A stretch of 64,000 nucleotides of DNA from positions 1 through 64,000 of the forward strand of contig JAJXTH010000004.1 of NCBI GenBank assembly GCA_021783995.1. The letters run 5' to 3'. Made by a program: the position numbers and the translations under genes. This document shows, one piece after another, positions 1-64,000 of this stretch (positions are counted from its first letter, which is position 1; each line of letters starts with the position of its first letter). Source of the DNA: Pseudomonadota bacterium. Lineage in GTDB: Bacteria; Pseudomonadota; Gammaproteobacteria; Burkholderiales; Gallionellaceae. Below the pieces are notes generated by a model. The model was not told where the DNA came from and did not search any database. It saw only the letters and a list, made by a program, of their open reading frames with translations.

Positions 1-184
<184 letters not shown>

Positions 185-201
185 TCAGTGGTTTCGAGTT
201 G

Positions 202-1065
202 TCATTCCAAGTTCTGAATCTGTTCTCGCATCTGCTCGATAAGAATTTTCATCTCCATCGCGCTGCGCGACACTTCCGCATCGACCGATTTCGAGCCCAG
301 CGTATTGGCTTCGCGGTTCAGTTCCTGCATCAGAAAGTCCAGTCTTTTTCCGACGGCGCCGCCCTGCTTGAGTATGCGGCGCATCTCGGAAATATGGCTT
401 TCGAGGCGCGAGAGCTCTTCGTCCACATCGATCTTGCTTGCGAACAGCGTGATTTCCTGTCTTACGCGCTCATCGTCGGCAATCTGCAGCGCATCCTGAA
501 GCCGCTTGATGAGGCGCGCCTCGTATGCGGCGATTGCCGATGGCACATGCGGCATCACATCAAGGCGCAGTACTTCGATCTTTTCCATGCGTTCGGACAA
601 GAATGCTGCAAGCTTTTCACCCTCTCGGGCGCGAAATGCAGTGAACTCGTCCAGGGCTTGCTTCATGAGGTTGAGCAGCGCGCTGCGCAGCTCATCGGAA
701 GCACCCTTTGGCGTTTCCAACATGCCGTTCCAGCGCAGCACCTCGGAAACAGTGAGGCTTGCGGCATCAGGCAGAGCGGATTGCACTTCCCTGTTCCAGT
801 CGGCCAACTGCTGCAGCAGTTCTTTGTTCAGAGCAGTGCCGCCTTGCATCTCGCGCGCAGCATGGCTGATGCGGCATTCGACCTTGCCGCGCTGAAGTGT
901 CGCCGAAATCATCTCGCGCAGCGCATTTTCAAGGCTGCGCAATTCGTCGGGCATGCGCAGCTGTATGTCCAGATAGCGGTGGTTGACTGCGCGCAATTCC
1001 AGCGACAGCGAACCGCTGGAAAGTTCCTTGCTGGCATTGGCATAACCAGTCATGCTGAGTATCAT
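202..1065 (-). CDS. yicC: YicC family protein (stress-linked endoribonuclease family)
   Basis: A 287-residue protein of the YicC/YloC family; E. coli YicC has been described as an endoribonuclease acting on small RNAs. The N-terminus MILSMTGYANA matches the family start (MIxSMTAYA). The C-terminal half has the conserved acidic stretch DEELSRLESHI, then GKRLDFLMQELNREANTLGSK and a helical tail. Length is normal. It sits directly upstream of gmk and probably shares its transcript. The family call is secure; the precise role in this organism is inferred. Confidence 0.92.
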   Translation of the reverse strand: MILSMTGYANASKELSSGSLSLELRAVNHRYLDIQLRMPDELRSLENALREMISATLQRGKVECRISHAAREMQGGTALNKELLQQLADWNREVQSALPDAASLTVSEVLRWNGMLETPKGASDELRSALLNLMKQALDEFTAFRAREGEKLAAFLSERMEKIEVLRLDVMPHVPSAIAAYEARLIKRLQDALQIADDERVRQEITLFASKIDVDEELSRLESHISEMRRILKQGGAVGKRLDFLMQELNREANTLGSKSVDAEVSRSAMEMKILIEQMREQIQNLE

Positions 1066-1137
1066 CGAAAGCTCCGGAATCAGGTCTGGAAATAAATCGC
1101 TGTGCGACAGGCCCGCATTATATTACGATTACAGCCT

Positions 1138-1902
1138 ATGAATTTCTCCATCCATCAGGCAAGCCACATAGGCAACCGGAAATACAATCAGGATCGCGTG
1201 GCATATGCCTATGGTCATGACGCGCTGCTTCTGGTACTGGCCGACGGGATGGGAGGGCATCTGCATGGAGAAGTAGCGGCGCGTATGGCGACCGAGACCT
1301 TCATCGAGTCTTTCCCTCAGCACAGCGTCGATCCTTCGATCTTCCTGACCGACACCATGCGCGCGGCGCACAGGCGCATCATGGAATTGCCGCAGAATGC
1401 CGATCATGCCTTTCCCGGCACGACCTGCGTTGCCGCGCTGATCCAGGATGGCAGGCTTTACTTCGGGCATGCGGGGGACTCACGCCTCTATCTGTTTCGC
1501 AACGGCGCGATGATAGCCAGGACGGTGGATCATTCCATCGTGCAGCTCTGGCTGCAGGCGGGCATGATAGACGAGGCGGCCGCGCGCGTTCATCCAAGGC
1601 GCAACCAGATCACCAATTGTCTTGGAGGGGTAGAGGACATGTTCGAAATCGAGCTTGGCAAGCCCGTTACCCTTGAATCGGGCGACGTGGTTCTGCTGTG
1701 CAGCGATGGTTTGCACGGCCCGATACTCGATGGCGATCTTGCAGCCGCATTTCTTGACGCGCCAGTCGCAAGCGCGCTGGACGGCCTGATGGCGCATGCG
1801 CTCTGGCTTGCGGATGGCCATGCAGACAACATCACGGGCATCGCGCTGCGCTGGGGAAATGCCGAGATGCCCCACGATGCCGACATCCTCGACATACACT
1901 GA
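1138..1902 (+). CDS. PP2C-type serine/threonine protein phosphatase
   Basis: A 254-residue cytosolic metal-dependent phosphatase of the PPM/PP2C family. It shows the ordered family motifs: NQDR near residue 18, ADGMGGH for metal binding, GTT, GHAGDSRLYLFR and SDGLHG near residue 187. There is no membrane segment or extra domain, so it is a stand-alone phosphatase. The ATG at 1138 was preferred over upstream in-frame codons because the family motif NRKYNQDR then falls at the usual distance. No partner kinase is adjacent. It is divergent from yicC. Confidence 0.85.
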   Translation: MNFSIHQASHIGNRKYNQDRVAYAYGHDALLLVLADGMGGHLHGEVAARMATETFIESFPQHSVDPSIFLTDTMRAAHRRIMELPQNADHAFPGTTCVAALIQDGRLYFGHAGDSRLYLFRNGAMIARTVDHSIVQLWLQAGMIDEAAARVHPRRNQITNCLGGVEDMFEIELGKPVTLESGDVVLLCSDGLHGPILDGDLAAAFLDAPVASALDGLMAHALWLADGHADNITGIALRWGNAEMPHDADILDIH

Positions 1903-1927
1903 TTTTTCAACTTATCCTTAAACCATC

Positions 1928-2644
<717 letters not shown>

Positions 2645-3232
2645 ATGAAAAAACTGGTTCTTGCCTCCAACAATCCGGGCAAGCTGCGCGAATTTCAGCA
2701 CATGCTGGCACCTCTGGGCATAGAAGTGCTGACGCAGGCCGAGCTCGGCATTTCCGAGGCAGAGGAACCCCACGTCACATTCATCGAGAATGCGCTCGCC
2801 AAGGCGCGCCACGCAAGCCGGCAAAGCGGCCTACCTGCTTTGGCGGATGATTCAGGCATCTGCGTTGCGGCATTGCAAGGCCGGCCGGGCGTGTATTCGG
2901 CGCGCTATGCGGGAGACAATCCCAAATCCGACAGGCGCAACAACGAGAAGCTGCTGCATGAAATGCGAAACGAGGCTGACCGCAGGGCGCACTATTACTG
3001 CGTGCTGCTGTTGCTGCGCGATGCGGACGACCCGCAGCCCATCATCGCCGAGGGAGAATGGCACGGCGAGATCGCGCATGAAGAGCGTGGAAGCGGCGGC
3101 TTCGGTTACGATCCGCTGTTCTGGCTGCCCGACCTTGGCAGGATGAGCGCCGAACTTGCGCCTAAGGAGAAGCATGAGATCAGTCACCGCGGGAAGGCGA
3201 TGCGCGTTCTGCTTGAGCGCCTCTCAAACTGA
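2645..3232 (+). CDS. rdgB: XTP/dITP diphosphatase (RdgB/HAM1)
   Basis: A 195-residue enzyme that hydrolyses dITP, XTP and related deaminated purine nucleotides to monophosphates, keeping them out of nucleic acids. The N-terminal signature LVLASNNPGKLREF, the ADDSG motif near residue 69, RYAG, and the C-terminal GGFGYDPLF and SHRGKA motifs are present. It starts on the base after the rph stop codon and ends directly before the hemW start. Confidence 0.97.
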   Translation: MKKLVLASNNPGKLREFQHMLAPLGIEVLTQAELGISEAEEPHVTFIENALAKARHASRQSGLPALADDSGICVAALQGRPGVYSARYAGDNPKSDRRNNEKLLHEMRNEADRRAHYYCVLLLLRDADDPQPIIAEGEWHGEIAHEERGSGGFGYDPLFWLPDLGRMSAELAPKEKHEISHRGKAMRVLLERLSN

Positions 3233-4480
3233 ATGAAGGTCCTTCATGCGCTGAATTCACGAGCAGTTGAATTCAAGGCTCTGCCGCCCCTTTCACTCTA
3301 CATACACATACCCTGGTGCGTGAAGAAGTGCCCCTATTGCGACTTCAACTCGCACGAGATGAAGCCTGCACTGGGCCAGTCGAAGCCTATACTGAGCCAG
3401 TCGAAACATGCAGAAGAAGGAATCCCGGATGCGCTTGAAAGGCAGTATGTGGCCGCGCTGGTCCGCGATCTCGAGATCGCGCTGCCGCAGATCTGGGGTA
3501 GAAAAGTATATACTGTTTTCTTCGGCGGCGGCACACCCAGCCTACTGTCGGGCGGCGCGGTAGCCGAAATATTGCGCCAGGTGCGCATGCTTCTTCCGCT
3601 GTCCAGTGATGCGGAGATCACGCTGGAAGCCAATCCGGGCACGGTGGAGGCGGAGAAGTTTTCCGCCTACAGGGATGCAGGCGTGAACCGCCTGTCCATG
3701 GGCATACAGAGCTTCAGCGATGAATACCTGAAGGGATTGGGTCGCATCCATACGGGCATGGATGCGCGCAATGCGATCGGCATCGCGATGAGGCATTTCG
3801 ACAACGTGAACCTAGACCTGATGTACGCGCTGCCCCATCAGACCCTGACTGAAGCGCTGCAGGATGTGAAGGAGGCATTAGACTTCTCGCCTCAGCATCT
3901 TTCCTGCTATCACCTGACCCTCGAACCCAACACGCTGTTTTACAACAATCCCCCAGGTTTGCCGGATGACGATGCAAGTGCGGACATGCAGCAGGCGATA
4001 GAGGCGCTGCTTTGTGAGCACGGCTATCGGCACTACGAGACTTCGGCCTTTGCGAAGGAAAAAAAGCGTTCGCGTCACAATCTCAATTACTGGAATTTCG
4101 GCGATTACCTGGGGCTGGGCGCGGGCGCGCACAGCAAGCTGAGCTTTCCTGGCAGGGTGATCCGTCAGATGCGCTACAAGCAGCCCAAGGCATACATGGA
4201 GCAGGCTCTGCTCGGAACGGCCGTGCAGATGGAGAACGAGGTGAGACGCGCGGAGCTGCCTTTCGAATTCATGATGAATGCGCTGCGCCTGAACGAGGGT
4301 TTCGATGTGGCGCTTTTCCAGGAGCGCACGGGTGTTTCGCTGCTTTCGATACAGCGCGAACTTCTCGAGGCGGAGCGTCGGGGGCTTTTGAAAAGGGATC
4401 ACAGGCGCATCGCGCCCACGCTACTGGGGCAGCGTTTCCTGAATGAGTTGCTGGGGATCTTTCTTGCGGACGAACACTAG
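3233..4480 (+). CDS. hemW: Heme chaperone HemW (radical SAM family)
   Basis: A 415-residue radical-SAM family protein that resembles anaerobic coproporphyrinogen oxidase; characterised homologues act as heme chaperones toward respiratory enzymes. The Fe-S motif [11 protein letters not shown] (CxxxCxxC) is near residue 30, followed by FFGGGTPS and the C-terminal HemN domain. It is longer than the usual ~380 residues, partly because of an in-frame insertion of two 21-base repeats around 3371-3407, just after the Fe-S motif. Its 3' end overlaps the convergent trmB by 60 bases. Confidence 0.92.
3371..3407 (+). repeat. Two in-frame copies of a short dispersed-repeat-like unit inside hemW
   Basis: The segment has CTGGGCCAGTCGAAGC at 3371-3386 and CTGAGCCAGTCGAAAC at 3392-3407, offset by 21 bases, so translation gives LGQSKPI then LSQSKHA. 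The core resembles the CTGAGCCTGTCGAAGC-type repeats scattered through many proteobacterial genomes, often in reading frames. Period and reading frame are seen directly; membership of a genome-wide repeat family is inferred. Confidence 0.6.
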
Positions 4481-5137
4481 GTCCCAAACGCCGTGGCCCA
4501 GATTGATGCCGCGTTTTTCGAATTTGGTCAGGGGGCGATATTCGGGGCGCGGCGCATAGTCTCCAGCTGTATTCTGAAGCAGGGGCTCGCTGTCCAGCAC
4601 GGAAAGAATCTGTTCGGCGTAGTCCTGCCAGTCTGTCGCGACATGGATGTATCCGCCGGGTTTCATTTTTTGCATGAGGCTCTTGATGAAATGCGGCTGG
4701 ATCAGCCTGCGCTTGTTGTGGCGCGCCTTGTGCCATGGATCCGGAAAGAAGATGTGCACGCCGTCGAGTTCCTGATCGCCTACCATGTCGCGCAGCACTT
4801 CCACCGCGTCGTGCTGGATGATGCGGATGTTGGTGAGATTCTGTTCGCCGATCAGCTTCAACAGATTTCCCACGCCGGGCGTGTGCACTTCGAGGCAGAT
4901 GTAGTCGTTTTCAGGATGATTGTTTGCGATTTCGGCCGTGCTGTCTCCCATGCCGAAGCCTATCTCGAGTATTTTGGGCGCGTTTCTTCCGAATGCATCA
5001 TCGAGGTCCAGGTGCTCCGTCCTGTAGGGTATGCCGTAAACCGGCATCAGCGCATCGATGGCGCGCTGCTGTCCTGTCGTGGTGCGTCCCTGCCGCAATA
5101 CGAAGCTGCGGATGTGGCGTCTTTCGATGTCGCTCAT
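4421..5137 (-). CDS. trmB: tRNA (guanine-N7-)-methyltransferase
   Basis: A 238-residue SAM-dependent enzyme that makes m7G46 in the variable loop of tRNAs. It shows the TrmB motif series: [12 protein letters not shown] at the N-terminus, the SAM-binding [11 protein letters not shown], then [17 protein letters not shown] and [10 protein letters not shown]. The C-terminal TKFEKRG block is typical. It lies downstream of thiS-thiG with 4 bases between, and its 3' end overlaps the convergent hemW. Confidence 0.97.
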
Positions 5138-5141
5138 CGGA

Positions 5142-5936
5142 TCAGGTCTGGGTCGGGGCGATCATGCCGGCCAAGGGCGAACTCGGGCTCGCGCTGTAGA
5201 ATTTCTTCGGCATACGTCCTGCAAGATATGCGGCCCGACCTGCCTCCGTCGCCTTCCTCATCGCGGATGCCATCAGCACCGGGTCCTGTGCCGCTGCAAT
5301 CGCGGTGTTCATCAGCACGCCTGAGCAACCCAGCTCCATCGCGATCGCCGCATCGGATGCCGTTCCCACGCCCGCATCCACGATCACCGGGACCTTCACG
5401 CGTTCGAGTATGAGCTCCAGGTTCCACGGATTAAGTATTCCCATGCCTGAGCCTATCAGGGATGCGAGCGGCATGATCGCAACGCAGCCTATGTCTTCGA
5501 GCTGTCTTGCGATGATCGGATCGTCAGAGGTGTAGACCATCACCTCGAATCCTTCGGCTACCAGCGTCTTTGCGGCGCTCAAAGTTTCGATCACGTTGGG
5601 ATAGAGCGACTGCGGATCGCCCAGCACTTCCAGCTTGACCAGGCTGTGGCCATCCAGAAGTTCGCGCGCCAGGCGCAGCGTGCGCACCGCATCCTCGGCC
5701 GTGTAGCATCCCGCCGTATTGGGCAGGTAGGTGAATCGGGAAGGTGGAACGGCATCCAGCAGAGAGGGTTCGTTCGGATTCTGTCCGAGGTTGGTGCGGC
5801 GTATCGCCACGGTGACGATCTCGGTGCCGCTCGCGTCGAGTGCGGCGCGCGTCTCGTTAAAATCCCTGTATTTTCCGGTGCCGACCAGTAGCCTCGATGT
5901 ATAGCTTTTCCCTGCGATGATGAGCGGGTCGTTCAT
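5142..5936 (-). CDS. thiG: Thiazole synthase ThiG
   Basis: A 264-residue TIM-barrel enzyme that forms the thiazole phosphate moiety of thiamine from deoxyxylulose 5-phosphate, dehydroglycine and ThiS thiocarboxylate. [10 protein letters not shown], the LPNTAGC stretch, the lysine-bearing VKLEVLGD, and [15 protein letters not shown] are present. The ATG at 5936 is chosen over a TTG at 5942 because an AAGGA Shine-Dalgarno sequence lies 8 bases upstream of it. It is preceded by thiS and followed by trmB, a common gammaproteobacterial and betaproteobacterial order. Confidence 0.96.
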
Positions 5937-5957
5937 GTGCAATGTCCTTGTGTGTGG

Positions 5958-6161
5958 TCAGCCGCCGCCGACTGCGCCGACGATCTCGAGCCTGTCGCCG
6001 TCGTGCAGGATGTGGCCGGCATGGAGGCTGCGCGGCACGATGTCGCCGTTGCATTCGACCGCGATGCGGCGGCCTGCATAGCCTAGCTCGTCGATCAGGC
6101 GGGCCAGGCTCTCATTGTTGGCCAGCTCTCGCGCAGCGCCGTTGACGTAGACGGTAATCAC
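5958..6161 (-). CDS. thiS: Sulfur carrier protein ThiS
   Basis: A 67-residue ubiquitin-fold protein whose C-terminal Gly-Gly is adenylated and thiocarboxylated to deliver sulfur to ThiG. It ends VGAVGGG, and the N-terminus reads ITVYVNGAARELANN. I place the start at the GTG at 6161, because AGGA lies upstream at good spacing and the length then equals the family norm. An ATG at 6179 would add six residues and has no visible ribosome-binding site. Confidence 0.9.
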   Translation of the reverse strand: MITVYVNGAARELANNESLARLIDELGYAGRRIAVECNGDIVPRSLHAGHILHDGDRLEIVGAVGGG

Positions 6162-6276
6162 TCTGTGTCCTGACTTCATTTGTGAAGTTGCGATTTTATC
6201 ATGCGTGCAGGGTTGCCAGATAGTCGCTTGCCCGGTGAGGCTGTTTGCGTTCTAATATGTCTCGAGTACCCATATC

Positions 6277-6843
6277 ATGAAATTTCTTGAATCCATCTTC
6301 GAAGGCGCGTTGTGGAACAGCCGCTTCGTCATCTTTTCCGCCGTGATCGGCAGCCTGGTCGCGGGCTTCGTGATTTTCTACATGGCGACGGTGGATGTGT
6401 ATTTCCTGTTGCAGCATGCGCTGCACTATGCAAGCCTGCCTGATGATGCGCGCCGTGCGCTTCACGACGCCACGGTCACGCACATCGTGGAAGTGGTCGA
6501 CGGCTATCTGCTCGCCACGGTGATGCTGATCTTTTCGCTTGGCCTTTATGAACTCTTCATCAGCGATATCGACCAGGCACAGGGCAGCAGGGCATCCAGC
6601 AAGATACTGGTGATCAGCAGCCTGGACGATCTGAAGGGACGGCTCGCCAAGGTGATCCTGATGATCATGATTGTGACGCTGTTCGAAGAGGCGCTGAACA
6701 TGAAAGTTCACAGCCCCGTGGATCTGATCTACATGGGGGGCAGCATCGCTCTGGTCGCACTCGCGCTCTATTTCAGCCATGCGGCGGATCACGGCGCGAC
6801 CAGGGAAGAAGTCGCGGAAGGAAAAGGGAATCATGTGGATTGA
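6277..6843 (+). CDS. YqhA family membrane protein (UPF0114)
   Basis: A 188-residue inner-membrane protein with about four predicted helices: near residues 15-37, 68-92, 112-132 and 147-167. The family signature is visible in FSLGLYELFISDID and SSLDDLKGRLAKVILMIMIVTLFEE. YqhA/UPF0114 proteins have no firmly established function. The 3' end overlaps the following TlpA-like gene by 11 bases, suggesting co-translation. Confidence 0.85.
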   Translation: MKFLESIFEGALWNSRFVIFSAVIGSLVAGFVIFYMATVDVYFLLQHALHYASLPDDARRALHDATVTHIVEVVDGYLLATVMLIFSLGLYELFISDIDQAQGSRASSKILVISSLDDLKGRLAKVILMIMIVTLFEEALNMKVHSPVDLIYMGGSIALVALALYFSHAADHGATREEVAEGKGNHVD

Positions 6844-7312
6844 TGCGATCATCAGGACAATCGTCAGGGCGCTGACTTGCGCGCTGCTTTGCCTTCCGCT
6901 GCATGCCGTCGCTGCGGATTTCACGCTACAGGACATACAGGGAAAAACGCATCACCTCTCCGACTATCGCGGCAAATGGGTGCTGGTGAATTTCTGGGCG
7001 ACCTGGTGTCCGCCTTGCAAAAAGGAGATTCCGGACCTGATCGATCTGCAGAAAACGCACAAGGACCTCGAAGTGATCGGCATTGCGGTGGATTACGAAT
7101 CCGGCAAGGCAGTCGCCGATTTTGTGAGAAAAGTGGGCATCAATTATCCGATCGTGCTGGGCAACGACGCTGTCTTCGCACAGATCGGGGAGATGGAGGT
7201 CTTGCCCGCCAGTTATCTCTACAGCCCGTCAGGAGAAAAGGTGGCCTACCAGGAAGGCGCATTGACGAAGGAAAGCATTGAAAACTACATCAAGAGCAAA
7301 CATGGGCACTGA
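6833..7312 (+). CDS. TlpA/ResA-like periplasmic thioredoxin
   Basis: A 159-residue secreted thiol-disulfide oxidoreductase. A signal peptide runs to about residue 24, ending with HAVAA. It is followed by the AhpC/TSA-type fold with ATWCPPCKKEIPDL, i.e. a CPPC active site, and the cis-Pro stretch VLPASYLYSP. Members reduce apo-cytochrome c or copper-site cysteines in the periplasm, which fits a cytochrome-rich organism. The ATG at 6833 has a GGAAAAGGGA ribosome-binding region and lies inside the end of the yqhA-like gene. Confidence 0.9.
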   Translation: MWIDAIIRTIVRALTCALLCLPLHAVAADFTLQDIQGKTHHLSDYRGKWVLVNFWATWCPPCKKEIPDLIDLQKTHKDLEVIGIAVDYESGKAVADFVRKVGINYPIVLGNDAVFAQIGEMEVLPASYLYSPSGEKVAYQEGALTKESIENYIKSKHGH

Positions 7313-7368
7313 CTTCTGCATCATCTGTCTTGTGTGGCCGATCAACGAAAGCGGGAGTTATTGCAGAC

Positions 7369-7509
7369 ATGGACACTGAAACCCTCTTGTGGAACATCGG
7401 TGGCGCAGTCCTGGGAGTGCTCTCGGCGTTGTTCACGCTTTATCTTCTGAAAGTGAGCGACAGATTTTTCGTCTGGGTCGGAAAAAAGATGAATTCCCGA
7501 AAGAAATGA
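7369..7509 (+). CDS. Small single-helix membrane protein, 46 residues
   Basis: A short frame from ATG at 7369 to TGA at 7507-7509. Translation begins MDTETLLWNIGGAVLGVLSA, continues through a hydrophobic helix (about residues 9-27) and ends in a basic tail with NSRKK. An upstream GCGGGAG could serve as ribosome-binding site. It stops one base before the convergent transglycosylase gene ends. I do not recognise the family. The case for coding rests on the tidy membrane-protein composition and the fit between neighbours. Confidence 0.5.
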   Translation: MDTETLLWNIGGAVLGVLSALFTLYLLKVSDRFFVWVGKKMNSRKK

Positions 7510-8190
7510 TCAACTGGCAGGCTGGAAGCGGTTGCTCGCCTGTCGATGCTGCATCGACCAGTGATTTTCCCATGCCGCCTTGACCATGTTCGGATATTCG
7601 GGGCGCCCGAGGCTGCCGTTGTAGCGCCCCAACGCGCGATACAGGTTGCCTTTTTCGATGTCGATGTAATAGCGCAATATCGTGCAGCCGTAGCGCAGGT
7701 TGGTGCGAAGATGGAAAAGGTCCTGCCCATTTTCGCCTATCTCCCTGACCCAGAAAGGCATGACCTGCATGTAGCCGCGCGCGCCAGCCTGGGAGACTGC
7801 ATATTTTTTGAATCCGCTCTCGACTTCGATGAGCCCCAGAACCAGTTGCGGATCAAGCCCCGCCCGCGTGGCTTCGTAGTGAACTGTGCTCAAAAAATCC
7901 AGCCGGTATTTTCTGTCTGGCAGCCGTTTTTCAAGCCTGCGCGACATGTCGTTGAGCCATGAGTCCTTTGCATACTGCGTTGCAAAGCCTGCCTCGGGCG
8001 CCGCCTCATCCGATATGCTCTGCTGCAGTCCCGCGCGAACGCTTGCTGAAAGCGGCGTGTCTATCTGAGCGCCTGCATGGGCCTGGGCTGCGAACAGCAG
8101 CGTTGCCAGCAGGATCGAGGAGCGAGGATTGAAAAGCGAGCGCAGAGCTCTGCTCAGCAGATTGCGCAGTCCATGATCTGCAATCCTCAT
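7510..8190 (-). CDS. Lytic transglycosylase, SLT domain
   Basis: A 226-residue secreted murein lytic transglycosylase. After an N-terminal signal region ending AHAG near residue 40, the SLT domain shows the catalytic glutamate in LIEVESGFKKYAVS, then GARGYMQVMPFWV and NLRYGCTILRYYI. The ATG at 8190 has GAGGAG upstream; a GTG at 8211 is also in frame. The first residues are encoded by a run of TCCTCA-type heptamers shared with the end of the proS region, so the N-terminus may have been extended by repeat growth. Confidence 0.87.
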   Translation of the reverse strand: MRIADHGLRNLLSRALRSLFNPRSSILLATLLFAAQAHAGAQIDTPLSASVRAGLQQSISDEAAPEAGFATQYAKDSWLNDMSRRLEKRLPDRKYRLDFLSTVHYEATRAGLDPQLVLGLIEVESGFKKYAVSQAGARGYMQVMPFWVREIGENGQDLFHLRTNLRYGCTILRYYIDIEKGNLYRALGRYNGSLGRPEYPNMVKAAWENHWSMQHRQASNRFQPAS

Positions 8191-8236
8191 TCCTCTCTCC
8201 TCTCTCCTCACTCCTCAATCCTCAATCCTCAATCCT
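8184..8236. repeat. Heptamer tract (TCCTCAA-type) at the proS / transglycosylase boundary
   Basis: On the plus strand three perfect TCCTCAA units lie at 8212-8232, preceded by degenerate TCCTCTC and CCTCACT units back to about 8184. The tract covers the end of proS (8222), the intergenic space and the ribosome-binding site of the transglycosylase gene. A similar tract lies at 60129-60156. Confidence 0.8.
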
Positions 8237-9937
8237 GATTCTGATGAACTCCAGCGCGTCGCGCAAGGGAATGGACTGTGCGGAAGGATCGCGCCTGCCC
8301 TGATATTCGACGCTGTTATCCTTGAGCCCGCGCTCGCCTAACACGATGCGGTGCGGGATGCCCATGAGCTCCATGTCGGCAAACATCACGCCGGGACGCT
8401 CGTCGCGGTCGTCCAGCAGCACGTCCATGCAGGCAGCCTTCATCTCTTCATAGAGCGCCAGGGTTGCGCATTTTACCGCCTCGCTCTTGTGCATGCCGAT
8501 AGGCACCAGCGCAACCTGGAATGGGGCCATTGCGACAGGCAGCGCGATGCCTCGCTCGTCGTGATTCTGTTCTATCGCTGCAGCCACGATGCGCGATACG
8601 CCTATGCCATAGCAGCCCATCTCCAGGATCTGGGATTTTCCCTGCGCGTCGAGATAGGTCGCCTTCATGCTCTCCGCATATTTGGTGCGCAGCTGGAAGA
8701 TGTGGCCTACCTCTATGCCGCGGCAGATCTCGAGTGTGCCCTTGCCGTCCGGAGAGGGGTCGCCGGCGACCACATTGCGTATGTCGGCCACGAGGTCCGG
8801 CTCCGGCAGATCGCGACCCCAGTTGATACCTGCTGTGTGAAATTTCGGAATGTTCGCGCCTGCCACGAAGTCGCTCATGACGGCGACAGCATGATCTGCA
8901 ATCACGCGCACCTGGGTCCTGTCTATGCCGACAGGACCGAGGAATCCAGGCGGGCAGTTGAAAAAGCTGCGTATCTCTTCTTCCCTTGCAAAGCGGAATT
9001 CGGAAAGCCCGGGCAGCTTTGCCGCTTTGATCTCGTTCAGGCTATGGTCTCCGCGCAAAAGCAATATTTGCAGATTTCCTTCCGATATCACAGCGAGCAG
9101 CTTGACAGTGCGCTGCAGCGGGATGCCCAGGAGTTCTGCAACCTGTTCGCAGGTGGTCTGCCTGGGCGTCTCGACATTGCGCAGTGATTCGCCTGGAGGA
9201 TTGCGATGCGCATGGGGTGATACGGCTTCTGCAAGCTCCACGTTAGCCGCGTAGTTCGATGTCGGGCAATACGCCAGCGCATCTTCTCCGGAGTCGGCCA
9301 GCACGTGAAATTCATGCGAACCGCTGCCGCCTATCGCGCCGGTGTCTGCAGCAACGGCGCGGAATTTCAGCCCCAGGCGGGTGAAGATGCGGGTATAGGT
9401 CTCATGCATCACCGCATAGGTCTTCTCGAGGCTTTCGAGGTCGGCATGGAAAGAGTATGCATCCTTCATCAGGAATTCGCGTGCGCGCATCACGCCAAAG
9501 CGCGGCCTGACTTCGTCCCTGAACTTGGTCTGTATCTGGTAGAAATTGACTGGAAGCTGGCGATAGCTCCGGATCTCACGGCGCGCGATGTCGGTGATCA
9601 CCTCTTCATGGGTGGGGCCGAAACAGAAGGAATTGTCGTGCCTGTCGCGAATCTTGAGCATCTGCGGGCCGAACAGTGCCCATCTACCCGTTTCCTCCCA
9701 GAGTTCCGCAGGCTGCACGGCCGGCATCAACAGTTCGATCGCGCCGCTTGCATTCATTTCCTCGCGCACGACAGCCTCGACCTTGCGCAGCGCTTTCAAC
9801 CCGACAGGCATCCACGTGTAAAGGCCGCTGGCAAGCTTCTTGATATAGCCTGCGCGCACCATGAGTTTGTGGCTGGGAAGCTCCGCTTCGGCGGGAGCTT
9901 CCTTGAGGGTGGAGATGAAGAATTGTGATACGCGCAT
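8222..9937 (-). CDS. proS: Prolyl-tRNA synthetase (bacterial, with editing insertion)
   Basis: A 571-residue class II aminoacyl-tRNA synthetase of the bacterial ProS type. It begins [15 protein letters not shown] and contains [15 protein letters not shown], the class II motif 2 region ([31 protein letters not shown]), a YbaK-like editing insertion in the middle, and the C-terminal anticodon-binding domain. The last residues, ending RIRIED, are encoded by the heptamer tract, so the C-terminus may be slightly longer than ancestral. A second ATG three codons upstream (9946) is possible. Confidence 0.97.
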
Positions 9938-10108
9938 GATGATCAAAAATTGACGAATGGAGGGCGATTCTACTGCGCAGCGCCTGCATGCACCAGCGTT
10001 ATCGGCAGAATTGAATGAATCGTGAATGACGAGCGCTTATTCGCTTTCCAATGAGGGGGAAATGTGAAAGAATCGCCACATTGCAATTAACTATTGATAG
10101 AGTTGAAA

Positions 10109-10615
10109 ATGATAGACAGAGACGGATATCGTCCGAATGTCGGCATCATTATCACGAATGACAAGAATCAGGTATTCTGGGGAAAGCGAATACGGCAGCA
10201 CGCCTGGCAATTTCCGCAAGGCGGCATACAGCAGGGAGAAAATCCCGAACAGGCGATGTATCGAGAGCTGTATGAGGAAGTCGGTTTAGGTCCGCAGCAT
10301 GTGCAGATCCTGGGACGCACGCGTGAATGGATGCGATATGAAGTGCCGCAGAGCTGGAACAGACGCGATGCGCGCGGCGGTTATCGCGGGCAGAAGCAGA
10401 TATGGTTCCTGTTGCGCCTGATAGGGCGCGATTGCGATGTCTCTCTGCGTGCCTGCGAACATCCCGAGTTTGACGCATGGCGCTGGAACGATTACTGGCT
10501 TGATCTTCACAGCGTGATCGAATTCAAGCGCGAGGTATACAGCAAGGCGCTGAGCGAACTGGTGCGCTATCTCCCGGAATCGAGGAGCCTGTCTGTTCCT
10601 GCGGCATATCGGTAA
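10109..10615 (+). CDS. rppH: RNA 5' pyrophosphohydrolase RppH
   Basis: A 168-residue Nudix enzyme that removes pyrophosphate from the 5' end of mRNAs and so triggers decay. The start [15 protein letters not shown] is diagnostic. The Nudix box runs from [12 protein letters not shown] to RELYEEVGL. The downstream KQIWFLLRL and FDAWRW match RppH rather than generic Nudix proteins. The ATG at 10109 is chosen over a TTG at 10094. It is divergent from proS. Confidence 0.95.
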
Positions 10616-10636
10616 TGTGAGTTTTGGAGCGAGAAC

Positions 10637-11233
10637 ATGATCAAAGAATACAGCGAGCTGCCGTCCATACATCTGAAAGCGGGTGCCGGTTATGCACGCC
10701 CGGTGCAGGTTCTGGCCGAGAGAGTCAAATTGAGCGATCCTGCCTTGAGCGTGATGACGGATCTTTCCAGAGTGTCTCTCGTGACGACGCGCGCAAAGAC
10801 ATCGATGGACAAGGCGAATGCCAAGATGATCCGCTATGGCGTGCGCATGCTGCTGGTGCTGGACGACAACGAAGAACTGGCAGGGATTTTGACGGCGACC
10901 GATGTGCTGGGCGAGAAGCCGTTGCGCTTCCTGCAAAACATGGGCGGAACGCATGCGGACATCATGGTGCGAGACGTCATGAGCACGCTGCGCGAATTGA
11001 CCGCGATGAGAATGTCCGATGTCGAAAAGGCCAGGGTGGGAGATGTCGTGGCAAGCCTGAAGAAACTGCACAGACAGCACGCGCTGGTGGTCAGGGAGGA
11101 TGCGGGCGGGAATCAGGTCGTGAGCGGACTGTTCTCCATCACGCAGATCGCAAGGCAGCTGGGTGTAGAGGTTCAGAATTTCGAACTGGCAAGCACCTTC
11201 ACCGAGATCGAAAACGCCATTTCACGCGCTTGA
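10637..11233 (+). CDS. CBS-domain pair protein
   Basis: A 198-residue cytosolic protein made of two CBS motifs. The first covers about residues 25-95, with LLVLDDNEELAGILTATDVLG; the second about 105-185, with HALVVREDAG and VSGLFSITQIARQLG. CBS pairs usually bind adenine nucleotides and act as regulatory modules; here nothing is fused to them and the target is unknown. It lies 21 bases after rppH and 23 before the lipoprotein gene, so co-transcription is likely. Confidence 0.8.
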   Translation: MIKEYSELPSIHLKAGAGYARPVQVLAERVKLSDPALSVMTDLSRVSLVTTRAKTSMDKANAKMIRYGVRMLLVLDDNEELAGILTATDVLGEKPLRFLQNMGGTHADIMVRDVMSTLRELTAMRMSDVEKARVGDVVASLKKLHRQHALVVREDAGGNQVVSGLFSITQIARQLGVEVQNFELASTFTEIENAISRA

Positions 11234-11256
11234 ATTGAAAATACAAAGGTAGATTG

Positions 11257-12288
11257 ATGAGTTCATTATTGCAACGTTGCGCGCTGCTGGTTTTGCTTGC
11301 GGCGGTTTCAGGGTGTTCCACGGTTAAGGATGCAACGGACAAGGTCGGAAGCTGGGTCGGGCTGGGTTCATCGAGCAATACGCTGGACAGCAAGAGCGTG
11401 AAGAAATCGGGCGATGCGGGCCCGACGGTCAAATACGCCGCAACGCTGCGCGTCCTGAACTATGCGGACCAGCGTAACGTGAGCGGCCCACGTTATCTTG
11501 GAAAGATAACCGCGCAATCGGCGAGCCTGAGCGGCAATGCGCTGCAGACAGACCAGGATGTCGCGCTCATCGCAACCAATGCGCTCAAACGGCAATTCGA
11601 TACGGCAGGTTTCCAGGTGCTGGAAGGCGCCAGCGCAAACAATGCGCTGTTTGAAGTGTCCGGCGTGATCAAGGAGTTGACGCTCAACGTGATGAACCGC
11701 GACGACGTATCCATCGCAATCGAGACCACGCTGAAGGAAGTGTCGACCGGCAAGGTGGTCTGGTCGGGCCTCGTGACTGAGAAGAACGAGCGGTTTGCGG
11801 GTGTTTCCGGCGACGACAGGAAGGATGTGATGAGCTACCTCAGCAGGGAGCTCAAGGTCGTCAGCAACAAGACGGTCGAAGCGATCAGCGAATCGCTGAT
11901 GGCCACCCGCCCCGAGCTTTTCAATCTGACGCCGGGCACCAAACCCATCCCCGGCGTGACGGTGCTGGTCGCACCACAGTTGCCCAAGACTGCTGCTGCG
12001 CCAACCTCGGCCGTCACCAGCGTGCCGGCAACGCAGAGCGATATCCCGACATCGAGCTATCATCCCCATGCAAGCGATACGGCGGGACTGTTGCTGGTGA
12101 ATACCACGCCTTCACGTGCCAGAGTTTACCTGGATGACGTTTACTACGGCATGACTCCGCTCCGGGTGGAGGTGGACCCCGGCATACATACGATCAGCGT
12201 GAAGCTTGCGGGCTACAACATGGTCTCCGAAAAGGTGTCGGTGCGCCGCGGCGACAACACCGAGCTGGATCTGAATCTGGAGCGCTAG
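11257..12288 (+). CDS. Outer-membrane-type lipoprotein with C-terminal PEGA domain
   Basis: A 343-residue secreted lipoprotein. The signal peptide ends in a lipobox VSGC at residues 18-21. A YajG-like region (about 55-225) follows, then a low-complexity Ala/Thr/Ser/Pro linker (about 245-270) and a PEGA domain (about 272-343) with VNTTPSRARVYLDDVYYG and LAGYN. PEGA domains are thought to sit at the cell surface or on peptidoglycan. ATG at 11257 is favoured over a TTG one codon upstream. A strong hairpin follows the stop codon. Confidence 0.72.
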   Translation: MSSLLQRCALLVLLAAVSGCSTVKDATDKVGSWVGLGSSSNTLDSKSVKKSGDAGPTVKYAATLRVLNYADQRNVSGPRYLGKITAQSASLSGNALQTDQDVALIATNALKRQFDTAGFQVLEGASANNALFEVSGVIKELTLNVMNRDDVSIAIETTLKEVSTGKVVWSGLVTEKNERFAGVSGDDRKDVMSYLSRELKVVSNKTVEAISESLMATRPELFNLTPGTKPIPGVTVLVAPQLPKTAAAPTSAVTSVPATQSDIPTSSYHPHASDTAGLLLVNTTPSRARVYLDDVYYGMTPLRVEVDPGIHTISVKLAGYNMVSEKVSVRRGDNTELDLNLER

Positions 12289-12300
12289 AGGCTTTGAATG

Positions 12301-12326
12301 AAAAATCCCGCCTGAGCGGGATTTTT
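12301..12326. terminator. Bidirectional rho-independent terminator
   Basis: AAAAATCCCGC, a CTGA loop and GCGGGATTTTT form a perfect stem with A-tract and T-tract on either side. It lies between the convergent PEGA lipoprotein gene and dut and can serve both strands. Confidence 0.93.
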
Positions 12327-12341
12327 CACTTGAAGATGATG

Positions 12342-12797
12342 CTAATGCTTGCCCGTGCTGCCGAAGCCGCCTGAACCGCGCTCGCTCATGGGGAATTCCT
12401 GGACGATGTTGAATTTCGCCTGCACCACCGGAACGATCACGAGCTGCGCCATCCGTTCCATCGGCATCAGCGTGAACGGGATCTGGCTGCGGTTCCACAG
12501 CGACACGAATATCTGCCCTTGGTAATCCGAATCGATCAGCCCGACCAGGTTGCCCAGAACGATGCCATGCTTGTGTCCGAGCCCCGAGCGGGGCAGTATC
12601 ATCGCGGCATAGCCGGGATCCTCGAGATGCATCGCAAATCCCGTTGGAATCAGCTCGCACTGCTTGGGCTGGATGACCATGTTCTGCTCTATGCAGGCGC
12701 GCAGGTCTATGCCTGCCGAGCCCGTCGTCGCATAGGAAGGAAAGTTGTCGTGCAGGCGGTGATCGAGGATCTTGATGTCCACGGACGGGTGTTTCAT
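12342..12797 (-). CDS. dut: dUTP diphosphatase
   Basis: A 151-residue trimeric dUTPase that hydrolyses dUTP to dUMP. All five family motifs are present: [46 protein letters not shown] and, at the C-terminus, [10 protein letters not shown]. The start overlaps the end of coaBC by four bases (ATGA), a widespread coaBC-dut arrangement implying translational coupling. Confidence 0.98.
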
Positions 12798-13975
12798 TTG
12801 CGGGCTCCTATGTGTCGAAGTGCGATGTGCTGCATCAGTTGTCTTGCAAGCGTGAGTTTGTCTGCGCGAGGCAGCGGGTATGATCCCTGTTCGTCGAACA
12901 GGACCAGCTCGTTATCATCCTGGCCTATCGCGTCCTGAGCGATGTTTCCCACGAGCAGCGGCAATCTCTTTGCACGCCTCTTCTGTTCTGCATGTTCTGC
13001 GAGGTTCTCGCTTTCGGCTGCAAATCCCACGCAATAGGGAGGGTGTTCGAGCGCTGCCACTTCGGCCAGTATGTCCGGATTGGCGACGAGCTCGAGCGTG
13101 AGCGCCGAGCTGCCTTTCTTGATTTTCTGAAAGCTTCTGTTCGCGACGCGGTAGTCTGCGACTGCGGCAACGGAAATGAAGATGTCGCATGCCGCAACTT
13201 CGCGCATCACCGCATCGCGCATCTCTTCGGCGCTCTTTACGTTTATTCTCCTGACGTTGACGGGTGTTGCAAGGGAGACCGGTCCGGAAACCAGCACCAC
13301 TTCCGCGCCCGATTCCCTCGCGGCCCTTGCGATTGCATATCCCATCTTCCCCGAGCTCTGGTTGGTGATGCCGCGCACAGGATCGATCGCCTCATAGGTA
13401 GGTCCCGCGGTGATCAGGAATTTTTTTCCAAGGAACAGCTTGGGCTGGGAAGAGGAGATGATGTGTTCCGCAAGCTCTGAAGGCTCCAGCATGCGGCCCA
13501 TGCCCGTCTCGCCGCAGGCCTGCAAACCTGTTCCGGGCCCGAGTATTTCAACGCCGTCGGATGTTAGCTGTGCGATATTGCGCGCTGTTGCCTTGTTTTG
13601 CCACATCTCGCGGTTCATCGCGGGCGCGATCATCAGGGGGCAGTTGCGCGCAAGGCACAGTGTGGAAAGAAGATCGTCGGCCATTCCATGTGCGAGCTTT
13701 GCGATGAAGTCCGCGCTCGCAGGGGCGATCACGATCGCGTCGGCTTCGCGGCCCAGGTTGATGTGCGCCATGTTGTTGGGCGTGCGCTCATCCCACTGGT
13801 CAAGGTATACGGGGCGGCCCGAGAGCGCCTGCAGCGTGGTCGGTGAAATGAAATGACAGGCAGCCTCCGTCATCACGACCTGCACGGAGTGGCCCTGCTT
13901 CATCAGAAGGCGAAGCAGCTCTGCCGATTTGTATGCGGCGATGCCGCCGCTGATGCCGAGCACGATGTGTTTCAT
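12794..13975 (-). CDS. coaBC: Bifunctional phosphopantothenoylcysteine decarboxylase/synthetase
   Basis: A 393-residue fusion catalysing two steps of coenzyme A synthesis. The N-terminal flavoprotein (CoaC) begins [19 protein letters not shown] and has the decarboxylase motif APAMNREMW near residue 115. The C-terminal CoaB half begins near [20 protein letters not shown] and has the [10 protein letters not shown] motif and VAAVADYR. It is translationally coupled to dut downstream. Confidence 0.97.
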
Positions 13976-14003
13976 GGCGCCATCTTACAAGAAAATGCGA
14001 AGG

Positions 14004-15392
<1,389 letters not shown>

Positions 15393-15412
15393 TTACGCGA
15401 ATCGGCGACCAT

Positions 15413-15715
15413 TCAGAAGGAGATTTCCTCCCCCTGTTCCGCGAACAGCGCTTGCAGCTTGGCATACAGTTCGTCGCCATTTCGCTGGCTGATCCAGGCG
15501 CCGTTGCTGTAGGAGAAATGGAATCCTCCCGACTTGGCCGCGACCCAGATTTCCTGGTTGATGTCGTGCCGGTTGACGATGATCTTCGACTCATTGTCGA
15601 ACTCGATCTCGAGCACGTTTCCGCTGCGGTTGCAGTCGACGCCGGATTCGTCGGCCGCGCCCTCTATTTTTGCCAGCACTTCATCGGCCAGCTGGTTGAA
15701 TTCACGCTCGTGCAT
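15413..15715 (-). CDS. cyaY: Frataxin-like iron donor CyaY
   Basis: A 100-residue bacterial frataxin that binds iron and modulates Fe-S cluster assembly. The acidic N-terminal helix, the strand ILEIEFDNESKIIVNRHD-like region (preceded by GNV) and the signature QEIWVAAKSGGFHF are all typical. It is divergent from lptM-lysA, the usual arrangement in betaproteobacteria. Confidence 0.95.
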   Translation of the reverse strand: MHEREFNQLADEVLAKIEGAADESGVDCNRSGNVLEIEFDNESKIIVNRHDINQEIWVAAKSGGFHFSYSNGAWISQRNGDELYAKLQALFAEQGEEISF

Positions 15716-15752
15716 GGGAAACCTTTATAATCGCGTTTTGAATTTTCAGGGA

Positions 15753-15905
15753 ATGAACATGTGGCTTAAAACTTCAGTCGGCATTATCGTGGCATTCGTG
15801 CTGTTGCTGCAAGGCTGCGGGCGCAAGGGGCCGCTGACTCTGTCGGCTCCAGTGCAACACAAGGCCGCGGCTTCCGCCGTTCCCGATGCGACAACGGGAA
15901 AATAA
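15753..15905 (+). CDS. lptM: Small LPS-assembly lipoprotein LptM (YifL-like)
   Basis: A 50-residue lipoprotein with a short signal peptide and lipobox LLLQGC, then the family motif CGRKGPLTLSAP. LptM homologues help LptD maturation in the outer membrane. It sits one base upstream of lysA, where this gene is nearly always found. A second ATG two codons downstream is also possible. Confidence 0.85.
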   Translation: MNMWLKTSVGIIVAFVLLLQGCGRKGPLTLSAPVQHKAAASAVPDATTGK

Positions 15906-15906
15906 A

Positions 15907-17154
15907 ATGACAGACCATTTTCATTATCAGGACGGAAAACTTTTTGCGGAAGGGGTGAACCTAGAGGACATCGCATCCCGATACGGCACGCCCTGCTACG
16001 TGTATTCCCACGCGGCGCTGACCGAAGGCTTCCGTCAGTTTGCAAGTGCGCTGAACGGGCGTGATCATCTCGTCTGCTATGCGGTGAAGGCCAATCCGAA
16101 TCTGGCTGTCCTGAATCTTTTTGCGAGGCTCGGCGCGGGGTTCGACATCGTGTCTGGCGGCGAGCTGCAGCGTGTGATTGCTGCGGGAGGAGACGCGAAG
16201 AAAGTGGTGTTCTCTGGCGTGGGCAAGACCAAATCGGAGATGCGCATGGCGCTGGACGCAGGCATACTCTGCTTCAACGTGGAATCCGCGGCGGAGCTCG
16301 ATCTTCTGAATGAAGTTGCGGGAAGCTTGGGGAAGAAGGCTGCGATCAGTCTGCGCGTGAATCCCGACGTGGACGCGAAGACGCATCCCTATATTTCGAC
16401 GGGGCTGAAGCAGAACAAGTTCGGCGTTGCATATACCGAGGCGATGGATTTGTACCGCAAGGCCAATGCGATGTCCAATATCAGGATCACCGGCATGGAC
16501 TGCCACATCGGCTCGCAGTTGACCGAGATCAGCCCTTTCATCGCAGCAGTCGAAAAGGTGCTGTTTCTGGTGGACGAACTGGCGAGAGAGGGCATTGCAC
16601 TTGAGCATCTGGACCTCGGCGGTGGGCTGGGCATACGCTACAAGGACGAGACGCCGCCAGCGATTTCCGAGTATGTGGCAGCGCTTTTGTCGGCATTAGA
16701 GGGGCGAACGCAGAAGTTGATCCTGGAGCCTGGCCGCGTGCTGGTTGGCAATGCGGGATTGCTGCTAACGAGCGTGGAATACATCAAGCGCGGGGAAGAA
16801 AAGAATTTTGCGATCGTGGATGCCGCGATGAACGATCTGATGCGCCCCGCGCTTTACGATGCATATCACGAAATTTTGCCCGTGTTGCGCGAAGGACATG
16901 CGCATGAGACCTATGAAATCGTCGGTCCGATATGCGAAACCGGAGATTTCCTGGGGCGTGAGAGAGCATTGCCGATCGTTGCGCAATCCTTGCTTGCGAT
17001 CATGTCGGCTGGCGCTTACGGGATGAGCATGAGTTCCAACTACAATACGCGGCCACGCGCAGCCGAGGTGATGGTGGATGGAGACAGGGTGCATCTGGTT
17101 CGCGAGCGCGAAACCGTGGAACAGCTTTATGCGGGGGAAAGGATAATCGCCTAG
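15907..17154 (+). CDS. lysA: Diaminopimelate decarboxylase
   Basis: A 415-residue PLP enzyme catalysing the last step of lysine synthesis, meso-diaminopimelate to L-lysine plus CO2. The PLP lysine lies in CYAVKANPNLAVL (near residue 60). HIGSQLTEISPF, DLGGGLGIRY, EPGRVLVGNAG and CETGDFLG are all conserved, and the C-terminal YNTRPRAAEVMVDG completes the fold. It follows lptM with a 1-base gap. Confidence 0.98.
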   Translation: MTDHFHYQDGKLFAEGVNLEDIASRYGTPCYVYSHAALTEGFRQFASALNGRDHLVCYAVKANPNLAVLNLFARLGAGFDIVSGGELQRVIAAGGDAKKVVFSGVGKTKSEMRMALDAGILCFNVESAAELDLLNEVAGSLGKKAAISLRVNPDVDAKTHPYISTGLKQNKFGVAYTEAMDLYRKANAMSNIRITGMDCHIGSQLTEISPFIAAVEKVLFLVDELAREGIALEHLDLGGGLGIRYKDETPPAISEYVAALLSALEGRTQKLILEPGRVLVGNAGLLLTSVEYIKRGEEKNFAIVDAAMNDLMRPALYDAYHEILPVLREGHAHETYEIVGPICETGDFLGRERALPIVAQSLLAIMSAGAYGMSMSSNYNTRPRAAEVMVDGDRVHLVRERETVEQLYAGERIIA

Positions 17155-17182
17155 CCGGCGTCCAAAGATGAGCCCTCTTCGT

Positions 17183-17234
17183 CAGGCCGCGAGCATCCCG
17201 TTGCGGGGGGGATCGCAGCAGGTACCGCGGCCTG
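17183..17234. repeat. Inverted repeat downstream of lysA
   Basis: CAGGCCGCG at 17183-17191 and CGCGGCCTG at 17226-17234 are perfect inverted 9-mers separated by 34 bases that include a G-run. It is not followed by a T-tract, so it is not a clear terminator. It could be a structured 3' end shared by lysA and the convergent small-protein gene. Confidence 0.4.
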
Positions 17235-17256
17235 AGTCACAGGGGGCTTGGGGGGC

Positions 17257-17424
17257 CTAGACGCTGGTAGCTACTCCGGCTATCAGTACAGCAGCTGCAC
17301 TGAGCCAGCCAAGTTCGCCGATGAACTTGACGTCATCCTTGGACATGGACTGCTTGTTCTTTGCGACGACATTCGAACCGGATTTCGGTTGCTGGGTCTT
17401 CGTTGCTTCCTGGGTTGCTTGCAT
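17257..17424 (-). CDS. Small 'ELGW' protein A, 55 residues
   Basis: A 55-residue protein with a polar N-terminus rich in Gln, Lys and Thr and a hydrophobic C-terminal helix. The helix begins ELGWLSAAAV and ends at the last residue. AAGGAG lies 9 bases before the ATG at 17424, which supports translation. The last 33 residues match the C-terminus of the 72-residue protein at 32213-32431 at about half of positions, including DxKFxxELGW. I do not know the family. A C-terminal membrane anchor, or an amphipathic or pore-forming peptide, are possible readings. It lies alone between lysA and a response regulator. Confidence 0.65.
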   Translation of the reverse strand: MQATQEATKTQQPKSGSNVVAKNKQSMSKDDVKFIGELGWLSAAAVLIAGVATSV

Positions 17425-17559
17425 GATTGTGATCTCCTTGTAAATGTGTAAAATCAACCGCTGGGGTGGTTCATTTCAATCGAATCAGCCTCATTGCAGA
17501 ACCGCCACGAGATGAATATTAGACCCTCTTCCTTACACCAACCTGAATGAATTACGACA

Positions 17560-18225
17560 ATGCGCATTCTTGTTGTTGAAGACGACCCCGCACAGGTCGC
17601 CATCCTGTCTCACGCTTTCGACAAGCCCGGATACACGGTCGTGCACGAAAAGGATGGCAAACGGGCAGACCATCTTCTGTCAGTTTATGAATTCGATGTG
17701 GTCATTCTGGACATGGGGCTGCCGAGCATGGATGGTGCGGAGGTTCTGCGCCGTCTTCGGCATCGCAAGAACAATGTGCCCGTGCTGATTCTGACCGCGC
17801 GCGATGAGGTGGAGGATCGCGTGCGCGGACTGGACATGGGTGCGGACGATTACCTCACCAAACCTTTCGACATACTGGAACTGGAAGCGCGTGTCAGGTC
17901 GCTGATCCGGCGTGGACATGCCGGCAGCGGTGCCGAACTTCAGGTGGGTACTCTCAAGCTCGACACGGTGGGCCGTTTGGCAACCCTGAACGGCGAGGCG
18001 CTGGATCTTTCCGCGCGCGAGTTGAATATGCTGGAAGTGCTGATGCTGAGTGCCGGCAGGATAGTGAGCAAGGAAAGACTGTCCGAGCAGCTTTCAGGTC
18101 TGGGCGATCTGGTAAGCGATAACGCCATCGAGGTATATATGTCCCGCCTGCGCAAGCATCTGAAGGCAAGCGACATCAGCATCCGCACGGTGCGCGGCCT
18201 AGGCTACATGCTTGAGAAGCAGTGA
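17560..18225 (+). CDS. OmpR-family response regulator (orphan)
   Basis: A 221-residue two-component regulator. The receiver domain (1-118) has the acidic pair EDD at 7-9, the phospho-acceptor aspartate in VVILDMGLPSMDG, and KPF near residue 101. The winged-helix domain (about 125-220) has LSARELNMLEVL and the wing-region EVYMSRLRKHL plus RTVRGLGYML. No histidine kinase is adjacent, so its stimulus is unknown. The next gene downstream is a decayed one on the other strand. Confidence 0.9.
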   Translation: MRILVVEDDPAQVAILSHAFDKPGYTVVHEKDGKRADHLLSVYEFDVVILDMGLPSMDGAEVLRRLRHRKNNVPVLILTARDEVEDRVRGLDMGADDYLTKPFDILELEARVRSLIRRGHAGSGAELQVGTLKLDTVGRLATLNGEALDLSARELNMLEVLMLSAGRIVSKERLSEQLSGLGDLVSDNAIEVYMSRLRKHLKASDISIRTVRGLGYMLEKQ

Positions 18226-18270
18226 CGACGGCTGCGGGTGATAAAGGGGAGCGTCCTCTTTTTTCCCTAG

Positions 18271-18685
18271 TTAGTCATTGTATTTTTCGCTCTCTTGGAG
18301 AAGTGAAGAGATACCGTGAGCGATAACCTCATGGAACAATGCAACACGACCTGCGATTGGCTCACGACTTTCAGTTTTTCTTCTTCGCAGAAGCCTCGTT
18401 GTTTCACCAGAACGGCAAACCGGGAAATGTCTTCTGGAAGAAGCACGAGATTGTGAACCAGCTCTTCGTGATACTCGTAGCAGAAAACGACCGACTTTCC
18501 TTCGTGGCCCCATGGGCATGAGGAAAATATGCCTTGGATTTTTGTGCCACGACGGTTAGTCGAGCGACCGAAGAAGCGCTCTGCAACATAGTGGTGGCAT
18601 GGCTTCTGCCTTCCAAGGTCGGACGCGCGTAAGTGTTCTTCGTTCGGTGTAACTGACACCCACAAATTGCGCAGCGCTCAGTCAT
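18271..18685 (-). pseudogene. Frameshifted conserved hypothetical protein (HNH-like Cys-rich start)
   Basis: Three consecutive minus-strand frames join into one protein that resembles a conserved hypothetical family I recognise only by its wording. The first frame starts at 18685 with MTERCAICGCQLHR and continues to GRSHA. A frame change near 18594-18600 leads into HHYVAERFFGRSTNRRGT and FCYEYHEELVHN. A second change in the A-run near 18374-18379 leads into SREPIAGRVALFHEV and the stop near 18271. Two frame breaks indicate decay, although sequencing errors are an alternative. The remaining bases of 18226-18743 show nothing else. Confidence 0.7.
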
Positions 18686-18743
18686 AGGGAATGGCCAACG
18701 AAAAATATGCAGAACTTTTCAAGTATAGCCATGAGATTCATGC

Positions 18744-19439
18744 TTATGGAATGTCCGCATCGTTCATGCGGCTCAAGATGATGCCGGTCTTTTTCATCAG
18801 GCCTTTCGCGTTCTGGTGCTTGTCATAGTAGCGCGGATTGGGCACCATCGCGGCGAGCTTCGCAGCCTGTGCTGCCGAAAGCTGGGATGCGCTGATGCGG
18901 TAATAGTGGCGTGAGGCGGCTTCTGCGCCGAACACTCCGTCTCCCCATTCGATCACGTTGAGATAGATCTCGAAGATGCGTTCCTTGTCCATCACCGCTT
19001 CCATCATCACCGTGATAACAGCTTCCTCCATCTTGCGAAACGGCGAACGCTTGCCCGAAAGAAAAAGATTCTTCGCGAGCTGCTGGCTGATGGTCGAACC
19101 ACCTGCGACTATCCTGCCTTTTTTCAAGTCCTTCTTGTATGCCTTCTGTATTCCTTCCCAGTCGAAGCCTTCATGGTCGACGAAATTCGCATCCTCTGCT
19201 GCGACCAGCGCGCGCTTCAGGTTGCCGGATATTTTCGAATAGGGAACCCACTGGTATTGAAGCCTTGCATCCGGCTTGGTCTCGCGCATGATCGCAAGGC
19301 GGTTTTCCATGAAGGCGGTGGTCGAAGGGTTGAATTTGATCCACCAAAGCAGGTGAGCAAAGATCCATACCTGATAGACGACAAGCAGCAGTAAGCCGAT
19401 CGCGGCTATCTTCCATATCCAGCGCCAGATTTTTTTCAT
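18744..19439 (-). CDS. mtgA: Monofunctional biosynthetic peptidoglycan transglycosylase
   Basis: A 231-residue inner-membrane GT51 enzyme that polymerises lipid II. One N-terminal helix (about 9-30) anchors it. The GT51 motifs are present: LVAAEDANFVDHEGFDW, GGSTISQQLAKNLFLS, RKMEEAVITVMME and KERIFEIYLNVIEWGDG. There is no transpeptidase domain. Its ATG overlaps the aroE stop by four bases. Confidence 0.95.
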   Translation of the reverse strand: MKKIWRWIWKIAAIGLLLLVVYQVWIFAHLLWWIKFNPSTTAFMENRLAIMRETKPDARLQYQWVPYSKISGNLKRALVAAEDANFVDHEGFDWEGIQKAYKKDLKKGRIVAGGSTISQQLAKNLFLSGKRSPFRKMEEAVITVMMEAVMDKERIFEIYLNVIEWGDGVFGAEAASRHYYRISASQLSAAQAAKLAAMVPNPRYYDKHQNAKGLMKKTGIILSRMNDADIP

Positions 19440-20227
19440 GAGCGAAGCTTTGCGATGACAGGCCGGGTGTCTGGTCTTATGCCGCGCCATATGTAAAAGG
19501 CCTCTGCAGCCTGCTCGACGAGCATCCCCAGGCCATCCGCAACTGCGGCGCCATTGGCGCGTGCGAAGGACATGAAGGGCGTTTCCTTTCCGTACATCAT
19601 GTCATAGGCCAGAGCCCCCTCTGAAAATACTCCCGGAGGCAGAGGCGGGAGCTCGTCGGAGAGCCCGCTCGAGGTAGCGTTGACGACAACGTCGAACTGT
19701 TTTTCGGCAAGGTCTGCATAGTTTGATGCCTGCACGCCACTGAATGCGGCTGCAAGCTTGATCGCCTTCTCGACAGTGCGGTTTGCGACGGTGAGCGTGC
19801 AATGCGTTTGCAGCAGGGGAAGCGTCACGCCATAGGATGCCCCGCCTGCGCCCATCAGCAGAACACGCTTGCCTTTTAATCTAACGCCGAGATTTTCTTC
19901 GATGTCGTGCACCAGGCCTGCGCCGTCCGTGTTGTCGCCGAACATGTCGCCATCGAACTTCAGCGTGTTCACTGCCTGTGCAGTCGCTGCCCGCTCGCTC
20001 CTGCGATTGGCAATCGCGAACGCCTCGAACTTGAAGGGCACGGTCACGTTGCAGCCCTTGTAGCCTTTTCCCTGCAAGTCTCGCACGGTCTTCTCGAAGC
20101 CGTCGATAGGGGCTTCTATCCTTTCATACTCGATGTCCTGCCCTGTCTGTTCTGCAAACAACTTGTGGATAAGCGGCGATTTGCTGTGGGAGATGGGATG
20201 GCCGATGACGGCGTAATGGTCTGTCAT
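19436..20227 (-). CDS. aroE: Shikimate dehydrogenase
   Basis: A 263-residue NADPH-dependent enzyme that reduces 3-dehydroshikimate. GHPISHSKSPLIH opens the substrate domain, the catalytic lysine is in NVTVPFKFEA, NTDGAG follows, and LLMGAGGASYGV is the nucleotide-binding turn. The ATG at 20227 matches the family start (MTDHYAVIG). It is followed by mtgA with overlapping codons, and lies after the TonB-ExbBD genes on the same strand. Confidence 0.97.
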   Translation of the reverse strand: MTDHYAVIGHPISHSKSPLIHKLFAEQTGQDIEYERIEAPIDGFEKTVRDLQGKGYKGCNVTVPFKFEAFAIANRRSERAATAQAVNTLKFDGDMFGDNTDGAGLVHDIEENLGVRLKGKRVLLMGAGGASYGVTLPLLQTHCTLTVANRTVEKAIKLAAAFSGVQASNYADLAEKQFDVVVNATSSGLSDELPPLPPGVFSEGALAYDMMYGKETPFMSFARANGAAVADGLGMLVEQAAEAFYIWRGIRPDTRPVIAKLRS

Positions 20228-20286
20228 GTTGTAGCTGAAATGAATTGAGCGCGCATTTAACCGCTGCCCGGTTCGTGTTGTCAACC

Positions 20287-20934
20287 TCAGGGCACCTCGA
20301 ACCTGAAGGTGAGCGGATACACCGAGTCGACGGGCTGGCCGTCCTTGATGGCAGGAAAGAAGCGCCAGTTATTGAGCGCATCGAGCAGCAACCGGTTGAG
20401 CCTGGTGTGAGGAGTGGGCTGTACAAGTTCGACCGTGGCAGTGCCGTCTTTAGCCACATGAAAGCGCACGATCGCGACTGCGTTGAATGCGTCCTGGCGC
20501 AGCTCGTCCGGTATCTCGGGCATCGGTTTGACGATGGCCTGAGGCCCGCTGTTTTCCGTCATGCTGCCCTTGGAATCCACAGGCGGTGATGCGGGTGGCG
20601 AGGGAGGGACGGGTTGGACTGGGGATTGCGTCGGGGGTTGGGACTGCTGAGCCGGAGCAGACTCGTGAACCTGCTGCACGGCGGGCGGTGCGGCGCGAAC
20701 TGCATGGGGCAAAGCATGTTCTACTACATGAGGGGCTGGGGGTTGGGTGGTTTCGGGAGGCGGGAGTTCGACGATCTGGGCTTCCACCGCTGGAGGCTCG
20801 GGCAGTCTCTTGTCAGATTTCGATGTGAAATAGGCGGCAGACCAGAGCCCTGCCATGGACAGCAGCAGCGCGGCAGGCAGGGTCCAGGGCAGCCTGCGCC
20901 AAGGATTGTCGAGCCTTGAATTCTCAGTCGGCAT
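20287..20934 (-). CDS. TonB-family energy transducer, second copy
   Basis: A 215-residue protein with a cytosolic N-terminus, a single helix near residues 15-33, a long Pro/Gln/Ala-rich periplasmic spacer (about 45-130) and a C-terminal TonB domain (about 135-215). The domain carries VAIVRFHVAKDGTATVELVQP, LDALNNWRFFPA and a final FRFEVP. It is last in the exbB-exbD-tonB set and overlaps exbD by 11 bases. A second, different TonB gene lies 4 kb upstream. Confidence 0.88.
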   Translation of the reverse strand: MPTENSRLDNPWRRLPWTLPAALLLSMAGLWSAAYFTSKSDKRLPEPPAVEAQIVELPPPETTQPPAPHVVEHALPHAVRAAPPAVQQVHESAPAQQSQPPTQSPVQPVPPSPPASPPVDSKGSMTENSGPQAIVKPMPEIPDELRQDAFNAVAIVRFHVAKDGTATVELVQPTPHTRLNRLLLDALNNWRFFPAIKDGQPVDSVYPLTFRFEVP

Positions 20935-21328
20935 GCTTGACTGCGATCAGGAAATGCTGCGCACCGGCTTGCCTTGCGCGCAGCATCGCCTGCACGGTGA
21001 TGCCGTTGGGAGCAGAACTGTCGGCGGCGACGATCACGCTGGATTCGGGTCCGTGCAGCAGAGGCTTCAGCGTGGCTGAGAGCGTATCCAGCGTGACCTC
21101 TGTCTTGTCGAGAAAGATGCGGCTTTCTTTCGTGATGGTGAGCGTCACGGGTGTCTTGGCCTGCATCGGCGCTGCATGACCCTGTGGCAGATTGACGGTC
21201 AACGAATGCAGGTTCTGCATCGAGAGGGATGCGAGCATGAAAGTCGCCAGCAGGAAGAACATCACGTCTATCATCGGGATGATTTCGATGCGGCCCTTTT
21301 TGGGCTTTCTTGATCTGCGCAGCTTCAT
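20924..21328 (-). CDS. exbD: Biopolymer transport protein ExbD
   Basis: A 134-residue inner-membrane protein of the proton-driven ExbBD motor that powers TonB. The single N-terminal helix carries the essential aspartate in IEIIPMIDVMFFLLATFM, and the periplasmic domain follows. The overlaps with exbB (4 bases) and tonB (11 bases) point to one operon. Confidence 0.95.
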   Translation of the reverse strand: MKLRRSRKPKKGRIEIIPMIDVMFFLLATFMLASLSMQNLHSLTVNLPQGHAAPMQAKTPVTLTITKESRIFLDKTEVTLDTLSATLKPLLHGPESSVIVAADSSAPNGITVQAMLRARQAGAQHFLIAVKHAD

Positions 21329-21963
21329 AAGATTTGCTCGCCAAGCCGGATGTTGTCAAGCAGGCGTGTGCCCAGGCGTTCCATCTCGTCCAGTGTCTGC
21401 GATTCCCTCTTGGAAAAGAAGTTGAATGCGAAAAGCGCAAGAACGGCGATGAAGAGGCCCAGGGCAGTGGCGATCAGCGCCTGAGCGACGCCGCCGGTGA
21501 CGCCTGTCGGATCGACAAGGCCGCTGCCGCCTATCAGCTGAAACGAATGCATCATGCCGGTGATCGTGCCAAGAAGCCCGAGCAGCGGCGCTGCGGTGAC
21601 CACGGTCTCCAGAACCCAGAGCCCGCGGTTTATCGAGTTCTCGATCAGCTTTGCCTCGTCCCCTGCGCGCGACTCCACCCACCATGAAGGCTTGTTGCGG
21701 TTGCTGATGATCACGCCGAAAAACCGCGCGTAATAATTGTTGGGTGGAAGTTCCTTGAGATCTTTCTCCAGCTCGTCCCATGAAAAACCATAGGTCTCGA
21801 CGAGATCCAGCAGTTTCCTGGGTAGCCTCGCATAGCGCCAGTACACGAACAGCTTGTCCAGGGTGATCACGAGCGCGAGTATCGCCAGGAAGAGCAGCGG
21901 ATAGACCATCGCGCCGCCGAATTTCAAAGCCTGAAGTGCCTGTTGTAAGTCCTGCATGGTCAT
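21325..21963 (-). CDS. exbB: MotA/TolQ/ExbB proton-channel protein
   Basis: A 212-residue inner-membrane protein with three helices, near residues 16-36, 118-140 and 155-178. The last two have the ExbB signature ETVVTAAPLLGLLGTITGMMH followed by GVAQALIATALGLFIAV. It forms the proton channel with ExbD. It starts 14 bases after the receptor gene, so receptor and motor are probably expressed together. Confidence 0.94.
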   Translation of the reverse strand: MTMQDLQQALQALKFGGAMVYPLLFLAILALVITLDKLFVYWRYARLPRKLLDLVETYGFSWDELEKDLKELPPNNYYARFFGVIISNRNKPSWWVESRAGDEAKLIENSINRGLWVLETVVTAAPLLGLLGTITGMMHSFQLIGGSGLVDPTGVTGGVAQALIATALGLFIAVLALFAFNFFSKRESQTLDEMERLGTRLLDNIRLGEQIL

Positions 21964-21977
21964 CCTCTTCGTTGATT

Positions 21978-24320
21978 TCAGAAATTCCGGGTGATGCCGG
22001 CAAACAGACCGCGCCTAAGTCCGTACTGCGGAGCGAAAACGCCTATGCCCGAGCCGTCGCGGATTTCGTAGACCTTGTCCAGCACGTTGGTCATCACGAG
22101 CCTTGCCTCGAGCGGGCCGATACCCTGTAGGGCGAACTTGCGGCTCATGCCGAGGTTAAGCACGGTATAGGATGGCAGGCTCGTGGTGTTTGCAAAGCCG
22201 TTGCGCAGCCCGCTCTCGAATATCAGATCGCCGTTCAATCGAGTCCCGTTGGTCAGGAGATAGGAGCCGCCGGTGGAGAAGGTCAGCGCCTGCTGATGGT
22301 CGACGTTCACCCAGTTGTTTGCAGCATAATCGAGCGTTGCCTGATCGAAAAGATACTGGCCCGAGATGATGTTTCTAGCCTGGCTCACGGTTCTTGCAAG
22401 ATTGGCATAGGCCGAAACCTTGTCCGTGGTGTAGTTGCCGGAAAGCTCCACGCCGTAGATCCTGCCTTCCTCATAGTTGAACGGGGTCAACAGGAGCGCG
22501 GGGCCGAACTGTCCCTCGTCCAGCGTGTTGCTGCTTTTCTTGTAGAAGGTGTCGATGCCAAGGTTGATCGTGCTCGTCAGCTGATGGGTGACGCCCGCAT
22601 CGAGGTAATCGTCGCGTTCCGATCTGACCGGGGAATTCAGGCCTGTCGCGGCGTTAGTCGTTCCGGAGAAGAGAGCGAGGTCGCTCGAGGAGACGAGTTC
22701 GGTGGGTGGAGGCGTGAAATAACGCGCATAGCCCGCATGCCATGTGGTCTGTTTCGTGGCCTTGTAGATTGCGTTCAGCCTGGGACTGAACTGCTGCTCG
22801 TTGACATAGGCGCTGACGGAATCGAAGCGGCCGCCATAATTCACGGTCAGCTTTTCCGTTGCCTTCCATTCGTCAAGCAGGTAGGCGCCGAAAAGCGTGT
22901 TACCGTTTTTGCTGTTGTTGTCCGGAATGGTGTAGGGCGAGCCGGAAACCAGGCCTGTTCCAGCATTGACCGGGAATACCGTTGCGCTGTTGTCGCTCAC
23001 GATGTTCTCCACGCTGCCGAAAAGCCCCATGCGCAGCGTGTGCCTGTCGTTCAGCCGGTAGCTTCCGTCGGCCTGGATGCCGCTGCTCGAGCTGCTGCGG
23101 AAGATGTCGGATGCCACGCCGTTGAAGGCCAGGTTTCCCGCGATGTCCGGAATGTAATGGAAGCTCGAGTAGCGCGTGAACAGCGATACCTGGTAGTCGC
23201 TTCTGTCGTTCAGTGAGCCTGCCAGCGAAGTGACCACGAAGCGGTTTGTTTCTGTCTGCGTGTCGTTGAGGTTCGCTGAATTCATGCCCGAGAGATTCAT
23301 GTAATTTCCTATGCCCAGATGATTGGGGTCTGCAGGCTGCCCGGGATTGTCAGGAATCTGGAAATTGCCGTCATAGACGCCTGCCATCAGGCTCACCTTT
23401 GTGGTTGGACTCACGAGATAGGAAAGATAGGCAAATCCCCTGCGCTGTTCTGTCTGGTCGTGCAGAGGTGTGCCAGGAGTGGGGCTTGCTATGCCGACAT
23501 TGTTGCGCAGGAATGAACCGTCGACAAAATAGGATAGGTTGCCCACCGTGTTGCCGTATTCGAAACTTGGGTTGAATGTGCCGAAGCTGCCGCCGTAGAG
23601 GTCGATGTTGCCGCCTGAGTCAAACCGGTTCTTTGTGTTGATCTCGATGACACCCGCGGTGCGAAATCCGTACTGGGCGGGCAGTGCGCCTGTCAGAAGA
23701 TTGATGTTCTGCGCAAACCTCGCGTCCAGCGCCTGACCGAATCCGCTGATGCCGTCTGGCAGGATCACGCCGTTGATGCGGTATTGCAGATCGCCGTGGT
23801 CGCCTCGCACATGCAACTGTCCGTTGGAGTCGTTGACCACTCCGGGTGCCTGGAGCAGCACCTCATTCAGGGGGGTTGCCTCTCCCTGTGGCATCTCCTG
23901 TATGTTCTTTTCGTCGAAGCGATAGCCGCTGCCGCCTGTCTCTGCGGACACGATGCTTCTGGAAGTGTCCCGGCGTCTGGCCGCGATGCGCACTTCCTGC
24001 GTCTCCTTTGCAGCAAGGGTAAGTCTGGTCTCGGCATCCCTGGCTTTGGAAAGAATGACGATGGAGACGCCTGTCTTGAATTCGGGCTTTTCGGCCTGTA
24101 CCGCGTAGATGCCTTGCGCTATGTTGCTGAACAGGAAGCGACCTTCTGCATCGCTTTGTGTCTTTCCGATCACCTTCTGCGTGACCGTTTTGAGGCCGAG
24201 CGTTGCGCCTGCGATGGGGCGGCCCAGACTGTCCTGGATGATGCCGGAAATCTCGCCGGCCATGACAGCCTGAAAGGGCATGCAAAGCAGCATGCACGTC
24301 AAGGTTTTGAACGAAGACAT
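21978..24320 (-). CDS. TonB-dependent outer-membrane receptor with carboxypeptidase-regulatory-like domain
   Basis: A 780-residue outer-membrane receptor. A signal peptide (about 1-24) is followed by a carboxypeptidase-D-regulatory-like beta-sandwich (about 25-105, GIIQDSLGRPIAGA) and a plug domain (about 120-230, LQYRINGVILPDGISGFG). A long barrel ends in phenylalanine. The substrate cannot be read from sequence. The neighbour with HxxxHCDLC motifs, two TonB genes and exbBD suggest a dedicated uptake system, possibly for a metal complex. The start at 24320 is the ATG directly before the signal peptide. Confidence 0.9.
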   Translation of the reverse strand: MSSFKTLTCMLLCMPFQAVMAGEISGIIQDSLGRPIAGATLGLKTVTQKVIGKTQSDAEGRFLFSNIAQGIYAVQAEKPEFKTGVSIVILSKARDAETRLTLAAKETQEVRIAARRRDTSRSIVSAETGGSGYRFDEKNIQEMPQGEATPLNEVLLQAPGVVNDSNGQLHVRGDHGDLQYRINGVILPDGISGFGQALDARFAQNINLLTGALPAQYGFRTAGVIEINTKNRFDSGGNIDLYGGSFGTFNPSFEYGNTVGNLSYFVDGSFLRNNVGIASPTPGTPLHDQTEQRRGFAYLSYLVSPTTKVSLMAGVYDGNFQIPDNPGQPADPNHLGIGNYMNLSGMNSANLNDTQTETNRFVVTSLAGSLNDRSDYQVSLFTRYSSFHYIPDIAGNLAFNGVASDIFRSSSSSGIQADGSYRLNDRHTLRMGLFGSVENIVSDNSATVFPVNAGTGLVSGSPYTIPDNNSKNGNTLFGAYLLDEWKATEKLTVNYGGRFDSVSAYVNEQQFSPRLNAIYKATKQTTWHAGYARYFTPPPTELVSSSDLALFSGTTNAATGLNSPVRSERDDYLDAGVTHQLTSTINLGIDTFYKKSSNTLDEGQFGPALLLTPFNYEEGRIYGVELSGNYTTDKVSAYANLARTVSQARNIISGQYLFDQATLDYAANNWVNVDHQQALTFSTGGSYLLTNGTRLNGDLIFESGLRNGFANTTSLPSYTVLNLGMSRKFALQGIGPLEARLVMTNVLDKVYEIRDGSGIGVFAPQYGLRRGLFAGITRNF

Positions 24321-24382
24321 TGATAAATCCGTATAAGAAATGAAAGATTCCTCGTGCGATGCGCAGGAGGAAAATGGCAGAC

Positions 24383-24688
24383 TCAAACGAATGGAGGCGG
24401 TGCGCGCGCGGCGAAAGCGGTGAAGTGCGGGTTTGCCAGGAAGGGGGCAAAAACCGTGTCTGTCAATTCCATGCTGGCGGGCAGCGGTTTGAACTCGGGC
24501 GCATGGCTGCCCAGCGCAGAGCCCATCTGGGCATAGGCGGCGCAAAGATCGCAGTGCTTCTCGTGTGGCAGGGTATGGTCGCGCAGAGGGTGAACGGCGA
24601 TATGCGTAACCTCGTGCATCATGCCGCCAGTCTGCACGAAGAGCAGGGCGAATAACAGCAGCAATCTGGCCAATGCGGTGGGTTTCAT
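24383..24688 (-). CDS. Small secreted His/Cys-rich protein (DUF2946-like)
   Basis: A 101-residue protein with a hydrophobic N-terminal segment (about 5-22), then HEVTHIAVHPLRDH and LPHEKHCDLCAAYA. This cluster of seven or eight histidines and a CxxC resembles DUF2946-type proteins found beside copper-linked TonB receptors. The layout suggests periplasmic metal binding; that is inference. It lies between tonB and the receptor on the same strand, with gaps of 38 and 62 bases. Confidence 0.65.
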   Translation of the reverse strand: MKPTALARLLLLFALLFVQTGGMMHEVTHIAVHPLRDHTLPHEKHCDLCAAYAQMGSALGSHAPEFKPLPASMELTDTVFAPFLANPHFTAFAARAPPPFV

Positions 24689-24726
24689 GCGCTGCACTTT
24701 AGCGATAAATGCGGAATGGGACAAGG

Positions 24727-25551
24727 CTATTCGCTTTCCAGACGGTCGGAAGGGGAGAATGACCAGGTGCGGGTGATGGTCAGGATGTCGGTGTCCTTGG
24801 TGATGTCAGGCGGCAGTGGCGCAAAAGGGGAGGCGAGCTTGACGATGCGCATCGCCGCGGCATCAAGCAGCCTGTGGCCGGAAGATCGGCTGACCTCGAT
24901 GCTCTCCACGCTGCCATCCGCACGGATGGACACGGAAAGCTGCAGCTTTCCGTAGAGCTGTTGCCGTTTCGCTTCTTCAGGATAGTTCAGGTTGCCGATT
25001 CGTTCCACCTTGATGCGCCAGTCCTCGATGTACTGGGCGAAGCGGTATTCCCGGGTGCTGGCGCCGACGAACTTGCGGCGCGGCAAGTGCTGGTAATAGT
25101 CGTTGTTCCTGCTGATCTGTGCTTCCAGCCGCGCGATCTCAAGGCTGCGTTGCACCAGGTCTTCTGTTGATTCGTTCTGCTTGGGCTCCGGCACGGCAAC
25201 CTTGTATCCGCTTTTCAGGCGGGTCATCATGCGGCGAGATTCATCCTCCAGTTTCGTGACCTGCATTGCTGCCTGTTCCGGGGAAATTTTGCTGTCGTCG
25301 CTGATGTTGGGCAGCATGCTCTTGGCCTGGCGGTTTTCTGCGGTGTTGCCGCCGCCATCGAGATTGGCCTGGGCCATCGCATCTGCCTTGACGGGTTTCG
25401 ATTTTGAACGGCTGTTGACCAGCACCACTTGCAGGGGCTGCATGAGACTGGCTGCGCCTTTTGGCCTGGGCAGCGAAATCGCGATGCCGAAAATGATGAA
25501 TGCGTGCAGCGCGACGGAAAAGAGCATCGCAAGCGACACGCGTTTTTTCAC
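24727..25551 (-). CDS. tonB: TonB-family energy transducer, first copy
   Basis: A 274-residue transducer with an N-terminal helix (about 8-26, AMLFSVALHAFIIFGIAIS) containing the SxxxH signature of TonB helices. A mostly charged spacer without the usual Pro-rich run follows, then a C-terminal TonB domain with LNYPEEAKRQQLYGKLQLSVSI and SSGHRLLDAAAMRIV. GTG at 25551 shares a base with the rnb stop codon and is preferred over a TTG four codons upstream. It differs clearly from the Pro-rich copy at 20287. Confidence 0.85.
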   Translation of the reverse strand: MKKRVSLAMLFSVALHAFIIFGIAISLPRPKGAASLMQPLQVVLVNSRSKSKPVKADAMAQANLDGGGNTAENRQAKSMLPNISDDSKISPEQAAMQVTKLEDESRRMMTRLKSGYKVAVPEPKQNESTEDLVQRSLEIARLEAQISRNNDYYQHLPRRKFVGASTREYRFAQYIEDWRIKVERIGNLNYPEEAKRQQLYGKLQLSVSIRADGSVESIEVSRSSGHRLLDAAAMRIVKLASPFAPLPPDITKDTDILTITRTWSFSPSDRLESE

Positions 25552-27461
25552 TATGCCTGGCAAGCGAGTTCCTCGAAATCTTCGACGGTGGTTTCGTCGG
25601 CGAGCGTCGCGATGTAGCGCGTCTGCAGAGTGAGATCGAGCAGGTCCGTTCCGGTGACTGCAAGTTCGACGCGGGTGCCGGCGGGGAGTTGTTCAGGCAG
25701 CGAAGGGGCGCGGAACACCAGGGGTATCTCGGTCATTCTGACCAGATTCTCGCGCAGCACGACGGCCTCGATGGTCCCCCTGTTTTCCTGAATGAGCCAG
25801 CGCAGACACCAGTAGCGTTCCATGCTGCGCTGGAATTCGTTGTATATCGTATACATCGTATCGAAGTCGCGCAGCGTGGCATAAAGCGCGGCATCGTTCT
25901 TGGGGTAGGGCGCATCTTCGGCTTTCAGCATCGCAATGATCTGGCGCTGGTTGACCATGTCCACATAGCGGCGCAAGGGCGAGCTGGACCACATGTATTG
26001 CGCAACGCCCAGGCCCTGATGGGGGGCTGCGACCGTGCTCATCTTGACCTTGCCGCCCTGCTGGGTGCGGTAGATGCCGGGGAAGCCGTGCTCCGCGAGG
26101 CTCTTTCCCCATTCGCAGTTGACCAGTATCATGAGTTCGGACACCACCTTGTCTATGGGAGATCCGCGGCGGCGCGTCGTGATGGTGACTCGGTCGTTCG
26201 GGTGCCCGGCCAGGAGTCCTGCGGATTCGATGTGGAAGTTGTAGTCGAGCTGCGAATTGTTTTCGCTCTTGCCGCGAGCGGCTTCCATCTTCTGCGCAAG
26301 ATGCCAAAGCAGTGTCAGCTCCTTCGCGTGAGGATAATCGGACTTTCCCGCCGCCAGCGTTTCCTCGTTGAACAGGGGTTCCAGCGTGTCATGGCGCAGG
26401 TTGACTGCGATGTGCACGCGCTCTACGCGGCTCTCATGGCGGAGGATGTCGAGCGTTTCCGCGTCGACCTCGATATACATCGAGAGCGCTGGCGCAACGC
26501 GGTCAGCCGCCAGCGTGAAGACCTGCACCACGCTGTCGGGCAGCATGGTGATCTTGGAGCCTGGCATGTATACGGTGGAAAGCCGGGATGATGCTATTCT
26601 GTCGGCATCGGAATCGCGTGGAATGCCCAGCGCTGGCGCCGCGATGTGCACACCGATGCGCCAGTTGTTGTTTGGGAGCCTTGCGACGGAGAACGCATCG
26701 TCAATTTCCGTGGTGCTCGCATCGTCTATGCTGAAAGCGTTTTGTGCGCCCATCGGCAATTCGTCCCATGCGCCAAGCTCGACAGGAGGAAAGTCCGTGC
26801 CCTGGGGGAAGTTCTCGTAGATGAATTTCTGAAGGTGGTAGTCGTGCTCAGAGGGTATCGCTCCGCAGCGGTGGAGCAGCTGGGCTGCAGACAGGCGGGT
26901 GGTTTCACAGGCTGTTTCCAGTGCCTTGACCTCCAGCGTGTTGCGGTCCGGTTTGTAGAGTATCTGCGCTAGGTGATTCGAAAATTCGGGTGGAAGCTCG
27001 AAGCGCATGAGCTCTTCGCTGTAACGTGTCTGTAATGCCAGCGCTTGGCGTTTCTTTTCGGCGCCGGCGAGCGCGGCCTTGAGCACATCGGCCGGCGCTC
27101 TTCGGTAACGCCCCTTGCCTTTTCTGTGGAAATATATAGGTGCGCTGTGCAGACGCAATAGTGCCGCGGCAGATTCGATGGGGCTTGGCTTGTGGCCGTA
27201 ATATTCGGTCGCGATCTCCTCGAAGCCGAATTCATCTGGCGGGCAGCATTCCCACAGGAATTCCGCCTCGATGTCATTCGCGAGCGCTTCAGCCTGGGGC
27301 AGGAATTCGGCCATGTCGGGCGCTGCAAAATGCAAAAGGACATTTCCTGCCTTGATCTTGCTGCGTTTCCCGGACAGGCTTTCGATCTGCAGCGAACTGG
27401 AGTTGTCGGTCATGATACTGCCGACCTTGAAGCTGCCGTCTTCTTCGTAGAGGATGTTCAT
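25551..27461 (-). CDS. rnb: RNase II-family exoribonuclease
   Basis: A 636-residue 3'-5' exoribonuclease of the RNR superfamily. The catalytic RNB domain spans about 230-540, with the metal-binding aspartates in AFSIDDASTTEIDDAFSV, and the core ends with VAQYMWSSSPLRRYVDMVNQRQI. A short S1-like tail follows. The N-terminal cold-shock domains are atypical, and the protein is closer to the short RNase II type of betaproteobacteria than to RNase R. It is the first gene of the minus-strand run that leads to tonB. Confidence 0.9.
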   Translation of the reverse strand: MNILYEEDGSFKVGSIMTDNSSSLQIESLSGKRSKIKAGNVLLHFAAPDMAEFLPQAEALANDIEAEFLWECCPPDEFGFEEIATEYYGHKPSPIESAAALLRLHSAPIYFHRKGKGRYRRAPADVLKAALAGAEKKRQALALQTRYSEELMRFELPPEFSNHLAQILYKPDRNTLEVKALETACETTRLSAAQLLHRCGAIPSEHDYHLQKFIYENFPQGTDFPPVELGAWDELPMGAQNAFSIDDASTTEIDDAFSVARLPNNNWRIGVHIAAPALGIPRDSDADRIASSRLSTVYMPGSKITMLPDSVVQVFTLAADRVAPALSMYIEVDAETLDILRHESRVERVHIAVNLRHDTLEPLFNEETLAAGKSDYPHAKELTLLWHLAQKMEAARGKSENNSQLDYNFHIESAGLLAGHPNDRVTITTRRRGSPIDKVVSELMILVNCEWGKSLAEHGFPGIYRTQQGGKVKMSTVAAPHQGLGVAQYMWSSSPLRRYVDMVNQRQIIAMLKAEDAPYPKNDAALYATLRDFDTMYTIYNEFQRSMERYWCLRWLIQENRGTIEAVVLRENLVRMTEIPLVFRAPSLPEQLPAGTRVELAVTGTDLLDLTLQTRYIATLADETTVEDFEELACQA

Positions 27462-27572
27462 GGAGATGCTAAAAATAAGTTGGCTGCAATTATAACAGCG
27501 CTTTGCCGACGAGGGATGAGCTGCGAAACATCAACGCTGCTTCTGGCAAGAGCCGATTGCACGCATTTCGGA

Positions 27573-27585
27573 TTTTGCCGCAAAA
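27573..27585. repeat. 13-bp palindrome in the rnb / peptide intergenic region
   Basis: TTTTGCCGCAAAA is a perfect palindrome around one base, in the 277-base gap between rnb and the peptide gene at 27739. It could be an operator or a hairpin. A TATAAT hexamer stands at 27708-27713 without a good -35 partner. Nothing else is evident in the gap. Confidence 0.3.
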
Positions 27586-27738
27586 GCCCGAAAATTAAAA
27601 AAATTTAATGCTGGGTGTTTGGATGAACAACCTTCTTGCTTCGGGATTTCCTTGGTGATAAAGTGTTGCGGTCCTCTGCAGTGAGGGTGGGGTGTATCGG
27701 TACATTTTATAATTCACGAGTATCCAGGGAGATGCCAA

Positions 27739-27843
27739 ATGCTTGAACCAGATGTTACAACAACGCAAGTGCTCACCATGTATGCATGCATTTTTGCATT
27801 CTTGTTTGCCATGGTTTTCATTGTGATGAAAAAAGGTTCCTGA
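27739..27843 (+). CDS. 34-residue single-helix membrane peptide 1
   Basis: A short frame with AGGGAG upstream at suitable distance, starting MLEPDVTTTQVLTMYACIFA, passing through one hydrophobic helix and ending VMKKGS. Positive charges after the helix predict a cytosolic C-terminus. It sits 72 bases before the cytochrome c4 gene. It belongs with three similar peptides at 31908, 33272 and 36503. CcoQ-, CydX- or CcoM-like oxidase accessory peptides are the natural comparison, but homology cannot be shown at this length. Confidence 0.65.
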   Translation: MLEPDVTTTQVLTMYACIFAFLFAMVFIVMKKGS

Positions 27844-27915
27844 TATCCGATATCAAGGAATGTTTTGGTCTGCACGCGTTGCGGATTGTTAAAAATTTTA
27901 GTGGGGGAGGGGTGC

Positions 27916-28716
27916 ATGCTTAGATTATCCAAATTGGCTATGGTGTGTTGGGGGACTGCCACCATGCTGGCTTTTTCAGGCGCGAGCTTTGCAGAGGGCG
28001 CGCCAGTCACGGCAAATATCACGAATGGAAAGAACATCTTTACAAACGGCAAGGCGGACGGAAGTGTGCCGGCTTGCAGTTCTTGCCATGGCGAAAAAGC
28101 GATGGGCAACGATGATATGGGCACGCCCCGTCTGGCCAATATCGGTTATGTCTATGTGGTCAAGCAGTTGACCAACTTCGCAGAAGACAAGCGCACGCCG
28201 CAAGGACTGGGCGCGGTCATGAATGGCTTTGCAAAATCCCTTTCCGAGCAGGACAAGCGTGACGTGGCCGCCTATGTGAATTCCTTGCCGAAGCCAAGCA
28301 AGGCGGATCTTTCCGATCTGGCTGCACTGAAAACAGCCGGTCAGCCGGTGGGCGAGGCCTACAAGGGCAAGGTCCTGGTGCGCTATGGCAGCAAGGTTTC
28401 TGCGTGCCAGACGTGCCATGGCTTCGATGGACGCGGTGCGGATCCTGTCTACCCCAAGATCGGCCAGCAGAAATTTGTTTATATCGTCAACCAGCTCCAT
28501 GACTGGCGCAACGGCGCAAATGATCCCAAGGCCGACCCTGCCAACGGACGTGTCAACGATCCTTTGGGCCAGATGCGTGCGATCGCAAAGAATCTGTCGG
28601 ACGACGACATCAACAATGCAGCGACCTATCTCTCACAGGCAGACGACAGCACGCCAGGAGACGGGGATCAGATCGACAACGAAATGGTCTTGAAGAACGT
28701 CAAGATCACCAAGTAA
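27916..28716 (+). CDS. Diheme cytochrome c4-like protein
   Basis: A 266-residue periplasmic electron carrier. A signal peptide ends SFAEG near residue 27. Two class I cytochrome c domains follow, with heme motifs CSSCH at 54-58 and CQTCH at 164-168. The expected pattern of PRLANIGYVYVVKQL and YPKIGQQKFVYIVNQL marks the c4 family. Cytochrome c4 typically feeds electrons to cbb3 oxidases, which fits the neighbours. The strong GGGGAGGGG site before the ATG at 27916 decides the start. A terminator follows. Confidence 0.92.
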   Translation: MLRLSKLAMVCWGTATMLAFSGASFAEGAPVTANITNGKNIFTNGKADGSVPACSSCHGEKAMGNDDMGTPRLANIGYVYVVKQLTNFAEDKRTPQGLGAVMNGFAKSLSEQDKRDVAAYVNSLPKPSKADLSDLAALKTAGQPVGEAYKGKVLVRYGSKVSACQTCHGFDGRGADPVYPKIGQQKFVYIVNQLHDWRNGANDPKADPANGRVNDPLGQMRAIAKNLSDDDINNAATYLSQADDSTPGDGDQIDNEMVLKNVKITK

Positions 28717-28725
28717 CACTCCATG

Positions 28726-28756
28726 AATTCCAGCGCCTGCAACGGGCGCTGGAATT
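28726..28756 (+). terminator. Rho-independent terminator after cytochrome c4 gene
   Basis: AATTCCAGCGCC and GGCGCTGGAATT form a 12-bp perfect stem around a 7-base loop, followed by TTATTTTG. It separates the cytochrome c4 unit from the operon starting at 28826. Confidence 0.92.
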
Positions 28757-28825
28757 TTATTTTGTAATGGCGTACTTTGCAGCAAGCAGATATGCCCCGA
28801 TACTTCCGGGCAAGGTTGGTGATAG

Positions 28826-29407
28826 ATGAAGCTTGGAGAGAAGATCCTTTTTGGCGTAATTGGCCTGCTTTTTCTGGTTACGATAGTCAGCTTTTTCATG
28901 CTGGAATCCATCAGACATCATTCGGCCAAGCCACTGTTTCCCATATTGACGCATTACGAATTTTCACCTGAGGGCGAGAAGGGTTATGCCGTCTATCAGC
29001 AAAGGGGATGCTACGAATGCCATCATGCTGTTGGCAGCGGCACCAGCATGGGCGTAAGCCTGGATGGCATGGGCTCGAAGCATGATGCCGAGTATTTCTA
29101 CAATTTCCTGAAGAATCCAGAAAAGACCTACGGTGCGAAGACGCTGGATCATGGAGCGCCTCCCAAGGATGCGGCTTATGTGTCCGAGCTTCCTGATAGC
29201 GAACTGCACTCGATGGCGGTTTTTGTTTCCGAATTGAAAGCCGATCAGGGGTCGTCCTCGTCGTACGAGCCGCCCGAGGAGCAATCGAGCTTCGTCGATG
29301 CGATGGTGCAGATGTGGACGCCGGCGGGATGGAAGCAGAGTTTCACGGATATACGCGAATGGATGAAGAATAATCCGAAAGAGGATCAGAATGGCGCAAA
29401 GCATTGA
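28826..29407 (+). CDS. Membrane-anchored monoheme cytochrome c lacking a Met ligand motif
   Basis: A 193-residue protein with an N-terminal anchor helix (about 8-27) and one heme motif CYECH at 62-66. It aligns with the cytochrome at 37344 from MKxGEK through LDGxGS to the C-terminal ELK. Where that protein has the axial-ligand motif YRMPSY, this one has DHGAPPKDAAY with no Met. The sixth heme ligand may therefore be His or absent. A C-terminal extension of about 50 residues is unique. It is the first gene of a five-gene unit and overlaps the next by 17 bases. Confidence 0.85.
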   Translation: MKLGEKILFGVIGLLFLVTIVSFFMLESIRHHSAKPLFPILTHYEFSPEGEKGYAVYQQRGCYECHHAVGSGTSMGVSLDGMGSKHDAEYFYNFLKNPEKTYGAKTLDHGAPPKDAAYVSELPDSELHSMAVFVSELKADQGSSSSYEPPEEQSSFVDAMVQMWTPAGWKQSFTDIREWMKNNPKEDQNGAKH

Positions 29408-29909
29408 ACATACACCCGCAGAGGCTGCGGAATACAGGAAATACGTAATCTGGTTCGTATACGCCTGCATCATATACAGCATCGTGGGTTTTTCCTGGGG
29501 GGCGATCATGGGCGGCATCCCAGCCTACAGGCATTTTGTCGATTACAGCGCTCACGGCAGGCTGATCACCCTTGCTCATGGCCACATCAATCTCCTGGGT
29601 TGGGTCGAAATGGCGATATTCGCCTCGCTCTATCATGTCGTGCCAACGGTTTCAAGCAGGCAGATATACAGCCTAAAGCTGGTCAAGGTGCATTTCTGGA
29701 TGCACAACTTCGGTCTGCTGGGTATGGTTGTCTTCTTCCTTACGGCGGGCCTCGCGGGTGGCCTGATCGAAGGGCCTGATGCTGAGAAAATGGTCAACAG
29801 CTTTATGGCATTGGTTGGCATATTCGGTATTCTGGTGCTGACGGCAAACATCATATGGGGCTACAACCTTTACAAGACGACCAAATGCGGATGGCAGCGG
29901 CCAAAATGA
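29391..29909 (+). CDS. Four-helix mini subunit I of heme-copper oxidase fold (copy 1)
   Basis: A 172-residue integral membrane protein with four helices, near residues 19-41, 59-82, 98-120 and 130-158. The second helix starts LAHGHINLLGW, with His63 and His65 in the HxH spacing of the heme ligands in CcoN/NorB helix X. The third starts VHFWMHNFG, as in the helix after it. It is one third of a normal 12-helix subunit I and has neither the HH copper pair nor the cross-linked Tyr. Heme b binding is likely; catalysis alone is not. It may be an assembly factor or a novel heme protein. Confidence 0.75.
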   Translation: MAQSIEHTPAEAAEYRKYVIWFVYACIIYSIVGFSWGAIMGGIPAYRHFVDYSAHGRLITLAHGHINLLGWVEMAIFASLYHVVPTVSSRQIYSLKLVKVHFWMHNFGLLGMVVFFLTAGLAGGLIEGPDAEKMVNSFMALVGIFGILVLTANIIWGYNLYKTTKCGWQRPK

Positions 29910-30394
29910 AAAACGCATGGATGATCGGTGCGCTGATGCTGGGCCTCGTCACGGGCTGCGGTGAGCAGCGCCTGTCATCGGGCTTCAATGTCGGCACCAA
30001 GGCGCCCAGTCTTCCAACCAAAACCCTGGCAGACGTCGGCGGAAATCTCAGCAAGCTCACGACATACAGGCAGCCCGACCCAAGGATGTACCAGTACTCG
30101 ATAGACAAGGCATTGCTGGCAGGCAAGCCCATCGTTCTCGAGTTTGCAACGCCAGGGCATTGCACGAACTGCGATCAGCAGCTCCAGATGCTGCAGGGCA
30201 TGCTGGAAAAATATCAGGATCAGATCATATTCATACACATAGACCAGTATGAAAACCCGCAAGCCTACAAGGCCTACAATGTGATGGGGGATCCCTGGAC
30301 CTTCATCATAGACAAGCAGGGCATAGTGCGATTCGAGCAGGCAGGACGCATGCTCACGGGCGAAATGGATCAGGCCCTCAAGGTGATTCTGTAG
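29906..30394 (+). CDS. Thioredoxin-like lipoprotein with CTNC motif
   Basis: A 162-residue lipoprotein. The signal peptide ends in the lipobox LVTGC near residue 21. The thioredoxin fold carries FATPGHCTNCDQQLQML, a CxxC active site, and the cis-Pro loop MGDPWTFIIDKQG. It may act on copper or heme-site cysteines of the adjacent oxidase-like proteins; this is inference from context. The start ATG at 29906 overlaps the mini subunit I stop (ATGA), indicating translational coupling. Confidence 0.78.
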   Translation: MKNAWMIGALMLGLVTGCGEQRLSSGFNVGTKAPSLPTKTLADVGGNLSKLTTYRQPDPRMYQYSIDKALLAGKPIVLEFATPGHCTNCDQQLQMLQGMLEKYQDQIIFIHIDQYENPQAYKAYNVMGDPWTFIIDKQGIVRFEQAGRMLTGEMDQALKVIL

Positions 30395-30399
30395 CCGCC

Positions 30400-30864
30400 A
30401 TGGAAAAGACCGTAAGATTTGATCTGGTTGAGGATCGGAGGGGGATGATGTGGGACCTCCTTCTTTATGTACCTACCGTTGTCGCACTTGCCTTGATCTC
30501 GGCCAGCCTCTGGTATGGTAATGAGCATAACGCGAGCTACCTTTTCTTCTTTCTGACCTGTTTCTTCTTCATCGCAGGATTCAATCGCATTTTCAAGACC
30601 AGGCTGATGCTGCTGCCTGGCGCCCCAGTTGCGCTGTTGCTGGGCAAGGAAGGCGTGGTTGTCGTTCAGAAGAACGGCGTTCAACTCAATCTTGTAAAGA
30701 ATCTCAGGTACTTTCCGGACTATGCGAACAAGTCGTTCGGGATGTCAGGGCAGGAAGGGACGGGAAAGTTGATGCAGTTCGTATTTCACAAGGGGCAGTT
30801 TGCGAGCGAGGACAAGTTTTCCTCAGCACGTGATGCGCTCAAAGGGCAGTGCCAGCCGAAGTGA
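30400..30864 (+). CDS. Two-helix membrane protein, unknown
   Basis: A 154-residue protein with two adjacent helices (about 18-38 and 45-63) separated by NEHNAS, then a soluble C-terminal part with LLGKEGVVVVQKNGVQLNL. The topology of two helices plus a beta-rich tail resembles bacterial PH-domain membrane proteins, but the similarity is too weak for a call. It lies 5 bases after the thioredoxin-like gene and 43 before the YtkA-like lipoprotein, inside the respiratory unit. Confidence 0.6.
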   Translation: MEKTVRFDLVEDRRGMMWDLLLYVPTVVALALISASLWYGNEHNASYLFFFLTCFFFIAGFNRIFKTRLMLLPGAPVALLLGKEGVVVVQKNGVQLNLVKNLRYFPDYANKSFGMSGQEGTGKLMQFVFHKGQFASEDKFSSARDALKGQCQPK

Positions 30865-30907
30865 TTCCGGTCCTCGCTTCGGGCGGCTTCGAGGAGCGGT
30901 ATTGAGA

Positions 30908-31291
30908 ATGAAAAAAATAATATTGTTGTTAGGTCTTGCAGGACTCATTTCTGCGTGCAACTCGGGTTCCCAGCGCATCTCGATACCCCCGCAACACTGG
31001 AAGGATGTGGATGTCAGAATAGAAACGCATCCCAATCCGCCTCAAGCCGGCATGTCGGATGTGGTTGTCATCGCCACAGGCCCGCGAGGATTGCCTGTTT
31101 CGGATCTGACGGTATATCTGCGAGGGGAAGAGTCCATGCCATGGGTGCAGGCGATACAGGATGGATTCATAGGCGTATACCGTCGTGCAACAGATCTGGG
31201 CGATAAGCAGCAGGCTGAGATCAGGGTGAAGATACAACAGGGAAATGCAGAAACCGTGCTGAAATTCCCCGTCATGCTGTCGACAGATTAG
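30908..31291 (+). CDS. FixH/YtkA-like lipoprotein
   Basis: A 127-residue secreted lipoprotein with lipobox LISAC near residue 17. The mature part is a single beta-sandwich with NPPQAGMSDVVVIATGP and a GVYRRATDL stretch, reminiscent of YtkA/FixH-type domains. FixH (CcoH) proteins help cbb3 oxidase assembly, but this one is a lipoprotein rather than a single-helix protein, so the call is tentative. The 3' end overlaps the convergent mini subunit I gene by 4 bases. Confidence 0.6.
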   Translation: MKKIILLLGLAGLISACNSGSQRISIPPQHWKDVDVRIETHPNPPQAGMSDVVVIATGPRGLPVSDLTVYLRGEESMPWVQAIQDGFIGVYRRATDLGDKQQAEIRVKIQQGNAETVLKFPVMLSTD

Positions 31292-31794
31292 TCTGGCTTC
31301 CTGAATACTGTCAGCAGCAGATTGACGAGGTAGGTCGTGAAACCGATCAGCATCGCGGTGCCAGAGATCGCGATCAGCGGCCCATAAAAACGGTGCACCG
31401 ATGGAATTTTCATGGGATCGGAGTGCAACAGTAACCCCTCCCAGATTCCAAATACCATCTGTATGATGTAAAAACTGTAAACGCCTATGCTGACCCACCA
31501 GAATGTGTGGTTGAGCAGCCTGATGGAATAGAGCTTCCTGCCCGTGAAAACGGGAACCAGATAATAGGTGACGCCCATCGCGAGTAGCACCACGCCGCCA
31601 ACCAGATTCATGTGCGCATGAGCGAGCGGGTCTATCATGTGGCCTGGCCCGCCGTACGGACTGCCTATCGAATCAAGCCAGGCGCGTATCGGCGGCATGA
31701 CCTGAAGCATGCCGTGCACCGTTCCAACGAAGAAGGAGAAAGCGGAAAAAAGCAGGAATTTCAGCAGGGGCTGGTGCGTAGAGGCATTGCTCAT
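31288..31794 (-). CDS. Four-helix mini subunit I of heme-copper oxidase fold (copy 2)
   Basis: A 168-residue integral membrane protein with four helices, near residues 11-32, 55-80, 94-117 and 130-160. LAHAHMNLVGG carries His59 and His61 in the same HxH spacing as copy 1. YYLVPVFTGRKLYSIRLLNHTFW matches the loop and next helix of subunit I. Like copy 1, it lacks the copper-site HH and Tyr. It is encoded opposite to copy 1, with its own peptide gene 113 bases upstream. The two copies differ over most of their length. Confidence 0.75.
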   Translation of the reverse strand: MSNASTHQPLLKFLLFSAFSFFVGTVHGMLQVMPPIRAWLDSIGSPYGGPGHMIDPLAHAHMNLVGGVVLLAMGVTYYLVPVFTGRKLYSIRLLNHTFWWVSIGVYSFYIIQMVFGIWEGLLLHSDPMKIPSVHRFYGPLIAISGTAMLIGFTTYLVNLLLTVFRKPD

Positions 31795-31907
31795 GAAAAT
31801 AATATTCGGTTGTGGAACGAGGTGTGCCCTGTACGGACAAAACCCAGAAACAGAATGCCCGGCATTTGCCGGACATTTTACTCGTGCAATCTCTGACGGA
31901 TTGCCTG

Positions 31908-32018
31908 TTATTTCTTGCGGTTTTCGGCGAGAAGATCTACGCCAGTTCCGCCCAGCTTGACAGCGATGATAATGCCTGTCAGAAAGATCCCGATAGGTAT
32001 AAGAAGTTCGATTGGCAT
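31908..32018 (-). CDS. 36-residue single-helix membrane peptide 2
   Basis: A short minus-strand frame with GGGGGAA directly upstream, starting MPIELLIPIGIFLTGIIIAV and ending with a charged tail ENRKK. It is placed upstream of mini subunit I copy 2 on the same strand, as peptide 3 stands before the cbb3-like subunit. Coding is supported by the ribosome-binding site, composition and repeated context, not by known homologues. Confidence 0.65.
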   Translation of the reverse strand: MPIELLIPIGIFLTGIIIAVKLGGTGVDLLAENRKK

Positions 32019-32212
32019 GCTATTCCCCCATTAAGTTGTTGCGTCAAGTCGAGTTGTATTTAAAAGCCTGGCAGACTCAATGCCATACTTCGCGCTCGAG
32101 TATATCGGATACACGGTTTGCGCGCAATAGCGAGCCTGTCCTGCTTGAATACTGGGGACACGCGAAGATCAGAGTTATTATATCCATCTTCATGTGCCCG
32201 GGTCTTGCGTTA

Positions 32213-32431
32213 TCACATGCTGGCGGCAATAGCGGCAATCGTCACGGAAAGCGCGCTGATCCAGCCGAGTTCGCTGACAAACTTGGTGTCTTCAGGAGAG
32301 AGTTCTTCATGATTCTTGACCTTGGCATTCAGCTTGGCAAGATCTGCCTGCAATTCCTTCAGTTTGTCTTCTTGAGCTTGCAATTCTTTCAGCTTGGCTT
32401 CTTTTTCAGCATGTATGTCTTTTGAATCCAT
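32213..32431 (-). CDS. Small 'ELGW' protein B, 72 residues
   Basis: A 72-residue protein whose N-terminal half (about 5-45) is a Lys/Glu/Leu heptad region typical of a coiled coil. The C-terminal part runs LSPEDTKFVSELGWISALSV and ends in a hydrophobic helix. That part is paralogous to protein A at 17257. GAGGTAA lies upstream of the ATG at 32431. Function unknown. It stands alone on the minus strand beside the oxidase-like cluster. A tail-anchored membrane protein that oligomerises by its coiled coil is a reasonable guess. Confidence 0.68.
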   Translation of the reverse strand: MDSKDIHAEKEAKLKELQAQEDKLKELQADLAKLNAKVKNHEELSPEDTKFVSELGWISALSVTIAAIAASM

Positions 32432-32759
32432 TTTTAGTTACCTCGTGAATAAGCGTTATGAAAAGTAAACTCCTAGTGGCGCATGTGAAAACCACGAGAA
32501 GATAATACGCGTAATCATTTGAAAGTGTCAAATAAGGCCGACGAGAAAGGGAATGATGCATGGCCATACTTTAGTCTTGCAAAATAGAGCCTGCCGTGAG
32601 CGACTGGATGATTGGACATTAAATTTAATTAATATTGCGGAATGAGAAGCGTCCGAAAGGTTGCAATACACAATAACAATGGCCGATTGCAATAACAATG
32701 CACATCGTTTTCGCGCTGCTGGAATCGGGATGTGTGTAGCTTTGCGAGGAACAATTCCC

Positions 32760-32789
32760 TTGACAAGGTAAATGCGCAATCAGTAACAT
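32760..32789 (+). promoter_or_regulatory. Candidate sigma-70 promoter of the cbb3-like operon
   Basis: A perfect TTGACA at 32760-32765 and TAACAT at 32784-32789 are separated by 18 bases. Transcription would begin near 32796, leaving a leader of about 147 bases before the first gene. Confidence 0.5.
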
Positions 32790-32841
32790 CCGGTCCAGTT
32801 TGAGCTGGTCCATGGATTGGGGTCGCTTGAATGCACAAAGC

Positions 32842-32872
32842 GCAAAATCTTCGACTAAGTCGAGAATTTTGC
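32842..32872 (+). promoter_or_regulatory. Leader hairpin upstream of the cbb3-like operon
   Basis: GCAAAATCTTCGACT and AGTCGAGAATTTTGC pair over 15 positions with two mismatches around a short loop, followed by GGGTTTTGTGG. It lies in the predicted leader and could act as an attenuator or mRNA stabiliser. The T-tract is imperfect, so full termination is doubtful. Confidence 0.5.
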
Positions 32873-32942
32873 TGGGTTTTGTGGTTTGGGTGGTGTGGCC
32901 GAGAGTTGCTTTGTTTTAATAATTAATAGCATGGGGGGGTAC

Positions 32943-33224
32943 ATGAGTACGAAAAAGCCTGTAAAACTTCGATCGTTTTGGTTGATCCTGATCGGCGGCA
33001 TGCTGACGGGCATGGGTAATGGAAGTGTGTTCGGCGCAACGCTGATGTGCCTTATGGGTCGCGGCAATTTTTCAAACTGGGGTGGCATGAATGGAACGGC
33101 TTACGATCCTGCAACGTTTACCGGTTTTATCGACTGGGCGATGATCGTGTTCGGGGTTGCGTTCTGTCTGATCATGATCGTTGCACTGGGTCGTCACGAA
33201 AAATTGGAACAGGCTGCGGCTTAA
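32943..33224 (+). CDS. Two-helix membrane protein, first gene of the cbb3-like cluster
   Basis: A 93-residue protein with two helices (about 11-36 and 62-82) joined by a Gly/Asn-rich loop with RGNFSNWGGMNG. A run of seven G residues before the ATG at 32943 is the ribosome-binding site. I do not recognise the family. Its fixed position as first gene of the operon, followed by a peptide and the catalytic subunit, suggests a structural or assembly subunit of the oxidase. Confidence 0.65.
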   Translation: MSTKKPVKLRSFWLILIGGMLTGMGNGSVFGATLMCLMGRGNFSNWGGMNGTAYDPATFTGFIDWAMIVFGVAFCLIMIVALGRHEKLEQAAA

Positions 33225-33271
33225 GGCCGTATTCTGACAATTTCATTTTGAATCTTGGAGGGGGATAGGCT

Positions 33272-33382
33272 ATGGCTATGATTGCTGGATCATTGGGCGT
33301 GCTGCTTGCTTTTTCTAGCATGTTGCTTTCGTGGTATATCTTGATACCGCATGAAAAGAAAAACGGTACCGATCAACATTAG
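33272..33382 (+). CDS. 36-residue single-helix membrane peptide 3
   Basis: A short frame with GGAGGGGG upstream, starting MAMIAGSLGVLLAFSSMLLS and ending in a hydrophilic tail NGTDQH. One helix, about residues 3-24. It lies 30 bases before the catalytic subunit gene. Its size and topology match CcoQ-like or CcoM-like peptides of cbb3 oxidases, though sequence identity cannot be judged. Confidence 0.7.
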   Translation: MAMIAGSLGVLLAFSSMLLSWYILIPHEKKNGTDQH

Positions 33383-33412
33383 TTTGTTTTTTGTGAAATA
33401 AGGGGGTAGCAC

Positions 33413-34819
33413 ATGTTTAAGTATCTAATGGCAAGGAACGAGGATATTCCACCAGGTGCATCGGCGGTATTCTTCGGTTTTTCAGCAATTATCTGGTTTG
33501 TCATCGGCACGGGTCTGGGTTCATTCAATGCGGCCAAGCTCGCGTTTCCCGATTTTGTGACGGGTGACATGTATTTTGCATTCGGCCATATGCGTCAGGT
33601 GCATGTGATGGCGGTTATCTTCGGGTGGATATCGATGGCCTTTGCAATGGCCATGATGTACATCACGCCGGCGCTTGGCAACAACAAGCTCTGGTCTGAA
33701 AAACTGGGCGTCTGGAACTGCATGCTGTGGAACATCGGCCTGCTGGTCGCTCTGACTACGCTGTGGGCTGGTATCACATCGGGTCGTGAGTATTCGGACT
33801 TCCCCTGGCCTGTCGATCTGTATCTCGCGACCTGCGTGTTCATCCCATTGGGCGTGAATGTGTGGATGACGATAGTGAACCGCCGCACTCAGGGTATCTA
33901 TACCACGAACTGGTTCTTCGCTGCTGCGACCTTCATGGTCATCATCGTGTTCCTGGTGGGCAACTCTCCCGAGTTCTTTCATCTGACCGGGCTGACTGAA
34001 GCCTATCTGACATGGTGGTTCGCCCACAACGTGCTGGGTCTGTGGATCACGCCTGTTGCTGCGGCTATCGCCTACTACACGATCCCGAAGATCACGGGCA
34101 ATCCGCTGTATTCGCACCGCATCGGTCACCTGCACTTCTGGTCAGTTGTGGTGTTCTACTCGACGCCGGCTGCACACCATCTGATGTCCGCACCGCTGCC
34201 CGAATGGCTGAAGTCCTTCGCATCGGTCGAGGGTGTGCTGATCCTTGTTCCTGCGATCGCCTTCGTGTCCAACATCATGCTGACGATGAAGGGCAAGTGG
34301 CATATGTTCGTCGAGAACGTCGAGGTTCGCTTTACGATCACGGGCTGCCTGATGGCGATTCCGTTGAACATGCAGGGCGGTTTCCAGCAGACTCGCGCGA
34401 TCAACTGGTACATTCATGGCACCGGCTGGATTGTTGCGCACGCTCATCTGGCGCTCCTGGGTTTCTCGACCTTCCTTGAGGCTGCTGCCGTGTATCTTGG
34501 CCTGCAAACCTTGATGAACCGCAAGCTTTATTCTCTGAAGCTCGCAAACATGCACTTCTGGCTCCTGCTCGTCGGCTTCACGACCTACTGGGTCTCGATG
34601 ACGATCGCGGGTCTGATCCAGGGCGCTGGCAAGATTTACGAAGTTCCCTACATCGATGTGGTCATTGCTGAACATCCCTACATGATCGCGCGTTGGCTCG
34701 GAGGTACCCTGGTATTCTTCGGCAATACACTGTGGCTTTACAACATGTGGATGACTGCCAGAAAAGGCACGGTAATCCCCGCAGGCCGCATGCCTCATGA
34801 GCTGCAGTACGAGCGTTGA
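33413..34819 (+). CDS. Divergent C-family (cbb3-like) heme-copper oxidase subunit I
   Basis: A 468-residue 12-helix catalytic subunit. Predicted ligands: His64 (low-spin heme, VHVMAVIFGW), His205 (copper, WWFAHNVLG), His255-His256 (copper, PAAHHL), Tyr249 six residues before the His pair as in the cbb3 cross-link, His343 and His345 (AHAHLALLG) for the high-spin and low-spin hemes. The residue four after His205 is Gly, not the Glu of NO reductases, so an oxygen reductase is expected. The preceding YIHGTGWIVAHAHLA stretch is nonetheless NorB-like. AAGGGGG lies before the start. Confidence 0.9.
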   Translation: MFKYLMARNEDIPPGASAVFFGFSAIIWFVIGTGLGSFNAAKLAFPDFVTGDMYFAFGHMRQVHVMAVIFGWISMAFAMAMMYITPALGNNKLWSEKLGVWNCMLWNIGLLVALTTLWAGITSGREYSDFPWPVDLYLATCVFIPLGVNVWMTIVNRRTQGIYTTNWFFAAATFMVIIVFLVGNSPEFFHLTGLTEAYLTWWFAHNVLGLWITPVAAAIAYYTIPKITGNPLYSHRIGHLHFWSVVVFYSTPAAHHLMSAPLPEWLKSFASVEGVLILVPAIAFVSNIMLTMKGKWHMFVENVEVRFTITGCLMAIPLNMQGGFQQTRAINWYIHGTGWIVAHAHLALLGFSTFLEAAAVYLGLQTLMNRKLYSLKLANMHFWLLLVGFTTYWVSMTIAGLIQGAGKIYEVPYIDVVIAEHPYMIARWLGGTLVFFGNTLWLYNMWMTARKGTVIPAGRMPHELQYER

Positions 34820-34842
34820 TATAATAAATAGGGAGATCAAGC

Positions 34843-35799
34843 ATGGCTGGATTTAGAGAGTATAAGATCGGTGCGAGGATATTCGGCCTCGCGCTGAGCG
34901 GTTCGATGTCGATCACGCTGTTCTTTCCAAGCATCAATATTGCGTCGACCGCGTCGACCGATATGGCGCTTGCCAAACAGCTGGCTGTCGGGCACGAGAC
35001 CGGGTTCAATCTGGACGACCCGTTTCTGAAGGGCAAGAACAAGCCCCTAGTCGTGAGCCTGAAGGCCGACCCAAAGACGGGCCAGCCTCTGGCTCAGCAG
35101 CAGACGGTGTTTGTCTACAATGCGGGTACGACATTTCCTGCCGGCATCCTTCATCCGAGGATACTCGGAACGGGTGTCGAGGAGCTGAGCGTTCAGCAGG
35201 GCCACATCGAAGATGCGCGCAAAGATGCGGGTGCGGTTTTTGCGATCAACAAGGCTGTCTATCAGGGCAAGCAAGTCAGCTACATCGAGGATCTGACGAC
35301 GATCAAGGGCTGGACTCCGGATGACGTGATGAAGGTTGCCAAGGATGAGGATGTCTCTCATGCGGGTGCTGGCAAGACGATGTTCGTTCGCGAAGGATGC
35401 TGGTGGTGCCACACCCTGTTGCCTGAAGAGACTCAGGACTGGCAGGTGTTCGGTGCGCCTCCTATGCAGGGTGACTTCAACGGAGAATCTCCAACCGCTT
35501 TCGGCTCGGACAGAAAGGCGCCTGACCTGCTGCATGTCGGATCGCGAAATTCCTCCAGGGAGTGGATGATGATGCACTTCTTCAATCCACGCCTGGTGCA
35601 ACCGCACTCCATCATGCCGCGTTTCGATTACCTGTGGGGCGAGAAAGATGCCTCGGGCAACACGATCGACTACGCGAAATGGCGTTCGGAATACAACGAT
35701 TATCGTGAAGGCAAGCGTGTAACTCCACCCGAAGTGCCTAGCTATGCTAGCAATTCGGAAATCCGTAGTCTGATCGACTTCATGTTGAGTCTTAAGTAA
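34843..35799 (+). CDS. CcoO-like membrane-anchored monoheme cytochrome c subunit
   Basis: A 318-residue subunit with an N-terminal anchor helix (about 11-33), a heme motif CWWCH at 186-190 in FVREGCWWCHTLL, and an axial Met at 258 in HSIMPRF. The CcoO pattern is clear: KAPDLLHVGSRNSSREWMM corresponds to the GPDLxRVGxRYSDDWH region. It is about 100 residues longer than usual CcoO because of an insertion between anchor and heme domain. It follows the catalytic subunit by 23 bases and is expected to pass electrons to it. Confidence 0.87.
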   Translation: MAGFREYKIGARIFGLALSGSMSITLFFPSINIASTASTDMALAKQLAVGHETGFNLDDPFLKGKNKPLVVSLKADPKTGQPLAQQQTVFVYNAGTTFPAGILHPRILGTGVEELSVQQGHIEDARKDAGAVFAINKAVYQGKQVSYIEDLTTIKGWTPDDVMKVAKDEDVSHAGAGKTMFVREGCWWCHTLLPEETQDWQVFGAPPMQGDFNGESPTAFGSDRKAPDLLHVGSRNSSREWMMMHFFNPRLVQPHSIMPRFDYLWGEKDASGNTIDYAKWRSEYNDYREGKRVTPPEVPSYASNSEIRSLIDFMLSLK

Positions 35800-35811
35800 G
35801 GGGGGATGGAT

Positions 35812-36450
35812 ATGGCTTGGAACTTTGAAAAACCGCTGGTAACGATGGTCGATCCGGCAACAAACGAAGCCGACAAGAGGCTCTGGGAAAAGGAAGACCT
35901 GGGTGGAATCACCGAAGACAACAACCGCATGCCCATGCCGGTCGTGCTTCTGGTGGTGCTGACTGTGTTGACGGCTTTCGCTGTCACCTTCCCGCTCTGG
36001 GGGCAGCGTCCGACTGCATCGCTTTATGCCGGCTACATCAAGTCGATGGACGATCCTCATGTCAAGGCGATCACAAACGACGACGATGCGATGAAGATGA
36101 TCGTCCAGTTGAACAAGGCATCCGGCACGCTGGACGGTCGTTCAATGGAAGACATGCTTGAGCGTCATCCGATAAGTATGAACGATCTGCGCATCATCAA
36201 GCCACAGATGGAGGCATTGATGGCGAGCGGTGTAGATCTGGGCGAATATGAAGTCGTGGGCGACCAGGTGGTGCTGGCAAACTTCCAGGGCAACCTGAAA
36301 GCAGATGGCACGATCGAGCGCAAGCAGCCATGGTGGGACAAGGGCTACACGATAGACATCTTCTATCTGACCTATTTCTTCACCATGGTGATCGTGATGA
36401 TCAAGCGTCTGCCTCCTTCAACATGGCAGCCTAGACACAACGTTCATTAA
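35812..36450 (+). CDS. Two-helix membrane subunit with FPLWGQRP motif, unknown
   Basis: A 212-residue protein with a hydrophilic N-terminus, a helix near 43-61 ending in FPLWGQRP, an extracytoplasmic domain of about 120 residues (rich in Asp, Met and Lys, no heme motif) and a second helix near 180-200. The first helix and the FPxWGxRP motif recur in the 134-residue protein at 44029, which lacks the middle domain. It occupies the place where CcoQ/CcoP would be expected. The ATG at 35812 is preferred over one at 35806 on ribosome-site spacing. Confidence 0.72.
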   Translation: MAWNFEKPLVTMVDPATNEADKRLWEKEDLGGITEDNNRMPMPVVLLVVLTVLTAFAVTFPLWGQRPTASLYAGYIKSMDDPHVKAITNDDDAMKMIVQLNKASGTLDGRSMEDMLERHPISMNDLRIIKPQMEALMASGVDLGEYEVVGDQVVLANFQGNLKADGTIERKQPWWDKGYTIDIFYLTYFFTMVIVMIKRLPPSTWQPRHNVH

Positions 36451-36502
36451 TGAAGCCCGGGGTTCCGGTTTAAGCCGGAACCCTCAAGATTAGGAGAGTC
36501 AT

Positions 36503-36610
36503 ATGATTGAGTTAGATAATGGTCCTTTGGTGCTTGGCTGCCTGTGTCTGGTTGCCTTGTCGTTTCCGGTCTTTTACAGTCTGTTCATAGATCGCAACAA
36601 AAGGGATTAA
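36503..36610 (+). CDS. 35-residue single-helix membrane peptide 4
   Basis: A short frame preceded by TAGGAGAG, starting MIELDNGPLVLGCLCLVALS, with one helix (about 8-28) and a tail ending DRNKRD. It is 52 bases after the FPLWG subunit gene and is followed by a terminator. Its charge distribution and size match the other three peptides in the island. Confidence 0.7.
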   Translation: MIELDNGPLVLGCLCLVALSFPVFYSLFIDRNKRD

Positions 36611-36646
36611 TGTTTACGGCCGGTTAGTCCGCGGCCATTCCAAACA

Positions 36647-36679
36647 AACAAATGCGCGCCAGGATTGGGCGCATTTGTT
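36647..36679 (+). terminator. Rho-independent terminator-like hairpin
   Basis: AACAAATGCGC and GCGCATTTGTT form an 11-bp perfect stem with an 11-base loop, followed by CTTTC. It splits the oxidase core genes (32943-36610) from the accessory genes starting at 36783. The T-tract is short, so partial read-through is possible. Confidence 0.75.
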
Positions 36680-36782
36680 CTTTCAAAACTGTTGCTCGCG
36701 TGAGGCTGTTGCAGCCGCAAGCACCCTATCCGCATAGGAGCGCACGATTCGATTTTATTCAATTCTTGGCAGCATTCCGGCA

Positions 36783-37046
36783 GTGCAGGCAAGCTCGGAG
36801 ATTTCACCCAAGCTCGATCTAAGCATCGAAGGCATGCGCAGTCATCAGTTCAGCGAATGGGTGTTCGTGTTCCTGCTGGTCGGTATCGTCGTGTTTTCCG
36901 GGATTGTATTCGCGCTGATGTTCAACTACAGCCGCAAGGAAAATCTGAGAACCGGAGAAAGATGGATGCTTGCCGCCATCATTCTTGGTATAGTTGCAGC
37001 CGTGATCATAGGTGCAATGCAGATGCTCGCGGGCTACCTTTTCTGA
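36783..37046 (+). CDS. Two-helix membrane protein, unknown
   Basis: An 87-residue protein with helices near 27-48 and 61-86, ending AGYLF at the C-terminus. The start is the GTG at 36783; an ATG at 36834 would remove 17 residues but has the worse ribosome-binding distance. I do not recognise the family. It begins the accessory unit after the terminator and lies 22 bases before the CcoS-like gene. Confidence 0.6.
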   Translation: MQASSEISPKLDLSIEGMRSHQFSEWVFVFLLVGIVVFSGIVFALMFNYSRKENLRTGERWMLAAIILGIVAAVIIGAMQMLAGYLF

Positions 37047-37068
37047 AACAATTTACTGGTGAATAAAG

Positions 37069-37347
37069 ATGGCTAATTTTATTGAAAACCTACCCGATGG
37101 CTGGACCATCTATCTTTGGCTCATCATAGGTGCGATGATCATCGTTGCGGTGATGTACTGGATACGCTGGGGAATGAAGAACGAACAGTTCAACGAGGAT
37201 ATCAAGTATGTGATGTTCGACGAGAACGACAAGGACAAGATGGATCCGGCGGAATATGCCAAGAGCCGAGAAGTGATCAAGGCGCAGATAGAAAGCAGGA
37301 ACCGCCACCTCGCTCAGGAAGATGCAAAGCGCAAGAACTCGGCATGA
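37069..37347 (+). CDS. CcoS-like oxidase maturation protein
   Basis: A 92-residue protein with one helix (about 13-33), then IRWGMKNEQFNEDIKYVMFDENDKD. This corresponds to the CcoS pattern of a helix, GQFDDLE and a D-rich stretch, with an added charged C-terminal tail. CcoS is needed for heme and copper insertion into cbb3 oxidases. The similarity is weak but the context is right. The stop codon overlaps the following start (ATGA). Confidence 0.55.
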   Translation: MANFIENLPDGWTIYLWLIIGAMIIVAVMYWIRWGMKNEQFNEDIKYVMFDENDKDKMDPAEYAKSREVIKAQIESRNRHLAQEDAKRKNSA

Positions 37348-37826
37348 AGGCGGGTGAAAAGTTCGTACTGGGCTCGATTGCGGCCATACTTGTGTTCAGT
37401 GTCGCAAGGTCCTTGCTTCATGTGAAGCAGGATCATGAGCGCGACATACCTTACTACAGCACGGCGAGCCGCGAAGTGGCAGAGAGAGCGAATGAAATCT
37501 ATCGCGCCAATGGCTGCAAGGAATGCCATTCTCTTTGGACCATGAAGGACATGATGGAATCCGTGCCTGCGCCGATTCTTGATGGCATCGGTTCCATTAG
37601 AGACGAAGCATGGCTTTATGGTTACCTCTCCTCGGAAAATCCCCAGTCCATACTGCCTAGCCGACTGAAGAAGGAATACAGGATGCCATCCTATGCAGGC
37701 CTGCCACAGGAAGACAGGCGCGTGCTCGCAGAATATCTGGCGAGCCTCAAGGTCAAGGATTGGTATCTCGAGCAGACCAGGAAGGCAGAGTACGAGAAGC
37801 TGACGGGGAAGGAGTACAAGAAATGA
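37344..37826 (+). CDS. Membrane-anchored monoheme cytochrome c
   Basis: A 160-residue protein with an N-terminal anchor helix (about 6-24), a heme motif CKECH at 58-62 and an axial-ligand motif EYRMPSY with Met114. It is a paralogue of the cytochrome at 28826. It replaces, in function, part of the diheme CcoP missing from the cluster, possibly as the electron entry subunit. Overlapping ATGA junctions on both sides show tight coupling with the CcoS-like and the following membrane gene. Confidence 0.87.
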   Translation: MKAGEKFVLGSIAAILVFSVARSLLHVKQDHERDIPYYSTASREVAERANEIYRANGCKECHSLWTMKDMMESVPAPILDGIGSIRDEAWLYGYLSSENPQSILPSRLKKEYRMPSYAGLPQEDRRVLAEYLASLKVKDWYLEQTRKAEYEKLTGKEYKK

Positions 37827-38272
37827 ACCAAAGATATCTTACGGGTCTGTTTGCGTTGATGACTGGTGTGCTGGTCAACTATTTCGGCGACAGGCTGCTG
37901 GGCGTCAAGATGGAGCTTTTTTCCGGGCTGTCCACCTTCAGCTTCAGATGGATGCTGGATGTTTTTGTTTTGCCGCTGCTAGTCGGTCTTCTGATGGCCT
38001 GGATATTCGGGAAGGGGGCGAAATGGCTCTGTTATTTCCCGCCGCTGATCGTGCGCTGTTTCAGCTATGCGCAAATACTTTATGTGACGGGCGTGCCTCA
38101 AGGCAGCATCCTGAACCCGATGGGATGGTGGGGGCTGTATGTGATACTTGCGATGGAATCGGCGGGAATAGGCGGTATACTGGGCGAGGTCATGATCAAG
38201 AATATCTACGGCCGTTCGTACATGCTGTCTGATGCAGTGAATGAAGAAGTGATGCTGGAAAAGGAATCCTGA
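37823..38272 (+). CDS. Polytopic membrane protein, unknown
   Basis: A 149-residue protein with about four hydrophobic segments (near 5-25, 44-62, 70-90 and 102-124) and a hydrophilic C-terminus. WGLYVILAMESAGIGGILGE in the last segment contains a membrane-buried Glu. No family recognised. Its coding junctions with the cytochrome before and the FGE-like gene after overlap by 4 and 1 bases, so it belongs to the same translational unit. Confidence 0.65.
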   Translation: MNQRYLTGLFALMTGVLVNYFGDRLLGVKMELFSGLSTFSFRWMLDVFVLPLLVGLLMAWIFGKGAKWLCYFPPLIVRCFSYAQILYVTGVPQGSILNPMGWWGLYVILAMESAGIGGILGEVMIKNIYGRSYMLSDAVNEEVMLEKES

Positions 38273-39327
38273 TGTCGGAAAGAAAAGCACCTGTTCTGAC
38301 AGAAGCAGAGCGTCAGAAAAGAAAGCGCTATCTGTCAGCCACGTTGATCACCTGTATTGCGCTGGGGATGATCGGTGGAAGCCTGCATGTTGTGAAGCTC
38401 GGCTCTTTGAGGATGAGCGAGATGCGCGGCATGGCGACCTATAACCTCAAGGAGGAATCTGCTCACATACGCGCGGCAGGCGAAGACATCGCGCTTCATG
38501 AGGAAAATGAAAAGCGGGTGGATGAATCGCCGGGCTACACGGTGGCTCAGGCAGATGCGTTGCTGACCAAGGATCAGTGGAAGGAGCTCGACAGCACCGT
38601 GCTCATTCCAGCGGGAAAATTCGAGATGGGCACGGACCTGAAGAATGCGGACGCACCGTCGCATCCCATGCATGCCGTGTATCTGAATGCCTATCGCATA
38701 GACAAGTATCTGGTCACGAATGCGCAGTATGCAAGGTTTATCGCGGCCACGGGACATCGCCCGCCACTGGACTGGAAGAATGGCAAGCCGCTGAAAGGGA
38801 CGCTGCTTTTGCCCGTCACGCTGGTCAACTGGTATGATGCAGCTGCTTACGCGAAATGGGCAGGCAAGAGGCTTCCAACAGAAGCGGAGTGGGAAAAGGC
38901 GGCGAGAGGAACGGATGGCAGGCGCTGGCCGTGGGGAAACGAGATGGATCCGACGAGGTTGAATACCTATTACAACGTGGGATCGGCCAGCATGGTGACG
39001 ACCTACGACAAGGGTGTCAGCCCCTATGGCGTCTATGACATGGCGGGAAACGTGGATGAGTGGACGGAGAGCGACTTCGTGCCATACAACGGAACGGATG
39101 CGGATGCCGAGGTTTTCAAGGCCAAGGTGGCAAAGGTGGAAAGCGCAGAGGATCGCGCATTGAAGGTGGCCGATCTGGTGCATGTCAACCGGATGTACAA
39201 GGTCCTGCGTGGTGGCTCATGGAAGGGAGACCCATTTTCTACCGCGACCTATCACAGGGATTTCGCACTGCCGAATCTGGCTTCAGACTTTTACGGATTC
39301 CGCTGTGCTTCAGACGTTAAAATGTAA
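38272..39327 (+). CDS. Membrane-anchored FGE/SUMF1-like protein
   Basis: A 351-residue protein with an N-terminal helix (about 22-41) and an FGE-like domain (about 105-350). The fold signatures are IPAGKFEMGTD, VNWYDAAAYAKWAGKRLPTEAEWEKAARG, YDMAGNVDEWTES, VLRGGSWKG and a final GFRCA. The catalytic copper-binding Cys pair of true formylglycine-generating enzymes is not visible, so it is probably a binding or structural relative, like NirV in denitrifiers. Presumably it faces the periplasm and associates with the oxidase. Confidence 0.8.
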   Translation: MSERKAPVLTEAERQKRKRYLSATLITCIALGMIGGSLHVVKLGSLRMSEMRGMATYNLKEESAHIRAAGEDIALHEENEKRVDESPGYTVAQADALLTKDQWKELDSTVLIPAGKFEMGTDLKNADAPSHPMHAVYLNAYRIDKYLVTNAQYARFIAATGHRPPLDWKNGKPLKGTLLLPVTLVNWYDAAAYAKWAGKRLPTEAEWEKAARGTDGRRWPWGNEMDPTRLNTYYNVGSASMVTTYDKGVSPYGVYDMAGNVDEWTESDFVPYNGTDADAEVFKAKVAKVESAEDRALKVADLVHVNRMYKVLRGGSWKGDPFSTATYHRDFALPNLASDFYGFRCASDVKM

Positions 39328-39345
39328 CTGCTTCATCGGAGGTGC

Positions 39346-39591
39346 ATGATGTTCAAGTTGTCAATTAATACAGGGTTGCTTGCGATGCTCGCATCCACGT
39401 CCGCCGAGGCGGCGGTCGACAGCTACCGCTTCACTCATGTGACCATAGCAACTCCCTGGTATATCTTCATCTTTCTTTTGATGGGCGTCTTCGCTCCGTT
39501 CATATTGATGGTCGTGCTGGCCTGGCGGGTTGCGATGAGAAAATCGAGCAGTCCGGCATCCGATGTCGCCCATAAACCCATAGCAGAATGA
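39346..39591 (+). CDS. Small membrane protein with signal-like N-terminus
   Basis: An 81-residue protein. The first ~20 residues resemble a signal peptide (ending SAEAA). A second hydrophobic helix lies near 38-62 (WYIFIFLLMGVFAPFILMVV), followed by a basic cytosolic tail. GGAGGT precedes the ATG. Unknown family. It overlaps the next gene by four bases, continuing the operon. Confidence 0.6.
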   Translation: MMFKLSINTGLLAMLASTSAEAAVDSYRFTHVTIATPWYIFIFLLMGVFAPFILMVVLAWRVAMRKSSSPASDVAHKPIAE

Positions 39592-39983
39592 GAACTATGT
39601 CACGTACCCTGAATACATTTTCCAGCTGGTTTTCCTTTCGTTTCTTCGGAATGCTGCTCGTTGTCATGTGCTCTTCAATGAACCTTGCGCATGCCGAGGA
39701 GATCTCGACCGGAGATGACAGCGCGCACATTCTGCAGGCCTTCAACAAGCAGCACAGGGATGAAGAGCATGAAAAGTCCATACCGCAGAAGGAAAAGCAG
39801 CAGATCATGTTTCTGATGGGGGTCGTGCTGTTCGTTCTGGTGCTGATAACCGGCGCCCTGGGGCTTGCGATGGGACTCTACGGCAAGCAGGTCTATGTGC
39901 AGCACATGCTTTTTGCTGGGCTTAGCGTGTCCATGGCCATCGCCCATGCCATCGTGGGTCTCGTGTGGTTTTATCCTTTCTAG
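39588..39983 (+). CDS. Small membrane protein, unknown
   Basis: A 131-residue protein with a signal peptide (about 1-36, ending NLAHAEE), a charged periplasmic stretch with FNKQHRDEEHEKS, and two helices near 72-92 and 105-127. The last helix holds two His (AHAIVGLVWF). It is the last gene of the accessory unit. A start at 39597 (MSRTLN) is also possible. Confidence 0.6.
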   Translation: MRTMSRTLNTFSSWFSFRFFGMLLVVMCSSMNLAHAEEISTGDDSAHILQAFNKQHRDEEHEKSIPQKEKQQIMFLMGVVLFVLVLITGALGLAMGLYGKQVYVQHMLFAGLSVSMAIAHAIVGLVWFYPF

Positions 39984-40031
39984 CCTGTCCGCGTAACATT
40001 TCATGATATCGCGCGATCGCAGCAGGGCCGC

Positions 40032-42668
40032 ATGGCTAGCCTCTTTGCCGCAGAATACCCGGTGAATCCAGAAGACGCAGCATCCTGCACCGATGTGACA
40101 GTGCCGTGGTGGCGTGGTGCGGCGGCCCTTTACGGTGTTTCGGGATTCGTAAGCCTGGCCTATGAGGTGCTGTGGTCGCGGATGCTCTCCATGCAGTTCG
40201 GCGTCAGCATCTTTGGCGTGGTGCTCACCGTCGCGGCCTTCATGGTGGGGTTGGGAGGAGGCAGCCTCGCGGGCGTGAAATGGGCCAGGTTGGTGCAGAG
40301 GCCGCTCGCCGCATTGGGGGTGGTGGAAATCGCCATAGCGCTGTATGCGCTGCTGCTGCCGTCCCTGTTGCACTGGACCAGCTTGTGGCAGGTATCGGAC
40401 CGGCTAACGCTTGTGCAATGGTATCTTTTGCAGGCGACGGAATCGCTGGCTCTGCTTCTGCTTCCGGCCTTTGGCATGGGAGTCGGTTTCGCGTTGATCA
40501 TGAGGGCGGTGGATCGCACTCCGCTGTCGCTTTCGAAATTATACGGCTTCAACACGATAGGCGGCGCTTTGGGTGCGCTGTTTCCGCTCTGGAGCTTGCC
40601 GGTACTGGGGTGGATTGGTTCGGTCAGGATCGTTGCATTGCTGGGGTTCGCGGCGGGTAGTACTGCGCTGATTATTTCGAGATATTCGAGATCAGCTGCA
40701 TCCGGTTCTCTCGGCGCATCACGCCCGCCCATGTCGGCACTGCTGCTTTATGCGGGTATAGGCGCAGGCAGCCTGATGCTCGAAGTGGGCTGGGTGCGCA
40801 TTTATGGCATGATCATGCTGCGCACGGAGTATGTGCTGGGCGTCATGCTTGCCGTCTTTCTTGCCGGCATGGCGCTTGGCAGTCTGCTGGTTCCCCGCAG
40901 ACACTGGATAGCCGTGCTTCTGCCTTTGATTGCGGGAGGCGGCGTGCTGTTGGGCCTTTGGCTCTTGCCTTCTGCATCAGCCTGGGTGGAAGGCAGCCAG
41001 TTCAGCTCGTTCTTTGGCGCGATCAGCGCAGAAGCGATGATCGCGGCTTTGTTCACGCTGCCTGTCACGCTGGTTCTGGGCGCGTGGCTGCCGTTGCTTG
41101 CAGAGCGCCACGGCAATGCCGATGCAGGCGGCATATGGTTTTATGGCGCAAACAGCCTGGGCGGAGGATTGGGGGCCTTGCTTGGCTGCCTCGTGATCAT
41201 TCCGGTATTCGGCAGCGTTGCGATGGTCGTCATCGCGGGCCTTGCGATTTCCGCATTCGGACTTGCGGGCATCAGATCGAGATGGGGATGGGCTGGCTTT
41301 GTCCTGCTTCTGCTGCTGGCCTGGCCTTTGCGCAACATGCCTCCGGTGAGCAAGCTGCTGCCTATCGCAGAAGGAGGCAGCCGCGATCTTTATCTGTACG
41401 AGGATGCGGTCTCGCTCACGCATGTTGTTCGCCACAAGGACGGACAGCGCATACTGCTGACCGATCTGCAGCGCATGGACGCATCGAGCGATCCTGCTGC
41501 GGTTGAGATACAGATGGACCAGGCAAGGCTTGCGCTGCTTCTGCATCCCTCTCCTCGCAGTGTGCTGTTCCTGGGGCTGGGGACGGGAATTTCCATGGCG
41601 GGTTCTGCACCTTTCCCTGAACTCGACCGCAGTGCGGTGGAGTTGTCTCAGGGCGCAATTAATGCCGCCAGCCGCTGGTTTTCCGAGGTGAACGGCAACA
41701 TCCTGGACCATGCGAGCATATATCGCGACGATGCGAGACATTATCTCAATGCCTCAGACAGGCGCTACGACGTGATCATAGGGGACCTGTTCCATCCCGA
41801 TCTCGCAGGCATGGGTTCGCTCTTGTCAGTGCAGCAGTTTGAGCGCGCGAGGCAGCATTTGAACGTTGATGGCCTTTTCGTGCAGTGGCTTGCCTTGAAC
41901 CAGTTCGACATTCGCTCGCTAGGCGTCGTTCTGCATAGCTTCAAGCAGGTATTTCCCGATGCACAGATGTTCATGGACGGCATGCACCTTGCGCTGGTCG
42001 GCCCAAGGAAACCTTACTCCATCGCCGGTGCGATGCAGCGCAATCTTATGAGGATAAAGGAAGAGGGTCCGGCGACAGGAAATGAGGGGATGTGGACGTG
42101 GCTCGGGCGCTACTGGGGCCCTGTTCCTGATATCAATGGTCCTGTCCAGGATGAATGGGTACCCTATATCGAATACAGCCTGCCGCGCGCGCGCTATGAC
42201 GGGAGCGTGAATCTTGCGAACCTGATGTCCTGGCTGATGAGGCGTCATCCGGAGGTCGATGCTGCTTCGGACATGTTGGGGGTTGCCGCGCATGACAGGG
42301 GGGCATTCGGCCGCGCCTACATGGCAGCCACGCTGACCGCTGAATCCTGGATATCGGCCATCAGGGGGGATGAGTCAAAGTCGGTGCAGATGATCTGGAT
42401 GGCATATCAGGCGAATCCGCATGACCACTGGATTGCCAATGCGCTAGCTGATAGTATGATGCAGTCGCTGACGCAAGCGCGCGAGCATGGTTTGAGCGAG
42501 CGCGAGGCCTTGCAGCGTGTGCTTAAGATATCTCCCGATCATCTGGGCGCGCTGCGCGCAATGTGGCAGCTGGAGAAGGCTGCAGGCAACCTGCATGAGG
42601 CAGAACAGTACAGGCTCAAGCTGCTTGCGGCAGCCCCACTGGATGCAGAGGCGAAGAGCGCATTGTGA
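40032..42668 (+). CDS. Fused polytopic membrane / spermidine-synthase-like protein
   Basis: An 878-residue protein. The N-terminal ~430 residues form about 12 helices of the type seen in fused MFS/spermidine-synthase proteins. About 450-680 is a Rossmann-like domain with a SAM-type loop LFLGLGTGIS, then VIIGDLFHPDLAGMGSLLS. The last ~200 residues look helical and repeat-like. Homologous fusions are common but of unknown biochemical role, and polyamine synthesis is not established. Its place between the oxidase accessory genes and ccoG makes a respiratory or envelope role plausible. Confidence 0.78.
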   Translation: MASLFAAEYPVNPEDAASCTDVTVPWWRGAAALYGVSGFVSLAYEVLWSRMLSMQFGVSIFGVVLTVAAFMVGLGGGSLAGVKWARLVQRPLAALGVVEIAIALYALLLPSLLHWTSLWQVSDRLTLVQWYLLQATESLALLLLPAFGMGVGFALIMRAVDRTPLSLSKLYGFNTIGGALGALFPLWSLPVLGWIGSVRIVALLGFAAGSTALIISRYSRSAASGSLGASRPPMSALLLYAGIGAGSLMLEVGWVRIYGMIMLRTEYVLGVMLAVFLAGMALGSLLVPRRHWIAVLLPLIAGGGVLLGLWLLPSASAWVEGSQFSSFFGAISAEAMIAALFTLPVTLVLGAWLPLLAERHGNADAGGIWFYGANSLGGGLGALLGCLVIIPVFGSVAMVVIAGLAISAFGLAGIRSRWGWAGFVLLLLLAWPLRNMPPVSKLLPIAEGGSRDLYLYEDAVSLTHVVRHKDGQRILLTDLQRMDASSDPAAVEIQMDQARLALLLHPSPRSVLFLGLGTGISMAGSAPFPELDRSAVELSQGAINAASRWFSEVNGNILDHASIYRDDARHYLNASDRRYDVIIGDLFHPDLAGMGSLLSVQQFERARQHLNVDGLFVQWLALNQFDIRSLGVVLHSFKQVFPDAQMFMDGMHLALVGPRKPYSIAGAMQRNLMRIKEEGPATGNEGMWTWLGRYWGPVPDINGPVQDEWVPYIEYSLPRARYDGSVNLANLMSWLMRRHPEVDAASDMLGVAAHDRGAFGRAYMAATLTAESWISAIRGDESKSVQMIWMAYQANPHDHWIANALADSMMQSLTQAREHGLSEREALQRVLKISPDHLGALRAMWQLEKAAGNLHEAEQYRLKLLAAAPLDAEAKSAL

Positions 42669-42701
42669 GCGCGATATAACGCGGTGTAGAAAAAGGTAAA
42701 C

Positions 42702-44018
42702 ATGTCATCAGCGATGAACAAGACGCTTTCCAGCATACCTGTGAAGGTCGTCAACGGCGGATCCAAAAAAAGTATGAACAATTTCCGCTGGAAACGGCGC
42801 GCCGTCCAGATCGTTTTTCTGATATTGCTCGTGCTGATTCCGGTGTCGGGGCTTTTCAGGATAGATCCTGAAAACGGCGCGTTGGTGGTACTGGGGTGGC
42901 AGGTGTGGTTTTCAGACTTCTTCCTGATAACAGGGTTATGGATCACGCTGGCAAGCTTCCTGGTCGCGCTGTATTCGACTGCAGGCACCGTGTTCTGCGG
43001 CTGGGCCTGCCCGCAGAATTCGATGGCGGAGTGGGCCAACCACATGACCCGAAAGCTGCTGGGCAAGCGCGCCGAGATCAGCCTGAACGGCGATGCACTC
43101 AAGGTCGCGGCGGCCAAGAATACCGCGCTCAACTGGACCCTGCTTGCGCTTTCTCTCGTGGGCGTCTCCATGCTGTTCGCGCTGCTGCCCCTGCTCTATT
43201 TCTACCCGCCGGATGTGGTGCTCTCCTTTGTCCTGTTCAGGGACGATCCCAGGCTGGCGGGTTCGTTGCACTGGATCTATTTCGTGTGGGTCCTGATCAT
43301 TCTGCTCGACGTTTCGGTGCTGAGGCATTTCTGGTGCCGTTTCGCCTGCGTGTACAGGGTGTGGCAGCATTCTTTCAAGACCAAGGAAACGCTGCACGTG
43401 CTCTATGACGAGAGCCGGTCGGCAGAATGCGAGAAATGCAATTTCTGCGTGACGACCTGCTTCATCGAGCTTGATCCGCGCAAGACCATGATCTATGACA
43501 GCTGCATCAACTGCGGTGACTGCATAGACGCCTGCAACGCGCTGCATGCGAAGAAGGGTGGGGTGGGCCTCCTGCGTTTCGAATTCGGCGAGCGGGCAAA
43601 AACAAGGCTGGGCAAGTTCAGGGACAACTCCATGGCTCTACTGTCCAGGCTGCGCTGGACCACGCCATTTGCGGTGCTTGGCATCGCGATGTTTGCCTGG
43701 GGCGTGTGGTCTTATCAGCCCTACCATATTTCTGCCGGGTATCTGCAGACCGGGCACAGCCAGTCGGCGCGGGACTATCGAATCGAGATCGCCAACAAGC
43801 GCTATCGCCCTGCAGAGCTGGATGTTGCGGTGGAAGGCCTGCCTGCTGGAAGCTTTAGGTTGAGCAGCAGCCAGGTGGATCTGCCGACGGTCGGAAGGGC
43901 GTCGGTGTTTCTTACGATGTCGCCGGCACTTCCGCGTGGTCTGCATCCCTTTACGGTTGTGGTTCATTCGCGCGATGGTTGGGTCGGGCGTTTTGAATTG
44001 CAGCATTTTGTCGATTAG
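42702..44018 (+). CDS. ccoG: CcoG-type iron-sulfur membrane protein
   Basis: A 438-residue membrane Fe-S protein of the CcoG/RdxA/FixG family. CcoG reduces Cu(II) during copper delivery to cbb3 oxidases. About five helices are spread over residues 32-230 and 320-340, with FCGWACPQN in the second loop. Two ferredoxin-like cysteine sets follow: CEKCNFCVTTCF and SCINCGDCIDAC. The C-terminal periplasmic Ig-like domain is present. Its presence supports assembly of a copper-containing oxidase from this region. Confidence 0.92.
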   Translation: MSSAMNKTLSSIPVKVVNGGSKKSMNNFRWKRRAVQIVFLILLVLIPVSGLFRIDPENGALVVLGWQVWFSDFFLITGLWITLASFLVALYSTAGTVFCGWACPQNSMAEWANHMTRKLLGKRAEISLNGDALKVAAAKNTALNWTLLALSLVGVSMLFALLPLLYFYPPDVVLSFVLFRDDPRLAGSLHWIYFVWVLIILLDVSVLRHFWCRFACVYRVWQHSFKTKETLHVLYDESRSAECEKCNFCVTTCFIELDPRKTMIYDSCINCGDCIDACNALHAKKGGVGLLRFEFGERAKTRLGKFRDNSMALLSRLRWTTPFAVLGIAMFAWGVWSYQPYHISAGYLQTGHSQSARDYRIEIANKRYRPAELDVAVEGLPAGSFRLSSSQVDLPTVGRASVFLTMSPALPRGLHPFTVVVHSRDGWVGRFELQHFVD

Positions 44019-44028
44019 GAGAATTGCG

Positions 44029-44433
44029 ATGGATCAGGACAATCTGGAACTCCCCAAGGAAAAGACGCAATGGGGGAAGTTGCGCAAGGACCACTTCGGT
44101 TACGGCTCGAACGAGGAGCGCCTGGACAAGCGCGGCATGGAGGACTGGGAGCTGGTCGAGAAGATTCCCGAGTCTCAACTCAAGGTGCCATACTGGTTCT
44201 GGGCGGTGGTGGCGAGCGTGTTTCTGGTCGGCGTTGGCTTGAGCTTTCCCTTCTGGGGTTTGCGCCCCGGTGTGGTCGTGAAGTGGACGGACTGGGTGAA
44301 GGACCCGGGATTTCTGGGTTCGTTGGCGTACATTAGCGCTGCTGGTGCTTTCATCTGGTACATGGTTCACAGGAATGAAGTCTCCATAAAGGAGGAGGCC
44401 GACAAGGAAGCAAAGACGCCATCGGACACGTGA
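44029..44433 (+). CDS. Two-helix membrane protein with FPFWGLRP motif, unknown
   Basis: A 134-residue protein with a charged N-terminus, a helix near 61-82 ending FPFWGLRP, a short loop and a second helix near 98-116, then an acidic tail. The motif and the order of elements match the 212-residue subunit at 35812, without its middle domain. It occupies the ccoH position between ccoG and sco but has no FixH-like domain. GGAGAA lies before the ATG at 44029. Confidence 0.68.
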   Translation: MDQDNLELPKEKTQWGKLRKDHFGYGSNEERLDKRGMEDWELVEKIPESQLKVPYWFWAVVASVFLVGVGLSFPFWGLRPGVVVKWTDWVKDPGFLGSLAYISAAGAFIWYMVHRNEVSIKEEADKEAKTPSDT

Positions 44434-44444
44434 GCCTTTTGGGA

Positions 44445-45032
44445 ATGAAGAAGATCGGAATTTTTCTTTTGATGCTGCTCCTGCTTGGCGCATGCAGCGA
44501 GAAGGAACCGCCGTCGCCCTACCATGCGATCGATGTGACATGGCAGCATACGCATGCGGATTTCTCGCTTTATGATTTCAAAGGCATGCCGCGCAACCTT
44601 CTGGATTTCAGGGGGAAAGTCGTCGTGCTGTTCTTCGGATATACCCATTGCCCCGATGTGTGTCCTACCACGCTGGCAGACCTGGCGCAGGTGATGCGCA
44701 TCCTGGGACCGGATGCGAGCAGGGTTCAGGTTCTGTTCGTTACGCTGGATCCGGAACGGGACAAGCCTGCGCTGCTTGCAAAATTCGTGACCTCGTTCAA
44801 TCCGTCCTTCCTGGGACTGTATGGCGATGCGGAGTCCACGGAGAAGGCTGCAAAGTCCTTCGGCGTGAATTATCAGAAGCAGTACGACAAGCATGGAGGC
44901 TACACGCTGGACCACAGCGATGGCATCTATCTCATGGGGACCAGAGGCAAACCTTTGTTGCTCGCGCGCTATGACGAACCCGCAGATCAAATGGCGCAGG
45001 ACATCAGGTTGCTGCTGTCCATCAATCAGTGA
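44445..45032 (+). CDS. Sco1/SenC-type copper chaperone lipoprotein
   Basis: A 195-residue lipoprotein with lipobox LLGAC at about residue 17. The Sco fold carries the copper motif GYTHCPDVCPTTL (Cys69 and Cys73) and the conserved His in YTLDHSDGIYL. It delivers copper to oxidase subunits in the periplasm. I choose the ATG at 44445; a GTG at 44430 overlapping the previous stop is in frame. It is the end of the ccoG unit. Confidence 0.93.
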   Translation: MKKIGIFLLMLLLLGACSEKEPPSPYHAIDVTWQHTHADFSLYDFKGMPRNLLDFRGKVVVLFFGYTHCPDVCPTTLADLAQVMRILGPDASRVQVLFVTLDPERDKPALLAKFVTSFNPSFLGLYGDAESTEKAAKSFGVNYQKQYDKHGGYTLDHSDGIYLMGTRGKPLLLARYDEPADQMAQDIRLLLSINQ

Positions 45033-45097
45033 CGCTGATTTCGGATGCAGCGACAGTGCGGTACAATCTTGGAATTTTCGGCAAAGATGGATAGAGT

Positions 45098-46570
45098 ATG
45101 AACAACTGGTTATCTCGCATTCCCAAGGAATATCTGGCATATCTCGTGCTTGCGGTCTGGGGCGCCGTGGTTTTCATGCTGCTGAACAAGTCCAATTACG
45201 GTCTGGACGAGGGCGGGGCGCATGCGCTGCTGCTCGTCTGGTCTGTGGCCGACGGCGTGGTCAGTTCTATCGTGACCCTGGGCCTGCCGGATTTTCGCAC
45301 GCTGTTCTTCATTCCGGCGGGCGTGCTGTGGACGGGCAGCGTGGTCGCGGCAAAAATGACGACGCTGCTTGTGATGGCGATGGTCGCATGGGGACTGCAC
45401 AGCTGGCGCAGCCAGTTCAAGGAACAGGAGGAGTCGTCGCTGCTCGCGACAGGATTGCTTCTGATCTCGCCGGTAACGCTTCATCAGATCGATACGATCT
45501 CGGTTGCCCCTTTTCTGCTTTTTGTATTTGCGATGGGGGCATGGACGGACAAGATCTACCGCGAATCGAAGCTGGCGCTGGGTGGAATGTATTTCGCTCA
45601 GATCTTCCTGTGTCTGATCGCAGTCACGCTTCATCCCATGGGGCTGGCCTATCCCTTGATGCTGCTCTGGACATGGTACAAGAATCCGCTGGACCGTGAG
45701 CACCGCAACTACATTTTTGTCGGGATCGCCTCCGCGATGGTGATCGCACTGGTATTGACCATGGGTTGGCGCCATGTGGGCTGGTTTGCAAACCCTGTGC
45801 GTGCGACCTCAAGCCTGCTCCTCGGTCCTTCCGATGGCGGTGATCTTGGAATAGGCGGCTGGATATTCGGCGTGGGCACGTTGGTTTTGCTGTTCTGGGT
45901 GGCCATCAGCCAGGCTGCGAAACTGTGGGCGGATCTGCTGGGGCGTATATTGCTGGCAGCGCTTGTGGTGGGAATTTTTATAGGCGACGAAAATTTTGCT
46001 GTGGTCGCGCTGGTGGTTGTCCTTTACTGGGGATTGCCCATGCTGCTGAAGGTCGGCGCGCAAGGTGGATTCCTGGCGCAGCGCGGCATCGCGCTGATCG
46101 CGATCTTCGCCCTTTCCACTGCATCCATGCTGAATGACAAGGCGGCTTATCAGTCCGTCCAGCTTGGCGAACTTCTTCCACGCGATGCGCTGATTCGGGC
46201 GTTTTCCGAGAATGCGTCAGATATTCTGAAGGGTGAGGCGCGAGGCAATCAGGCCAAGGATGCGACGGTTCGCAAGCTGAGAGTCGCAAGCCAGTGGCCT
46301 GGGCTGACCATGCTGGCCTGCCGCTGCGATGCGCTGCCTTTGCCTCCCGAAGCGCGCGACAGCGATGCGCTGTATGCAATGCTGAAGGGAGTCGATTACC
46401 TGCTGTTCGATCCGCACGATCCCGCCAACAGCGCGTTGTCGCACAATCTTGCGACGATGGAGGCGGGACTGGTCGAGACGGTGGATCTCAGGAAGGGTGG
46501 CGTGATCGTCGAGGTCAGACACCAGCCAGCACAGCCTTCCGTCAAACCTGCAGCTAAGCCGGCATCATGA
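45098..46570 (+). CDS. Polytopic membrane protein, possibly GT-C-like
   Basis: A 490-residue protein with about ten helices in the first 340 residues and a C-terminal soluble domain (about 350-490). The first loop contains YGLDEGGAHALLL, an acidic pair after helix 1 as seen in GT-C glycosyltransferases, but the rest is not clearly one of them. A TACAAT at 45062-45067 may be the -10 of its own promoter. It overlaps the next gene by four bases. No respiratory feature is seen, so it may mark the edge of the island. Confidence 0.5.
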   Translation: MNNWLSRIPKEYLAYLVLAVWGAVVFMLLNKSNYGLDEGGAHALLLVWSVADGVVSSIVTLGLPDFRTLFFIPAGVLWTGSVVAAKMTTLLVMAMVAWGLHSWRSQFKEQEESSLLATGLLLISPVTLHQIDTISVAPFLLFVFAMGAWTDKIYRESKLALGGMYFAQIFLCLIAVTLHPMGLAYPLMLLWTWYKNPLDREHRNYIFVGIASAMVIALVLTMGWRHVGWFANPVRATSSLLLGPSDGGDLGIGGWIFGVGTLVLLFWVAISQAAKLWADLLGRILLAALVVGIFIGDENFAVVALVVVLYWGLPMLLKVGAQGGFLAQRGIALIAIFALSTASMLNDKAAYQSVQLGELLPRDALIRAFSENASDILKGEARGNQAKDATVRKLRVASQWPGLTMLACRCDALPLPPEARDSDALYAMLKGVDYLLFDPHDPANSALSHNLATMEAGLVETVDLRKGGVIVEVRHQPAQPSVKPAAKPAS

Positions 46571-46767
46571 TGGTAGAGATACTGATCTTTCTGGTTGCGG
46601 GCATAGGGGCGCTGTTCATCGCCGGATATTCTGTGCACATGTTTGTCGGCGGCCTGGTCGCTCAGGATACCGAAAAGCAGATCATCTTCGTCGTCTGCGC
46701 AATCGTTTTCTGTGCAATGGCCTATATGGCCTGGGATGTCGTGCAGAGGCGCACGGGCAAAAAATAG
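46567..46767 (+). CDS. Small two-helix membrane protein
   Basis: A 66-residue protein with helices near 4-26 and 38-57 and a basic tail ending RRTGKK. It is translationally coupled (ATGA) to the polytopic protein before it and convergent with nsrR. Family unknown. Confidence 0.55.
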   Translation: MMVEILIFLVAGIGALFIAGYSVHMFVGGLVAQDTEKQIIFVVCAIVFCAMAYMAWDVVQRRTGKK

Positions 46768-46771
46768 CGGC

Positions 46772-47212
46772 TCATCTGACCTGCTTGACCGGGATGGATT
46801 TGAAGGTCCTGGGTGTGTTCATCATGTCCGCAAGCGTGTATTGGTCGAGCACGCCGAGAAAACTGGCTTGCGCGTTGAAGATGACGCCCTTGAGTTTGCA
46901 TGACGCGCTGACGACGCATCGATCCGTTTCCGGATTGAAGCATTCAAGAAGATCGAAGTCGGGTTCGGTGGATCTGACGACCGAACCTATCCGTATGTCC
47001 TTGGCGGGAAGCGCAAGCCGGATTCCGCCATGCCTGCCTCGGTTCGTCAGGATATAGCCCTTCTGCCCCAGGCTGTGCACCACCTTGACCAGATGATTTC
47101 GCGAGATGTTATAGAAATCGGCAAGCTCGGTGATGGTCGCCGTTTGATCTTCCTTTTGCGCAAGGTAAAGCAGCACGCGCAGTGAATAATCTGTATATAG
47201 GGTTAAACGCAT
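46772..47212 (-). CDS. nsrR: Nitric-oxide-sensing Rrf2-family repressor NsrR
   Basis: A 146-residue DNA-binding protein. The winged helix at the N-terminus begins MRLTLYTDYSLRVLLYLA and has ISRNHLVKVVHSLGQKGYI. The Fe-S cysteines lie in ECFNPETDRCVVSASCKL near residues 91-105, spacing typical of NsrR rather than IscR. The C-terminal QYTLADMM is also typical. NsrR loses repression when NO damages its cluster. It is divergent from the truncated hemoglobin, with a matching operator in between. Confidence 0.88.
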   Translation of the reverse strand: MRLTLYTDYSLRVLLYLAQKEDQTATITELADFYNISRNHLVKVVHSLGQKGYILTNRGRHGGIRLALPAKDIRIGSVVRSTEPDFDLLECFNPETDRCVVSASCKLKGVIFNAQASFLGVLDQYTLADMMNTPRTFKSIPVKQVR

Positions 47213-47304
47213 TCTCTTGTTCCGCTTGCCTGCGGCATGTATTCCACAGCATCGATTTTAAACCATGCGCGAAATTTTTCTTGACAGACTTGGATACGGA
47301 TAAT

Positions 47305-47327
47305 AACATGTATTAAGAATACATGTT
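47305..47327 (+). promoter_or_regulatory. NsrR-type operator
   Basis: AACATGTATT, three bases (AAG) and AATACATGTT form a perfect 10-bp inverted repeat spanning 23 bases. This is the length and arrangement of the known NsrR motif (AAGATGCATTT around one central base), with most informative positions kept. It overlaps a likely -10 (TAACAT at 47304-47309, 17 bases after TTGACA at 47281), so binding would block hemoglobin transcription. Confidence 0.8.
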
Positions 47328-47397
47328 AATGCTGATGCATGGGCAATGTGTTCTTGTGTCGCTGCCCGCAAGGCGGTAATTGATAAAGGAGAGCAAT

Positions 47398-47760
47398 GTG
47401 AGTTTGTTTACGGATATAGGCGGCGAACCCGCAGTGAATGCGGCAGTGGATATTTTCTATCGCAAGGTGCTGAAGGACGATCGCATCAATCGCTTCTTCT
47501 CCGGCGTGGACATGGAGAAGCAGGCAGCAAAGCAGAAGGCCTTTCTGACGATGGCTTTCGGCGGCCCGCACAACTATACCGGCGAGGACATGAGAAAAGG
47601 CCATGCGCATTTGGTCGCGCAGGGGCTCAACGATACGCATTTTGATGCGGTGATGGAGCATATCGGCGCAACGCTCACCGAGCTCAAGGTGCCGGCAAAC
47701 CTGATCGCCCAGGCAGCCGCGATCGCCGAGAGCACACGCAAAGACGTGCTCGGCAAGTAA
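47398..47760 (+). CDS. Group I truncated hemoglobin
   Basis: A 120-residue heme protein of the TrHbN type. It begins SLFTDIGGEPAVNAAVDIFY, has the FFSGVDMEKQAAKQKAFLTMAFGG-region pattern, and ends its heme pocket with DMRKGHAHLV carrying the proximal His. TrHbN proteins convert NO to nitrate with O2. The start is the GTG at 47398, preceded by AAGGAG. Downstream at 12 bases is a reductase, so the two may form a split flavohemoglobin-like unit under NsrR. Confidence 0.9.
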   Translation: MSLFTDIGGEPAVNAAVDIFYRKVLKDDRINRFFSGVDMEKQAAKQKAFLTMAFGGPHNYTGEDMRKGHAHLVAQGLNDTHFDAVMEHIGATLTELKVPANLIAQAAAIAESTRKDVLGK

Positions 47761-47772
47761 TCGCACTCACCC

Positions 47773-48726
47773 ATGGCCAAAGTGATCTATGGCGGGCAGT
47801 CATACGAATGCGGGGAAGACTCGGTCCTCGATTGTCTGACTGCCCAGGGTGTTCCCATTCCTTCCTCTTGCCGCTCGGGCAACTGCCAGACCTGCCTGAT
47901 GCGCGCGGTGAAAGGCAAGGTTCCCGCAGATGCGCAGGCGGGATTGAAGCCTACGCTTGCTGCGCAGAATTATTTCATGGCCTGTTCCTGTCATCCCCAA
48001 AGCGATATCGAAGTGGTGATGCCTGAGGCGGGAATCAACAGGCTGGCGGCCAGGGTTGCCAGCGTCGAGTATCTGAACGCCGACATACTCGGAATTCGGC
48101 TCAATCCTTCAAGGCCTCTCGAATACAGAGCGGGGCAGTTCATCAATCTGTTCAAGGACGATGTCACGTCGCGCAGCTATTCCCTGGCGAGCCTGCCCGC
48201 GCTTGATGAGCCGCTCTTTCTGAATGTGAGAAAAGTGCCCGGTGGGAAGGTTAGCAACTGGCTTTTTGAAAAGCTCAGGGCTGGCGACGAAATCGAAATT
48301 TCGGAAGCGACTGGAGACTGTTTCTATGTGCCTGGAAACGCAGGTCAGGACATGCTTCTGATCGCCACCGGCACGGGACTTGCGCCTTTGTATGGGATCG
48401 TTCGCGATGCGCTGCAAAATGGGCACAGGGGCAGGCTGGTCCTGTATCACGGCAGCTACGATGCGGGAGGATTCTATCTGGCCGAAGAGTTGCGGGAACT
48501 CGAGAGGAAGCACCCCAATTTCAGCTTTGTTCCCTGCGTGTCCGAAGGCATTGCGCCGGCAGGCTATGAACAGGGCATGGTGCTCGACGTTGCATTGCGG
48601 GATCATCCGGATCTGACCGGGTGGCGCGTGTTCCTTTGCGGCAACCCGAACATGGTCAGTGCCGCAAAAAAACAGGCCTTTCTCGCCGGTGCCTCGATGC
48701 GCGAGATCTACGCCGATCCCTTCTGA
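47773..48726 (+). CDS. Ferredoxin-NAD(P)H oxidoreductase (2Fe-2S plus FAD/NAD domains)
   Basis: A 317-residue flavoprotein. The plant-type 2Fe-2S domain is N-terminal (about 1-85), with CRSGNCQTCLMRA and the fourth Cys near residue 75. An FAD domain (about 95-190, SRSYSLASLP) and an NAD(P) domain (about 190-317, LLIATGTGLAPLYGI) follow. This is the architecture of oxygenase and hemoglobin reductases. Its position right after the truncated hemoglobin makes it the likely electron donor for NO dioxygenation. Confidence 0.88.
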   Translation: MAKVIYGGQSYECGEDSVLDCLTAQGVPIPSSCRSGNCQTCLMRAVKGKVPADAQAGLKPTLAAQNYFMACSCHPQSDIEVVMPEAGINRLAARVASVEYLNADILGIRLNPSRPLEYRAGQFINLFKDDVTSRSYSLASLPALDEPLFLNVRKVPGGKVSNWLFEKLRAGDEIEISEATGDCFYVPGNAGQDMLLIATGTGLAPLYGIVRDALQNGHRGRLVLYHGSYDAGGFYLAEELRELERKHPNFSFVPCVSEGIAPAGYEQGMVLDVALRDHPDLTGWRVFLCGNPNMVSAAKKQAFLAGASMREIYADPF

Positions 48727-48858
48727 TTTTCGCACTTATCAGCAAGTGAAAAATGTAGCACCTCCGTCCGCAACGCCTTCTCCCCAAATTCGGCAGCCCA
48801 TTGTCACTGATAACAACTTCTTGGTGCAAGTCGGCTTGACTTGAGTGGTTTGCCAGGT

Positions 48859-48887
48859 TTGAGCGGTTCGGGCTACCCTGCTATGCT
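48859..48887 (+). promoter_or_regulatory. Candidate sigma-70 promoter of the SulP transporter gene
   Basis: TTGAGC at 48859-48864 and TATGCT at 48882-48887 are separated by exactly 17 bases and precede the transporter gene by 39 bases. Near-consensus spacing; weaker -35. Confidence 0.45.
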
Positions 48888-48926
48888 TGTGGCATTCTTG
48901 CGCAAGCATAAGGAAGGATGGGTAGC

Positions 48927-50573
48927 ATGATTGCTTTTCTCGAGGCCAGACGGGCCGGGCTGTATAAACGTGGCAACTGGCTCCCCAACATCGTCGCTGG
49001 TCTGATCGTGGGCGTGGTTGCGCTGCCTCTCGCGATGGCCTTTGCCATCGCGACAGGTGTAAAACCCGAGCAGGGGATATACACCGCGATCGTGGGGAGC
49101 ATCGCTGTCTCGATATTCGGCGGAAGCCGCATACAGATAGCCGGGCCCACCGGGGCGTTCATCGTGATCCTCTCGAGCATCACGGCAAAATATGGCGTTG
49201 CAGGCCTTCAGGTGGCAACGTTAATGGCGGGGGTGATGCTGCTCCTGCTTGGCTTGGCGCGCATGGGAACGATCATCAAGTTCATCCCGGATCCGGTGAT
49301 ACTCGGCTTCACTGCAGGCATTGCGGTGATCATCTGGGTGGGGGAGTGGCGCGATTTCTTCGGCCTGCCTTCGGTCGCGGGCTCGCATTTCCATGTGAAG
49401 CTATGGCACCTGCTGAAAGTTCTGCCGCAATGGCATCCTGCGACCACAGGCCTCGCCGTGCTGTCGCTGGCGCTGGTGATCATCTCGCCACGCCTGCCTT
49501 TGTTGCGCAAGATCCCGGGCCCCCTAATCGCTCTGGTGGTGGTCACGATGCTTCAGGCCGCATTCCATTTTCCGGGCGTGCGCACCATAGGCAGCACCTT
49601 CGGCGGCATACCTCAGGGGCTGCCGCAACTGCGCTTTCCTGAGATCAGCGCGCGCGAGGTCATCGACATGATTGGCCCCGCCTTCACGATCGCGATGCTG
49701 GGCGCAATCGAATCGCTGCTGTCGGCCGTGGTTGCTGATGGCATGGCGGGCACGCGCCACAACTCCAATCAGGAACTGATAGGTCAGGGCATAGCCAACC
49801 TCATCACTCCGCTTTTCGGTGGCTTCGCTGCGACAGGAGCGATCGCGCGCACTGCAACCAACATCAGAAACGGTGGCAATAGCCCTGTTGCGGGGATCGT
49901 GCACGCGTTCACCCTGGTGTTCATCGTCATGCTGCTAGCGCCTCTGGCGAGCAACATTCCTCTGGCGGTGCTCGCTGCGATCCTGTTCGTGGTGTGCTGG
50001 AACATGAGCGAGGCGCGTCACTTTGCAAGGATGGTCAGGCGTGCACCCAGGGCGGATGTGGTAATCCTGATGGTGACTTTTTTTCTCACGGTGTTCGCGG
50101 ACCTGGTGGTCGCGGTGAATATCGGCGTGATCCTTGCCACCCTGCATTTCTTGAGGCGTATGGCGAGCAGCGTCGAGGTGCGTCGAGCTACCGAGCAGGA
50201 GCTGAGCCAGGAAATCGCGCAGCTTGGGCAGGGGGGGCCGCTGCCGGCTGGCGTGCTGGTCTATGCAGTCGAGGGACCGTTCTTCTTCGGTGCGGTGGAG
50301 AACTTCGAGCGTGCGCTCTCGGACACGCACACCGACCCCGAAGTGCTGATCATCCGCCTGCGCTGGGTGCCTTTCATCGACATCACCGGCCTGCAGTTTA
50401 TGGAGGAGGTGATACGCGATCTGCACCGTCGCAAGGTTCGCGTGATACTCTCGGGTGCAAACGAGCGTGTGCAGGGCAAGCTCGAGAAGGCGGGCATCGT
50501 CGATCTGATAGGAGCGGGCAACAATTTCAGGGAGTTCGGCGATGCGCTCGCGGCCTGCAGGGCGCGAGCCTAG
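48927..50573 (+). CDS. SulP-family anion transporter with STAS domain
   Basis: A 548-residue inner-membrane transporter. The SulP core occupies about 1-420, with LPNIVAGLIVGVVALPLAMAFAI and a GPTGAFIVIL stretch. The C-terminal STAS domain (about 435-548) has DITGLQFMEEVI, with Thr at the usual Ser/Thr phosphorylation position. Substrates in the family include sulfate and bicarbonate; either would fit a lithoautotroph. The ATG at 48927 has AAGGAAGG at the right distance; one at 48918 lies directly on that site. The end overlaps lrp by four bases. Confidence 0.9.
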   Translation: MIAFLEARRAGLYKRGNWLPNIVAGLIVGVVALPLAMAFAIATGVKPEQGIYTAIVGSIAVSIFGGSRIQIAGPTGAFIVILSSITAKYGVAGLQVATLMAGVMLLLLGLARMGTIIKFIPDPVILGFTAGIAVIIWVGEWRDFFGLPSVAGSHFHVKLWHLLKVLPQWHPATTGLAVLSLALVIISPRLPLLRKIPGPLIALVVVTMLQAAFHFPGVRTIGSTFGGIPQGLPQLRFPEISAREVIDMIGPAFTIAMLGAIESLLSAVVADGMAGTRHNSNQELIGQGIANLITPLFGGFAATGAIARTATNIRNGGNSPVAGIVHAFTLVFIVMLLAPLASNIPLAVLAAILFVVCWNMSEARHFARMVRRAPRADVVILMVTFFLTVFADLVVAVNIGVILATLHFLRRMASSVEVRRATEQELSQEIAQLGQGGPLPAGVLVYAVEGPFFFGAVENFERALSDTHTDPEVLIIRLRWVPFIDITGLQFMEEVIRDLHRRKVRVILSGANERVQGKLEKAGIVDLIGAGNNFREFGDALAACRARA

Positions 50574-51025
50574 AGCGGCAGCGCAGTCTTGTCGACCACG
50601 CGGCGCAGCACGAAACTCGAGTGCACGCCTGTCACGCCCGCGATCCTCGTGATCCTGTTCAATAGCAGATCCTGGTAGCCGTCCATGTCGCTGACCACGA
50701 CTTTAAGCTGGTAGTCCGCGTCCTGTCCTGTGATCAGCAGGCACTCCAGGATTTCAGGGATCGCTGATATCTTCGTTTCGAAATTGTCGAAGCGCTCCGG
50801 CGTGTGTTTATCCATGGAAATGTGGATTAGCGCCATCAGTGAAAGCCCCATCGCCCTTGCATCCACCATCGCGCGGTATCCCGTGATGATCCCGGATTCC
50901 TCAAGCGCATGCAGGCGCCTTAAGCATGGGGAAGGGGAGAGTCCGATGCGGCTCGCAAGGTCTTGGTTGCTGATCCTTCCCTCCTGCTGCAAAACGCGTA
51001 GCATCTCGATGTCGTAGTTGTCCAT
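50570..51025 (-). CDS. Lrp/AsnC-family transcription regulator
   Basis: A 151-residue DNA-binding regulator with an N-terminal HTH (about 1-60, ISNQDLASRIGLSPSPCLRRLHAL) and a C-terminal RAM ligand-binding domain with LLITGQDADYQLKVVVSDMDGY. Such proteins bind amino acids, often leucine, and sit next to their targets. The divergent gene is 2-isopropylmalate synthase, so control of leucine synthesis is likely. The intergenic region contains matching palindromes. Confidence 0.92.
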   Translation of the reverse strand: MDNYDIEMLRVLQQEGRISNQDLASRIGLSPSPCLRRLHALEESGIITGYRAMVDARAMGLSLMALIHISMDKHTPERFDNFETKISAIPEILECLLITGQDADYQLKVVVSDMDGYQDLLLNRITRIAGVTGVHSSFVLRRVVDKTALPL

Positions 51026-51045
51026 TTACCATGCCTCCGTGATAT

Positions 51046-51106
51046 TTGAAATATAATTTCAATATTGCTTTTAATTGAAAAATATAATTGCAATTTATAT
51101 CGCAAT
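51046..51106. promoter_or_regulatory. Three tandem AT-rich palindromes between lrp and leuA
   Basis: TTGAAATATAATTTCAA at 51046-51062 is a perfect palindrome. A variant TTGAAAAATATAATTGCAA lies at 51075-51093 and TTGCAATTTATATCGCAA overlaps it at 51088-51105. All share TTGMAA half-sites. They sit in the 155-base divergent space and are the natural candidates for Lrp binding and autoregulation. Confidence 0.6.
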
Positions 51107-51180
51107 ATGGCCATATAAAGCAAGCACATGCCGTGGGAATGCGCTTATGATTCTGTTCATCATGATTTCAGGAGCAGACC

Positions 51181-52839
51181 ATGGACAAGTACAGACCCTT
51201 TCGGCAGGTGGCCTTGGCGGACAGGCAATGGCCGAACAGAACCATAACAGGCCATCCTGTCTGGATGAGCTCCGATCTGCGCGACGGCAACCAGTCGCTT
51301 TTCGAGCCGATGGATCTCGAACGCAAGATGCGCATGTTCGACATGCTCTGCGAGATCGGATTCAAGGAGATCGAGGTCGCGTTTCCTTCCGCATCGCAGA
51401 TCGAGTTCGATTTCGTGCGCGCCCTGATCGAGGAGAAGCGCATTCCTGCTGACGTTTCGATAGAGGTGCTGACTGCGGCTCGCGAGCATCTGATCCGTCG
51501 CACGATGGAGTCCTTGCGTGGCGCCAGGCGTGCGATCGTGCATGTATACAACGCGACATCCAGGCCATTCCGTGAGATGGTCTTCGGCATGAAGAGAGAT
51601 GAGGTCGTCAGGATGGCGGTGGATGCGGTGTCCCTGATCAGGGAGCTTGCTGCTGAGCAGCCTGAGACCGAATGGGTGCTCGAATACAGCCCAGAGACTT
51701 TTTCCTCAACCGAACTCGATTTCTCGCTCGAGATATGCAATGCGGTGACCGAAGTGTGGGGAGCGACGAAAGACAACAGGGTGATCATCAATCTTCCGGC
51801 GACGGTCGAGGTCGCGACCCCCAACGTGTATGCCGACCAGGTCGAATGGATGCACCGCAGTCTCGAAAGAAGGGATGGGGTCATCCTGAGCCTGCATGCG
51901 CACAACGACAGGGGAACTGCAGTCGCCGCTACCGAATTGGGTCTGATGGCAGGTGCGGAGAGGGTCGAAGGCTGTCTCTTCGGAAACGGCGAAAGGACGG
52001 GCAATGTGGACATCGTCACGCTTGCGCTCAACCTTCACACCCAGGGAGTGGATTCGGGGCTGGATTTTTCCGACATCAACAAAATCGCCAGAACCGTCGA
52101 GCATTGCAATCAGTTGCCCATCCATCCGCGTCATCCCTATGTGGGCGATCTCGTGTTCACCGCCTTTTCCGGATCGCACCAGGATGCGATCCGCAAGGGA
52201 TTTGCAAGGCAGAAGCCGGATGAACCCTGGGGCGTGCCGTATCTTCCCATCGACCCAAGGGATGTCGGGCGAAATTACGACTCCGTGATCAGGGTCAACA
52301 GCCAGTCCGGGAAGGGTGGCATCGCCTATCTGCTGGAAAATGGGTACGGCATGGTCATGCCACGCCGCTTGCAGATCGAGTTCTCATCCGTTGTGCAGAA
52401 GCATGCAGACAAGGAAGGAGGAGAGTTGAGCGCACAGGATATCTGGCGGATTTTCTCTGCCGTATATCTTGATGCGTCTTCGCCCTTGCGCTATCTTGCC
52501 CATCATCTTTTCGAGTCGGGAGAGAGGCAGGGCATCGAACTCGTGGTGGAGAGGGATGGTGAAAAGCGGACTTGCACGGGGATCGGGAATGGGCCCATCG
52601 ATGCCGCAGTGCACGCGCTGATGCAGATGGGCATCAGCGTCAGGGTGACGGGCTACGATGAATCCTCTATGAGTTTAAGCAGCGATGGCGGGAATGCCAT
52701 GGCCTCTGCGTTCATCGAGATCGCGCATGAAAGAGGCGGCGGCTATGGGGTGGGGATGGATGCGAATATCGTGACCGCGGCAGTCAGGGCATTGTTCAGC
52801 GGAGTGAACCGGATGTTGAATGGAAAAGGGGATGCGTGA
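51181..52839 (+). CDS. leuA: 2-isopropylmalate synthase (class 2)
   Basis: A 552-residue enzyme catalysing the first committed step of leucine synthesis from 2-oxoisovalerate and acetyl-CoA. The catalytic region has SSDLRDGNQSL near residue 30, then EVAFPSASQIEFDF and the metal ligands in LHAHNDRGTAVAA followed by GNGERTGN. The C-terminal regulatory domain (about 430-552) is present. Length and sequence fit the longer LeuA2 type. It is divergent from the Lrp gene. Confidence 0.96.
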   Translation: MDKYRPFRQVALADRQWPNRTITGHPVWMSSDLRDGNQSLFEPMDLERKMRMFDMLCEIGFKEIEVAFPSASQIEFDFVRALIEEKRIPADVSIEVLTAAREHLIRRTMESLRGARRAIVHVYNATSRPFREMVFGMKRDEVVRMAVDAVSLIRELAAEQPETEWVLEYSPETFSSTELDFSLEICNAVTEVWGATKDNRVIINLPATVEVATPNVYADQVEWMHRSLERRDGVILSLHAHNDRGTAVAATELGLMAGAERVEGCLFGNGERTGNVDIVTLALNLHTQGVDSGLDFSDINKIARTVEHCNQLPIHPRHPYVGDLVFTAFSGSHQDAIRKGFARQKPDEPWGVPYLPIDPRDVGRNYDSVIRVNSQSGKGGIAYLLENGYGMVMPRRLQIEFSSVVQKHADKEGGELSAQDIWRIFSAVYLDASSPLRYLAHHLFESGERQGIELVVERDGEKRTCTGIGNGPIDAAVHALMQMGISVRVTGYDESSMSLSSDGGNAMASAFIEIAHERGGGYGVGMDANIVTAAVRALFSGVNRMLNGKGDA

Positions 52840-53740
52840 GGGCGGCTATGCGGGAGTGGTGTTCGCGCTGCTGGCAGCGATAGGATTTTCGGCGAAAGCC
52901 ATCCTGGTCAAGCTCGCATACCTTTATCGCGTCGACACCATCACGCTGCTTGCGTTGCGCATGGCATTCTCCATGCCGTTCTTCATCGCGGTGTTGCTGT
53001 GGGTGCGACGCAAGCAAATCGATCCGCTTACGCTCAGGGACAGGGTGATGGTCCTGGGGCTGGGGCTGATAGGCTACTACCTCTCCAGCCTCCTCGATTT
53101 TCTGGGCCTGCAGTACATCACCGCAGGCCTCGAGCGTCTGATCCTCTTTCTCTATCCGACCATGACGGTGATCCTTGCCGCGCTGATATACAGGCGCGCG
53201 ATAGGAAAGAAGGTACTCGTTGCGATGGCGTTGAGCTATCTGGGCATCGCGCTGGTTTTCCTGCACGATGCGGGGGGAAGGCAGGGGGAGTCTGTCTTTT
53301 TGGGAGCACTGCTTGTGTTTGCTAGCACGCTTTCATATTCCATTTATCTTGTGGGAGCAGGGCATGCGATCGCGCGTCTGGGCGTCGAGCGCTTCACCTC
53401 GCAGGCGATGATAATAGCGAGCATTGCCTGCCTGCTGCAGTTTGGTGCGACGCATTCCTTGAGTGCGCTCGAATTGCCTGTTCGCGTCTTTGAGTATGCG
53501 CTTGCGATGGCGCTCTTTTCCACGGTGCTGCCGGTGTTTCTGCTCTCGTATGCGATACGCCACATAGGGTCTTCCCACGCATCCCTGATAGGCTCGATAG
53601 GCCCTGTCAGCACGATCTATCTGGCTTATCTTTTTCTTGGCGAAAAGGTAACGCTCCTGCAGGTCTCGGGCGCATTTCTTGTGATGTGCGGTGTACTCGT
53701 CGTCAGCCTCTCCAGGAGCCCGACGGGTGCGCCAAAGTGA
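52820..53740 (+). CDS. EamA/DMT-superfamily transporter
   Basis: A 306-residue inner-membrane protein with ten helices in two EamA repeats (about 10-140 and 150-300), including GYYLSSLLDFLGLQYITAG in the first and LSYAIRHIGSSHASLIGSIGP in the second. Family members export amino acids and other metabolites. Its start overlaps the leuA end by 20 bases; a start at 52832 is also possible. Export of branched-chain amino acids is a guess from the neighbour. Confidence 0.85.
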   Translation: MEKGMREGGYAGVVFALLAAIGFSAKAILVKLAYLYRVDTITLLALRMAFSMPFFIAVLLWVRRKQIDPLTLRDRVMVLGLGLIGYYLSSLLDFLGLQYITAGLERLILFLYPTMTVILAALIYRRAIGKKVLVAMALSYLGIALVFLHDAGGRQGESVFLGALLVFASTLSYSIYLVGAGHAIARLGVERFTSQAMIIASIACLLQFGATHSLSALELPVRVFEYALAMALFSTVLPVFLLSYAIRHIGSSHASLIGSIGPVSTIYLAYLFLGEKVTLLQVSGAFLVMCGVLVVSLSRSPTGAPK

Positions 53741-53776
53741 AGAGAGGCATACAATGGACCCCTCTTCGCATTATTG

Positions 53777-55042
53777 ATGGACGCCATGAACCTTCTCGGA
53801 TCGATGCCGCCTGAATGGGCGCATGTGCTTTTCGTTCTTTTCCTGTCATTTCTGATCGGGCTTGAACGCGAAGAACGCAAGGACAGGGACGGGCACTATT
53901 CTTTCGGCGGCGTGCGCACTTTCCCGCTGATCGGTCTTATCGGCTATTCGATGAGTCAGCTCTCGGGCGGTGAGCTTCTTCCTCAGGCGATCGGCTTCGC
54001 CGTGGTGGGCGGTTTCCTGATGATTTCCTACTGGCACAAGCTCACCACGTCGACGAGCTCGGGCGTCACTTCCGAGATGTCGGGCCTGGCCACCTATCTC
54101 GTTGGCGCGTTCGTCTATCACGAGATGTTCTGGATCGCCACGGCGCTGACGGTTTCGAGCCTTCTGCTGCTCGAGCTCAAGGAAGGACTGGAGAATCTCG
54201 CCAAGCGCATCGAGAGTGCTGACATTCTGACCTTTGCCAAGTTTCTTTTTCTCTCCGCGGTGATACTGCCGTTGTTGCCCGATGTGCCTTACACAGGATT
54301 TCAGATCAACCCGTTCAAGACCTGGCTCGTTGTCGTGGCGGTGAGTGGCGTCTCCTACGGCAGTTATGTGCTGCAACGCCTGACCAGGGAGAAGGGGAGT
54401 GTCATCCTTGCCGCCCTCCTGGGAGGCGCGTATTCCTCGACGGTTGCGACGGTGGCCTTGGCGAGGCGCGCCAAGGAAGAGGAACAGTCTCATCTTTTCT
54501 CGGGCGGCATACTGATCGCGTCCGGAGTGATGTATCTTCGCCTGGCGATCCTGCTCGCGCTTTTCAATCGGGCGCTGATGCAAAGGCTGGCGATCCCGTT
54601 TGTCGTTCTTGCGATCATCGCATTGATCTCGGGCTGGTTCTGGTCCAGGCGGTCGGATGCTGCAGGCTTGAAGGAAAGCCGGGTGACGGAGCCAAAGAAT
54701 CCCCTGGAAATCAGGGCGGCGCTGCTCTTCGCGCTGCTTTTCGTCGGCATGCTGGTCGCGACGCACTTGGCTGTGACTTATCTTGGCAAGTCGGGCGTCT
54801 ATACGCTGGCAGCGATCATGGGCGTGACCGACGTGGATCCATTCATCATGGGGCTTACCCAGTCCGCGCCTTTGTTGACGCCGCTGCAGGTGGCTTCAGA
54901 CAGCATCCTGATCGCGGCGGCCAGCAACAACGTGATCAAGGGTATCTATGCTTATGCGCTCTCGTCGCGCGAGGTGGGAATACAGAGCCTGGCTCTCCTG
55001 CTGGGGCTTGCGGTGCTGGGATTGCTGCCATTGTTCTGGTAG
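53777..55042 (+). CDS. MgtC/SapB-related membrane protein with DUF4010
   Basis: A 421-residue polytopic protein. The N-terminal MgtC-like domain (about 12-135) contains FLSFLIGLEREERKDRDG and GVRTFPLIGLIG. The C-terminal DUF4010 domain (about 180-420) contains LLGGAYSSTVATVALARRAKE and ending helices. Function unknown; MgtC relatives are linked to magnesium limitation and membrane potential. ATG at 53777 is favoured; ATG at 53786 is possible. Confidence 0.85.
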   Translation: MDAMNLLGSMPPEWAHVLFVLFLSFLIGLEREERKDRDGHYSFGGVRTFPLIGLIGYSMSQLSGGELLPQAIGFAVVGGFLMISYWHKLTTSTSSGVTSEMSGLATYLVGAFVYHEMFWIATALTVSSLLLLELKEGLENLAKRIESADILTFAKFLFLSAVILPLLPDVPYTGFQINPFKTWLVVVAVSGVSYGSYVLQRLTREKGSVILAALLGGAYSSTVATVALARRAKEEEQSHLFSGGILIASGVMYLRLAILLALFNRALMQRLAIPFVVLAIIALISGWFWSRRSDAAGLKESRVTEPKNPLEIRAALLFALLFVGMLVATHLAVTYLGKSGVYTLAAIMGVTDVDPFIMGLTQSAPLLTPLQVASDSILIAAASNNVIKGIYAYALSSREVGIQSLALLLGLAVLGLLPLFW

Positions 55043-55057
55043 CTGCTTATGCGCGGA

Positions 55058-55720
55058 TCAGCGCGGGGTCTCTCCCCATTCTGCCACCCCTTGGCGCAGG
55101 TGCATGGCTGTGTAGCCTTCCTTGTTGAGCAATTCGACCGCGTCGGCAGCCATGAGGCAATAGGGTCCCCGGCAATAGGCGACGACGGTGCGGTCCCTGG
55201 GTAATTCTGACAGACGCTTGCGCAGTTCATCCAGCGGTATCGATCTGGCAAAGGGCAGGTGGGCGGCGAGATATTCCTCTGCAGGGCGCACGTCGAGAAC
55301 GACGACTTCACCCTTGCGCGCAGCCTTGATCAGGCTGTCGCGGTCGCTGGGCACGAGGTCTTCAGGCTCTTTTGCGATCTTCTGCACCGCAAGCTGCAGT
55401 TCGATCAGTCGATCCTCGGCCAGCGTGTGTATCTGCACCCACAGTTCTGCCACCGATTTGTCTGCAAGCCGGTAGTAGATATTCTTGCCGCGCCGCTCGG
55501 TCGCGACCAGATTGGCCATGCGCAATTCGCGCAAATGCGCGCTGGCAAGCTTCATGCTGAGCGCAGCCTCGGCCGCCAGGGTCTCCACCGTCTTTTCATT
55601 CTGGCAGAGAAGCTCGATCAGCTCCAGCCGCTTGGGGCTCGAGAAAACCTTGCCTATTCTTGCCACCTGCTCGTAAAGCGTGTCCTTGATCAGGCGCGCG
55701 TTCTTCATTTTACAATCCAT
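55058..55720 (-). CDS. ArsR-type regulator fused to rhodanese domain
   Basis: A 220-residue fusion. The ArsR-type winged helix (about 1-100) has SSPKRLELIELLCQNEKTV and SMKLASAHLRELRMANLV. The rhodanese domain (about 115-220) has LDVRPAEEY and the active-site loop AYCRGPYCLMAA, with the persulfide-forming Cys. Such fusions can sense sulfane sulfur in the way BigR/SqrR-type repressors do. It is divergent from the DsrE-persulfide dioxygenase genes, its likely targets. Confidence 0.9.
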   Translation of the reverse strand: MDCKMKNARLIKDTLYEQVARIGKVFSSPKRLELIELLCQNEKTVETLAAEAALSMKLASAHLRELRMANLVATERRGKNIYYRLADKSVAELWVQIHTLAEDRLIELQLAVQKIAKEPEDLVPSDRDSLIKAARKGEVVVLDVRPAEEYLAAHLPFARSIPLDELRKRLSELPRDRTVVAYCRGPYCLMAADAVELLNKEGYTAMHLRQGVAEWGETPR

Positions 55721-55730
55721 CTAATTTGCG

Positions 55731-55813
55731 ATTAACAAACGACATTCTATTTGATATTGACATGAATGAGAAATATGTGATCTAATCATTCCAATAACTT
55801 TTAGATTGTTAAT
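55731..55813. promoter_or_regulatory. Candidate operator pair for the ArsR-rhodanese regulator
   Basis: ATTAACAA at 55731-55738 and TTGTTAAT at 55806-55813 are exact reverse complements, one near each divergent start. The rest of this 107-base space is AT-rich (TTGATATTGACATG). The arrangement suits a repressor acting on both genes; no experimental motif is claimed. Confidence 0.4.
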
Positions 55814-55827
55814 GAACGGAGGGTATT

Positions 55828-56178
55828 GTGAATACATTGTTCATACTCAACGACGCACCCTATGGCAGCGAGCGGACCTACAACGGGCTGCGCTTGGCTG
55901 GCGCAGTCGCAAGGCGGGAAGGCAGCACGGTGCGTGTCTTCATGATAGGGGATGCCGCCTCGGCAGCCCACAAGGGACAGAAGGTGCCGCAGGGCTTCTA
56001 CAACATCGAGGTGATGATGGGCAACGTGTTGCGTCATGGAGGCGCGGTCGGAATCTGCGGGACATGCATGGATGCGCGCGGTTTGACCGATGGCGATCTG
56101 GCCGATGGCGCACACCGAAGCACGCTGACGGAACTGGCCGAATGGACGGCGTGGGCGGACAAGGTCCTGGTATTCTGA
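55828..56178 (+). CDS. DsrE-family sulfur-transfer-like protein
   Basis: A 116-residue DsrE/DsrF-like protein with the Rossmann-like start TLFILNDAPYGSERTYNGLRLAG and the Cys loop GGAVGICGTCMDARGL, the expected position of the sulfur-carrying Cys. Family members move persulfide sulfur between proteins. The GTG start at 55828 follows GGAGGG. It is 15 bases upstream of the persulfide dioxygenase-like gene. Confidence 0.85.
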   Translation: MNTLFILNDAPYGSERTYNGLRLAGAVARREGSTVRVFMIGDAASAAHKGQKVPQGFYNIEVMMGNVLRHGGAVGICGTCMDARGLTDGDLADGAHRSTLTELAEWTAWADKVLVF

Positions 56179-56193
56179 TTTTTTGGAGGTCGC

Positions 56194-56925
56194 ATGTTTT
56201 TCAAGCAACTGGCAACAAAGGAGTCTTCGCTTTCCTATTTCTTTGGCTGCGGCACCAAGGGCAAGTCGATGGCGGTCGACGTGGTCGCAGGCGACGAGAC
56301 TTGGTACATCGAGGAAGCCAAAAAGGCGGGCGTCACGATAGACTACGTGATCGACACCCATGTCCATGCTGATCATTATTCAGGCGGCAGGAAGCTGGCC
56401 GAAATGGTCGGTGCGCCGTATTGTCTGCACGAGTCGGACAAGGGGTGGGTGAAATTCGAATTTCATGCGTTGAAGAATGGAGATCTGCTCAATCTGGGCA
56501 ATGTCGATGTCGAGGTGCTCCACACGCCCGGCCATACGCCGGACAGCATCTGCCTTCTGGTGACCGACATGCGTCGCTGCAAACAGCCCTGGTTCGTGAT
56601 CACGGGGGATACGCTGTTTGTGGGTTCCACCGGCAGGCCGGATCTCCTGGGGCGCGAGCGCGAGATGGCGGGGGAGCTTTTTGACAGCATACACGGAAGG
56701 CTGCTGGATCTGCCCAATGAAGTCGAGATATTCCCGGGGCACCAGGCAGGCAGCGTCTGTGGCGCAGGGCTCTCTGGCAAGCCCTCGTCGACGATTGGTT
56801 TCGAGAAGCGCTGGAATCCCGCGCTGACGATGGGCAAGGATGAATTCATCGAAACGCTGATCAGCCAGATTCCGCCGCGCCCTGCAGAGATGGACAGGAT
56901 GGTGGCTGCAAACATCGCGGCATGA
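56194..56925 (+). CDS. MBL-fold persulfide dioxygenase-like protein
   Basis: A 243-residue metallo-beta-lactamase-fold protein of the ETHE1/PDO type. Metal ligands: THVHADH near residue 54, GHTPDS, GDTLF and PGHQAGS. RPDLLG and the non-heme-iron pattern fit sulfur dioxygenases that oxidise glutathione persulfide to sulfite. TTGGAGG precedes the ATG. It overlaps the MFS gene by four bases. Confidence 0.85.
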   Translation: MFFKQLATKESSLSYFFGCGTKGKSMAVDVVAGDETWYIEEAKKAGVTIDYVIDTHVHADHYSGGRKLAEMVGAPYCLHESDKGWVKFEFHALKNGDLLNLGNVDVEVLHTPGHTPDSICLLVTDMRRCKQPWFVITGDTLFVGSTGRPDLLGREREMAGELFDSIHGRLLDLPNEVEIFPGHQAGSVCGAGLSGKPSSTIGFEKRWNPALTMGKDEFIETLISQIPPRPAEMDRMVAANIAA

Positions 56926-58229
56926 CGATGAGCGACGAAACAACGAGGGCCGAACTGGTTCACGGCATCCGCGCGAATCTTGAACAGTTCATGCATCAGC
57001 TGGTTCAGGTGATGCTGGTGGGCTTCACGATAGGCATGATGCGAACCGTGGTGCCCGCGCTGTCCGAATCCGAATTCGGCGTGCCGAAAGATTCCTTCAT
57101 GCTACTCACTGCGTTCGTGGTCGCTTTCGGCCTGGTTAAGGGAGCGCTCAACTTCGTAGCGGGCAGGCTTTCAGAACGCATGGGACGCAAGAAGGTCCTG
57201 CTGCTGGGCTGGGCTGCGGCCTGGCCCATACCTCTTATGGTCTATTTCGCGCCGTCCTGGAACTGGATCGTCGCGGCTACCGTGCTGCTGGGCGTCAACC
57301 AGGGGCTGACCTGGTCGATGACGCAGAATGCGAAGCTCGACATCACCCGTCCGGAACAGCGCGGATTGACGATAGGCTTGAACGAGTTCTCTGGCTATGT
57401 CGGGCTGGCGCTGGCAGGCATCATCACCGCATATCTGGCAGCCGCGCTTGGTGCACGCACAGGGCTTCTGATTTTCGGCATGGTGACAGTGTCACTTGCG
57501 ACGCTGCTCACGCTGCTCTGGGTGAAGGACACGCTGCCTTGGGCGAGATCGGAAGCGGCAAGGCAAAAGTCAGGAGCAGGCTCGGGTCCGGCGCCTCGCT
57601 ATCCCACGGGCATGGGCGATAAACCCTCAATGCGCGAAGTTTTTGCACTGGTCTCCTGGCGTGACAGGCGTCTTGCCGCAATCACGCAGGCGGGCCTTGT
57701 TGAAAAGTTTGTCGATGCGCTGGTCTGGGTTTTCTATCCTGTGTTCCTTGTCAAACATGGTCTGAGCCTGCCGATGACGGGCTGGGTAGTCGGCATCTAT
57801 GGATTCGTATGGGGCGGTTCGCAGTTCTTCACCGGCAAGCTTTCAGATCATGTCGGACGACATGGCCCCAATGTGTGGGGCATGTGGATATGCGGCGCGG
57901 GGGTGGCGATGATGCTCTTGAGAGATGGCATGGCATGGTGGTCCCTGTCCGCCGCCGTTTCGGGTTTCGGCATGGCCCTGCTGTATCCCAACCTTTCCGC
58001 TGCGGTCGCCGACATCTCGCACCCCGCCTGGCGCGGCTCTGCAATCGGCATATATCGTTTCTGGCGCGATCTGGGGTACGGCATAGGCGCACTCGGCCTG
58101 GGTATCACCGCGCATTTCAGCGGAACGGTGGATGCCGCATTCTGGTTTGTCGCGATATCGATGCTCATCTCGGGCGGCCTGCTCAGGATCTTCGGCGAGG
58201 AAACGCACCCCAAGCTGAATCCGGCTTGA
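56922..58229 (+). CDS. MFS transporter
   Basis: A 435-residue inner-membrane transporter with 12 predicted helices in two halves. The first half has the MFS loop motif GRLSERMGRKKVLLLG (about residue 80), the second has GKLSDHVGRHGPNVWG at the equivalent place. It is coupled (ATGA) to the persulfide dioxygenase-like gene, so it may export or import a sulfur compound; this is inference. A start two codons later (56928) is possible. Confidence 0.85.
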   Translation: MTMSDETTRAELVHGIRANLEQFMHQLVQVMLVGFTIGMMRTVVPALSESEFGVPKDSFMLLTAFVVAFGLVKGALNFVAGRLSERMGRKKVLLLGWAAAWPIPLMVYFAPSWNWIVAATVLLGVNQGLTWSMTQNAKLDITRPEQRGLTIGLNEFSGYVGLALAGIITAYLAAALGARTGLLIFGMVTVSLATLLTLLWVKDTLPWARSEAARQKSGAGSGPAPRYPTGMGDKPSMREVFALVSWRDRRLAAITQAGLVEKFVDALVWVFYPVFLVKHGLSLPMTGWVVGIYGFVWGGSQFFTGKLSDHVGRHGPNVWGMWICGAGVAMMLLRDGMAWWSLSAAVSGFGMALLYPNLSAAVADISHPAWRGSAIGIYRFWRDLGYGIGALGLGITAHFSGTVDAAFWFVAISMLISGGLLRIFGEETHPKLNPA

Positions 58230-58282
58230 ATCATCCCTGAATCAGGCATATTCTGACCGGTATCATTGCCAAAGGAGAGCGT

Positions 58283-58492
58283 ATGTACACTGATCACATG
58301 TGGTTCGGCGGCGGCTGGATGATGTTCCCCTGGCTCTTTTTTCTGACCCTGTTCGTTCTCGCCTTTCTGTGGAGAAGCAGGGGCTCTGCACGCGACGAGC
58401 CTGAATCGGCGCTCGAAATACTTAAGAAACGCTATGCGAAGGGAGAGATATCTAGGGAAGAATTCGAGCAGCTGAAAAAGGACATTTCCTGA
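58283..58492 (+). CDS. Small SHOCT-domain membrane protein
   Basis: A 69-residue protein with one helix (about 9-29, MMFPWLFFLTLFVLAFLW) and a C-terminal SHOCT motif, EILKKRYAKGEISREEFEQL. SHOCT proteins are small, common and mostly uncharacterised. AAAGGAGAG precedes the ATG. It is convergent with lipA. Confidence 0.83.
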   Translation: MYTDHMWFGGGWMMFPWLFFLTLFVLAFLWRSRGSARDEPESALEILKKRYAKGEISREEFEQLKKDIS

Positions 58493-58508
58493 TCCTGCGC
58501 CAAGGCAT

Positions 58509-59447
58509 TCAGATCCCGAGGCCTGCCTGATGCGCCTGCTCGTCCGCGTAATAGCTGCTCCTCACCATTGGGCCGCAGGCGGCATGAGAAAATCCCATTG
58601 CCTTGGCCTCGGTCTCGAACATCGAAAAAGTCTCTGGTGTGACGTAGCGCAATACCGGGAGATGCCCGTCCGATGGCTGCAGATACTGTCCCAGGGTCAG
58701 CATGTCAACGTGATGCGCGCGCAGATCGCGCATCACCTCCAGCACCTCCTCGTCGGTCTCGCCAAGCCCGAGCATCAGTCCTGACTTGGTGGGTATTCCG
58801 GTAAATCTCGTCTTGAAATCCAGAAGCAGCTTAAGAGAATGCGCATAGTCGGCACCGGGGCGCGCAAGCTTGTAAAGTCGCGGCACGGTTTCCAGGTTGT
58901 GATTCAACACGTCGGGCAGGCTTGTTGACAGTGCATCGAGCGCTTCGTTGAGGCGGCCGCGAAAATCCGGAACCAGGATCTCCAGTCGCGTGGCAGGGGA
59001 GCCTTTCCGCACTGCGGAAAGGCAGTCGGAGAAGTGCCCTGCGCCGCCGTCCCTGAGGTCGTCGCGGTCGACGCTCGTGATGACCACGTATTTGAGATTC
59101 AGAAGGCCGATGGAGCGCGCGAGATTGGAAGGCTCATCGGGATCCGGGGGATTGGGCTTGCCGTGTGCAACGTCGCAGAACGGGCAGCGCCTCGTGCATA
59201 CGTCGCCCAGGATCATGAAGGTTGCCGTTCCCTTGCTGAAGCATTCTCCGATGTTGGGGCAGGAGGCTTCCTCGCACACGGTGACCAGGTTGTTTTCCCT
59301 GAGCAGCCGCTTGACGTCGTGGTAGCCGCTGCCGGACCCTGTCTTGACGCGTATCCATTCCGGCTTGCGCAGCCGCTCTTCGAGGGGAACGATCTTGATC
59401 GGGTTGCGCGCGGTCTTGGCCGCACCGGTCTGTCTGTTTTCGTTCAT
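58509..59447 (-). CDS. lipA: Lipoyl synthase
   Basis: A 312-residue radical-SAM enzyme that inserts two sulfurs into protein-bound octanoyl groups. The auxiliary Fe-S motif is [12 protein letters not shown], the radical-SAM motif is [13 protein letters not shown], and the C-terminal [11 protein letters not shown] holds the conserved RSSY serine. AAGGA precedes the ATG at 59447. Its start overlaps the lipB stop by four bases. Confidence 0.98.
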
Positions 59448-60142
59448 GCTGTTTTCCTTGATTGCTGCAAACCGTGTATCAGGTTTTGCGTGAGTCCTGC
59501 CTGAAGCTCGTTGATGCTTGCTGTGATGCCTTGCTCCACGCACTGCGTGACGCGCAGGCCTTGATAGCCGCACGGATTGATCAGGCTGAAGGGAGCGAGG
59601 TTCATGTCTGCGTTGAGCGCCAGCCCATGATAGCAGCAGCCGTGCCTGATCCTCAGGCCCAACGATGCGATCTTCGCGTCATTCACATAAACGCCAGGTG
59701 CGTCGATGCGGTTCATGGCTTTTACACCATAATCTCCGAGCAGATCTATCACCGATTGTTCCATCACGCTCACCAGTTCGCGCACGTTGAGCTTCAGGCG
59801 GCGCAGGTCGAGCAGCAGATAGGCCACGATCTGCCCGGGGCCGTGATAGGTGATCTGTCCGCCGCGGTCTGTTTTTATCACGGGGATGTCTGTTCTTTGC
59901 AGCAGGTGCTCCGGCAGCCCTGCAAGCCCCTGGGTAAAGGTGGAAGGATGCTGCACCAGCCAGATTTCGTCACGCGTATCCGCAGTGCGTTCCACGGTGA
60001 ATTTCTTCATCGCCTCCCATGTGGACAGATATTCGACCATGCCCAGAGTATGCACAACAGGATGCGGGATTGAGAATCGGGGGCGCGGTTCTTCATCGCT
60101 CGCTGTTGATTCTGGCAGAACTGCTCGATCCTCGATCCTCAA
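59444..60142 (-). CDS. lipB: Octanoyltransferase LipB
   Basis: A 232-residue enzyme that moves octanoyl from acyl carrier protein to lipoyl domains. [49 protein letters not shown] and INPCGY are conserved; the catalytic Cys and Lys (NDAKIASLG) are in place. No ATG lies near the expected start. The likely initiation codon is a TTG at 60142 inside the heptamer tract; a GTG at 60055 would give a 203-residue protein nearer the family core. The N-terminus is therefore uncertain. Confidence 0.93.
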
Positions 60143-60156
60143 TCCTCGTTCCTCAC
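60129..60156. repeat. Heptamer tract (TCCTCNN x4) at the ybeD / lipB junction
   Basis: Four heptamers TCCTCGA, TCCTCAA, TCCTCGT, TCCTCAC stand in direct tandem on the plus strand. They include the ybeD stop codon, the likely lipB start (TTG) and its ribosome-binding site. The unit matches the tract at 8212-8232. Confidence 0.8.
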
Positions 60157-60428
60157 AAAACCATCTTGATCAGGGGATGGGCGCACAGTTCCCGATACAG
60201 AGCGTCGAGCTGGGCGCGCGAGGTGGCGTGTATCGTGCAGGTCAGGCTGATGTATTTTGCGGTCCTGCTTGCGCGCATCTCCATGCTCGCAGCATCGTAA
60301 TCCGGAGCGTGTTTCACGATCACTTCGAGAACGGACTGAGCCAGATCGGGGTGCTGCGCGCCGAAAATCTTGAGCGGGAAATCACACGGATATTCGATCA
60401 GGCTTGCGGATTCGGGAATGTCTTTCAT
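60153..60428 (-). CDS. ybeD: DUF493 family protein (YbeD)
   Basis: A 91-residue protein of the YbeD family, with LIEYPCDFPLKIFGAQ and the ACT-like fold pattern (ISLTCTIHATSRAQLDALYREL), ending HPLIKMVL. It has a regulatory-looking ACT-like fold but no settled function. It lies between dat and lipB, the usual place, and overlaps dat by four bases. Confidence 0.93.
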   Translation of the reverse strand: MKDIPESASLIEYPCDFPLKIFGAQHPDLAQSVLEVIVKHAPDYDAASMEMRASRTAKYISLTCTIHATSRAQLDALYRELCAHPLIKMVL

Positions 60429-61279
60429 TTTGCGCGCATCACATTATGTTTGTAATCCTGATACAGCGCATGCATTCTTCTGAACATGGGCCCAGGAATT
60501 CCGGCTCCGACATGCTTACCGTCAACGCGTGTTATCGCCAGGACTTCCCTGGTGCTCGATGTCAGCAGGAGCTCGTCGGCCTCGAATACCTCGGCAACGG
60601 AAATCCTGCGCACCTCATGCGGGATGCCGCTGGCGCTTGCGATCTCGAGTATCACGTCGTAGGTGATGCCAGGCAGCATCAGGTTGTCCTTGGGCGGCGC
60701 GAGCAGCACGCCGTTTTTGACGACGAAGACGTTGCTTGCAGCGCCTTCGGTAAGGAATTCGTTGTCGCGCATCAGCAGGGTTTCCGCGCATCCCGCGTCT
60801 ATTGCCATCTGCCGCAGCAACACATTGGGCAGCAGCGATATCGCCTTGATGTCGCAGCGCAGCCAGCGGTTGTCTGTCGCCGTGACTGCGGATATTCCGC
60901 TATCCAGAAGCGAAGCCGGAGGAGTGGTAAGCGGGTTGCTCATCACGAATACCGTGGGCGCAACGGGCGGGACAGGGAATGCGTGGTCGCGCTTTGCCAC
61001 GCCGCGAGTGATGTGCAGGTAAAGGGACTGGTCATCCGGAGCGTTGCCTGCGATCACTGCGTTCAGTATGCTGACCCATTCCTCGTTGCGGTGCGGATTG
61101 GCAAGCCTGATGCCGTCGAGGCTGTGCTTCAGGCGCCCAAGGTGCTCATCCAGCCTGAATGCGCGCCTGGAATAGACAGGGATCACTTCATAGACGCCGT
61201 CGCCAAAGATGAAGCCACGATCCAGCACGGGGACCTTCGCTTCCTCTATCGGCATGTACTGTCCGTTCAGGTAGATCAT
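60425..61279 (-). CDS. dat: D-amino-acid aminotransferase (class IV)
   Basis: A 284-residue PLP class IV aminotransferase. VLDRGFIFGDGVYEVIPVY opens the protein, the PLP lysine is in RCDIKAISLLPNVLL near residue 142, and GAASNVFVVKNGVL follows. It makes or uses D-alanine and D-glutamate for the cell wall, matching the neighbouring D-Ala-D-Ala carboxypeptidase. 4-amino-4-deoxychorismate lyase is a related alternative, less likely from context. Confidence 0.87.
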   Translation of the reverse strand: MIYLNGQYMPIEEAKVPVLDRGFIFGDGVYEVIPVYSRRAFRLDEHLGRLKHSLDGIRLANPHRNEEWVSILNAVIAGNAPDDQSLYLHITRGVAKRDHAFPVPPVAPTVFVMSNPLTTPPASLLDSGISAVTATDNRWLRCDIKAISLLPNVLLRQMAIDAGCAETLLMRDNEFLTEGAASNVFVVKNGVLLAPPKDNLMLPGITYDVILEIASASGIPHEVRRISVAEVFEADELLLTSSTREVLAITRVDGKHVGAGIPGPMFRRMHALYQDYKHNVMRAK

Positions 61280-61294
61280 CTGCTGGCCTCGTGT

Positions 61295-62446
61295 CTACAG
61301 CGGATTGTATTTCATGATCAGCAGGCGCACGCTGTCCCATCCGCGCGAGAACACGTTGGCCTGGGCCACGCTGTCCAGTGCGAGCAGTGGGAACTGCGCA
61401 TACGGTTTTCCGTCCAGCGTGAACCGCAATATCCCGAGCTGCTGGCCGGATTCGACCGGCGCGATGATGGGCTGGCGGGTTTCCACGCTGGCCTTGAGCT
61501 CGGCATATTTGCCCTTGGGGATGGTCAGCACGAGATCCTGTCTGAATCCGAGATCGACATGGCTTTCCGTTCCTTTCCAGACACGCATGTGGACGACGGG
61601 CTGGCTGTTCTGGTAGAACTTCACTGCATCGAAGGCTTGGAAGCCGTAGTTCAGGAGCTTCTGGCTGTCCGAGGCGCGTTCGCTGTCTGATGCCGCGCCC
61701 AGCACTACGGCGATCAGCCGCCTCTTGTCCCGAAGCGCGGAGCCCACGAGGCAGAACCCGGCCGATTCGGTATGCCCGGTTTTCATGCCGTCGGCGTAGG
61801 GGTCCAGCCACAGGAGGCGGTTCCTGTTTGCCTGAGAGACATTGTTGAAGGTATATTCCTTGAGCTTGAAGATCGGGTAGTATTCAGGAAAATCGCGCAC
61901 GACGGCTGCCGCAAGGATGGATAGATCGCGGGCTGTGCTGTAGTGTTCGGCGTCGGGCATGCCGACCGGATTGGCAAAGTGCGTGCCCTTCATGCCCAGT
62001 CGCTGTGCTTCCCTGTTCATCATCGCGACGAACTGCGCCTCGTTTCCGCCGACCTCTATGGCGAGGAGATGGGCTGCATCGTTGCCGGATTGCACGATCA
62101 GGCCGTGCAGCAGCTCGTCTATCGTCACTGTCTGTCCGGGCTTGAGCAGCATGCGAGATTCACCATTCGTGACGCGTGGCGCATCCTGCGGCACGGTCAC
62201 GCTCTGATTCAGGTGGAGCTTGCCCTGCCTGATCGCGCTGAAGGTCAGATAGGCCGTCATCAACTTGGTCAGCGATGCGGGTTCCATGCGCTCGTCCGCA
62301 TTGTGGTCCAACAGTATCTGGTTGCTGGAGAAGTCGTACAGCAGATAGGATTTCGCTTCCAGAACGGGAGGCTCAGGAATGTCCAGCGGCAACGCGTGGG
62401 CTGCAAAGCTTGCCAGCAGGCAGAGGAATGACAGTATGGCTTTCAT
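61295..62446 (-). CDS. dacC: D-alanyl-D-alanine carboxypeptidase (PBP5/6 type)
   Basis: A 383-residue penicillin-binding protein with a signal peptide (about 1-18, ending HALP). The catalytic motifs are SLTK in MEPASLTKLMTAY, SGN in IVQSGNDAAHLLAIE and KTG in ADGMKTGHTESAG. A C-terminal beta domain (about 265-350) and a terminal amphipathic helix (SVRLLIMKYNPL) suggest inner-membrane attachment from the periplasm. It trims the terminal D-Ala of peptidoglycan stem peptides. Confidence 0.94.
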   Translation of the reverse strand: MKAILSFLCLLASFAAHALPLDIPEPPVLEAKSYLLYDFSSNQILLDHNADERMEPASLTKLMTAYLTFSAIRQGKLHLNQSVTVPQDAPRVTNGESRMLLKPGQTVTIDELLHGLIVQSGNDAAHLLAIEVGGNEAQFVAMMNREAQRLGMKGTHFANPVGMPDAEHYSTARDLSILAAAVVRDFPEYYPIFKLKEYTFNNVSQANRNRLLWLDPYADGMKTGHTESAGFCLVGSALRDKRRLIAVVLGAASDSERASDSQKLLNYGFQAFDAVKFYQNSQPVVHMRVWKGTESHVDLGFRQDLVLTIPKGKYAELKASVETRQPIIAPVESGQQLGILRFTLDGKPYAQFPLLALDSVAQANVFSRGWDSVRLLIMKYNPL

Positions 62447-62452
62447 GCTTGG

Positions 62453-63328
62453 TTAGAATATGTCTGCCATCTGGGCTGCCTGCAACGCGATCTCGTTGAT
62501 CGTGTCCCTGAGTTCGTCCGCATCGTCTGGATCTATGCCCAGCGTCTGCCATTCCCGGTCGCCGATCTCGCTTCCGCAGTATTCGTTGATGCCGAAATTG
62601 GGCAGCAGTTTTTCTGCGAGATTGATCATGTAGGCCAGCATGTTCGAAAGGGGTACCTCGTCCTCGTATGGCGTGTGGTGGTAATGCAGCACGTCTATGA
62701 TTTCCTCGGGGAGATTCCACTGACGCGCAAGCTGCGCACCCAACTGGCAGTGGGAGATGCCAAGCACCTCCTGTTCGATTTCAAGCACATGGCGTGCGGG
62801 TTGCAGTGCAAACTGCTGATGCAATTCGTTGCTTGCAACGCTGTCGACATGGTGTATCACCATGTAGCCCATGTCGTGCAGCAGTCCTGCCAGGTGAATG
62901 TGGTCCTGCTGCGGCCTCATCTGCCTCGGCATCGAAAGCGAGAGCGTGTTCATCGCAATGGAGATCGAAAGGCTGTGCAGCCAAAGGTACTGCGGGGAAA
63001 AATTCTGTGTGGCGGGAACCTTGGAAAAATTCGACATCGCCGCGATGCCGAGTGCTACAGCTTTGACACGGGTCAGGCCCAGCAGCATCGCTGCTTCCGG
63101 AACGGTGCCCACCTTGCGGTTCAGGCCCATCATCGGGGAGTTGGCAAGGCTGATCAGCTTCGCCGATATCTGCGGATCCTGTCCGATCAGCTTCAGCAGT
63201 TCTGCCTCGCCCTCGTCGGTATTGAGATTCAGCGCCATCAGTTTCATCGCGATTGCAGGCATGGCTGGAAGTGAATCCAGGTTGGCCAGCGCGTGGGTGA
63301 GTTTCTGGCGGATCAGTTCAGTGGACAT
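62453..63328 (-). CDS. HDOD-domain signalling protein
   Basis: A 291-residue protein made of one HDOD domain (about 15-215) with NLDSLPAMPAIAMKLMAL, LIGQDPQISAKLISLANSP and HLAGLLHDMGYMVIHHVDS. The last keeps part of the HD motif but not a full metal site. HDOD proteins take part in signalling and stress control. It is 80 bases upstream of the window's regA on the opposite side of the flow, and probably independently transcribed. Confidence 0.88.
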   Translation of the reverse strand: MSTELIRQKLTHALANLDSLPAMPAIAMKLMALNLNTDEGEAELLKLIGQDPQISAKLISLANSPMMGLNRKVGTVPEAAMLLGLTRVKAVALGIAAMSNFSKVPATQNFSPQYLWLHSLSISIAMNTLSLSMPRQMRPQQDHIHLAGLLHDMGYMVIHHVDSVASNELHQQFALQPARHVLEIEQEVLGISHCQLGAQLARQWNLPEEIIDVLHYHHTPYEDEVPLSNMLAYMINLAEKLLPNFGINEYCGSEIGDREWQTLGIDPDDADELRDTINEIALQAAQMADIF

Positions 63329-63408
63329 GTCTGTACTCTTCGGTTTGTATCACGGAATGATTGCGGAGATGGTCCTGCATTATACGAGAAAGTGTGGCCT
63401 GGCGCTGC

Positions 63409-63948
63409 TTAACGGCCCGGCGGCGGCTTGTTGAGCTTGCGCTGCAGTGTGCGGCGGTGCATGTTGAGTGCGCGGGCTGTGGCGGAGATGTTGTTGCCAT
63501 GCTCCTGCATCACGCGCTGTATGTGCTCCCACTCAAGCATGTCTATGTTGGTTGCAGGCGTTTTGAGTTCCACGTTGCCGTCCGCCTCGTGCCTGAAGGC
63601 AGCTATGATCTCGTCGGCATTGGCAGGCTTCGCAAGGTATTGAGTTGCACCCAGCTTGATCGCCTCGACCGCCGTGCTGATGCTGGCATAGCCTGTCAGA
63701 ACGACAATGCGCGTATTGGGGTCGAGCTCGTGCAAGGTCTTGACCAGAACCAGTCCCGATGCGCCGCTCATCTTCATGTCCACCACGGCATATTCAGGAG
63801 GATTTTCCTGGGCCATGGGGAGAGCTTCCTCGACGCTATGTGCGATGCTTACCGAGAAGCCGCGCCTTGCGAGCGCGGTGCCAAGCACCTTGCAGAATGT
63901 GACGCTGTCATCCACCAGCAGAAGAGATTCGGGTTCCTCGAGGCTCAT
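63409..63948 (-). CDS. regA: RegA/PrrA/ActR-type redox response regulator
   Basis: A 179-residue response regulator. The receiver has the acidic pair LVDDS near residue 12, the phospho-acceptor in YAVVDMKMSGASG and the KPA loop. The C-terminal Fis-type HTH has HGNNISATARALNMHRRTLQRKL, the diagnostic RegA/PrrA/ActR pattern. The RegBA system controls cbb3 oxidase and other respiratory genes by redox state in related bacteria, so it may control the island at 27.7-46 kb. It overlaps the regB-like stop codon. Confidence 0.9.
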   Translation of the reverse strand: MSLEEPESLLLVDDSVTFCKVLGTALARRGFSVSIAHSVEEALPMAQENPPEYAVVDMKMSGASGLVLVKTLHELDPNTRIVVLTGYASISTAVEAIKLGATQYLAKPANADEIIAAFRHEADGNVELKTPATNIDMLEWEHIQRVMQEHGNNISATARALNMHRRTLQRKLNKPPPGR

Positions 63949-64000
63949 GGCGTCCCCGCGATCGGCAGGCTGATTTCTGTCGTGGCTCCGCCACCTTCCC
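63945..64000 (-). CDS. Sensor histidine kinase C-terminal end (RegB-like; cut by window edge)
   Basis: The last 17 residues of the upstream gene read GGGATTEISLPIAGTP after a Glu. This matches the end of a histidine-kinase ATPase domain (GGTxVEISLP) of RegB type. Its TGA overlaps the regA ATG by four bases, the usual order for a kinase-regulator pair. Only this fragment is visible. Confidence 0.7.
   Translation of the reverse strand, partial: EGGGATTEISLPIAGTP

What the first reader, a model, noticed from the sequence alone, without database searches (positions are those of the whole stretch)
32943..39983. Divergent cbb3-like oxidase cluster with a largely unfamiliar subunit set
The core has a CcoN-like subunit with all copper, heme and Tyr residues in place, followed by a long CcoO-like cytochrome. 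There is no CcoP, CcoQ in the usual form, CcoI or CcoH. Instead there are a two-domain FPLWG subunit, a CcoS-like protein, an anchored monoheme cytochrome, a polytopic protein, an FGE-like protein and two small membrane proteins, many with overlapping codons. This arrangement is unlike known cbb3 operons and may be a separate oxidase type with its own accessory subunits.
Basis: partly seen in the sequence, partly recalled or inferred. Interest (0 to 1): 0.88.

Follow-up and report, generated by a model that had tools for sequence, protein, structure and literature searches.

The report
CcoP-less oxidase cluster of lithotrophic bacteria
This stretch encodes an unusual oxygen-consuming respiratory enzyme with about twenty partner genes that travel together in iron- and nitrite-oxidizing bacteria; it is a separate branch of a known enzyme family whose accessory parts, including one tiny overlooked gene, appear largely undescribed.

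Summary
Window 32943-39983 encodes a C-family (cbb3-like) oxygen reductase with intact heme, CuB and Tyr residues and a long CcoO. Its catalytic subunit forms its own clade outside canonical CcoN (28-34% identity to canonical, 68-99% within). All 89 aligned members lack polar residues that 18 canonical CcoN keep on helices VII and IX. The accessory genes are conserved: 14 genes in one order in 50 of 56 loci with enough flank. In three of the six exceptions the second half sits together elsewhere in the genome. The FGE-like gene tracks this oxidase, not canonical cbb3. The unit is larger than reported (about 27.9-44.4 kb). Two corrections: FPLWG looks like a heme-free CcoP remnant (weak FixP_N hits in 26 of 38 members, not the window's own), and a 35-residue membrane protein gene at 36503-36610 was overlooked. 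Iron-oxidizer papers already separate 'proximal' and 'distal' cbb3; this is probably 'proximal'. Searches listed no description of its accessory set. Verdict: new variant of a known kind.

The parts
27916..28716 (+). diheme c4-type cytochrome, likely the soluble electron donor (Cyc1-like; role inferred)
   Evidence: two CXXCH in 59 of 59 homologs; Cytochrom_C in Pfam; somewhere in 47 of 56 loci
28826..29407 (+). membrane-anchored monoheme cytochrome c, paralog of 37344-37826
   Evidence: one CXXCH in 47 of 47; profile match to the other monoheme family P 7.5e-22; 46 of 56 loci
29391..29909 (+). partial CcoN homolog (CcoN C-terminal part, keeps the HxH pair)
   Evidence: PF00115 55.0 bits, positions 311-407; HxH aligned to H345/H347; 38 of 56 loci
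29855..30394 (+). thioredoxin-like protein with CxxC, lipoprotein-like N-terminus (by eye)
   Evidence: AhpC-TSA/Thioredoxin hits; 39 of 56 loci
30400..30864 (+). membrane protein (2 TM by eye) of unknown family
   Evidence: 40 of 56 loci
30908..31291 (+). lipoprotein-like protein; in many relatives it follows FPFWG
   Evidence: 26 of 80 loci; follows FPFWG in L186 and L187
31288..31794 (-). second partial CcoN homolog
   Evidence: PF00115 41.0 bits; 4 of 80 named loci
32943..33224 (+). small membrane protein A (TGMGNGSVFGA motif)
   Evidence: 56 of 56 loci
33413..34819 (+). CcoN-like catalytic subunit
   Evidence: PF00115 259.8 bits; TIGR00780 228.7 bits against cut-off 583.15; tree; residues
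34843..35799 (+). CcoO-like monoheme subunit with an extra domain of about 130 residues before the heme
   Evidence: FixO 63.8 bits; TIGR00781 66.7 against 200.65; model finds no PDB match at E <= 0.001
35806..36450 (+). FPLWG subunit: probable heme-free CcoP derivative
   Evidence: FixP_N at E <= 0.1 in 26 of 38 members (not the window's own), best 9.7e-5, at residues 31-65 in the 8 of 10 members where mapped; no CXXCH in 78 of 78
36459..36484 (+). RNA hairpin right after the FPLWG stop
   Evidence: -20.4 kcal/mol, z -3.2
36503..36610 (+). overlooked 35-residue single-TM protein gene
   Evidence: hydrophobic ORF with a ribosome-site-like motif in 63 of 65 loci, 0 of 65 on the reverse strand; also in another class
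36834..37046 (+). small membrane protein B
   Evidence: 56 of 56 loci
37069..37347 (+). extended CcoS-like protein
   Evidence: FixS at E <= 0.1 in 37 of 37 members, best 5e-5; window's own 13.5 bits, cut-off 23.1
37344..37826 (+). membrane-anchored monoheme cytochrome c, proposed electron entry subunit
   Evidence: one CXXCH in 73 of 73; 56 of 56 loci
37823..38272 (+). polytopic membrane protein, no known family
   Evidence: 53 of 56 loci; no Pfam hit
38272..39327 (+). FGE-like protein with N-terminal TM, without the catalytic Cys
   Evidence: FGE-sulfatase 187.2 bits; no Cys in the 25 residues after GGSW in 64 of 68, motif not found in 4
39346..39591 (+). small membrane protein C
   Evidence: 53 of 56 loci
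39588..39983 (+). small membrane protein D
   Evidence: 53 of 56 loci
40032..42668 (+). membrane protein fused to a spermidine-synthase-like domain
   Evidence: Spermine_synth 23.9 bits, cut-off 22.9; 53 of 56 loci
42702..44018 (+). CcoG/RdxA-like ferredoxin, copper-center assembly (role inferred)
   Evidence: Fer4_18 and Fer4_5 over cut-off, FixG_C weak (16 bits, cut-off 25.6); 52 of 56 loci
44029..44433 (+). FPFWG protein, probable paralog of the FPLWG N-terminal half
   Evidence: profile match to FPLWG P 1.7e-6 over 54 columns; 51 of 56 loci
44445..45032 (+). SCO1/SenC copper chaperone
   Evidence: SCO1-SenC 146.6 bits; only 3 of 80 named loci, so not a fixed member

Best explanation
The locus encodes a C-family heme-copper oxygen reductase of a lineage separate from canonical cbb3 (most likely the 'proximal' cbb3 of the iron-oxidizer literature). 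Electrons from a periplasmic cytochrome (the c4 diheme protein, Cyc1-like) pass through membrane-anchored monoheme cytochromes to the CcoO heme, then to heme b and the heme b3-CuB site of CcoN, where O2 is reduced to water. CcoP has been reduced to a heme-free anchor with a new periplasmic domain (FPLWG), its role as electron entry being taken by separate monoheme proteins. CcoS- and CcoG-like proteins (and here SCO1) help build the copper site. The second module (polytopic, FGE-like, small C/D, spermidine-synthase-like, CcoG-like, FPFWG) provides accessory or assembly parts that the enzyme needs. Shown: gene set, order, co-occurrence, active-site and channel residues, separate clade. Inferred: O2 as substrate, electron route, heme-free CcoP, role of module 2, altered proton path.
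For: Active-site residues in 89 of 89. Clade support 99/99, the 18 canonical rows 100/100, NorB on a distant branch. Fourteen genes in one order in 50 of 56 loci, and the same order as far as each contig reaches in 6 loci of another class. Three split loci keep module 2 together elsewhere in the genome, one of them up to a contig end. FGE ortholog in 6 of 6 oxidase-bearing and 0 of 55 other genomes, 38 of 42 against 4 of 36 in a second class, with no link to canonical CcoN (P 0.27). FixP_N and FixS matches. Published expression: in Sideroxydans lithotrophicus ES-1 proximal ccoNO rise on Fe(II)-citrate, distal on thiosulfate (PMC8788666, passages).
Against: FixP_N matches stay under Pfam's cut-off in the members mapped, the window's own protein and 11 other members do not match; my CcoP profiles against all frames of the loci favour FPLWG (35 of 51 and 43 of 67 hits), but at E 0.87 or worse; direct hhalign is weak (P 7e-4 and 1.1e-3), in a range that other pairs of small TM families also reach (down to 9e-6). 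No biochemistry was available. Co-occurrence counts are not corrected for shared ancestry. The tree program warned of long branches meeting, and the order of the clades is unresolved. SCO1 sits beside the cluster in only 3 of 80 loci. In ES-1 the distal oxidase was about 3-fold more expressed than the proximal one. The identity with 'proximal' could not be tested because Ducluzeau 2008 is not held.
Confidence: 0.74

Rival explanations
1. It is an ordinary cbb3 oxidase that has diverged; ccoP, ccoQ and ccoI are elsewhere in the genome and the neighbours are unrelated passengers.
For: CcoN and CcoO are recognisable; the genome is a draft, 94.6% complete.
Against: No canonical ccoN and no ccoP over cut-off in the genome; no CcoI N-domain (weak control); neighbours retained in order in 50 of 56 loci and together after splitting.
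Confidence: 0.08
2. It is a nitric oxide reductase-like or other non-oxygen-reducing enzyme.
For: Several canonical channel residues and Glu323 are lost, and NO reductases are relatives of the C family.
Against: The active-site Tyr is kept in 89 of 89 while the 3 NorB have Ser; NorB lies on a distant branch; CcoS- and CcoG-like genes accompany it; the plasmid NorB references sit beside norQD-like genes, and none of the genes listed beside this oxidase is of those families.
Confidence: 0.06
3. It is an oxygen reductase, but FPLWG is unrelated to CcoP and merely shares a short motif before a TM helix.
For: Sub-threshold scores only; FPFWG, with a similar motif, matches FixP_N in just 2 of 26; other pairs of small TM families reach similar or better profile scores.
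Against: FixP_N leads by far (26 of 38, next family 3 of 38) and lies at one position in the 8 of 10 members mapped; FPLWG follows CcoO as CcoP follows in ccoNO(Q)P.
Confidence: 0.28

Closest known systems
Canonical cbb3 oxidase (ccoNOQP, C-type HCO; Pseudomonas stutzeri 3MK7)
   Same: CcoN fold by sequence, six His, Trp203, Tyr251, CcoO monoheme, CcoS- and CcoG-like genes
   Different: 28-34% identity; no diheme CcoP; Y237H, S240G, Y317A, S320L, T321N and E323Q in 89 of 89, S283A in at least 95%; CcoO carries an extra domain; about a dozen extra genes
'Proximal' cbb3 subtree of Ducluzeau 2008 as used for iron oxidizers (PMC7029218, PMC8788666, PMC10734462; passages)
   Same: Second cbb3 type in the same groups of organisms, different subunit composition, Cyc1 homolog beside a cbb3 cluster in ES-1
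   Different: Cannot be compared residue by residue here; in the passages seen these papers name ccoN/ccoO and do not list the accessory genes
cNOR (norCB, plasmid references L163-L165)
   Same: Catalytic subunit beside a small cytochrome c gene
   Different: Tyr251 replaced by Ser in 3 of 3, norQD-like neighbours, distant branch
Third C-family clade (Paraburkholderia fungorum L159, L171, L172, and by the tree L160, L174)
   Same: Also outside canonical CcoN; also Gln for Glu323 in 5 of 5
   Different: Keeps Tyr317 and Ser240 in 5 of 5; in L159 the operon is ccoN-ccoO-cytochrome c-P-type ATPase

Membership tests
Heme-copper oxygen reductase superfamily | PF00115 with the six His ligands | tested here: met
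   259.8 bits, cut-off 34.8; His in 89 of 89
C-type (cbb3) HCO | Cross-link Tyr on helix VII (Tyr-II) | tested here: met
   Y249 = P. stutzeri Y251, 89 of 89
C-type (cbb3) HCO | Alternative K-channel: Tyr-II plus a Ser and a Tyr (PMC3084760, passages) | tested here: inconclusive
   Tyr223 kept in 89 of 89; the Ser, mapped to 283 by residue counting from recalled A-type numbering, is Ala in at least 95%; further polar residues of helices VII/IX are lost
Canonical cbb3 (NCBIfam TIGR00780/00781/00782) | CcoN, CcoO, CcoP over equivalog cut-offs | tested here: not met
   228.7 against 583.15; 66.7 against 200.65; ccoP: best 36.2 bits in the genome, cut-off 179.95
Canonical cbb3 clade | CcoN nested among canonical CcoN | tested here: not met
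   Separate clade, 99/99
Canonical cbb3 | Diheme CcoP subunit | tested here: not met
   No CcoP over cut-off in the genome; FPLWG has no CXXCH in 78 of 78
Canonical cbb3 assembly set | ccoGHIS | tested here: inconclusive
   S-like and G-like present; CcoI N-domain not found, weak control; CcoH not searched
'Proximal' cbb3 (Ducluzeau 2008) | Position in the published proximal subtree | not testable with these tools
   Paper not held
NO reductase (cNOR) | No cross-link Tyr; norCBQD context | tested here: not met
Catalytic FGE (formylglycine-generating enzyme) | Catalytic Cys pair near the C-terminal GGSW region (recalled) | tested here: not met
   No Cys there in 64 of 68; motif not found in 4

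The most novel reading that the evidence does not exclude
A distinct C-family oxygen reductase for lithotrophs that use high-potential electron donors (Fe(II), nitrite): a roughly 20-gene complex in which CcoP lost its hemes, separate monoheme cytochromes feed the enzyme, protons enter by a different path from canonical cbb3, and a two-module accessory set, including a micro-protein and a non-catalytic FGE domain, is obligatory.
Probability: 0.45. Interest if true: 0.8.

Novelty: new variant of a known kind. Interest (0 to 1): 0.66.

Why it matters
The terminal oxidase of Ca. [quoted passage not shown] If this lineage has no heme-bearing CcoP and has lost conserved polar residues of the canonical proton path, such predictions by analogy need testing. 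The fixed gene set gives concrete candidates for unknown respiratory subunits and a genomic marker that separates the two oxidases.

Tried and rejected
Rejected: NO reductase (Tyr present, distant branch); passenger genes; FPFWG as a CcoP relative (2 of 26, other noise-level families more often); the 35-aa protein as a recognisable CcoQ/FixQ (FixQ not among the families listed) or a relative of a solved chain (best E 2.9); catalytic FGE; an RNA family in 27000-46000 (none at gathering score).

Led nowhere: fold comparison of the FPLWG model (mean pLDDT 75, no PDB match at E <= 0.001) and of the CcoO model (same); Pfam on a mixed set of small membrane proteins A-D and the polytopic protein (55 members, scattered weak hits); PDB sequence searches with the FPLWG, CcoS-like and FPFWG profiles (no related chain); direct hhalign of FPLWG and CcoP (weak). 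Not tried: cyc2 or nxr presence in the own genome, a CcoH search, a species-tree correction of co-occurrence. I could not look outside Pseudomonadota except through the one named-genome scan, of which the best 80 of 151 loci are shown.
Full report
OBSERVATION. CcoN-like 33413-34819 matches PF00115 at 259.8 bits, but scores 228.7 against TIGR00780's cut-off of 583.15; CcoO-like scores 66.7 against 200.65. In the own genome (94.6% complete, 54 contigs) PF00115 finds four places: this gene, two partial CcoN-like genes upstream of it, and one full-length gene on contig C31 that sits in a CyoA-CyoB-CyoC-like order, so I read it as a quinol oxidase (type by eye). The best ccoP match scores 36.2 bits, cut-off 179.95.

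A SEPARATE LINEAGE. Homologs fall into two sharply separated classes. In 37 same-genus genomes, 6 carry this type (88-97% identity to the window in the other five), 29 carry a canonical CcoN (31-34%), 2 of these carry both, and 4 have neither full gene. A tree of 51 proteins puts 24 members of this type on one side of a branch (99/99), 18 canonical CcoN on another (100/100), and a third small clade elsewhere. Two further rows I had labelled canonical, L160 and L174, fell with the third clade; both are long branches. One distant Burkholderiales-order row (L175) fell with the three NorB. The program warned of long branches meeting, and the order of the three clades is unresolved. Identity of the 18 canonical rows to the window is 28-33%. 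A sample of 398 genomes of the phylum found 41 further carriers at E <= 1e-72, 68-80% identical in the matched parts, all in three families of another class; three other matches (33-34%) belong to the third clade or were not placed. In that class 42 of 78 genomes carry the type, G207, G261, G264 and G282 only as fragments. Named carriers include Ferrovum myxofaciens, several Ca. Nitrotoga, Ca. Gallionella acididurans, Sideroxydans and Chromatiaceae MAGs (best 80 of 151 shown, 82-99% identity).

RESIDUES. In an alignment of 89 members, 18 canonical, 5 third-clade and 3 NorB sequences (canonical and third-clade sets as sorted by the tree), the six ligand His, Trp203 and Tyr251 (P. stutzeri numbering) are invariant in the new clade. 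Residues invariant in the canonical set along helices VII and IX differ in every member: Y237H, S240G, Y317A, S320L, T321N. E323 (Glu in 15, Asp in 3 of 18) is Gln in 89 of 89, as in 5 of 5 of the third clade. S283 is Ala in at least 95%. The published C-type channel is Tyr-II plus a Ser and a Tyr (PMC3084760, passages); the Tyr near position 223 is kept, and the Ser, if it is 283, is lost. PMC5492636 (passages) cites Muntyan 2015 for a mandatory active-centre Glu of authentic cbb3 and for an 'unknown group'; whether this clade is that group I could not check (paper not held). I infer that the proton path differs; nothing here shows whether it pumps.

THE GENE SET. Of 80 named loci, 56 have at least 9.9 kb after and 1 kb before ccoN. 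In these, small A, ccoN, ccoO, FPLWG, small B, CcoS-like and monoheme occur in 56 of 56; polytopic, FGE-like, small C, small D and the spermidine-synthase-like gene in 53; CcoG-like in 52; FPFWG in 51; all 14 in window order and on one strand in 50. The six exceptions are L070, L074, L080 (split), L093 (small A moved, CcoG and FPFWG on the other strand), L084 and L103 (last genes not seen in the stretch). Six loci from the other class show the same order as far as their contigs reach. In L070, L074 and L080 the second half is missing beside ccoN but is found together at another place in the same genomes: polytopic-FGE-small C-small D-spermidine-synthase-like-CcoG-FPFWG-lipoprotein, in L070's genome only as far as CcoG, where the contig ends. 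In the same three loci the cytochrome module (c4, monoheme, partial CcoN, thioredoxin-like) follows FPLWG with small B inserted.

CO-OCCURRENCE. The FGE-like ortholog is in the same 6 of 61 relatives that carry this oxidase and in no other (best paralog E 3e-46). In the second class it is in 38 of 42 carriers and 4 of 36 non-carriers (Fisher P 4e-13); with canonical CcoN (matches at E <= 1e-50) there is no link (19 of 40 and 23 of 38, P 0.27). The eight discordant genomes are G160, G207, G250, G312 (oxidase only, G207 a fragment) and G187, G267, G321, G327 (FGE only), 57-93% complete. Shared ancestry is not corrected for.

SUBUNIT IDENTITIES. CcoS-like: FixS at E <= 0.1 in 37 of 37 members, best E 5e-5, below Pfam's cut-off in the window's own copy. 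FPLWG: FixP_N (CcoP N-terminal domain) in 26 of 38, best 9.7e-5, next family 3 of 38; the match lies at residues 31-65 in the 8 of 10 members where it was mapped, all below the cut-off; the window's own copy does not match. A reciprocal search of all frames of the loci with two CcoP profiles gave FPLWG 35 of 51 and 43 of 67 hits, but at E 0.87 or worse. FPLWG has no heme motif in 78 of 78. I therefore think CcoP lost its heme domains (about 0.7). The monoheme proteins 37344-37826 and 28826-29407 are paralogs (P 7.5e-22). The FGE-like protein lacks Cys in the C-terminal catalytic stretch in 64 of 68, so it is probably structural. The extra CcoO domain (pLDDT mostly above 85) and the FPLWG model find no match in the PDB at E <= 0.001.

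AN OVERLOOKED GENE. Between FPLWG and small B lie about 360 bases (median of 65). They hold an ORF of mostly 34-47 residues with a ribosome-site-like motif and one hydrophobic segment (consensus MI[DE]xDxGP...PFxYSFF[VI]D) in 63 of 65 loci, and none by the same rule on the reverse strand. With it is found in 74 of 77 named loci that have FPLWG (the other three stretches end close to FPLWG, by their lengths), in the five genus relatives and in 5 of 6 loci of the other class, and in none of the canonical loci held. It has no convincing Pfam or PDB relative; its place and size suggest a CcoQ- or CcoM-like small subunit (comparison recalled). A strong hairpin follows the FPLWG stop and another follows this ORF, so a transcript break before small B is possible.

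KNOWN WORK (passages seen). PMC7029218 and PMC10734462 report proximal and distal cbb3 in Zetaproteobacteria and Gallionellaceae; PMC8788666 reports that ES-1 has both, that they differ in subunit composition, that proximal ccoNO rise on Fe(II)-citrate and distal on thiosulfate, with distal about 3-fold more expressed, and that a Cyc1 homolog sits by a cbb3 cluster; PMC6050957 reports a cbb3 in Ca. Nitrotoga fabula; PMC3179512 reports ccoNOP in Mariprofundus PV-1, not this set. L102 is Ca. Nitrotoga fabula and carries this type, so the oxidase is not iron-specific. Searches for a description of the accessory set or of a CcoP-less cbb3 (15 of 27, 20 of 55, 12 of 24 and 1 of 1 papers listed) showed none; supplements and most subscription papers are not held, nor are Ducluzeau 2008 and the M. 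ferrooxydans proteome paper, Barco 2015.

VERDICT. A real, conserved, lineage-specific oxidase system; a new variant of a known kind, larger than the finding and partly foreseen in the literature.

Noticed in passing
window 29391-29909 and 31288-31794: Two short membrane proteins correspond to the C-terminal part of CcoN only and keep the HxH heme ligand pair; they may be heme b proteins derived from CcoN. The first is widely conserved with the cluster, the second in 4 of 80 named loci plus some relatives.
   Followed up: partly
window 36459-36484 and 36647-36679: Two strong RNA hairpins (-20.4 and -19.4 kcal/mol) flank the 35-aa gene.
   Followed up: partly
window 32213-32431, minus strand: 72-aa protein, charged and helical-looking with a hydrophobic end (by eye), found in only 4 of 80 named loci.
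   Followed up: no
L159 4734-11149 (Paraburkholderia fungorum plasmid): A third C-family oxidase type with operon ccoN-ccoO-cytochrome c-P-type ATPase-molybdopterin oxidoreductase; relatives L171 and L172 by the tree.
   Followed up: partly
L070, L074, L080: Cluster rearranged: CcoS-like and monoheme genes face away from ccoN, and the cytochrome module follows FPLWG with small protein B inserted.
   Followed up: yes
L001 397-3967 (own genome contig C31): Second full-length heme-copper oxidase of this genome in CyoA-CyoB-CyoC-like order, probably a quinol oxidase (by eye).
   Followed up: no
window 40032-42668: 878-aa membrane protein fused to a barely recognisable spermidine synthase domain (23.9 bits); its chemistry in an oxidase cluster is unexplained.
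   Followed up: no
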